A DNA stretch of 24,141 bases from a virus. Within the stretch, counting starts at the first letter, position 1. Every line of letters starts with the position of its first letter. Below the pieces are notes generated by a model. That model did not search any database, was not told the DNA's origin, and saw only the letters and a program-made list of their open reading frames with translations. The translations under genes were made by a program, and so were the position numbers. Positions 1 through 24,141 of this stretch are shown here, in pieces. The DNA is taken from the IMG/VR virus record IMGVR_UViG_3300037189_000872, positions 1-24,141 of that record. One strand, written 5' to 3'.

Positions 1-1038
1 ATCACGTTTTTTACTGCGTTTTTGTTTCCAGATGTCAGCAGTACGATGTCTTGCGATATGCTCTAAAACACCCCTTAAAATGCGTTGTAGGGTATTCTTT
101 TCACCACTCTTATAAGCATAGTTTACTAATGGTAAGAATAGTTTGTGGTAGCCTTTTTCGTAAGCAGGATCTAAGTCTTTAGATTGGGCTAACCAGATAG
201 CTTGACGGAAACTTCCAAAGCCATATTCTTTATTCATCGCTGTACATACAATCTTACCTGATGTAGATGTAGAGTTAGTAACAGTACCTGTAGGAGCACC
301 ATAAGCTGCACCAAGATAAGCTGATAGTTTTTGATATGGAAGGTTTTGGTTGTAGTTCCATTGATTGATAGATGATTGTAGAGCATTGTTTTGATATTGC
401 TCTTGTGTTTGACCAACATTAAGAAGTTTGTTAATATCGTTATAATCAGATGCAGCCATTGTAGGAGCATTAACAGCGGCTTGATTTTGAGTAGCTCTTT
501 CGTTAGCATAATTGTTATATGCAGCTGTACCGTATTGGTTAGCTAGTGCATTAGAGAAAGCTGTATCAGCACGACCAATTAAATTACCTTGTGCATTAGA
601 ACCATAACGACCAGCTTGTGATGCGTTAGAGTTAGCATTATTTACAGCGTCATAGTAGTTAGCAGCAGCACCTTGAGCAGCACCCTGCATAGCTTGATTA
701 AAGTATGGATTAGGTGTTAAGTAATTACCATTAATTGTATTTAATTGTTGTTGTTGACCAGCTGTATTAAGTGGGTTACCAGCAATAGCTCTATTTTGTG
801 CAGCAGTTAATGCAGCTTGTGTATCAGCAGATGGGCTGATATATGTTTGATCTGGATAATATTGTGGCGTGTTAGATTGGTATAGAGATTTAGCTTGATT
901 AAGACCATATTCTACAAATGGTTTAACTGTAGGGTCTAATTGTTGAGATGAAGATTGTTGTTGTTGACCTCCACCACCACCACCCATGCCTAGTGTGAAG
1001 TAACCGATTAAATCAAAAAGCCAATTATGTAATTTCAT
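1..1038 (-). CDS. Putative virion structural / DNA-ejection-associated protein (3' end cut by window)
   Basis: An open frame of 346 codons starts at an ATG (1036-1038) and runs off the left edge without a stop, so the C-terminus is missing. An AAGGAAGGT-type ribosome binding site precedes the ATG. The N-terminus is short and hydrophobic, then comes a run of six glycines followed by glutamine and serine (about residues 18-35), then a long Ala/Asn/Gln-rich, mostly helical stretch to about residue 255. The tail end, from about residue 258, changes character: it carries CTAMNKEYGFGSFRQAIW, then YEKGYHKLFLPLV and LEHIARHRTADIWKQ. From memory this C-terminal motif recurs in phage virion proteins encoded next to the tail genes, but I know no function for it. 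It follows a GNAT-like gene that resembles T7 gp13, so an internal-virion or ejection role is plausible but unproven. Confidence 0.7.
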   Translation of the reverse strand, partial: MKLHNWLFDLIGYFTLGMGGGGGGQQQQSSSQQLDPTVKPFVEYGLNQAKSLYQSNTPQYYPDQTYISPSADTQAALTAAQNRAIAGNPLNTAGQQQQLNTINGNYLTPNPYFNQAMQGAAQGAAANYYDAVNNANSNASQAGRYGSNAQGNLIGRADTAFSNALANQYGTAAYNNYANERATQNQAAVNAPTMAASDYNDINKLLNVGQTQEQYQNNALQSSINQWNYNQNLPYQKLSAYLGAAYGAPTGTVTNSTSTSGKIVCTAMNKEYGFGSFRQAIWLAQSKDLDPAYEKGYHKLFLPLVNYAYKSGEKNTLQRILRGVLEHIARHRTADIWKQKRSKKRD

Positions 1039-1048
1039 ATTACCTTCC

Positions 1049-1447
1049 TTAAAGTGTATATTCCCAAGTTGCTGGTTTAAATCCTAATTTTTCTGCGTGT
1101 CTATTCCATCCTTTTCTGACTGAAGAAAAAGACACCTTATCCATGTTTCCATTATTTGCTATATTCTGAATGTGTTGCCAACCTTCTAGGAAGTCATCAT
1201 GTGTATGATTTTCCATATAAGCAACCCAGACGTGAAGTGTTTTACCGATTGGTTGTAGTACTGCAAATCCTATTGGATTACTGTCTTTTAATCCTACATA
1301 TAAAAATGATCGTTGTTCGTAACAATCACAATATATATCTTCTGATATCCAAGTGTTATGACCTTTGGCTATGACCTTTTCAAGACCATGTTTTAGCCAA
1401 TGCCACCATTTGCGTAAATCTTCTTTTGGTATGTATCTAAATTCCAT
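1049..1447 (-). CDS. GNAT-fold protein, possibly internal virion protein like T7 gp13
   Basis: 132 residues. The centre reads SFLYVGLKDSNPIGFAVLQP (residues 47-66), a pair of beta strands typical of the N-acetyltransferase fold. A helix and then KVSFSSVRKGWNRHAEKLGFKP near the C-terminus match the end of GNAT domains, where the final residues describe the substrate-side strand. No clear Q/RxxGxG/A acetyl-CoA loop is seen, so it may not be an enzyme. T7 gp13, an internal virion protein of about the same length encoded in the tail/core gene block, has a GNAT-like sequence; gene position and size agree here. The start overlaps the stop of the upstream fibre gene as TAATG (1445-1449), which implies coupled translation. 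The function call is an inference. Confidence 0.6.
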   Translation of the reverse strand: MEFRYIPKEDLRKWWHWLKHGLEKVIAKGHNTWISEDIYCDCYEQRSFLYVGLKDSNPIGFAVLQPIGKTLHVWVAYMENHTHDDFLEGWQHIQNIANNGNMDKVSFSSVRKGWNRHAEKLGFKPATWEYTL

Positions 1448-2268
1448 TATGCTACTATTATATAACGATATGTATTATCGGATGCAGTATTTGCAGGATG
1501 TGATATAGTAGCTGTTCCTGATCCTGTAAAACTTACCCATATGCCACCAAATAAGTTACTAGAGTATCCATCGCCAGAAATATAATTCATAGTGACAATT
1601 ACACTAGGTGTTGAAGGTCTAGTGGGTGATGTTTGTGTACCTTGAGCTTGTATAGTAACACTTGTACTAGATGTAGCCCACATTATTTGAACATAGTCAT
1701 TAGCATTTAATGATGCAAAGTAATTAAGTGAAGCTATAATATGATATGGGTTACCTGCACTTTTTCTTTGTGCTAAACCAAAAGTACTATTAGACTTTGG
1801 AACATCTGTACCGTTCACTCTAAACCATACGTCTACATCTTCTGTAGAATTAGAAAGGCTAGATAACTGTAAGCTAAACTGTATATTATAAATACCAGAA
1901 TAAGTTACCTTTAATTGTGATCCACTTTGTAATGTAATACCTGAAGAATAATCTGTGGTATTTAAAGTAATAGCATAGGCAGATGTAGTACTTGCTACTG
2001 ATTGGTTTGTACTATCTTGCCATGATCCATAAGGCAAAGTTGTATTAGCTGAATCTGCTGCACTAGCTGTTATAGCTTCTAAAAGAATAACTGAGTTATA
2101 GCCTATTCTTTCGTTAGTTAAAGTAGTAGATGTAGCTCCACCACTAGCTAATGTAATAGTGCCTGTGTTGTTAGATTTACCATCTACAAGGTTATTAACA
2201 ACCTCTGATATTTCACGAGGAGTTCCACCTGTGGGATTAAGTTTGCGGTACATATCAGATCTAGACAT
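1447..2268 (-). CDS. Tail/fibre protein with C1q/TNF-like jelly-roll domain
   Basis: 273 residues. The N-terminal part (about 1-60) is Thr/Gly/Ser-rich and looks like a virion-anchoring or linker region. Residues about 75-230 hold a beta-rich domain with the order SAYAITLNTTDYSSGITLQSG, LKVTYSGIYNIQFSLQLS, DVWFRVNGTDVP, FASLNANDYVQIMWATS and PSVIVTMNYI. This is the pattern of the trimeric C1q/TNF-like jelly roll found in many phage and viral fibre tips. A short C-terminal extension (FTGSGTATISHPANTASDNTYRY) may be a further adhesive strand. It sits directly after the nozzle gene and overlaps it as TAATG, so a receptor-binding or tail-tip role is likely. The receptor cannot be inferred. Confidence 0.7.
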   Translation of the reverse strand: MSRSDMYRKLNPTGGTPREISEVVNNLVDGKSNNTGTITLASGGATSTTLTNERIGYNSVILLEAITASAADSANTTLPYGSWQDSTNQSVASTTSAYAITLNTTDYSSGITLQSGSQLKVTYSGIYNIQFSLQLSSLSNSTEDVDVWFRVNGTDVPKSNSTFGLAQRKSAGNPYHIIASLNYFASLNANDYVQIMWATSSTSVTIQAQGTQTSPTRPSTPSVIVTMNYISGDGYSSNLFGGIWVSFTGSGTATISHPANTASDNTYRYIIVA

Positions 2269-3695
2269 TATCTTTGTCCTTGATCTTTAGTTTCTACATC
2301 TATACTTACCAATGATGTCCAATTTCCTGTAGGAGTAATTTTAATTTGATGATAACGACCAGCTGATCTTACAGAACAACGACCCAAACTATCAGATGCA
2401 GAACTTGATCCAAACACAATATTATCACCTAAGTTTTTACGAGATGATATATTAACTGTAGCTCCACCATCTTCTATTTGTGGTCTAATAAGGGTAATAA
2501 CAGCATTATATCCTGTTTCCCAATCACCTATAGTAATATTGGCTGGAGAGTTTGAACCAGTAAATGTAACAATTTTATTTCCACGAGTTCCAGCAAATAA
2601 GAATTTACCACCAGACCATAATCTATCATCTAATGAAGTTGTAAGTGTATCCATATTGCCATAAGCATCTAAACTTTCTAATGTAGTGCCTTGTGTAACA
2701 ATAGTAGATATAGTAGTTGCATCTGTTTCTATTCTTGACCATTTTTGAACTAAGAAGTTATATACCAACATAGTTCTTCCACCAAATACATCTGCAAAAT
2801 TCCAAATTACTAATTTTTTAATTGGATCTACAGCTGTGGTCATGGTAGCAAATTGAGTAGGATCTGCATTTTTATAAAACCAACGGTCTACTTTTTCAAC
2901 ACCAATAGGAGTTATTGTTTGACCATCACACATATAAAATCCGTCAGCAGATAAGAAATAAGTAATGTCTCTATATTGAGCTACAGAATTTCCATCAACA
3001 CAACCTAATCCACGAGATATAGCATCAAATTGAAAGAATAATGGACTTCCGATATATGACATACGATAAATTGCTTTTTCAAGCAATACAATTCCAAATT
3101 GACCACCAGTTAAGCCAGTAATATTTCCACCGTCAGCCATAATTTGATAATCTGATTGTGATGTTACGCTAGGAGTCCAATTAGTTTCATCATTAAGATC
3201 AGACCATTGTACTTTATTTGCATTTGTACCACCGTCTAAATATCCTGCTACTACAAAATCACGAACAGTAGTAACAAATCTAGCTACTGGAGCTGTAGAT
3301 GCTACATCTGCCCATGCAGTAGATACTCCAAGATACCATGCTTGTAATTTTTCATGATTATTTGCAGCTAATAATGCACTTCCATATTGAATAAACTTCC
3401 AAGAATCTAATCCATTATATCCGCCAGATTTAGATACATCATCAAGTGCTTTAGTAGTACCATTATATTTATATAATTTTGTTGAACTTCCAGCAAATAT
3501 TTGAATAGTATCGTTTATTTTTCCAGCATAAGTTTTATTTAATGTTGTGCCAGCAGCATTAGAATAATCTACAGCTAATGGAAATGGAAAATATCCTTTA
3601 GGTAATGGTATTAAACTAGATACATCTTGCAATGTATTTAAAACAGATGGTTGATCTGGCAACCATTCTGTTAATGTTAATCTTTGAGTAGTCAT
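2268..3695 (-). CDS. Tail nozzle / DNA stabilization protein, P22 gp10-like
   Basis: 475 residues, almost the length of P22 gp10 (about 472), the hub that closes the portal-adaptor channel. The sequence is a succession of short beta blades, e.g. KIYAG-type turns, SSTKLYKYNG, VARFVTTVRDFVVAGYL, NKVQWSDLNDETNWTP, IVLLEKAIYRMSYIGSP, DITYFLSADGFYMCDG and LVIWNFADVFGGRTMLVYNF. This pattern is shared by gp10-family and SU10-type nozzle proteins (a beta-propeller-like body). The start ATG overlaps the stop of the glycine-rich gene as TAATG. In the assembled virion it should sit below the adaptor encoded at 11445-12065. The two genes are separated by a fibre and enzyme block, which is an unusual arrangement. 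Confidence 0.75.
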   Translation of the reverse strand: MTTQRLTLTEWLPDQPSVLNTLQDVSSLIPLPKGYFPFPLAVDYSNAAGTTLNKTYAGKINDTIQIFAGSSTKLYKYNGTTKALDDVSKSGGYNGLDSWKFIQYGSALLAANNHEKLQAWYLGVSTAWADVASTAPVARFVTTVRDFVVAGYLDGGTNANKVQWSDLNDETNWTPSVTSQSDYQIMADGGNITGLTGGQFGIVLLEKAIYRMSYIGSPLFFQFDAISRGLGCVDGNSVAQYRDITYFLSADGFYMCDGQTITPIGVEKVDRWFYKNADPTQFATMTTAVDPIKKLVIWNFADVFGGRTMLVYNFLVQKWSRIETDATTISTIVTQGTTLESLDAYGNMDTLTTSLDDRLWSGGKFLFAGTRGNKIVTFTGSNSPANITIGDWETGYNAVITLIRPQIEDGGATVNISSRKNLGDNIVFGSSSASDSLGRCSVRSAGRYHQIKITPTGNWTSLVSIDVETKDQGQR

Positions 3696-4579
3696 TATGC
3701 TCTATATGTTCCAGAAGAAGTAAATTTTAATACTTTGTTTGTTCCTACAGTTGTAACTGTCGTAGATCCTGTTGTAACTCCAGTATAATTTGCAGCTGGT
3801 ATACTTAAAATAATAATACCAGATCCGCCAGCACCACCAGTACCCCATCCTACGTTTGTACCTTGAGCACCACCGCCACCGCCACCAGTATTTGCTGTTC
3901 CATTATATCCATTAGATCCACCACTATTATATGCACCATCACCACCACCACCTAAACCACCAGATCCACCAGATCCAGCCTTATACACACCGCCACCACC
4001 ACCGCCAGCATAATATGTAGATGTTCCTGTAATAGATGATGCTAAACCAATACCACCATCACCAGCTTTAGAAGAGTTATTTCCATCTTGACCTACTCCC
4101 CCAGCACCACCACCTCCGCCTCCACCTACTACGTTAGTTCCTCCAGCACCAGATCCACCTATGTTACCTTGACCAGATACAGCAGTTCCAATAGGAGCAC
4201 CTTGTTTACCACCACCTCCAGATCCGCCAGAGCTGTTGTGACCATCATCATTATTATAAGCACCTTGTCCTGCACCACCACCTACACAATTAATAGAAGT
4301 AATGCCTATACCAGTTATGGATGAATTTGATCCTTGAGTTGGAGTGTAAGTATATCTATCACCGCCAATACCACCACCACCAATAGTAATAGTGTAAGTA
4401 TTTCCAGCTTTTAATAATACTGTGTTAGTTAATAAACCTCCAGCACCGCCTCCTCCAGAATACAAACTACCACCACCGCCTCCTCCAGCTACACTTAAAT
4501 ATGTAATAATGTAATCTGAAATAGAAGTAAATCCATAACTTCTTGCAGATGCTACTGCTTTTGTTGATATTAATGGCAT
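3695..4579 (-). CDS. Stand-alone glycine-rich adhesin-type tail protein
   Basis: 294 residues, of which most after residue 30 are glycine-rich. It opens with a short strand ending in IITYLSVAGGGGGG, then YTITIGGGGIGG, then many GGGG/GGSGG blocks, and ends with GSGIIILSIPAANYTG followed by a beta strand and KFTSSGTYRA. This is the phage glycine-rich domain layout, in which glycine stretches can pack as polyglycine type II helices, as known for the gp38 adhesin of T2/S16-type phages. The C-terminal half of the fibre at 9411-11030 has the same elements in the same order, so the two are paralogues. It lies next to the nozzle and fibre genes. A receptor-binding tip or fibre-capping role is inferred. 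Confidence 0.65.
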   Translation of the reverse strand: MPLISTKAVASARSYGFTSISDYIITYLSVAGGGGGGSLYSGGGGAGGLLTNTVLLKAGNTYTITIGGGGIGGDRYTYTPTQGSNSSITGIGITSINCVGGGAGQGAYNNDDGHNSSGGSGGGGKQGAPIGTAVSGQGNIGGSGAGGTNVVGGGGGGGAGGVGQDGNNSSKAGDGGIGLASSITGTSTYYAGGGGGGVYKAGSGGSGGLGGGGDGAYNSGGSNGYNGTANTGGGGGGAQGTNVGWGTGGAGGSGIIILSIPAANYTGVTTGSTTVTTVGTNKVLKFTSSGTYRA

Positions 4580-4588
4580 TGTTATACC

Positions 4589-5374
4589 TTAAGCAAAATT
4601 AACTTTAGAGGCTAATACTGTAAATGTTGCTGAACCAGTTTTAATAATAGTATATGAATAAATATCTATAGCAGAAGCTGAACCAGATGTCCAAGCATTG
4701 CCACCTTGATATTTAGGAGTAACTGCATTTCCATCAATCGTAATTGCATTATTATAATAAGCAGTAGATCCTTGAGTTGCTAAAAATACTACAGTTACTG
4801 ATTCACCAGTAGCCATTGCTGTATTTAAAGATGTTGCACTAGATGCTCTAAAATTTAAAGTCCAATTACCTGAAGCTGAACTTGTGTAATATAATACTGA
4901 TTGTGTAGTAATATCAAAATTAATTGTTCCTGTTGCAGCAGATCCTGATACTGTTACAGCTTCTAATGCGTTAATTAATTTAGATGATATATTAGCAGTA
5001 TCACCAATAAATGTTTGTTTTGCAGTAAATGTAGTAGGTGTTGCTGGAGCTACATAATCTGTTCCTGCTGTACCAGCTGTAAAATTTCCAGAGGTATCAG
5101 ATTTTACAAGACCTGCAAATGTAGTTAATGCTGGAACACCTAAATTTGTTCTTGCAGATGAAGCATTAGCAGCACCTGTGCCACCTGCTGTAAGTGGAAT
5201 CAGATCACCACTAGCACCAGATTGTAAATCTCTTACTTGTGCCATTAATGTACGAATAGCATTGTTAATACCAGAAGGTGCACATCCTTCATCAATATTA
5301 ATACCAGCTATATCTGTATTTAAATTAGCACCATCTGTAGTTGATGCGTATTGCGAAATCTTTGTTTTTGACAT
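4589..5374 (-). CDS. Tail fibre / tip protein
   Basis: 261 residues. The N-terminal 45 residues (MSKTKISQY, then NIDEGCAPSGINNAIRTLMAQV) form a motif I recognise from many phage fibre proteins, probably the virion-attachment part. It is followed by LIPLTAGGTGAANASSARTNLGV, a GGTG/ARTNLGV motif very common in phage tail fibres. Residues about 110-261 are a beta-rich domain with alternating Thr/Ser and ending in SYTIIKTGSATFTVLASKVNFA, again typical of short fibre tips. It is encoded between the periodic-repeat fibre gene and the glycine-rich adhesin. No enzymatic signature is visible. Confidence 0.7.
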   Translation of the reverse strand: MSKTKISQYASTTDGANLNTDIAGINIDEGCAPSGINNAIRTLMAQVRDLQSGASGDLIPLTAGGTGAANASSARTNLGVPALTTFAGLVKSDTSGNFTAGTAGTDYVAPATPTTFTAKQTFIGDTANISSKLINALEAVTVSGSAATGTINFDITTQSVLYYTSSASGNWTLNFRASSATSLNTAMATGESVTVVFLATQGSTAYYNNAITIDGNAVTPKYQGGNAWTSGSASAIDIYSYTIIKTGSATFTVLASKVNFA

Positions 5375-5377
5375 TTT

Positions 5378-6457
5378 TTATCCTTGTTGTAACCATGTGT
5401 TTGAACCGACTGATACATCATTCCAAGTGTTAGATCCTGTTGGTATATCACTCCAAGACTCTGACCCTTGTGCCATAAGAGTCCAAATATTAGATCCTTC
5501 TGATACAGGTGACCATGACTCTGTACCTATAGGCATTAATACCCATTCTTCACCCAATATATAACCACGAGCAGTTAATGTTGCATATGCTTTACAATTA
5601 GCATATCCAAAAAATTTACCATTACCACGAACTGTAATTAAAGTTTGTGCAGATATATTTGCATAAGCATTTCTTCTGCGTATTGGTGATGCTGTAATTG
5701 TTGCATAAGCTAATATATTTGCTTGTGCACTTACTTTTTTAGCTGCTGATATTATTACAGCTGCTTGTGCTACTATGCTTGCTTTTGCAGAAGCTGTTTT
5801 TCTAGCATTTGCAGATATAATACTAAGTGCACTAATATTTGCAGAATCGTAAGCTGTAGAAAAGCCATTAGCAGATATTGTTGCAGATGCTAATATATTT
5901 GCAGATGAATTTCTACGTCTTATATATGATATTGTTATAGCAGTAGATGCACTAATGCTTGCTGAATCATATGCTGTAGAAAAACCATTTGCTGTAACAG
6001 TAGCAGGTGCTGTTATAGATGCACTATCATAAGCTGTTGAATATCCGTTTCCTGTAACATTAGCAGAAGCTAATATTGTGGCGGAATCATAAGCCTTAGA
6101 AAATCCATTTGCAGTTACTGTTGCAGATGCAAATATTAATGTACTATCATAAGCATAAGAAAAACCATTTGCTGTAACAGTAGCAGGTGCAAATATGCTT
6201 GCAGAATCGTATGCAGTAGAAAATCCATTTGCAGCTACTGTTGTTGGTGCAGATATAGTTATAAGACTTGTTCTATATCTTACAGCAGCCGATGTTACAG
6301 TAGCTTGTGCAGATACGCTGGCGGAATCTAATGCACTAGAATATCCGTTAGCTGTTACAGTAGTTTGTGCAACAATGGATGCTTGACCATACCATGTTGT
6401 ACCTGTTATTGCAAGGGAACTAAAGGGTATTTCTGATAAACTTGAATACCCTAACAT
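5378..6457 (-). CDS. Fibre-like protein built of exact 20-residue and then 10-residue tandem repeats
   Basis: 359 residues. From residue 21 to 300 the sequence runs in fourteen consecutive 20-residue units without any insertion or deletion. The typical unit is A-x-I-x-A-x-(A/T)-x-V-T-A-N-G-F-S-x-A-Y-D-S, best kept between residues 71 and 170. Some units replace the NGFSTAYDS half by basic segments such as SYIRRRNS or SPIRRRNA. From residue 311 a second repeat begins: five 10-residue units of the form G-(S/T)-x-x-W-x-x-(V/I/M)-x-x. A short leader (1-20) precedes it. The strict periodicity suggests a beta-solenoid or a trimeric shaft. It lies in the fibre block, next to the 125-residue conserved protein and a tip protein. 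No homologous domain name is known to me; a fibre shaft or adhesin is inferred. Confidence 0.6.
   Translation of the reverse strand: MLGYSSLSEIPFSSLAITGTTWYGQASIVAQTTVTANGYSSALDSASVSAQATVTSAAVRYRTSLITISAPTTVAANGFSTAYDSASIFAPATVTANGFSYAYDSTLIFASATVTANGFSKAYDSATILASANVTGNGYSTAYDSASITAPATVTANGFSTAYDSASISASTAITISYIRRRNSSANILASATISANGFSTAYDSANISALSIISANARKTASAKASIVAQAAVIISAAKKVSAQANILAYATITASPIRRRNAYANISAQTLITVRGNGKFFGYANCKAYATLTARGYILGEEWVLMPIGTESWSPVSEGSNIWTLMAQGSESWSDIPTGSNTWNDVSVGSNTWLQQG
5393..5527 (-). repeat. Tryptophan-containing 30-bp coding repeats (10-residue units)
   Basis: Residues 311-355 of the same protein: GTESW, GSNIW, GSESW, GSNTW and GSNTW start exactly ten residues apart, each followed by five residues with a central hydrophobic. 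Five full units are visible at the C-terminus. The period is exactly half that of the preceding array. Confidence 0.8.
5558..6397 (-). repeat. Fourteen 60-bp coding repeats (20-residue units)
   Basis: In-frame tandem array inside the fibre-like gene, covering residues 21-300. Units keep a 60-base step exactly. The central units (about 5947-6247) are also close at DNA level, with a recurring GCAAATGGTTTTTC-type segment on the minus strand, while flanking units have diverged. This suggests growth by duplication followed by drift. The plus strand shows the same segment as GAAAAACCATTTGC. Confidence 0.8.
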
Positions 6458-6460
6458 ATA

Positions 6461-6838
6461 TTAGGTTAGCTCTTTAGCTACCCAAGATTGTGTTGCTTCA
6501 TCCCAAGAATATGGCTTATGTAATAAATCTGCTGGGAATGGTACTGGAGCATCCCATAACCATGTAGACTTATTTAATATCCATGAAGGATATGGAGCTG
6601 GACAATAAAATACATCATTTTCTCTATCATAAATGTAACCAATGCCAGCATAATTACCTCTTAATGCAATTCCACCATCTGGCTTACCATCTTGACCATA
6701 ATGTAAATTTCCACGAGTATTGTATGATGTTTGAATCCAATCTCCTGCACTTGTATCAACAAATGTGTCAAAAAAATCTGGTTCAGCAACAATAACTCTG
6801 TCTACTATTCCATTAATTACTTTTGCAAAATGTGCCAT
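6461..6838 (-). CDS. Conserved phage hypothetical protein of the fibre region
   Basis: 125 residues. It begins MAHFAKVINGIVDRVIVAEPDFF, continues with GDWIQTSYNT and GGIALRGNYAGIGYIYD, and ends with PYPSWILNKSTWLWDAPVPFP and a Trp-rich tail. From memory this family is widespread in cyanophages and other aquatic phages, usually among tail-fibre genes, with no established function. The first half looks beta-rich, and the repeated W-x-W/W-x-A-P-x-P elements resemble a small carbohydrate- or assembly-related module, though that is only a resemblance. The start lies 26 bases inside the end of the kinase gene, so it belongs to the same transcript as the modification cassette. Confidence 0.65.
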   Translation of the reverse strand: MAHFAKVINGIVDRVIVAEPDFFDTFVDTSAGDWIQTSYNTRGNLHYGQDGKPDGGIALRGNYAGIGYIYDRENDVFYCPAPYPSWILNKSTWLWDAPVPFPADLLHKPYSWDEATQSWVAKELT

Positions 6839-7241
6839 TTAAAAACTCCATAATAATGTTTACTTCTTGTTTAATTGTTAATCCACTAATAATACAAATA
6901 TCTGCATTTGTTGGTTTTTCAAATATTTTATTTGTATCTTCATATTTACTATCTTTAATAGTATTCATCCATACCATTAAAGCACTGCCGAAAGCATTTC
7001 TTGTGTCTTTTGTAGGGCATACAAAATCACATATAACATATTTAGATTGTGTTAATGTATTATCTGCAAGCATACTCATACGTTTTGCTTGTCTTATACG
7101 ACCTTCATGACTAAAATCCCAATCATCATATAAAGATCTAATTTCATCTGCATTTATGTGAGGTGCATTAAGTTTTTTACTCAATGCTTTTGCTAATGTT
7201 GTTTTGCCAGAATTAGGCAATCCCATTATAAGAATTTTCAT
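6813..7241 (-). CDS. P-loop kinase resembling adenylylsulfate (APS) kinase
   Basis: 142 residues from the ATG at 7241; that ATG overlaps the stop of the oxygenase gene as TAATG, so I prefer it to an upstream TTG at 7247. Walker A is GLPNSGKT (7-14). Further matches to APS kinases are NADEIR with D32 in the place of the family's DGDN(V/I)R, FSHEGRIRQAKRM (43-55) for the FSxxDRxENIRR region, VICDFVCPTKDTR (69-81) for the AFISPxRxxR strand, and FEKPTNADICI (107-117) for the YExPxxP segment. APS kinase phosphorylates adenosine 5'-phosphosulfate to PAPS, the donor for sulfotransferases; a sulfotransferase is encoded three genes upstream. At 142 residues it is shorter than cellular CysC (about 200), so another small-molecule or nucleotide kinase remains possible. 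Confidence 0.6.
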   Translation of the reverse strand: MKILIMGLPNSGKTTLAKALSKKLNAPHINADEIRSLYDDWDFSHEGRIRQAKRMSMLADNTLTQSKYVICDFVCPTKDTRNAFGSALMVWMNTIKDSKYEDTNKIFEKPTNADICIISGLTIKQEVNIIMEFLNGTFCKSN

Positions 7242-7903
7242 TACCAAACAGCTTTTAATCTTCCGATAGGTGTAGTTCCTACTGTTAATTCATGAAAAAA
7301 TACAGCCAAAGTTAATCTTGTATCATTATCATTTGTACCAAAAAAATCCAATGCACCATGAGGAACAGAAGCATCAAAAACTATTAATCTATTATAAGAG
7401 TTGTGCACTTTAATAACTTCATCATATTGATTATTGTTATTTAATCTTGCTTTCTCTGCATCTTGTATAGGTATATTGCCTAAATATGCTTGTTCTTTAA
7501 TATCATTAAATGATCTATCATGTACCAATACATCTTGTTTTAATTTATATATAGATGTTCCACTATTAGGTAATGGATTTGGATTTAAATAAATAATACA
7601 TGACATAATAGCTGGGCTATCCATGTGAACCCATCCAGATCCAAAAGATTTATTTACTTTTTGGAAAGACATATTTACTTTCCAGCTTACATTATTTTGA
7701 TAAGACAAGTCATAATACAAAGACAATATTTTTCTACATACTGAATCAAAAAATGCAGGATGATTGATATATAATTGTTCTGTACGAACAGAAGGATATG
7801 TTCCTTTTTCGTCAGATGTATAATCCATGCTTAAAGCTAAATTACGAACTTTATCTGGGTCATCAAAAAAATTATCTACTACAGCTACTGGATAAGAAAT
7901 CAT
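7241..7903 (-). CDS. 2-oxoglutarate/Fe(II)-dependent oxygenase-like protein (DUF6445-like)
   Basis: 220 residues. The iron ligands of the double-stranded beta-helix are readable: H93-x-D95 in GWVHMDSP, H182 in DASVPHGALDFFG, and the co-substrate arginine R196 in RLTLAVFFHEL. The start PVAVVDNFFDDPDKVRNLAL is typical of DUF6445-type family members found in phages and bacteria. Such enzymes hydroxylate proteins, nucleotides or small molecules using oxygen and 2-oxoglutarate; the substrate is unknown here. Its stop overlaps the kinase start and its start overlaps the stop of the U32-like gene, both as TAATG, so the proteins are probably made in fixed proportion. Together with the neighbouring sulfotransferase it may prepare a hydroxyl group for sulfation, which is an inference. 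Confidence 0.75.
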   Translation of the reverse strand: MISYPVAVVDNFFDDPDKVRNLALSMDYTSDEKGTYPSVRTEQLYINHPAFFDSVCRKILSLYYDLSYQNNVSWKVNMSFQKVNKSFGSGWVHMDSPAIMSCIIYLNPNPLPNSGTSIYKLKQDVLVHDRSFNDIKEQAYLGNIPIQDAEKARLNNNNQYDEVIKVHNSYNRLIVFDASVPHGALDFFGTNDNDTRLTLAVFFHELTVGTTPIGRLKAVW

Positions 7904-8655
7904 TAATAACCTGTAGGTATTGGAGTTTGTTTAACTCTTAACATTTTAAATTTAGTATAGCCACGTTCTAAATAATCTTCTATATCAAAATCTGTCATAC
8001 CAGAAGGTATATATTGTTTTTTATTTAATTGAGAGCACTCAAATTTAGCATCTTTGACACCTATGTTCATTCTCGACATAGAAGCATAACAAGTTCTTGC
8101 TGGACAAGTATATGCACACCCTACATTTAAGAACAATCTAATACGATCTTTAATATTTTGAGTAAAAGATTCTAATAATTCGTAATTAGTATTAAATGCA
8201 ATTGGTAAAGGAACAGCTGTATCATATAACTCTAATGCTTTATGCAATTCTTCTGCTGTTTCTATTTGCTTTGTAACAGAACACTCTACAGAATACAATG
8301 GAAAATCATTTTTAATACGTTCTGCAAGTGCATCTTTCATTACAATTACAGAGTTGCCTTTTTTATGATGCTTTGTAAGAAAGTTTAATTCAGACTGATA
8401 TATTTCATCTGTTGCCAAAAAGTTTGATAATGGTATTCTGTATCCAATATTATTATCGTACATCCATTTTAAATCTAAATAAGACAATTCATATCCAGTA
8501 TAAGTTCTTCCTCCATATAATTTACATGGATCAGAAAAAGCAAATATAGAATCTATTTTATCTATATCTATTCCAAAAAAGTTTTGTTCTAAAAACTCTT
8601 TTATTTTTTGATTAGGGTTTTTACTTCTAGCAGATATAGTAAGACTATATGTCAT
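7903..8655 (-). CDS. U32/UbiU-like protein, probable iron-sulfur TIM-barrel enzyme
   Basis: 250 residues, no confident family hit from memory, but several U32-type signs. The first part alternates strands and helices like a TIM barrel (YRIPLSNFLAT; NSVIVMKDALAERIKNDFPLYSVECS). The C-terminal part has four clustered cysteines, C180, C184, C189 and C207, in FLNVGCAYTCPARTCYASMS and KFECSQL. The end, MTDFDIEDYLERGYTKFKMLRV, matches the U32 ending in which a barrel helix is followed by a GxxxxKIxGR strand. U32 members UbiU/UbiV carry a 4Fe-4S cluster and act in oxygen-independent hydroxylation; RlhA and TrhP hydroxylate RNA. The cysteine spacing here differs from UbiU, and a radical-SAM-like origin cannot be excluded. 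It sits between the sulfotransferase and the oxygenase. Confidence 0.45.
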   Translation of the reverse strand: MTYSLTISARSKNPNQKIKEFLEQNFFGIDIDKIDSIFAFSDPCKLYGGRTYTGYELSYLDLKWMYDNNIGYRIPLSNFLATDEIYQSELNFLTKHHKKGNSVIVMKDALAERIKNDFPLYSVECSVTKQIETAEELHKALELYDTAVPLPIAFNTNYELLESFTQNIKDRIRLFLNVGCAYTCPARTCYASMSRMNIGVKDAKFECSQLNKKQYIPSGMTDFDIEDYLERGYTKFKMLRVKQTPIPTGY

Positions 8656-9394
8656 TTTCTAATATATTACATTTATCTATAATATGTTTAGGTACATCTA
8701 TATTTATATCTCGATAGCTGATATTATTTCTAATATCATGCTGACCAATTAAATTATATACAGCATCATCTTCTGGATGAATATTAACTATGTTAGATAA
8801 GTTATGTTTAAATGTTTCTATTTCACAAAAGTCATATATATTATTAATACAATCTTCTGTTGATTCAACCAAATCTTTATAAGTAACAAATAAAAACTCA
8901 CCACTATTATTTTGTTTAGCCCATTTAATACCATTAAATGATCTTATAATAGGCTCTGACCAATCTTCTAATAATCCATAATATGGATCACCTAAATAGT
9001 TATTTTGTAGTCTTAAATAAGCATAAGATTTAACTACTTCAATTAATGGTCTTTCTAATACTATAACTTTTGGACTGCTAGTAAAATATCTATGTAATAT
9101 TTCTACATTACTTGGCAATGTCCAAGACCTGCATTTATCTATAATATAATTTGCTTTAACATCTTTATAATATAAGGAAGGTATAGCAGATACAATATCA
9201 TTTTGAGTGCTGTATCTTTTATTAGCTAATAATTGTTCTTCACAAGCATTTTGGCATGACTCTTGCATATCCCACATCATTTGACATACAGCAGAATTTC
9301 CTTCCGAATGTATGTCTTTATTTTGTGACAATATTGATGATAATAAAGTTGATCCTGCTCTTGGTAAACCACTTAATGCAATAAATTTATTCAT
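8645..9394 (-). CDS. Sulfotransferase family protein
   Basis: 249 residues. The N-terminal SGLPRAGSTLL (8-18) is the 5'-phosphosulfate-binding loop of PAPS-dependent sulfotransferases, with R12 and S15/T16 in the usual places. VIVLERPLIEVVKSYAYLR (110-128) matches the 3'-phosphate-binding strand and helix (RdPxxxxxS). LFVTYKDLVES (168-178) is the family's YExL(V/I) segment, and the C-terminal GQHDIRNNISYRD resembles the region holding the acceptor side. The protein is complete in length for the PF13469-type group. It overlaps the next gene by 11 bases and follows a tail fibre gene by 16, so it is in the late structural transcript. The acceptor may be a host glycan, a phage fibre or a small molecule; nothing in the sequence decides this. 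Confidence 0.8.
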   Translation of the reverse strand: MNKFIALSGLPRAGSTLLSSILSQNKDIHSEGNSAVCQMMWDMQESCQNACEEQLLANKRYSTQNDIVSAIPSLYYKDVKANYIIDKCRSWTLPSNVEILHRYFTSSPKVIVLERPLIEVVKSYAYLRLQNNYLGDPYYGLLEDWSEPIIRSFNGIKWAKQNNSGEFLFVTYKDLVESTEDCINNIYDFCEIETFKHNLSNIVNIHPEDDAVYNLIGQHDIRNNISYRDINIDVPKHIIDKCNILENDI

Positions 9395-9410
9395 GCACTA
9401 GTATAACATA

Positions 9411-11030
9411 TTATGCCTTATAAGTACCAGATAAAGTCCATCTAATCCAAGTATTTGATCCGTTAGTTCCTGTAGTATAAGTTCCAGTTATGTTTCCTGT
9501 TCCACTATAATTAGCTGTAGGTACAGATAGAATACATACTCCAGATCCACCAGAACCACATCCTAATGAACCTGCTTGCACACCTCCACCAGTACCAGAT
9601 CCTGTATTTGCAGCAGCAGATCCTGCTTGACCTGTTCCAGCTTGCGTGCCACCACCAGTACCTCCTACACCACGAGTGCCAGATTGATAAACACCTCCGC
9701 CTCCACCTCCAGCATAAGTTACGGATGTTCCAGTAAGAGTTGTTGCAATACCATTTCCACCATTGCCTCCAGCACCAGAGTTACCTGCCACACCAGCTTG
9801 AGAAGCACCTCCTCCGCCACCTGCACCATATGCACCTCCAGCAGATCCTGCACCACCTGTAAATCCTTGTCCAGAAGTTGGAGATCCAGCAGCAAATGCA
9901 CCACCACCACCACCACCACTTGATCCTCCATTATTTACAGCAGCAGGAGTAGTATTTCCTCCACCACCACCACCTATAGCTGTAATTGTTGTTAGACCAG
10001 AGCCAGAAATAGTTGAATTATTACCTGCATTTGTACCACTATTTGCTGCAAGTCCAGCACCACCACCACCAATAGTAATGGTATAAGTAGTTCCTACAGT
10101 AGCTGTAAATGTGCTTGCAATATATCCTCCAGCACCTCCGCCACCAGCATATCCTCCGCTGTTACCAGTTCCACCACCTGCTAATAAGAAATAAGTTGCA
10201 GTATATTGTGTAGCAGCAGGAGCAGTAGTTAATCCACCTGTGATTAACCATCCTTGAGTTGTATCTATATAAGTTAGTTGTACAGTATATCTATTATTAG
10301 TAATATAAAAATTTGTTGTTGCAGTATTAATTTTTAATCCATTAGGATTAATAACAATACTATTTGTACCAGCAGTACCTGCATAATCAGTTATCACAAT
10401 TACATCACCAGCAGAAGGAGAGGCAGGAAGTGTTACAGTTACAGATGCTGATGTAGTATTAACTGGATAACCATTGTTTGATGAAGCAGAAAAACTAGAT
10501 GTTTGTACAGCTTGCCATGCTAAACCAGCTGCACTCCATGATGTATTTGTACCATCTGTCTTTAAAAACTTATTAGCATTAGATGTTTGTGTTGGTAATA
10601 AAGCATTTAAACCTGCATTTGCTGTAGTTTGACCAGTACCTCCGTAACTAATACCTATAGCTGTTCCGTTCCATGTTCCAGATGCAATAGTTCCTAAACC
10701 ATTTACGTTACCAGTAGCATCTAACCATACACCTTTAGAAGATGGATATGTTACAAATACATTTTTTGTACCTGTAGCTAATGTTAATTTAGCACCAGTA
10801 GATGATGCCAATATTGTATCACGAGATAAAGTAGTACCAGATAGAGTATATGTGCCAATACCTAATTCCCAAGCTGCATTTCCAGTATCCTCAATAACGT
10901 AATAAGTTGTATTACCGTTACCTATATCTGAAAATGGTCTAAAATTAGTTGCAGCACCTAAAAGTGTAATAGTACCAGTACCTGTGGTTGTAGTGGTTTC
11001 TTTTACTCTATCTTTGAGTACTAAAGCCAT
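9411..11030 (-). CDS. Tail fibre with C-terminal glycine-rich adhesin domain
   Basis: 539 residues in three parts. Residues 1-100 (MALVLKDRVKETTTT ... YVIEDTGNAAWELGIGTYT, LSRDTILASS) form an N-terminal module common in phage fibres that probably attaches to the tail. Residues 100-275 hold fibre linker motifs (GTWNGTAIGISYGGTGQTT, NKFLKTDGTNTSW) and a beta-rich domain. From about residue 275 (TATYFLLAGGG) to the end is a glycine-rich domain with YTITIGGGGAG, many GGGGGG blocks, then CILSVPTANYSG and IRWTLSGTYKA. This domain is paralogous to the whole protein at 3695-4579. It is the first gene after the Gp80-like tail protein and directly precedes the modification cassette. Receptor binding is the probable role. 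Confidence 0.75.
   Translation of the reverse strand: MALVLKDRVKETTTTTGTGTITLLGAATNFRPFSDIGNGNTTYYVIEDTGNAAWELGIGTYTLSGTTLSRDTILASSTGAKLTLATGTKNVFVTYPSSKGVWLDATGNVNGLGTIASGTWNGTAIGISYGGTGQTTANAGLNALLPTQTSNANKFLKTDGTNTSWSAAGLAWQAVQTSSFSASSNNGYPVNTTSASVTVTLPASPSAGDVIVITDYAGTAGTNSIVINPNGLKINTATTNFYITNNRYTVQLTYIDTTQGWLITGGLTTAPAATQYTATYFLLAGGGTGNSGGYAGGGGAGGYIASTFTATVGTTYTITIGGGGAGLAANSGTNAGNNSTISGSGLTTITAIGGGGGGNTTPAAVNNGGSSGGGGGGAFAAGSPTSGQGFTGGAGSAGGAYGAGGGGGASQAGVAGNSGAGGNGGNGIATTLTGTSVTYAGGGGGGVYQSGTRGVGGTGGGTQAGTGQAGSAAANTGSGTGGGVQAGSLGCGSGGSGVCILSVPTANYSGTGNITGTYTTGTNGSNTWIRWTLSGTYKA
9414..10208 (-). repeat. Glycine-rich domain, paralogous copy of 3695-4579
   Basis: Codes residues 275-539 of the large fibre. 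Same order of landmarks as the stand-alone protein: hydrophobic strand into GGG, YTITIGGGG, a central glycine block, a VxxAGGGGGGVY element (TYAGGGGGGVYQSG here, TYYAGGGGGGVYKAG there), then a PxANYxG strand and a (T/S)SGTY(K/R)A end. Confidence 0.75.
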
Positions 11031-11042
11031 TATTTATCCTAA

Positions 11043-11432
11043 TTATGCTAATGAAATAGTTAAGTTAGCAGATGAAATTTGGAATATATCGCCAGTATCA
11101 ATAGTTTTTGATGTTGTTAATGGTGCAAAATATAATAAATTACCGCCAGTAAGAGCATCATATATACCCATATAAGTGACAGTACCCCATGAAGCTGTTG
11201 CTGTAGGAAATACTACGTTAGCACTATTTGATGTAGCACCAGATGAAGGTGCTCCAATAGTAACTGCTGTTCTTGCATAAGAACCACCAGATACTTCTGT
11301 GCCTGTACCAGCTGCTGTAAGTGTTGTAGTAAATAAACCTACATAAACTGTTGTAGGTGCTGTATAAGCTGTTGCTCTTAATGATACGTTAATAACTGCA
11401 TTTTGTAAATATGTAGACATTTGTGATGCCAT
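11043..11432 (-). CDS. Gp80-like tail fibre/tail protein
   Basis: 129 residues. The sequence NAVINVSLRATAYTAPTTVYVGLFTTT, then EVSGGSYARTAVTIGAPSSG, NVVFPTATASWGTVTYMGIYDA and GNLLYFAPLTTSKTIDTGDIFQI is the compact beta domain I recognise from the phage Gp80-type tail fibre family found beside head-completion genes in many Gram-negative phages. It is encoded directly after the adaptor and before the main fibre. The exact role is not settled; annotations call it tail fibre or minor structural protein. Confidence 0.7.
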   Translation of the reverse strand: MASQMSTYLQNAVINVSLRATAYTAPTTVYVGLFTTTLTAAGTGTEVSGGSYARTAVTIGAPSSGATSNSANVVFPTATASWGTVTYMGIYDALTGGNLLYFAPLTTSKTIDTGDIFQISSANLTISLA

Positions 11433-11444
11433 TTGTGTTACTCC

Positions 11445-12065
11445 TTATCGTTTTGCTATTTGGATTGTCATTGGAACGCTGGCATATTCACCATCGTCAT
11501 CTGATGCTGTAAGTGAATCTAAACCTTTTTGATACAAACCTGCCCAAGTTTGAATACGGTCATCATTCATAAGGTATGGTTCAGCTTCTGCTAGTGATCC
11601 GTATAATAATAGATCAGGTGCATTAGCTAAAAATACATTAGAAGGATTGGTTGAACTCAAATATGGAGGTGCAGCATAGTAAAGAATCTGTAAAGTATAA
11701 TTACTATCTGGAATAGGTGAGAATTGAAACTCACTTGCTAATACTGTATAACCTCTTGGTAAAGCCTGTGTATAAGCATAAGTATCTCTGTTAATATTAC
11801 TAGGACTATAATAGTTTAAAGCCTGAATAGGTGTAGTATTTATATGTAAATCACGAATAGCTATAAAATCTGTTGGCAATGCAACAGTTGGATCACCTTG
11901 TGCCATTGTAGTTGTAGATGACTTTAGCATTGTGCGTAATCTTAGATCACGTCTTAGTCTATTCTCACATAACTGAATGAATGTAGGAATTTGTGCTGAC
12001 AAGTCTGTTCTAGCTAAGTAATCAGCTATCGTAGATTGTAAGTTTGTGTAATTGGTTATCGCCAT
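11445..12065 (-). CDS. Head-tail adaptor protein (gp4/SU10 adaptor-like)
   Basis: 206 residues, helical at the N-terminus (YTNLQSTIADYLARTDLSAQIPTFIQLCENRLRRDLRLR), a hallmark of the podoviral adaptor fold in which the helices bind the portal ring. It is followed by ALPTDFIAIRDLHINT, a small beta section (YTVLASEFQFSPIPDSNYTLQILYYA) and a further helical part (DLLLYGSLAEAEPYLMNDDRIQTWAGLYQKGLD). In the virion it would form the ring between portal and nozzle. The start overlaps the stop of the previous gene as TAATG (12063-12067). Confidence 0.75.
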   Translation of the reverse strand: MAITNYTNLQSTIADYLARTDLSAQIPTFIQLCENRLRRDLRLRTMLKSSTTTMAQGDPTVALPTDFIAIRDLHINTTPIQALNYYSPSNINRDTYAYTQALPRGYTVLASEFQFSPIPDSNYTLQILYYAAPPYLSSTNPSNVFLANAPDLLLYGSLAEAEPYLMNDDRIQTWAGLYQKGLDSLTASDDDGEYASVPMTIQIAKR

Positions 12066-12388
12066 TATACTTTGCCTTCTCTTGTACGGAAGAATTTGTT
12101 ATCTGGGTTATTTAAAAACTCTTTGAATCTCTTTTGGTCAATTACATGAAATCCACGCAATATACCTTTTTTGTGTAAATCATCCATCACCGCTAATGGA
12201 ATAGATGCGACCTTATTATCAAATAATCCGCCACCCCATTTAGTCTTACGATCAGTTTGGTTTCTTTTTCTTGCATTATCTTCTAGGATTGCTGTTACAT
12301 CTTGTGATGTATTTAGGATAAGACCATCATCGCTTTCATAAGCAGTTATAGTCTTAACATCGTCTTTTTTAAAGATTAATCCAGCCAT
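12065..12388 (-). CDS. Conserved head-region hypothetical protein
   Basis: 107 residues, charged, not recognised as a named domain. It begins MAGLIFKKDDVKTITAYESDDGLILN, has a basic middle (NARKRNQTDRKTKWGG) and ends in KKGILRGFHVIDQKRFKEFLNNPDNKFFRTREGKV. Its place between the major capsid gene and the adaptor is where podoviruses often encode a small head-completion or decoration protein. The intergenic hairpin at 12421-12443 precedes it. No function can be read from the sequence. Confidence 0.6.
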   Translation of the reverse strand: MAGLIFKKDDVKTITAYESDDGLILNTSQDVTAILEDNARKRNQTDRKTKWGGGLFDNKVASIPLAVMDDLHKKGILRGFHVIDQKRFKEFLNNPDNKFFRTREGKV

Positions 12389-12420
12389 TTTATACCTGTA
12401 AGTTATTGAATTAGTGGAGA

Positions 12421-12443
12421 AGCCCTACCACAACGATAGGGCT
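12421..12443 (-). terminator. Hairpin downstream of the major capsid gene (partial terminator or RNA stabiliser)
   Basis: A perfect 7-bp inverted repeat, AGCCCTA (12421-12427) and TAGGGCT (12437-12443), with a 9-base loop, lies 16 bases after the major capsid stop. On the minus strand it is followed by TCTCCACTAAT, which is a weak T-tract. It may attenuate transcription or protect the 3' end of the abundant capsid message. Confidence 0.5.
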
Positions 12444-12458
12444 AATCCGATAGTAATA

Positions 12459-13412
12459 CTAGCTTAAGTCGCCAATAATACCTTGTGCAGCTTCGTTCTT
12501 AACTTCTAATGTGTATTCACATAAAAGTTGAGTGTTTTGTGAGTCACCTACGATAGCCAATTCATTTGTTTGGAATGGGCGTAAGTAAGCTACTGAAACA
12601 TACTCTGGGTCAAGAACAAAAATGTTTTCGCCACCGTCAGCATCTGTGTCGTTTGCTAAGAAACGATCAGGAACTACAGACAATGTACCGAAGTCTGACA
12701 TATATACGTCAGCAGCACCGATGATTGTTGTAGGAGCATCAGCAGGAGCAGCAAAACGCTGTGCAGCAATACCAGCAAAAGCTGATACGTTTTGTTTTTG
12801 TTTTGGAGTAACTAAGAATACTGTTGGGCTACCACCAGCAACGAAAACTTGTCTTACTACTGATTGAAGCATAGCTTCTGTAAGAGCACGATTTGTACCG
12901 TCTACTTTAGCAGTTGTACCGTTAGAACCAGCTACACCAGATGTACCTAAGTTGTAGTTAGTTGATGTCCATGCTTGTAAGCCACCTAATAAACGTGCAG
13001 ATGTTGAGTTACCAGCATTAGCAGTTTGGTTAGATAAGAGGATAGCTTCCATATCACGTTTGATCTCAGCTGCTGCTTTAGCTAATTGGTAAGCCTTTTC
13101 AGATTTACGACCAGCTTTAAGTACTGACTCTAAAGTGCCAGAAACTTTAACAGTTTTTTGTGAGATTTGAGTTCTGTTACCAACACGAGTTGTTGGGCTT
13201 AATGTTGCTGAAGAAGCATCAGCACCGTCAACCGCAGCATTGCTTAGGTTTACAGCAGCTAATGTATCTTTTTGCCATTCATGGTAAACAGCAGTTGCTT
13301 TTGTTTTACCAACAGTAGACATAAATGGTGTATCTGTTGGAGAAATGTTGTAGATAACATCAGAAAGATCTTCTCTGATACCTACAGCTGATTGGGTTTG
13401 AAATGTTGCCAT
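12459..13412 (-). CDS. Major capsid protein, SU10-type (DUF5309-like)
   Basis: 317 residues. The beginning (MATFQTQSAVGIREDLSDVI and then YNISPTDTPFMSTVGKTKA) is the signature of the SU10 major capsid/DUF5309 family. It continues with WQKDTLAAV, NRTQISQKTVKVSGTLESV, KRDMEAILLSNQ and later VFLVTPKQKQNVSAFAG, SDFGTLSVVPDRFLANDTDA and ENIFVLDPEYVSVAYLRPFQ, the expected HK97-like order of an N-arm, P-domain, A-domain and spine elements. No long propeptide is fused, which agrees with the separate scaffold encoded upstream. An AAGGAAAA-type ribosome binding site precedes the ATG. Codon use is visibly richer in GCA/GCT and less AT-biased than in the fibre genes, as expected for high expression. Confidence 0.9.
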   Translation of the reverse strand: MATFQTQSAVGIREDLSDVIYNISPTDTPFMSTVGKTKATAVYHEWQKDTLAAVNLSNAAVDGADASSATLSPTTRVGNRTQISQKTVKVSGTLESVLKAGRKSEKAYQLAKAAAEIKRDMEAILLSNQTANAGNSTSARLLGGLQAWTSTNYNLGTSGVAGSNGTTAKVDGTNRALTEAMLQSVVRQVFVAGGSPTVFLVTPKQKQNVSAFAGIAAQRFAAPADAPTTIIGAADVYMSDFGTLSVVPDRFLANDTDADGGENIFVLDPEYVSVAYLRPFQTNELAIVGDSQNTQLLCEYTLEVKNEAAQGIIGDLS

Positions 13413-13427
13413 TTGTTAATTTTCCTT

Positions 13428-14420
13428 TTATAAGAATTGTTCTAGTACACTTGCGGCATCTGACACTTTGCCAGTTTGACGCAACCTTTGTGATTGTTGT
13501 CTGACGACATCTGATTCAGTAACTTTAGAACCACCTGTGCCTGATTGCAGCATCTTTGGAGCTTGATTTACTTTCTTAGTTACAGCAGGTTTTGCCTTTT
13601 GTAACTTGTCATACATCATAGCCTTATGTAAAGTAAGGACATGACGAGAATCATATACGTTAGAGAGTTCATCGTCTGTAAACCCTAACTCTTTGCCATA
13701 AGTACGAATCTCTTTGCGGAGTTGTTCGCCTTTGACCTTGTCAGAAAACTCTGGTAAGGCTTGTGCTAATTTGGCTGCTTCTTGAGCAATTCTATTTTGG
13801 ATGGCTGCGGCTTGCTCAGATTGTTGCTCTTGGGCAATTCTGGCTTGCTCAGCACGAACAGCGGCTAACTGTTCCTTTTGCTCTGTAATTTCAGCTACTT
13901 TAACTGCATAACCTATTGGGTCGTTTTCTTTTAAATATTGCAATTCCTCAGCTTTAGGCTGTTGGGCAGATAGTAATTGGTCTATCGCTTGCAATCGTTG
14001 AGCATAGTTATCACGAGCATACTTAGCTTCCTCTATAGCTTGACGTTCAGCTTCTACAGCCTTACGTTGTTCAGCTACTTCGGTAGTTTTCTTAGTGTAG
14101 TCTGCACCAAGTTGATAGCCTTTGATTAATTCAGATAAGGGAACTTCCTTTTCTTCGCCTGCCGCTTTCACGACATATCTTGGTTCTTCCTCTTGATCTG
14201 TGTTATCAGATTCATCTTGGGTATCTTCAGATTCACTTTCAGCTTCCGCTTCTTGTGGCTCTGTTTCTACTTCCTCTGCTTGTACAGCTTGTTCTACTTC
14301 ACCTTCTGGTTGCTCTTTAGAGTCCTCTGGTGTGTCAAATAAACCTTCTAAAGCATTGGCTGCTTGTCCTAATGTAAGCTCGCCACTTCCACTTTGTGGA
14401 GTCATGGTTGTTTCACTCAT
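13428..14420 (-). CDS. Scaffolding protein
   Basis: 330 residues, close to the P22 scaffold length (about 303). Residues about 30-80 are very acidic (EEVETEPQEAEAESESED and further Glu/Asp), followed by a short basic/structured section (RYVVKAAGEEKEVPLSELIKGYQ). Residues about 110-230 form a long Gln/Glu/Ala/Lys coiled coil (KAVEAERQAIEEAKYARDN; QEQQSEQAAAIQNRIAQEAA). The C-terminal third carries basic segments (KLQKAKPAVTKKVNQAPK), which in this protein class bind the inner capsid surface. It stands immediately upstream of the major capsid gene. The call rests on composition, length and position rather than a specific domain. Confidence 0.8.
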   Translation of the reverse strand: MSETTMTPQSGSGELTLGQAANALEGLFDTPEDSKEQPEGEVEQAVQAEEVETEPQEAEAESESEDTQDESDNTDQEEEPRYVVKAAGEEKEVPLSELIKGYQLGADYTKKTTEVAEQRKAVEAERQAIEEAKYARDNYAQRLQAIDQLLSAQQPKAEELQYLKENDPIGYAVKVAEITEQKEQLAAVRAEQARIAQEQQSEQAAAIQNRIAQEAAKLAQALPEFSDKVKGEQLRKEIRTYGKELGFTDDELSNVYDSRHVLTLHKAMMYDKLQKAKPAVTKKVNQAPKMLQSGTGGSKVTESDVVRQQSQRLRQTGKVSDAASVLEQFL

Positions 14421-14455
14421 TTATATTTCCTAATTCCTCTATGGGAGGTATTCCA

Positions 14456-14475
14456 ATTATAGAATTGTCTATAAT
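14456..14475. promoter_or_regulatory. Perfect inverted repeat upstream of the scaffold gene
   Basis: ATTATAGA (14456-14463), a 4-base spacer and TCTATAAT (14468-14475) make a perfect dyad between the small 76-residue gene and the scaffold gene, overlapping the TAG stop (14469-14471). On the minus strand it includes a TATAAT hexamer about 36 bases before the scaffold ATG, but no convincing -35. It could be an operator, a weak promoter or an RNA hairpin. Confidence 0.35.
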
Positions 14476-14699
14476 ATCTTAAGTGCTTTGGCTTTAATTT
14501 CGCCTGTTTTGGCGATTGATTCTAGCTCATTCACTAAATCGTTTAATACTCTTAAGTTACGATATGCTATTTCTCTATCGTCAGCTGCGTAGTCCTCAGA
14601 GTTTATAAAATCGTTTGTATATCTTAATCGTAATGTATCAACAACCTCTTTAAAGCTGTCGTTTACTAATATCTTTTCTATGTCTGATCTATCTATCAT
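14469..14699 (-). CDS. Small helical phage protein of unknown function
   Basis: 76 residues, almost wholly helical by pattern: IEKILVNDSFKEVVDTLRLRYTNDF, then DREIAYRNLRVLNDLVNELESIA. Small proteins with this type of FxxVVxxLR ... REIAYRxLxxLxxLxxEL sequence occur near portal and scaffold genes in other podoviruses from memory, without known function. Its ATG overlaps the stop of the preceding gene as ATGA. Confidence 0.6.
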   Translation of the reverse strand: MIDRSDIEKILVNDSFKEVVDTLRLRYTNDFINSEDYAADDREIAYRNLRVLNDLVNELESIAKTGEIKAKALKIL

Positions 14700-15121
14700 T
14701 TAGCTGGTATGCCAGTATTTCCTACATTTCCATTAGATGTTGGGATAGATAAAATAGATTGTGGATAAGGTTGAGCTGGATAATTGCTTGAACCTAATAA
14801 AGCACCGTTACCTAAAAATCTACCTACACCTGAACTACCATTAACGTCAAATTGATTGTTGCCAGATGTTTGCGGAATAGATGCTAACAATGACATAAGT
14901 GGGAATAATTCATTGATAGTAGGAACGTGCTGAGGTTTAGCATTTTGTCCAGTAAGTTTAATAAATGTTTGTGGATCTACTTTACTGTCTACACCTTTAC
15001 CATAGCTTGTAGGAATGGATGGATAATATTGACCACTTACTGAATCATAGTATAACGTATCAGCACTATTAGGTGCTACTGAATTTACTGTTGTTCCTTG
15101 ATCTTGTGCTGGATTACCCAT
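14696..15121 (-). CDS. Hypothetical protein downstream of the portal gene
   Basis: 141 residues, low in charge and rich in Asn, Gly, Pro and Ser (e.g. SVSGQYYPSIPTSYGKG, NGSSGVGRFLGNGALLGSSN, YPAQPYPQSILSIPTSNG). No domain recognised. It overlaps the portal stop by 8 bases and the next gene by 4, so it is translated from the head transcript. It might be a minor head protein; this is only from position. Confidence 0.55.
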   Translation of the reverse strand: MGNPAQDQGTTVNSVAPNSADTLYYDSVSGQYYPSIPTSYGKGVDSKVDPQTFIKLTGQNAKPQHVPTINELFPLMSLLASIPQTSGNNQFDVNGSSGVGRFLGNGALLGSSNYPAQPYPQSILSIPTSNGNVGNTGIPAK

Positions 15122-17174
15122 TTTGATGTCCTTGTAACTTGGATATTTTGTCTATAGAGTCTACAATCATCTTAGCTTGATCTGTTCTAATCTTCTCACC
15201 TTGAGCTGCTGAGTTGACTTGTAGTTTAAATTGTTCCATCTGCATTTCTAATTGTTGCTTAGCTGATTCTATTCTTAACTTCTCAGCCTCTAATTGATTC
15301 TTAGCTTGATCTGTTTGTGCTCTAATTTGAGCTTGTGTTACTTGAGCTTGAGCTAATATCTTAGTAGATTCTATTGTAGGATCTGGTTGAGGCGGTTGGT
15401 TAGCTGCTTGTTGTGCTAACTGTTGAGCTTGTTGATCTGTAATATCATTCATGAAGCTAGATGAATCTCTGAAACCAGCCATGTGAATAAACTTAGCTAA
15501 AGTATCTCTATATTGTTTGATAGTCACTAATGGATTACCTAAACCATATTGTTGAATGATTTGCTCTTGCTTACCTAAGATCATTTGTGTAGTAGCTAAT
15601 TGCTCTTGTTTAGAACCGTTACCTAAACCTACGTTGATTGTAACTTCGTATTGGTCATGCCATTCTCTAGGATTAAATGGTGCAAATTGACCATTAATCT
15701 TGAGATAACGAGGTTTATCTTGATACTTGCATAGTAAGTGTAGAATACCTTTGAAAAGCGATTTAACACCTGTTTCTGCAAAGATACGAGCTATTAATTC
15801 TAGCTTACCTTGTGCTGCATTAGCCATAGTTGCCACAGCAGTTGCAGTAGCATTTTGTAATACGTTAGGATCTAGTCCTTGATTCATGTCATTAACGCCA
15901 GTACGTTTAGATTGTACTTGGTCTAAGTAGTCCATCATTGGAAATGATTGAGCAGCTGTAGACTGAACTGTTAATGGAACGATAGCACTTGGATCTTTAA
16001 CACGAACAACACCGCCAGCAGTAGAAGTAAGTAAGTCATCTAAGTTTACTTTGCCTTCAACAGCAGCAACACGATAGTTGTTAGTGAGATATAAGTTATC
16101 TAGCATTTGGCGAAGGATAGTAGATTTAGTAAGTTGTAAGTCTACAACCTTATCTGCTAAGCCTTGACCATAGAATTTGTGTGGAATTGGTGATGGGCAG
16201 ATAGAATAGAATGGAATATAGTCACATTCCTCATCTGATAGAATCTCATTAGATGCGTATAAGATACGTCTTAATTCTGCAATACCATCATCGTTTTGGT
16301 CTACCTTGATATAGCATTCATAAACCTCAATAAGTTGCATTGTATGGTCTTGTGATTGCATATCTAATGGTTGCTCACCACGAGTATAACGTGCAATTCT
16401 TTCTGGGCTGAATTGTAATGCGTCACCAGTTGCTAATGTATCTACAACCTTAGCATCAAAACCCATAGCAATAAGCTCTGATCTTGTTACCATTCTACGT
16501 TGTGCAATGAATGGAGAATCTTCTATGCGTCTAGCACGTTTAGAGATTAAGAACTCCTCTGGAGGAATGTTCTCAACCACAATCTTACCTGAATTAGTTA
16601 CCTTACGAAGTTTAACATCGTGAGATATAGATTTAGTTTCTTGACCTGTAGCTTCATCCATGACAATAACTTCTTTAGTGTCTTGGCTTACAATCTCTAC
16701 TTCTTGGTCTTGTAATAAGTATGTGAGTTCGTCATCTGTTAGGTTCTGATACTTCTCATAGTTGACATCTTTCTTATCTTGCCAGTAAGCCTTAACAATG
16801 CCTACCTTTTCCATAAGTGCATCTTTAAACCAATTATGAAGGATTAGAAAGCCATCGTTGTCTTTATAGAACACATAGTTACTAAGTGTTGTTGCTTGGT
16901 CGGCAAATGGTTCGTCACCTTCCCTAACTGGCTCAAACTCTACTACATTTTCTGATGCTGAGAATACACGAACGATTTGTGGTAAAGCACCGTCAATAAC
17001 TTCTGCCACTTCTTTAGTTACAATAGATGATCTGCCTTCTACTTCGTTACCATAAGGTTGACCCAAATAGTATTCCAATGACTTTTGACGGTCATAGGTT
17101 GTTTCAGTCATCACATAACCAATAGCGTTATGGATCTCTGCTTGAAGTATTGACTTTAGTTTAACTTGTTCCAT
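15114..17174 (-). CDS. Portal protein, P22-like
   Basis: 686 residues, in the range of P22 gp1 (725). The N-terminal region (DRQKSLEYYLGQPYGNEVEGRSSIVTKEVAEVIDGALPQI) is the characteristic opening of P22-type portals in many podoviruses. The crown/wing part includes GIVKAYWQDK, VENIPPEEFLISKRARRIEDSPFIAQRRMV and IRVMLI-like strands such as HTMQLIEVYECYIKVD. The stem region follows (YGQGLADKVVDLQLTKSTILRQMLDNLYLTNN, then SKRTGVNDMNQGLDP). The last 100 residues are a Gln/Ala-rich coiled coil (AQAQVTQAQIRAQTDQ), the barrel/C-terminal segment. It forms the dodecameric DNA channel and should bind the adaptor at 11445-12065. Confidence 0.9.
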   Translation of the reverse strand: MEQVKLKSILQAEIHNAIGYVMTETTYDRQKSLEYYLGQPYGNEVEGRSSIVTKEVAEVIDGALPQIVRVFSASENVVEFEPVREGDEPFADQATTLSNYVFYKDNDGFLILHNWFKDALMEKVGIVKAYWQDKKDVNYEKYQNLTDDELTYLLQDQEVEIVSQDTKEVIVMDEATGQETKSISHDVKLRKVTNSGKIVVENIPPEEFLISKRARRIEDSPFIAQRRMVTRSELIAMGFDAKVVDTLATGDALQFSPERIARYTRGEQPLDMQSQDHTMQLIEVYECYIKVDQNDDGIAELRRILYASNEILSDEECDYIPFYSICPSPIPHKFYGQGLADKVVDLQLTKSTILRQMLDNLYLTNNYRVAAVEGKVNLDDLLTSTAGGVVRVKDPSAIVPLTVQSTAAQSFPMMDYLDQVQSKRTGVNDMNQGLDPNVLQNATATAVATMANAAQGKLELIARIFAETGVKSLFKGILHLLCKYQDKPRYLKINGQFAPFNPREWHDQYEVTINVGLGNGSKQEQLATTQMILGKQEQIIQQYGLGNPLVTIKQYRDTLAKFIHMAGFRDSSSFMNDITDQQAQQLAQQAANQPPQPDPTIESTKILAQAQVTQAQIRAQTDQAKNQLEAEKLRIESAKQQLEMQMEQFKLQVNSAAQGEKIRTDQAKMIVDSIDKISKLQGHQNG

Positions 17175-18458
17175 TTATACAATCCATGATTTATCATAAT
17201 TAAGAGGTGCACCCCAAGTGGAGTCGTTCTCGTTTAAGCCTACAGCCAGATAACGAAAGGAGTCACTAGAATGTGAGCACCAGTCGTGTAAAGGTGTGTC
17301 ATAAAAGACATTACGTTTCTCATCAAACACTCGTCTATAGTTACGAAGTGCATCTAATCCAGTCTTAACCTTATGGTCAAACCAGCATCTAGGAAGTAAT
17401 TGTCTGACAGCTTGTATACCATCTGGTACATTTAGCTTTGGTACTACTGTTATTTCTAATCCTGCTAGTTCTAGCATCTCTTTACGAGATTTACCAGTTC
17501 CTAGTTCTCTTACTACTACATCATGTGGTAACAGATGAGTAGCATTATCAAAACCATTATCACGCAACCAAGTAACATAAGTGTCAAGTCCTTGTCCATG
17601 ATTTTCATAGTAATCTATAAGTCTTACTTCTTTACCTACTAACTGAGCTACCCAGATTGCTGTTGAATCTGACATACCTAAGTCCCATGCACAATAAGTC
17701 TGTGATAGTTCCTCTCTAGGAATAGTAGTAATTCTGTTTTGTTCTTCTAAATCGTTTATGATCTTACCGTAGTAAGAACCTTCTACTGCTGCATTAAAGC
17801 TAGTTTCAAACTCTTGGTTATACTTATCATCACCCATCTCAGCTCTTGCAGCTGCTAATTCTTGTGGGTTAATAAGTTTAGTTTCGGATGCTTTAAACTC
17901 TAATAGATTCCATCCGTTGTTGTCATTATTAGAACGATTGTTCTCTTTTTCAGCACGATCTCGTAAGTCTTTAAAGTGGTTATTGCCTTTAGGTGTACCA
18001 ATAAACATAGCCCAACCTAATCGGTCAGCTAATGCAGGTCTAACTACTTCTGAGAATATGGCAGGATTTACGTCACCAATCTCGTCTATAACAACACCGT
18101 CTAAATAGATACCACGAAGTGAGTCTGGGTTATCTGCACCGTATAAAGATATACGTCTACCCATAAAGTCAACACGAAGCTCAGCGATGTTTGCTACAGC
18201 ACCTAATGGTCTTGTATACTTGAGTAAGTAATCCCATGCTATACGTTTACATTGTGCGTATGTAGGTGCTATATAAGCAAATCTAGGGCTATCTTTGTCA
18301 CAGATAAGGGCTGAATGTATTAGCTGATTAATAGCTGATACGGTCTTACCCATACGTCTGTGTGCTACAACAACAGTAAACCTATTATCTTTTACAGCTT
18401 GATGAATAAGTTTTTGTGGCTCACGAGGTCTATAACCTGTGTCTAAAGTATCACTCAA
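17175..18458 (-). CDS. terL: Terminase large subunit
   Basis: 427 residues with both expected domains. ATPase: Walker A-like VAHRRMGKT (31-39), Walker B VVIDEIG (122-128) with the catalytic glutamate, and coupling motif FIGTPKG (152-158). Nuclease: D259 in CAWDLGMSD, D313 in LLPHDVVVRE and D399 in SSDSFRYLA, the RNase H-like acid set. It cuts and packages the genome into the prohead through the portal. The start is unusual: no ATG fits, since the first internal Met (36) lies inside Walker A; the TTG at 18456-18458, 8 bases inside the small-subunit gene, is the best start (a CTG two codons earlier is the only alternative, preceded by a stop). Translation is therefore probably coupled to the small subunit. 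Confidence 0.92.
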   Translation of the reverse strand: MSDTLDTGYRPREPQKLIHQAVKDNRFTVVVAHRRMGKTVSAINQLIHSALICDKDSPRFAYIAPTYAQCKRIAWDYLLKYTRPLGAVANIAELRVDFMGRRISLYGADNPDSLRGIYLDGVVIDEIGDVNPAIFSEVVRPALADRLGWAMFIGTPKGNNHFKDLRDRAEKENNRSNNDNNGWNLLEFKASETKLINPQELAAARAEMGDDKYNQEFETSFNAAVEGSYYGKIINDLEEQNRITTIPREELSQTYCAWDLGMSDSTAIWVAQLVGKEVRLIDYYENHGQGLDTYVTWLRDNGFDNATHLLPHDVVVRELGTGKSRKEMLELAGLEITVVPKLNVPDGIQAVRQLLPRCWFDHKVKTGLDALRNYRRVFDEKRNVFYDTPLHDWCSHSSDSFRYLAVGLNENDSTWGAPLNYDKSWIV

Positions 18459-18726
18459 TGCCAGTCACAATCTTAATTGTAATAGGCTCGTCTGTATCAC
18501 CAGTTAGCTTGTTCTCTTGTAATGCTTTACCGTCTAAACGATCACCCAATTCTTTTATAGCAGCCATATCACCTTCTGTGGCTTTGTTAAGTAATGCTTC
18601 TGCTATTAGTCTTAAGCGTTGAGCATCATCTTGAACGACTGCTCGTCTAATTGTTTCCGCCCATAACCTATTGGTTTTACTAGAGTTTTTATTTCCTAAT
18701 GGTGCACCGACTTTGTTTTCTGACAT
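18451..18726 (-). CDS. terS: Terminase small subunit
   Basis: 91 residues. The sequence VGAPLGNKNSSKTNRLWAETIRRAV, then AEALLNKATEGDMAAIKELGDRLDGKAL, is the small-terminase/DUF5681-like pattern seen directly upstream of large-subunit genes in many phages. The middle helices probably form the oligomerisation and DNA-recognition part. It would select the phage DNA and stimulate the large subunit. The gene ends 8 bases inside the large-subunit gene. Confidence 0.8.
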   Translation of the reverse strand: MSENKVGAPLGNKNSSKTNRLWAETIRRAVVQDDAQRLRLIAEALLNKATEGDMAAIKELGDRLDGKALQENKLTGDTDEPITIKIVTGIE

Positions 18727-18774
18727 AATTGTAACTCCATTACTGGGTCATTACCTTAGTGTGTATAGTGTGTA

Positions 18775-18933
18775 TTATACTTTTTTAGCTGCGTTGTTTT
18801 TAGCTTTGTACATTGCAAATGCTTGTGATTTCTTAGAAGCTGGATTAGCTTTACCCATACCATTACCTGCTTTAGGTTTGATAGAAGTTTTAACTTTCTT
18901 GTTTGGTAGTTTTAAACCTGAACCTGATGCCAT
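18775..18933 (-). CDS. Small basic protein (52 residues)
   Basis: Short open frame with ATG 18931-18933 and TAA 18775-18777: MASGSGLKLPNKKVKTSIK, then KAGNGMGKANPASKKSQAFAMY and a Lys/Ala end. About a quarter of residues are lysine. It belongs to the run of small basic genes between the zinc-ribbon gene and terminase. The motif NPASKKSQAFAMYKAKN hints at a conserved family, which I cannot name. No function can be assigned; DNA binding or packaging in the virion is possible from charge. Confidence 0.6.
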   Translation of the reverse strand: MASGSGLKLPNKKVKTSIKPKAGNGMGKANPASKKSQAFAMYKAKNNAAKKV

Positions 18934-18934
18934 G

Positions 18935-19072
18935 TTATTTTCCTTTTTTCTTAGTTAGTTTCTTTTCTGCTTTCTTTTCTGCTACTTCTTTCTTCTTGCT
19001 TTCAGTCTTTTCATGCTTTTTCATAGCAGTCTTAGACTTATAAACCTCTTTACCTTCTTTAATCATTGCCAT
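18935..19072 (-). CDS. Very lysine-rich small protein (45 residues)
   Basis: ATG 19070-19072, TAA 18935-18937. 18 of 45 residues are lysine (EKTESKKKEVAEKKAEKKL), predicted as one amphipathic basic helix. The ATG overlaps the stop of the DUF6496-like gene as TAATG, and the next start follows its stop by one base. This tight linkage is the main reason to call it a gene despite its low complexity. Confidence 0.55.
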   Translation of the reverse strand: MAMIKEGKEVYKSKTAMKKHEKTESKKKEVAEKKAEKKLTKKKGK

Positions 19073-19230
19073 TATTTCTTAGCCTTTCTTTGTTCGCTAA
19101 GAGCAATCGCAATAGCTTGCTTTTGGTTAGTAACTAATTTACCCTTTTTAGATCCTGAATGAAGTTTACCTGATTTCCATTCATCCATTACCTTTTTAAC
19201 TTTTGTGTTTTTAGTAGGTTTCTTATTCAT
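19072..19230 (-). CDS. DUF6496-like small basic protein (52 residues)
   Basis: ATG 19228-19230, TAA 19072-19074. The stretch KVMDEWKSGKLHSGSKKGKL followed by QKQAIAIALSEQRKA matches the DUF6496-type sequence (VMxEFKxGxLHSGSKxGxxVxxRKQAIAIALSEAxKA) common in bacteria and phages, without a known function. The whole conserved block is present, so the gene is probably intact. Neighbours overlap it downstream as TAATG. Confidence 0.75.
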   Translation of the reverse strand: MNKKPTKNTKVKKVMDEWKSGKLHSGSKKGKLVTNQKQAIAIALSEQRKAKK

Positions 19231-19232
19231 GA

Positions 19233-19385
19233 TTAATTTTTTTTCGCTGTTTTAGCACTCTGTTTAAACGCTTTTGCTGTAGGAGCACCTTTCGTTCCCA
19301 CCTTACGCATCTTCTCACCTGAACCAGCCTTAATCCTAGCACGCTTTGCATGAATGTTGGCATATAGTCCTTGTTTAGTAGACAT
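19233..19385 (-). CDS. Conserved small basic phage protein (50 residues)
   Basis: ATG 19383-19385, TAA 19233-19235. MSTKQGLYANIHAKRARIK, then AGSGEKMRKVGTKGAPTAKAF and KQSAKTA. I recognise this pattern (GLYANIHAKRxRIKAGSGEKMRxxGxxGAPTxxxFxxSAKTA) as recurrent in aquatic phage genomes; no function is known to me. The ATG overlaps the stop of the upstream gene as TAATG. Confidence 0.75.
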   Translation of the reverse strand: MSTKQGLYANIHAKRARIKAGSGEKMRKVGTKGAPTAKAFKQSAKTAKKN

Positions 19386-19561
19386 TACTTAAAGCTCTTG
19401 AGAGTCTTAGCTAAGTTAGCACGTTTACCTAATGTGCCGCCTTTTTTAGCAGCTGCATTTAGTTTCTTTGCTGGGATTTTTTCACCTTTTTTAACACCTA
19501 ATTCTTTTTTAAGTGCACCTTTGTTTTTAATTGCACCAGCGATCCAGTTTTTAGTAGCCAT
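19385..19561 (-). CDS. Conserved small basic phage protein (58 residues)
   Basis: ATG 19559-19561, TAA 19385-19387. It starts MATKNWIAGAIKNKGALKK, continues ELGVKKGEKIPAKKLNAAA, and ends TLGKRANLAKTLKSF. The KNWIxxAIKxxGALxxxLGVxxGEKIPxxKL ... RAxLAxTLKxF order recurs in small phage and bacterial proteins, from memory, and may be a DNA-binding helix bundle. The start is one base after the next gene's stop, and its stop is coupled to the following gene by TAATG. Confidence 0.7.
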   Translation of the reverse strand: MATKNWIAGAIKNKGALKKELGVKKGEKIPAKKLNAAAKKGGTLGKRANLAKTLKSFK

Positions 19562-19562
19562 A

Positions 19563-19772
19563 TTAGTAGAATTTTCCTTTTAGTGGGTTTTTACCGTACT
19601 TCTTACCTGCTTTAATGAATTCTACCATACGTTTCTGGATGGGTTCAGCTTGAGCTACGTTGTTAGGTTTTGGTTTAGTTTCGCCACCTATTTCGTTAGC
19701 AATTTTACCCATGTGTGATTTTTCCATGAGTGCTGCAATATCATCAAGTTTTCTCATTGGTTTAGATGCCAT
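19563..19772 (-). CDS. Small hypothetical protein (69 residues)
   Basis: MASKPMRKLDDIAALMEKSHM, then GKIANEIGGETKPKPNNV and KRMVEFIKAGKKYGKNPLKG. Basic C-terminus. It heads the tight series of small basic genes. Not recognised as a named family. The real frame is supported by an upstream AGGAATC-type ribosome binding site and by its spacing to the neighbours (one base to the next gene). Confidence 0.6.
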   Translation of the reverse strand: MASKPMRKLDDIAALMEKSHMGKIANEIGGETKPKPNNVAQAEPIQKRMVEFIKAGKKYGKNPLKGKFY

Positions 19773-19783
19773 GATTGTGATTC

Positions 19784-20173
19784 CTATTTTAAAAATCTTA
19801 GTTTATATAATGTTGAGTCACATAGATCAGCTATGGGATCAATCAATGTTTGTAGTTCTGAATCTTGTGGTAACTTATCTCGTAGTTGTTTTACGTTGTT
19901 AGCAAAATCTTCTATCTCAGCTACTGGATCTGACTTAGGCGGTGCATAAGCATCTGGGAAGTCCATGATCTGACCATACTTACCCATGTATGCTTCTATA
20001 AAGTCATCCGTTAAATCTTGAAGGCTATCATAAAAGCTACCTAATGCTTTGTGTTGCGAATATGACTTTGAACTCCAATGGAGTAAATGAGTATTAGTTA
20101 CTTCATGTAAGCACATGAGAGCAAATATACTTGCTACCTTGTCATCACTAACGTCATTCTGAAATGGTGTCAT
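19784..20173 (-). CDS. DUF5856 / ferritin-like small protein
   Basis: 129 residues. The N-terminal helix pair contains FALMCLHEVTNTHLLHWSSKSYSQHKALGSFYDSLQDLTDDFIEAYMG. The arrangement LHW with H32, H41, a following Y and acidic residues at D51-E60 is that of the DUF5856 family, reported in phages, which resembles the metal-binding helix of Dps/ferritin-like four-helix bundles. The second half (VAEIEDFANNVKQLRDKLPQDSELQTLIDPIADLCDSTLYKLRF) forms the remaining helices. Metal binding and DNA protection are thus plausible, not demonstrated. It begins 20 bases inside the end of the zinc-ribbon gene. Confidence 0.6.
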   Translation of the reverse strand: MTPFQNDVSDDKVASIFALMCLHEVTNTHLLHWSSKSYSQHKALGSFYDSLQDLTDDFIEAYMGKYGQIMDFPDAYAPPKSDPVAEIEDFANNVKQLRDKLPQDSELQTLIDPIADLCDSTLYKLRFLK

Positions 20174-20300
20174 CTTCGTTTTCCTCTACAGGCTCAGGCT
20201 GTAGTTTAATGTATCTGCGATCATATTGACATTCTGGACAAAAGTCATACCCTGTGGAGTCAAATGGATCACCGCAGGAAGTACACACAGATATTTTCAT
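20154..20300 (-). CDS. Small zinc-ribbon protein, first late gene
   Basis: 48 residues, ATG 20298-20300, TGA 20154-20156. Four cysteines in two CxxC pairs (C6-C9 and C21-C24: SVCTSCG and FCPECQYD) form a classic zinc ribbon, followed by an acidic tail (EPVEENEDDT). It is the first gene after the putative late promoter and leader hairpins. No strong ribosome binding site is seen; the AGGCTT of the hairpin's descending arm lies about 10 bases upstream of the ATG, so translation may depend on the leader structure. Function unknown; small zinc-ribbons in phages are often regulatory. Confidence 0.7.
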   Translation of the reverse strand: MKISVCTSCGDPFDSTGYDFCPECQYDRRYIKLQPEPVEENEDDTISE

Positions 20301-20301
20301 A

Positions 20302-20346
20302 TAAAAAGTTAAGCCTCACACAAGGAGAGAGGTTTGTGCAAGGCTT
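20302..20346 (-). terminator. Leader hairpin with T-run (intrinsic terminator, likely antitermination target)
   Basis: Arms AAGCCT (20311-20316) and AGGCTT (20341-20346) pair, then a 2x2 internal mismatch, then CACAA (20319-20323) with TTGTG (20334-20338), loop of 10. Reading the minus strand, the hairpin is followed by AACTTTTTAT, a T-run, and then the zinc-ribbon ATG. The T-run is separated from the stem by three bases, so efficiency may be moderate. Confidence 0.6.
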
Positions 20347-20369
20347 GGGAGGGATTCTTTACGTTTCTT

Positions 20370-20387
20370 TGGGCAACACTCTGCCCA
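20370..20387 (-). promoter_or_regulatory. Short hairpin near the start of the leader RNA
   Basis: TGGGCA (20370-20375) and TGCCCA (20382-20387) form a perfect 6-bp stem with a 6-base loop. If transcription starts near 20391, this hairpin occupies roughly bases +5 to +22, where promoter-proximal pausing takes place at lambdoid late promoters. It could equally be a 5' stabilising hairpin. Confidence 0.45.
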
Positions 20388-20397
20388 CATAGTCGGT

Positions 20398-20406
20398 ATT
20401 ATACCA
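20398..20406 (-). promoter_or_regulatory. Extended -10 promoter, probable late promoter
   Basis: The minus strand reads TGGTATAAT: a perfect -10 hexamer (20398-20403) with the extended TGn element immediately upstream. No consensus -35 is present at 17 bases, as is usual for extended -10 promoters. It lies 26 bases after the stop of the Q-like gene and ahead of all late genes. The start site would be near 20391, giving a leader of about 90 bases. Confidence 0.6.
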
Positions 20407-20431
20407 CAAGTGACTCTCTTTTCGCCAGCAT

Positions 20432-20764
20432 TTATGCGTGTATGTGCCTTGAAGCCATTGTTAGAAGATTATCGTATGCCATATCTAATTGCCATTCATA
20501 AGCTATTGGAGGCTTTTCTTTTAAGTACTTAGCTAATATAGCTTGCTTTTGTCCATCTGGTAAATTTTCAAATATGATTGTATGCACAATTTTTATATTA
20601 GATTTGTCCATAGCATTAACCATGTGTTCAAATTCATCCTCTGTAGATTCTCCACCAGATGACATTCCTAAAGATTTGCTAGGATAATTAAGACGATGAT
20701 CTAATGCTTTCATAGATCTTTTCCAATCATCTAGGATTGATAATAAACGTTCCATTGTTATCAT
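20432..20764 (-). CDS. Q-type antitermination protein-like (putative late regulator)
   Basis: 110 residues. MERLLSILDDWKRSMKA, then LDHRLNYPSKSLGMSSGGES, then NIKIVHTIIFENLPDGQKQAILAKYL. This resembles the small Q-type late regulators (Phage_antitermQ / ArpU-like group): a tryptophan helix, a tyrosine-proline-serine segment, and a helix pair with LPxxQxxxIxxxY similar to sigma-like helix-turn-helices. I name it on that weak likeness plus strong context: it is the last early gene, follows NinB and nuclease genes like lambda Q, and is immediately followed by an extended -10 promoter and a leader terminator. The ATG overlaps the preceding stop as ATGA. It could instead be an unrelated small regulator. 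Confidence 0.5.
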   Translation of the reverse strand: MITMERLLSILDDWKRSMKALDHRLNYPSKSLGMSSGGESTEDEFEHMVNAMDKSNIKIVHTIIFENLPDGQKQAILAKYLKEKPPIAYEWQLDMAYDNLLTMASRHIHA

Positions 20765-20880
20765 GACTTAACTTTTTCTTCTATCAGTCTTGCAAATATA
20801 GTAATGCGGTCTATTGTAATTGGCTCATATCCTGTTGGAAATACTTTTTTGTATATAGCAATAATATCTTCCTGCGTCAT
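20761..20880 (-). CDS. Small conserved-type phage peptide (39 residues)
   Basis: ATG 20878-20880, TGA 20761-20763: MTQEDIIAIYKKVFPTGYE, then PITIDRITIFARLIEEKVKS. It is linked by ATGA overlaps at both ends, to the winged-helix-like gene upstream and the Q-like gene downstream, which strongly supports translation. The RITxFARLIEE end resembles the small RFAxLIxxxE peptides found in early regions of other phages. Function unknown. Confidence 0.6.
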   Translation of the reverse strand: MTQEDIIAIYKKVFPTGYEPITIDRITIFARLIEEKVKS

Positions 20881-21278
20881 ATTCCTACCTTCACTCCTTC
20901 TGAACCTATTGCACTTTCACCAAATGAATCTATTGTTACATTGTGTCGTAAATTATGTTTGGTATCTTTTTCTGTGTATGTATGCGTTTCTAGTATTTTA
21001 TCTTGAGGTATATTTAAATTGTGATTAAAGATTTCATCTAGTGGATGTCGTTTAGGTTTGTAATATTTGTATAGTTTTTTACCAGCATCATTGTATAACA
21101 ATCCTTCTTGCACCAATTCCATGAGAGGATATTTTAAATCATACTGGTGAACCCTAATTATAACAGCAAGCTGCACAGATGTTTTAATGTCATCACCTAT
21201 GACTTTCATAATCTCTTGTTTTAAATACTTTCTTTTATCAGCTTGTGTTAAGTGATCTAGTGATAATTTAGGATACAT
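20877..21278 (-). CDS. Predicted winged-helix DNA-binding protein
   Basis: 133 residues. Residues about 10-70 read as a winged helix: KRKYLKQEIMKVIGDDIKTSVQLAVIIRVHQYDLKYPLMELVQEGLLYNDAGKKLYKYY, that is helix, helix, recognition helix, then a beta wing ending in a K/Y-rich strand. The remainder is polar and has no recognised domain. It sits in the early operon just before the Q-like gene, suggesting a regulator of early or late transcription, or a replication accessory factor. The pattern is visible; the role is inferred. It overlaps the 39-residue gene as ATGA. Confidence 0.55.
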   Translation of the reverse strand: MYPKLSLDHLTQADKRKYLKQEIMKVIGDDIKTSVQLAVIIRVHQYDLKYPLMELVQEGLLYNDAGKKLYKYYKPKRHPLDEIFNHNLNIPQDKILETHTYTEKDTKHNLRHNVTIDSFGESAIGSEGVKVGI

Positions 21279-21585
21279 CTTTTACCTTACATATCCATTT
21301 TTTCTTATCGGTTTGACTCCAACCATGCACATGGATAGTCCAACCTGCATCACGAACTATTCCTACATTCTCATGGTCAGCTATTTTTTTAATTCTAGCG
21401 TTCATATTTGTTGTTGTTGTAGTTTGAACAGCAAGAACTTCTTTACCTTTAAGAGCTAGCAAATCTATAAAACCAAATAGGTCTTGTCTTATTCTGGCAA
21501 ATGCGTTCCAATGTTCTACTACAGCTACTGTGTAGCCTTCTTCTCTAAGTTTCTTTAGTGACAGCTGGGTCGGTGAGATTGCCAA
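21268..21585 (-). CDS. PD-(D/E)XK-like nuclease
   Basis: 105 residues. VVEHWNAFARIRQDLFGFIDLLALKGKEVLAVQTTTTTNMNARIKKI follows the PD-(D/E)XK order: E24 on the first helix/strand, D41 in FID, and the strand EVLAVQ with Q54 where the catalytic E usually stands. This QxT-type variation occurs in small phage proteins of this family that are annotated as nucleases. The rest (HENVGIVRDAGWTIHVHGW) completes the core. A role in recombination or DNA processing with the nearby NinB and HNH-like proteins is plausible. Missing canonical E/K leaves activity uncertain. Confidence 0.6.
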   Translation of the reverse strand: MAISPTQLSLKKLREEGYTVAVVEHWNAFARIRQDLFGFIDLLALKGKEVLAVQTTTTTNMNARIKKIADHENVGIVRDAGWTIHVHGWSQTDKKKWICKVKDVS

Positions 21586-21721
21586 ATTGTTCTCCGTTAG
21601 GTTTTTCTGTGCCTTCTTTTAATCTATCTTTTCTAAATATACGATCAAAGTTTTCTTCAAATTCTTTGGTATTAGGTTTGTTAATCAGACTGTCGCCAGT
21701 AATTCCGTTAGTAGATGCCAT
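21545..21721 (-). CDS. Small acidic/polar protein (58 residues)
   Basis: ATG 21719-21721, TAG 21545-21547: MASTNGITGDSLINKPNTKE, then FEENFDRIFRKDRLKEG and PNGEQFGNLTDPAVTKET. It overlaps the start of the nuclease-like gene by 41 bases and follows directly on the HNH-like gene stop. Not recognised; the ENFDRIF motif may form a single helix. It is called because it fills the gap exactly and has an upstream AGGTAAA ribosome binding site. Confidence 0.55.
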   Translation of the reverse strand: MASTNGITGDSLINKPNTKEFEENFDRIFRKDRLKEGTEKPNGEQFGNLTDPAVTKET

Positions 21722-22003
21722 TTATTTTACCTCTATCATTCCATGTTCTAAAAGATATTGCATAGTTCCTATGTAAGCACGATTCCACATTGCACGTCTA
21801 TCTTCACGAGATAATGTTTTACCATTGTCTAGTTCCGTATGGCAAGTATGGCATAGTGCTGCTACAAGTGCATCGGATACTTTTATACCCATTCCTTTAC
21901 CTTCATTCCTGTGAGCTGCACAAACTGATTCAGATAAACGACCACAGCATTGGCATGGTAGTTCTCTGAGTAATTTAATGAGCTTGGTATTGCGGTAAAC
22001 CAT
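21722..22003 (-). CDS. HNH-like nuclease of the YbcO/DUF1364 type
   Basis: 93 residues from the ATG at 22003; a TTG 30 bases further upstream (22033) is an alternative start. Metal-binding pairs C17-x2-C20 (PCQCCG) and C51-x2-C54 (ALCHTCH), with AH at 30-31 in CAAHRNEGKGMGIKVSD and HTELDNG after the second pair, match the small nucleases of the lambdoid nin-type region (YbcO/DUF1364; DUF968 is a related alternative). It should bind zinc and cut nucleic acid near the recombination proteins. It overlaps the end of ninB by 29 bases. Confidence 0.65.
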   Translation of the reverse strand: MVYRNTKLIKLLRELPCQCCGRLSESVCAAHRNEGKGMGIKVSDALVAALCHTCHTELDNGKTLSREDRRAMWNRAYIGTMQYLLEHGMIEVK

Positions 22004-22355
22004 CTTGAAATGAACATCCGTATTCGTTACCAAATCTTATCACATTATCTATAAAATCCGCAAACTGAGCTGTATCTAAATCTGCTGTCGAAGGAACTAC
22101 AATAATGGGTTGACCAGCAATCTCTTTTGTATATTTAAGAAACTTGTATTTCATCAGCTCATGTAATTCTTCTTTGGTATAACCAAGATGATCTGATATG
22201 CCTTCAAGTATTGCCCAGTACATATCATTTTGAGATAAGTTTCTAATGTGTTTACGTTCAGTCACTTGCACCTTCCAAATCTTACTAAAATCTAGTTCTT
22301 TTAATTTGGCTACTAAGTTCTCCAAATTTGCTTTTGTCAAATTGTATTTTATCAT
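21975..22355 (-). CDS. ninB: NinB/Orf family recombination mediator
   Basis: 126 residues, complete in length for the NinB/Orf family (lambda NinB 146). The motif IRNLSQNDMYWAILEGISDHLGYTKEELHELMKYKFL matches the family's RSxxQNxxxWxxLxxIAxQ ... W/MHxxxKxxF region, and PSTADLDTAQFADFIDNVIRFGNEYGC matches its STxxLxxxxFxxYxexvxxWxxexG end. Lambda Orf loads the annealing protein onto SSB-coated DNA. Its position between replication genes and nucleases agrees with that role. Confidence 0.85.
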   Translation of the reverse strand: MIKYNLTKANLENLVAKLKELDFSKIWKVQVTERKHIRNLSQNDMYWAILEGISDHLGYTKEELHELMKYKFLKYTKEIAGQPIIVVPSTADLDTAQFADFIDNVIRFGNEYGCSFQDGLPQYQAH

Positions 22356-22543
22356 TTGTTTTCTCCAAATTCGTATTCTGCTCTAAGTTTTTTTGACATG
22401 GTATCTTTAAATCTTTTGTTTGCATTATCATATCCTTTGCTTTTAAAAGTTTGACCTTCAAATGTAGTAGCTCTAAATGTCATTGTAGGATCAAACTTTA
22501 ACACACCCTTAATAAATTTGTTAGCTGAATTATTATCACTCAT
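22352..22543 (-). CDS. Small hypothetical protein (63 residues)
   Basis: MSDNNSANKFIKGVLKFDPTM followed by TFRATTFEGQTFKSKGYDNANKRFKDTMSKKL and an acidic end. Highly charged and mostly polar, not recognised. It is linked to helicase and ninB by 4-base overlaps, so it is clearly part of the replication/recombination operon. A DNA-binding or helicase partner role would be a guess. Confidence 0.6.
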   Translation of the reverse strand: MSDNNSANKFIKGVLKFDPTMTFRATTFEGQTFKSKGYDNANKRFKDTMSKKLRAEYEFGENK

Positions 22544-23454
22544 GGACTCTCCTTATATCGTAAACCTTTCTTGTCAAAATAAAATCCCCATTTTGTTTCT
22601 ATAGGGTAATTGCGTTGCTTCTGTAAATAAACTACACAGTCTGGAATACCTTTCAGTTCTTCCTCTGTCTTTTCACCATTCTCAATATCAAATTCTTTTT
22701 TCTTAGACCTATACACACACAAAATATTGTCGCAGAGGTTGCGGATATGGCTAGAACCCAATATATGTGTTGCATCAGGTGCTACAGTTTCATCTGATAG
22801 TTTACGAGTATGAGCCACCAAGAATACATGAACATTAAGATCACGACAAGTAGTAGCTAAGCGATCAAGAAACAATTTTTGTTTTTCATAATTGTCCTCG
22901 CTAATGTCACTCATCTTCATAAGGCTGTCAATAATAAAAATTTCGCATCCTAAAATATGCTTTCCATAATACATTGTAGCTATCATGTCATCAGATGTAG
23001 TGCTGCCTGTCTGGTCGTACAAATACAGTTTTTCAGATGCACGTTCACAAAATTTTGTAATAAATTCTGGAGTTGGGTCTGTAGACTTTAAAGTTTGCTG
23101 GCACATTCTAGCAATGGTAAGTACTGGTCGCATTTCAAGACTGCTAATTAAACACTTAGTTCCTTGACTCATGAGAGATAACATAACTTGTGAGAGCCAG
23201 AGACTTTTACCATGTCCGCTGACCCCAGTAATAACTGTTAGCTCTGCTGGTCTTATTCTAAAATCTTCTTCGGTCTTAACCCATCCTAAAGATTTACCTG
23301 AGTTAATTTCTTCTGAAAAGTATTTTATAACATCGTCTTTAAACAACAATGTATCTTTAACCTTAAACTCACTTGTGCCATATCCGTTATTGTAATAATC
23401 AGTTATGGTCTGTTGGTTTACAGTTAGTTTAGTTATTACTTCGTCTAGATTCAT
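22540..23454 (-). CDS. Replicative DNA helicase, DnaB/T7 gp4 C-terminal type
   Basis: 304 residues, RecA-fold ATPase without primase or the DnaB N-terminal domain. Walker A is GVSGHGKS (77-84), the catalytic glutamate lies in SSLEM (104-108), Walker B is IFIIDSL (172-178), and VAHTRK (213-218) with GSSHIRNLCDNIL (233-245) correspond to the helicase H3/H4 region of the DnaB family. The length agrees with a compact phage helicase. It unwinds the fork as a hexamer and presumably depends on the initiator/loader encoded directly upstream (4-base overlap). The primase is not in this window. Confidence 0.85.
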   Translation of the reverse strand: MNLDEVITKLTVNQQTITDYYNNGYGTSEFKVKDTLLFKDDVIKYFSEEINSGKSLGWVKTEEDFRIRPAELTVITGVSGHGKSLWLSQVMLSLMSQGTKCLISSLEMRPVLTIARMCQQTLKSTDPTPEFITKFCERASEKLYLYDQTGSTTSDDMIATMYYGKHILGCEIFIIDSLMKMSDISEDNYEKQKLFLDRLATTCRDLNVHVFLVAHTRKLSDETVAPDATHILGSSHIRNLCDNILCVYRSKKKEFDIENGEKTEEELKGIPDCVVYLQKQRNYPIETKWGFYFDKKGLRYKESP

Positions 23455-24050
23455 TTAGCGTTATCCCATGCGTTTCTGATTTTAGGTACATTGCCATCTT
23501 CCCAGCGTTCTTGATTTAATAACGTAAGGGGAGCAGGGGAAAATCCTTCAATCCATTGTTTAGTTTGTTTCATGCGTTCTACATAACCTATCACCTTATC
23601 AGCGATTAAGTCAAGGTCTTTATTCTTCCATCTCTCTAAACAAGTTTTTTTATTAACTTTTCTAGTTGTTGGATACTTTTCCCAGAACTCATCAAATCGC
23701 ACAGAGTGTTTTATTATCTTATCTTTATCTAATCTTATCTTATCTGCTATAGATTCATTATAGAGTTTGTCTAGACTTTCTCCTGTAACCAGCCAAGAAT
23801 CAAGTTCTTTTAACATTTTTTCTATAAAATCTATAGGTTTTCTTAATCTAAAAGCAATCTCTGAAACTTGTGGCAAATTACCCTGTGCTTCACTAGCTAA
23901 ACACCATAATTTAAATAATGTGACTTGCTTGATATCATCCATCATCATAAAATCAGCGTCATTTAGCAGATCTCTGCCATAACACTTAAACCATTTCATA
24001 TCTGATTTGTGCTTATAATGATTGTACTTATCCCAGTTCTTAATTCTCAT
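23451..24050 (-). CDS. DnaT/DnaD-like replication initiator or helicase loader
   Basis: 199 residues. The N-terminus MRIKNWDKYNHYKHKSDMKWFKCYGRDLLND followed by FKLWCLASEAQGNLPQVSEIAFRLRKPIDFIEKML is a winged-helix replication-initiator module found in phage and prophage O-like proteins. The C-terminal part FDEFWEKYPTTRKVNKK, then IADKVIGYVERMKQTKQWIEGFSPAPLTLLNQERWED is the short motif seen at the end of many DnaT/DnaD-like proteins. It should recruit the helicase encoded next. A clear AAGGAGAG ribosome binding site (24054-24061) supports the ATG at 24048-24050. Confidence 0.75.
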   Translation of the reverse strand: MRIKNWDKYNHYKHKSDMKWFKCYGRDLLNDADFMMMDDIKQVTLFKLWCLASEAQGNLPQVSEIAFRLRKPIDFIEKMLKELDSWLVTGESLDKLYNESIADKIRLDKDKIIKHSVRFDEFWEKYPTTRKVNKKTCLERWKNKDLDLIADKVIGYVERMKQTKQWIEGFSPAPLTLLNQERWEDGNVPKIRNAWDNAK

Positions 24051-24059
24051 AAACTCTCC

Positions 24060-24141
24060 TTAAAATAAACATTCTTCATATAATTCTGACATTGGCACGA
24101 CTTTTGCTTTAGGCGGTCTAGGCAGAATATGGAGCTTACAA
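24060..24141 (-). CDS. 3' end of an unknown early gene (5' part outside window)
   Basis: The window edge keeps only the last 26 codons, ending with TAA at 24060-24062: CKLHILPRPPKAKVVP, then MSELYEECLF. The stop sits inside the ribosome binding site of the replication initiator, so both are on one transcript. Too little remains for identification. Confidence 0.5.
   Translation of the reverse strand, partial: CKLHILPRPPKAKVVPMSELYEECLF

Follow-up and report, generated by a model that had tools for sequence, protein, structure and literature searches.

What are four overlapping enzyme genes doing between the tail-fibre genes of a phage, and do they serve one pathway? The locus lies in a complete IMG/VR virus record of 24141 bases (the window), whose minus strand carries a phage structural module of terminase, portal, scaffold and major head protein, followed by fibre and tail genes. 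An earlier note on this DNA proposed a partly self-supplied pathway of hydroxylation and sulfation. What survives of that proposal is a sulfation module with its own predicted PAPS-supplying kinase in a tail-fibre cassette; the four genes need not form an obligate set, two of them being optional or replaced. We regard it as reasonably probable that the locus is a PAPS-fed sulfation module in an exchangeable tail-fibre cassette, with its acceptor at the phage–host interface.

The four-gene cassette

The earlier note described four consecutive overlapping minus-strand genes at 6813-9394, and these open reading frames are indeed found. They encode a sulfotransferase (ST, 8645..9394, 249 aa), a U32-fold protein (gene 2, 7903..8655, 250 aa), a DUF6445-type Fe(II)/2-oxoglutarate (2OG) oxygenase (OX, 7241..7903, 220 aa) and a reduced APS-kinase homologue (KIN, 6813..7247). 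Neighbours overlap by 11, 1 and 1 nt. KIN measures 144 aa from a TTG start and 142 aa from the preferred ATG at 7241. Pfam and PHROG identify fibre and virion genes on both sides of the cassette, in agreement with the earlier placement between fibre genes. On one side lies a minus-strand gene for a tail-fibre-like protein with a Gly-rich distal domain (9411..11030; Gly_rich_2 2.5e-15, phrog_2295 7.7e-43, phrog_972 tail fibre 1.4e-9). On the other, also on the minus strand, lie a small virion-module protein (6461..6838; phrog_7759, 3.2e-28) and a 60-nt-repeat protein (5378..6457) with six repeat copies spaced at 60/120 nt. These are real genes, well beyond chance: each of the families has homologues, and the neighbourhoods recur in unrelated contigs. 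The four family identifications hold, as the earlier note had called them.

ST belongs to the Sulfotransfer_3 family (PF13469 2.1e-13; phrog_27463 6e-46). The 5'-PSB loop and the 3'-PSB R...S pair of PAPS-dependent sulfotransferases are both present, and the residues concerned (R12-x-G14-x-T16 and R115/S123) are 100% conserved in 30 distinct relatives. Judged by these residues, ST looks catalytically competent. The same can be said of OX (PF20043 1.1e-10), whose iron and 2OG ligands follow the HxD...H...R pattern; H93, D95, H182 and R196 are the residues named previously and are 100% conserved in 91 distinct relatives, so that this enzyme too appears competent. PHROG labels OX as 'minor coat protein' and as 'DNA endonuclease V'; both names were set aside in favour of Pfam and the active-site residues, which indicate a 2OG oxygenase. 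OX is the weakest-linked member of the cassette.

The kinase and its sulfotransferase partners

KIN (phrog_10255) matches Pfam APS_kinase (PF01583 1.7e-11), as do 34 of the 35 members of its family. The earlier note considered its reading refuted should this protein prove an unrelated kinase. That outcome was not realised: a profile of the 35 members finds APS kinases in the PDB, where APS kinases, alone or in fusions, account for 24 of its 26 matches at E <= 1e-5 (best 2.3e-13), the other two being multi-P-loop axonemal proteins matched weakly in separate stretches. The Walker A motif (GxxxxGKT) reads GLPNSGKTT, with G7, G12 and K13 invariant in the family. Invariant positions also lie in stretches that match APS kinases, namely N-A-D-x-x-R, D(W/L)xF, R48, Q51, R54 and F-x-x-P-x4-R. 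Aligned to solved APS kinases, the APS-site segments D-G-D-x-x-R, D-x-G-F-S...R...N and F-I-S-P-Y-R correspond in KIN to NADExR, DWDFS..R..Q and FxCPxxxxR, with substitutions of G to A, N to Q and S to C/A. Two relatives that overlap an ST gene (L041 and L050) carry NKDLGFSVxDR and give the top APS_kinase scores, 59 and 57 bits. The C-terminal lid (KGLYKKAR region) is absent from KIN; PDB alignments end near residue 85-90, and an EDTNKxFxxP segment takes the position of the lid. For this reason the protein is termed APS-kinase-like and not a canonical APS kinase.

It is unlikely that KIN is instead another small-molecule kinase, with, for example, NadR-like nucleoside kinase chemistry. That alternative draws on the missing lid, on an NMNAT-like nucleotidyltransferase domain fused or adjacent to KIN in many relatives of one family branch, and on homologues in Stenotrophomonas phages that sit among nucleotide-metabolism genes. 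The NMNAT-linked branch leaves room for another substrate. However, the best specific matches of KIN are APS kinases, the NMNAT-like domain is absent from the ST-overlapping members, including that of the window, and KIN pairs with two unrelated sulfotransferase families. A reading of the NMNAT-like domain as a miniature ATP sulfurylase was rejected, its sequence matches being NMNATs.

The pairing with ST is recurrent. Overlaps of 1-31 nt join the two genes at 14 loci. In five sister phages (L004, L010, L011, L015 and L016) ST-KIN alone fills the slot that separates a fibre gene from the phrog_7759 gene, and another (L001) has the order fibre-ST-KIN. The window differs from these sisters in having gene 2 and OX between ST and KIN. 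In two further contigs (L002 and L003) a gene between ST and KIN was considered as a 2OG oxygenase and dropped: the HxD...H...R pattern is present, and profile comparison did not confirm it. KIN is present in 12 of 22 records found with ST as query against 1 of 21 found with the oxygenase (Fisher p 6e-4, an optimistic value with near-identical contigs counted, the co-occurrence counts being only partly dereplicated). The 10 ST records with no kinase on the contig include many fragments. Among KIN records that lack Sulfotransfer_3, 11 of 30 carry a Sulfotransfer_2 gene, compared with 0 of 30 oxygenase records (p 3e-4, optimistic for the same reason). This second partner lies directly before KIN with a 1-nt overlap in L029-L033, L037, L039 and L026, and matches phrog_3347, named galactose-3-O-sulfotransferase. 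On the KIN tree the ST-adjacent state requires at least five changes, so repeated gain or loss of the pairing is probable. The core of the cassette is ST plus KIN, and gene 2 and OX are optional or replaced. The recurrence of ST-KIN, together with the pairing with unrelated Sulfotransfer_2 proteins, is best explained if KIN is a PAPS supplier. The two sulfotransferase families are the strongest argument for this role, and from them we infer PAPS supply by KIN.

The U32-fold protein

Gene 2 has no Pfam, PHROG or NCBIfam match, and eight-residue seeds found no relatives in viral or genome contigs, nor in annotated phages. Its relatives were reached through a DNA pattern of the Cys motif, which gave three loci; their alignment then recovered further phages and 26 bacterial loci. 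Four cysteines (C180, C184, C189 and C207) are invariant in 29 sequences. An AlphaFold2 model built on 29 homologues (pLDDT 90.2, pTM 0.88; a single-sequence model, at pLDDT 31, was useless) predicts the U32 TIM-barrel fold. Foldseek against the PDB returns 5d88 (U32 peptidase Mk0906) as the sole significant match (E 1.1e-7, prob 1.00, TM 0.62/0.63), bearing out the U32-like call; the gene 2 profile has no significant match among PDB sequences. 5D88 is the reference structure for U32 oxidases, whose Cys motif is C-x6-C-x15-C-x3-C (PMC11574389). Gene 2 shares the TIM-barrel fold and four conserved cysteines with UbiU/UbiV and the RNA hydroxylases (PMC11574389). It differs from them in its own spacing, C-x3-C-x4-C-x17-C, in lacking a PF01136 match, and in being linked or fused to sulfotransferases.

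These links occur in several settings. In an unrelated phage (L133) the ST, KIN and U32 genes overlap one after another; next comes a gene for a JmjC_2 protein (1e-14), and a DUF6445 gene lies ~2 kb downstream. A single open reading frame joins a U32-like part to a Sulfotransfer_1 domain in Scalindua (L164) and Geobacter (L165). In several bacteria the U32 gene neighbours a sulfotransferase gene: it adjoins a TPR-Sulfotransfer_3 gene in L145 and L150, and an ST gene in L154 and L156. The U32–ST link is frequent and not universal, since most Shewanella and Thalassotalea U32 loci have no ST neighbour, and in L138, L140 and L141 U32, KIN and OX occur together with a halogenase and no clear ST nearby.

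The latter islands, two of which (L138 and L140) also carry a radical SAM gene, bear on whether gene 2 and OX serve a route of their own, for modifying proteins or peptides by oxidation or halogenation, and merely share an island with ST-KIN. The halogenase and further 2OG oxygenases of L133 would fit such a route. We consider it rather doubtful: direct U32–ST fusions tie the U32 protein to sulfation, and KIN is present in the same three islands.

A neighbourhood survey, as the earlier note had suggested, showed that the cassette genes do not occur independently and at random. This result weighs on a further alternative, in which unrelated accessory genes collected independently at an insertion hot spot beside the fibre and have no pathway in common. 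The slot is variable between close relatives, the sister ST-KIN cassettes L001, L004 and L010 lack U32 and OX, and such phages often carry 2OG oxygenases in the absence of ST. Against these points stand overlapping ST-KIN pairs in several backgrounds, the two sulfotransferase partners of KIN, the ST-KIN-U32 neighbourhood in an unrelated phage and the bacterial U32–ST fusions, which make independent accumulation improbable.

Exchange with the fibre tip and candidate acceptors

Two close relatives of the window's phage delimit the variable block. One (L169) has about 89% DNA identity to the window over 10740-14929 and 15113-19215, and the other (L170) a similar identity, about 89%, over 10744-14699. 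Both matches end inside the fibre gene, at 10740 and 10744. In L169 the 60-nt-repeat gene comes straight after a shorter fibre end, and homology to the window resumes at about this point, beyond the cassette, which places the repeat gene at the far limit of the exchanged block. In L170 the breakpoint leads into other fibre-like genes. ST, U32, OX and KIN are absent from both, and none of 80 backbone relatives, several of them fragments, carries ST or KIN. The GC content is 0.27-0.29 at 7-9 kb, compared with mostly 0.33-0.40 elsewhere in the window. With the matches stopping inside the fibre gene, the cassette absent there and GC dipping, the enzymes and the fibre distal domain appear to be exchanged as one block.

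Because cassette and fibre tip move jointly, the fibre is the favoured acceptor. In several backgrounds ST follows a Gly-rich fibre gene; Gly-rich fibres are also found without ST, and no fibre residue marks the fibre as acceptor. The YDS repeats of 5378-6457 were considered as sulfation sites and dropped, as a repeat-rich homologue occurs in the cassette-free L169.

The main rival acceptor is a glycan, since T4-like relatives of ST lie in glycan gene clusters, adjoining a NodU/Nol-like carbamoyltransferase, glycosyltransferases, a methyltransferase and an aminotransferase. The sulfated molecule would then be a surface glycan, whether of the host or made by the phage, and not the fibre protein; its sulfation would serve receptor masking, superinfection exclusion or glycan decoration. 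The phrog_3347 assignment of KIN's Sulfotransfer_2 partners agrees with this, as does the action of NodPQ/NodH and NoeE on glycans. Yet Pfam and PHROG scans reveal no glycan gene among the window proteins scanned, and the cassette is exchanged with the fibre tip. On balance a glycan target is a possibility that we judge somewhat unlikely.

Proposed mechanism and related systems

The activities of the cassette proteins are inferred from conserved residues. With the fibre as preferred acceptor, the proposed steps are as follows. (i) KIN would phosphorylate host-made APS to PAPS. A gene for ATP sulfurylase was not identified; the host must therefore provide the APS, and self-supply would be only partial. 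(ii) ST would move the sulfuryl group from PAPS to an acceptor at the phage–host interface. The linked Gly-rich fibre, through one of its residues or a group attached to it, is the likeliest acceptor, and a glycan on the host surface a less likely one. (iii) The U32 protein and the 2OG oxygenase would be optional oxidative partners, probably acting on the same acceptor and perhaps installing the hydroxyl to be sulfated. In L133, JmjC may stand in for OX. Acceptor identity and reaction order are speculative. A fuller version, in which the U32 and/or 2OG enzyme hydroxylates and ST then sulfates the phage's own receptor-binding fibre with self-supplied PAPS, would make this a two-step post-translational modification exchanged with the fibre tip and give U32 proteins a new role in making or preparing sulfation acceptors; this version is tentative and rather unlikely as a whole.

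The closest logic is found in two bacterial systems. In rhizobia, NodP/NodQ and NodH (and NoeE) serve Nod-factor sulfation, and NodPQ provides both ATP sulfurylase and a complete APS kinase. Like the proposed phage module, this system joins a sulfotransferase to dedicated PAPS-supply genes, with a surface or secreted molecule as target. It differs in being bacterial, in having no U32 or 2OG partner, in lying outside phage fibre cassettes and in its ATP sulfurylase; measured against such a dedicated sulfation operon, the phage loci show overlapping ST-KIN pairs without an identified ATP sulfurylase gene. The second system is RaxST of Xanthomonas, a bacterial sulfotransferase that likewise has PAPS-binding Arg and Ser motifs and receives PAPS from ATP sulfurylase and APS kinase (raxP, raxQ) (PMC6637879). 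Its substrate is the RaxX peptide, for which dedicated secretion genes exist; PAPS is made by core genes located outside the cluster, and there is no oxidase (PMC6637879).

Among marine phages, sulfotransferases are described as auxiliary genes in OM43 phage contigs, their biological function being stated as unclear (PMC10580990). These PF13469 proteins (PMC10580990), and those of Synechococcus phages S-SKS1, S-SRM01 and S-SCSM1, resemble ST, but no paired kinase or U32 gene is described for them, and no APS kinase was found in the three Synechococcus phage records. Full-text searches of open-licence papers found no account of a phage module with sulfotransferase, APS kinase, U32 protein and tail fibre. 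The cassette is real and recurrent, and among PAPS-fed sulfation operons it represents an apparently undescribed variant.

With a kinase gene as their recurrent overlapping partner, phage sulfotransferases become open to a direct test of the PAPS-supply hypothesis, and the joint exchange of cassette and fibre tip directs attention to the phage–host interface. For a U32 branch of bacteria and phages that is uncharacterised, the neighbourhoods and fusions with sulfotransferases offer a concrete lead to function. Should fibres really be sulfated, phage adsorption would gain a further layer, one based on charge and dependent on enzymes.

In several relatives of the window's reduced APS-kinase homologue, the kinase has as its partner an NMNAT-like nucleotidyltransferase, which shows the motifs HxGH and ISATxIR. 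The two domains are fused in contigs L019, L043, L044, L055, L060, L120 and L121, and their genes adjoin in L023, L024, L025, L027, L034 and L035. A role in NadR-like NAD metabolism or in another activation pathway is proposed. The order in L060 is a Sulfotransfer_2-type gene, a PP-loop, QueC-like gene (3961–4704; assigned by eye only) and the kinase–NMNAT fusion gene.

Single bacterial open reading frames join a U32-like part to a Sulfotransfer_1 domain in Scalindua (L164, 5920–7548) and Geobacter (L165, 3675–5282) MAGs. Contigs L008, L012–L014 and L044 carry a T4-like tail-sheath stabiliser gene, and their sulfotransferase adjoins a NodU/Nol-like carbamoyltransferase and, in L044, also glycosyltransferase-type genes.

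The window encodes a repeat protein (5378–6457; 60-nt periodic repeats, FSTAYDSA-type units), of which the cassette-free relative L169 has a repeat-rich homologue.

Tryptophan-halogenase-like genes at 2166–3734 of L133, 6153–7754 of L138 and 7567–9168 of L141 share phage islands with U32, kinase-family and 2OG oxygenase genes, and with radical SAM in L138. These islands possibly serve protein or peptide modification.

Follow-up and report, generated by a model that had tools for sequence, protein, structure and literature searches.

The late genes of phage lambda are preceded by the gene for the antiterminator Q, the late promoter PR' and a long terminated leader, in that order, and the locus described here is laid out by the same logic. 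Phage HK022 has, in the description drawn on here, an antitermination-linked RNA element, put, at the start of the transcript; it acts without a phage protein, unlike the hairpin considered below, which is coupled to a Q gene. The antiterminator 21Q has a fold like that of sigma region 4 (sigma-R4) with an added helix, and its published description includes a Q gene, a promoter (21PR') and a leader terminator ahead of the late genes, a direct-repeat binding site that lies upstream of the start, and a pause sequence resembling a -10 element (PMC6606751). AlpA of Pseudomonas aeruginosa is likewise a small Q-like antiterminator, with a promoter followed by an intrinsic terminator, and can be likened to our locus by layout; the sections of its report used here place its site between -35 and -10 and set lambda Q in a different protein family (PMC9371919). 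In Gifsy-1, the Q-like gene antQ precedes isrK, of which a short terminated form acts in trans, and the antQ-isrK-isrJ region resembles our locus in that a Q-like gene is followed by a short terminated RNA, as far as the portion of the report used here describes it (PMC4825925).

We analysed a 24,141-nucleotide stretch of viral DNA (IMG/VR record IMGVR_UViG_3300037189_000872, positions 1 to 24,141), hereafter the window, from what looks like a small freshwater phage, and found in it a region that resembles an on-switch of late genes. In our judgement it is quite probably a compact Q-type switch, in which a promoter-proximal hairpin most likely forms part of the Q-loading signal. Unlike 21Q, the window switch has a conserved block, with the hairpin, downstream of the predicted start, and its leader is only about 90 nt long. 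What is new here is a hairpin unit that accompanies a putative Q family across distant phages; a literature search found no published description of the late leader.

Organization of the locus

Read directly from the minus strand, the locus consists of a 110-residue ORF, an extended -10 element, a hairpin, AAAGAAACGTAA, a terminator and the ATG of a 48-codon ORF. A preliminary description of this DNA had proposed the layout of regulator gene, extended -10, hairpin, terminator and late genes and had placed it correctly. The gene for the putative Q-type antiterminator (20432..20764, minus strand, like all features given here) is followed after 25 bases, not the 26 given earlier, by the predicted promoter of the late operon, TGGTATAAT (20398..20406), which has a perfect extended -10 and a weak -35. 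Its TG.TATAAT element is conserved in the leaders of both groups of relatives described below. Two exact copies of TGNTATAAT are present on the window's coding strand, one at the late promoter and the other within a gene, at 21165. At the 5' end of the predicted transcript a hairpin, TGGGCAG-AGTG-TTGCCCA (20370..20387), lies where it had been reported, with a stem of 7 bp in the predicted fold instead of 6. It runs into AAAGAAACGTAA (20359..20370), the first A of which is also paired within the stem.

The leader terminator (20303..20346) comprises a 13-bp stem (20346-20311) and a T-run (TTTTT, 20307-20303), carries CTCTCTCC in its loop (20324..20331), and is directly followed at 20300 by the ATG of the first late gene (20154..20300), whose 48-residue product is zinc-ribbon-like, with weak zinc-ribbon matches that all fall below cut-off. 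As RNA, the leader folds at -26.7 kcal/mol (z -3.3), a value that none of 200 shuffles reached. Of the 9 terminator-like hairpins on the window's coding strand, that of the leader ranks first by a wide margin (-16.1, the second having -7.5). A generic scan of the window for promoters and terminators listed neither the late promoter nor the leader terminator, because the terminator loop exceeds its limit and the -35 is weak. From the leader downstream to the window end, all large ORFs lie on the same strand.

The 110-residue protein and its relationship to 21Q

The window protein has no match to any Pfam, PHROG, NCBIfam or PDB sequence model, whereas a relative with 67% identity (L013) passes the Pfam Phage_antitermQ model PF06530 with 26.7 bits against a cut-off of 26, a margin of 0.7 bit; the earlier reading as a Q-like gene is supported through this relative and not by the window protein itself. 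PF06530 is found at E <= 1 in 6 of the 14 members of our profile set A1, and L013 is also a weak match to phrog_79 ('anti-termination protein Q-like'). The family is large, with 119 relatives in the first scan of viral contigs, 80 of which were kept. Homologues in phages MW202481 and Venkman carry an antitermination-protein annotation, and a remote one, 29% identical, is present in EBPR podovirus 1. Among genome contigs, a scan with profile A1 gave 73 candidates, none of which was confirmed, and no Q-family match was found in 369 genomes of the class of G026. Further protein scans used the Venkman, ctXG6705, EBPR and L288 Q proteins as queries; the L288 query recovered only itself.

Two AlphaFold2 models (pLDDT 79.7 and 79.4) predict a helix at the N-terminus, then a disordered segment and, towards the C-terminus, a helical part with a putative sigma-R4-like helix-turn-helix (HTH), an arrangement that may resemble that of 21Q; the disordered segment, at about residues 22-44, is the presumed ring segment and has low model confidence (residues 23-44). 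The best VIA structural match is chain 6p18_Q of the 21Q loading complex (Z 6.6, 97 residues, rmsd 5.5), and for the second model, built from a second alignment, 6p19_Q (Z 5.8) shares first place with sigma-E region 4. All VIA Z scores are below 8, and Foldseek found no match in the PDB at E <= 0.001. Given that 21Q itself is built like sigma region 4, its chains and the sigma-E neighbours point the same way, but with modest scores.

The same likeness could also indicate that the protein is an ordinary activator or a sigma-region-4-like factor and that the terminator merely insulates early from late transcription. Sigma-E region 4 is among the best folds, the C-terminal half resembles sigma region 4 (with weak PF08281 matches in L082 and L203), and phrog_248 ('transcriptional activator') weakly matches L012. 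We regard this as unlikely: in the published account as used here 21Q is itself sigma-R4-like (PMC6606751), the promoter and terminator remain together in the loci that have the module, and, with a terminator between the promoter and the first late gene, an activator alone would still meet it.

Conservation of the leader in related phages

Leaders were gathered by a regular expression, which gave 307 raw sequences, 227 with TG before the -10 and 109 that were unique; after one false Venkman leader was dropped, 55 of the window type (group 1) and 53 of the MW202481 type (group 2) remained. Non-redundant subsets at 90% ungapped identity comprised 17 and 21 leaders, respectively, and alignments were made of 19 group-1 sequences and of 20 of the 21 group-2 representatives. 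The conserved promoter-leader that the preliminary description proposed to look for in related phages was recovered: under one relaxed definition, the module of promoter, 5' hairpin and terminator is present on the sense strand in 77 of 80 group-1 and 71 of 80 group-2 Q loci, against 7 of 80 and 2 of 80 on the antisense strand. Two of the three group-1 misses are contig ends (L059 and L064), and the third (L004) has the leader with a longer loop; nine of the 80 group-2 loci gave no match to this definition. Under a strict pattern, the leader is found once in each of the 7 group-1 and group-2 records of at least 35 kb, with one further, unrelated match in G004; this pattern also found G011 and missed G012. 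Together with the sequence family, the predicted fold and the gene order, the conserved promoter-terminator leader supports the reading as a Q-type late switch.

In nine of nine loci with a gene inserted behind Q (L016, L017, L033, L047, L049, L056, L057, L068 and L197), the leader lies beyond the insert, directly ahead of a typical first late gene. As the leader stays with the late genes past these inserts, it is to be counted with the late operon, on which Q would act in trans. The inserts themselves are by eye DNA methyltransferase-like, with an SPPY/DPPY-like motif, except for a different gene in L197. None of the 27 Venkman-type loci has such a leader beside Q; in Venkman, Q is situated among the early genes, and transcription of the late ones would begin at another place. 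Upstream of the Venkman late operon there is TGATATAAT, followed about 150 nt on by a hairpin with TCTCTCAC and a T-run, an arrangement that is only suggestive as a counterpart of the leader. A region of about 350 nt before these late genes (L083 354-1, minus strand, continuing at 38624) is 90% identical in G008, with a conserved hairpin AAGC-TCTCTCAC..-GCTTTT. Two features of group 2 were seen in passing, namely that the -35 TTGACA of the late promoter overlaps the Q stop codon (CTTGACA; L203-L278, for example just after L271 5324), and that leaders L224, L233, L245 and L273 have two terminator-like hairpins in tandem.

The 5' hairpin is conserved and is the most informative element. The promoter spacer holds 0.66 bits per position against 0.96 in the transcribed leader in one comparison, and 0.72 against 1.70 in the other. 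In group 1 the hairpin is stable (z < -1 in 15 of the 17 non-redundant sequences); a change in one arm is matched in the other (GGGCA/TGCCC, GGACA/TGTCC), G-U pairs also occur, and the AACGTAA that follows is conserved. The group-2 hairpin, of about 4 bp, is no stabler than shuffles (z < -1 in 3 of 21), and the pair of columns 12 and 22 covaries (GC 14, AU 4, AC 2). A CGTA-like motif keeps a constant spacing from the -10: counted to its CG, the offset is 32 in 53 of 53 group-2 leaders and 33-34 in 48 of the 55 from group 1, an earlier CG having apparently been taken by the regular expression in the other 7. RNAalifold detected almost no structure in the group-1 MAFFT alignment, because the loops differ by one base and the pairs are misaligned, and pairing was judged instead from per-sequence folds and arm lists. 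The terminator stem likewise shows compensated changes, at most pairs, among 20 distinct group-1 terminator segments, and all 55 unique group-1 leaders carry the same CTCTCTCC in its loop, with a related CTCTCC in group 2. As a side observation, the Rfam algC RNA (RF02929) aligns weakly to the hairpin and AACGTAA of the window (20359-20402, 12.2 bits) and of L285 (3087-3127, 14.7 bits; cut-off 33.8), and STnc420 also aligns to L285.

The finer details of the proposed likeness to lambda could not be demonstrated. The first transcribed bases of the group-1 and group-2 leaders gave no consistent -10-like pause hexamer (mean shuffle P 0.69 and 0.23) in a test that is insensitive, since lambda's own element scores only 1.61 in it; the scoring used the customary -10 base frequencies. 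By sequence conservation, no conserved Q-binding site was seen between -35 and -10 in the spacers of either group. The lambda start region reads AACGAT at what we take to be +1.

The hairpin unit occurs beside distant Q genes

Between the Q gene and the small terminase gene, EBPR podovirus 1 has TTGACA-17-CAGAAT, GGGCAGAGGTGCGCCCAAAGA and then a terminator. Given this module beside a Q of only 29% identity, we searched viral contigs with the hairpin DNA alone. The first pattern, GGGCAGAGN{2,8}GCCCAAAGA, matched 22 loci, seven of which had a promoter-like stretch and a terminator (L280, L285, L288, L292, L296, L301 and L302). In all of these except L296, a Q-family ORF on the same strand ends 43-203 nt upstream of the motif. 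L280, L292 and L302 are of types already known; the others had E-values of 8.2e-26 (L301), 6.5e-20 (L288) and 2.5e-15 (L285) against a Q profile built without the new proteins. A profile search of 102 loci, 80 of them from the genome scan described below, gave nothing below E 1 beyond the six Q-family ORFs, each of which had E 2.5e-15 or better. Compared with 400 random positions, the promoter score had P values of 0 for the window and L302, 0.002 for L285 and L288, 0.005 for L301 and 0.008 for L296, and of 0.125 and 0.815 for two chance genomic matches to the motif. By eye, both L285 and L301 have terminase and portal genes downstream, and in L288 the contig runs out shortly past an HNH-like ORF. 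L296 has motif, promoter and terminator and no significant Q in the profile search; its upstream gene resembles that of L457, by eye only.

The second pattern, GGGCAN{4,6}TTGCCCAAAGA, matched 49 loci in viral contigs, 10 with a Q (E < 1e-3) at most 400 nt upstream, to which L457 (E 0.0018) can be added; none of the other 38 has a Q within that distance. All 11 Q-bearing loci have a terminator, and they comprise 8 of the window clade, L285 from the first search and two new lineages, L449 and L457. The E-values of the latter two come from HMM A8, which included L285, L288 and L301 and neither L449 nor L457; over L285, L288, L301 and L449 the Q ORFs range from 8.2e-26 to 9.5e-5, and L457 is weak; in these five loci the ORF stops 43-203 nt before the motif. 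AACGTAA follows the hairpin in L449, as it does in L285. The downstream genes of L449 are by eye lysis-like and not terminase, and its promoter score within the allowed distances is poor (P 0.3). In genome contigs the motif had at least 119 matches, which by our own arithmetic is about the chance expectation or fewer, with no Q in the 80 loci listed; among the 369 genomes of the class of G026 there were 2 matches, neither with a promoter or terminator.

Both patterns recovered phages that Q similarity had missed. The hairpin therefore appears to be part of the switch. The hairpin can serve as a DNA signature that finds late switches and antiterminators where protein similarity nears its detection limit.

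A hairpin beginning a few nucleotides from the predicted start, with group-1 stems that vary yet stay paired, might also do nothing other than shield the 5' end of a long late mRNA from degradation, unrelated to Q. This we consider improbable, as such a role has no need of a recurring stem and flank (GGGCA....GCCCAAAGA, AACGTAA) common to distant phages, the hairpin is coupled to one protein family, and group 2 retains the sequence block with only a weak stem.

A possible small-RNA role for the leader

The leader, of about 85-90 nt, could instead be mainly a stable trans-acting small RNA, whose exposed CUCUCUCC loop would pair with GGAGAG ribosome-binding sites of early genes. It has the form of a 5' hairpin and a 3' terminator hairpin, the loop of the latter being invariant in 55 of 55 group-1 leaders where the stem pairs vary, and GGAGAG precedes ATG in 24 of 432 early against 0 of 257 late ORFs in group 1, and in 19 of 417 against 0 of 143 in group 2. 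There is precedent in IsrK, beside antQ in Gifsy-1, as presented in the cited part of that report (PMC4825925), and the leader of the distant L296 resembles the small RNA isrJ. However, many of the GGAGAG sites lie by eye within the conserved C-terminal coding stretch of an upstream helicase gene, early ORFs from related phages do not count as independent cases, the group-2 motif is outside the terminator loop, and this reading leaves unexplained why the leader should follow Q and open the late operon. We give little weight to this as the main function; a small-RNA role may be additional to the switch.

Rfam 15 found no family at gathering score in the leaders of the window, L285, L288, L296, L301 and L302. 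The isrJ consensus (RF01393) shares a 5' hairpin, an A-rich stretch and a terminator with these leaders, and aligned at full length with L296 at 29.4 bits (E 5.4e-4) and with L285 at 17.9 bits, both below its gathering score of 37; the window leader did not match it. At E <= 10, 12 of 14 control genomes also gave isrJ matches, all of them below its cut-off, and the terminator accounts for much of what L296 scores, so the isrJ likeness is a lead only. DNA like the L296 leader gave only short matches in phage records, all to its terminator part; 2 of the 22 matches were inspected, and neither lies at a recognised Q junction.

Proposed mechanism and implications

In the Q-type switch that we favour, host RNA polymerase would start at the extended -10 promoter, near 20391, and produce a short leader that begins with the hairpin and would ordinarily stop short of the first late gene, at the terminator. 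The 110-residue Q, supplied by the early operon, would load on the polymerase near the promoter, and the Q-loaded polymerase would then pass the leader terminator and allow expression of the one-directional late region. By analogy with 21Q and AlpA, Q would constrict the RNA exit channel and thereby keep hairpins from forming. The promoter-proximal hairpin, with AAAGAAACGTAA, is most likely part of the Q-loading signal, as a pause or as a recognition element. An A-rich stretch and a CGTA-like step about 8-11 nt past the hairpin would suit a hairpin-stabilised pause. The preliminary description had called the hairpin pause-like; its conservation is evident from the leaders, and that it causes a pause is an inference. 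The hairpin could act as an RNA pause, a DNA site, a stability element or a small RNA. A leader peptide (ATG TGG GCA... from about +1) with attenuation by translation is very improbable, as the 24-codon frame, open by eye in the window, lacks its start codon in many relatives and has, by eye, an early in-frame TAA in the commonest group-1 leader.

More speculatively, and with clearly less confidence than in the switch itself, a whole class of Q proteins might load via a promoter-proximal hairpin, GGGCA-loop-TGCCCAAAGA, often with AACGTAA next, either as nascent RNA or as DNA and beside or instead of a lambda-type pause. Such a hairpin would mark late promoters across quite different hosts, and isrJ-like small RNAs would be terminated leaders, which suggests an origin for some prophage small RNAs. 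A hairpin element may in this way be added to a mechanism that has been described around a sigma-dependent pause.

The presence of one leader and no other strong terminator fits the earlier proposal that one antitermination event would control the late region in its entirety. The portal protein of the window matches portal family phrog_1216 and is closest to that of MW202481 (63.5% identity), followed by Methylophilales phage Venkman (56%), by which a Methylophilales host may be presumed. The switch would predict when abundant freshwater phages that are uncultivated, probably those of Methylophilales, turn on their late genes. Close to the start of the late operon, the window also has a gene of the DUF5856/phrog_858 family (19784-20173), the family label of which is starvation-inducible regulator, and, directly ahead of the packaging genes, a series of lysine-rich genes, all very short and on the late strand (18775-19561).
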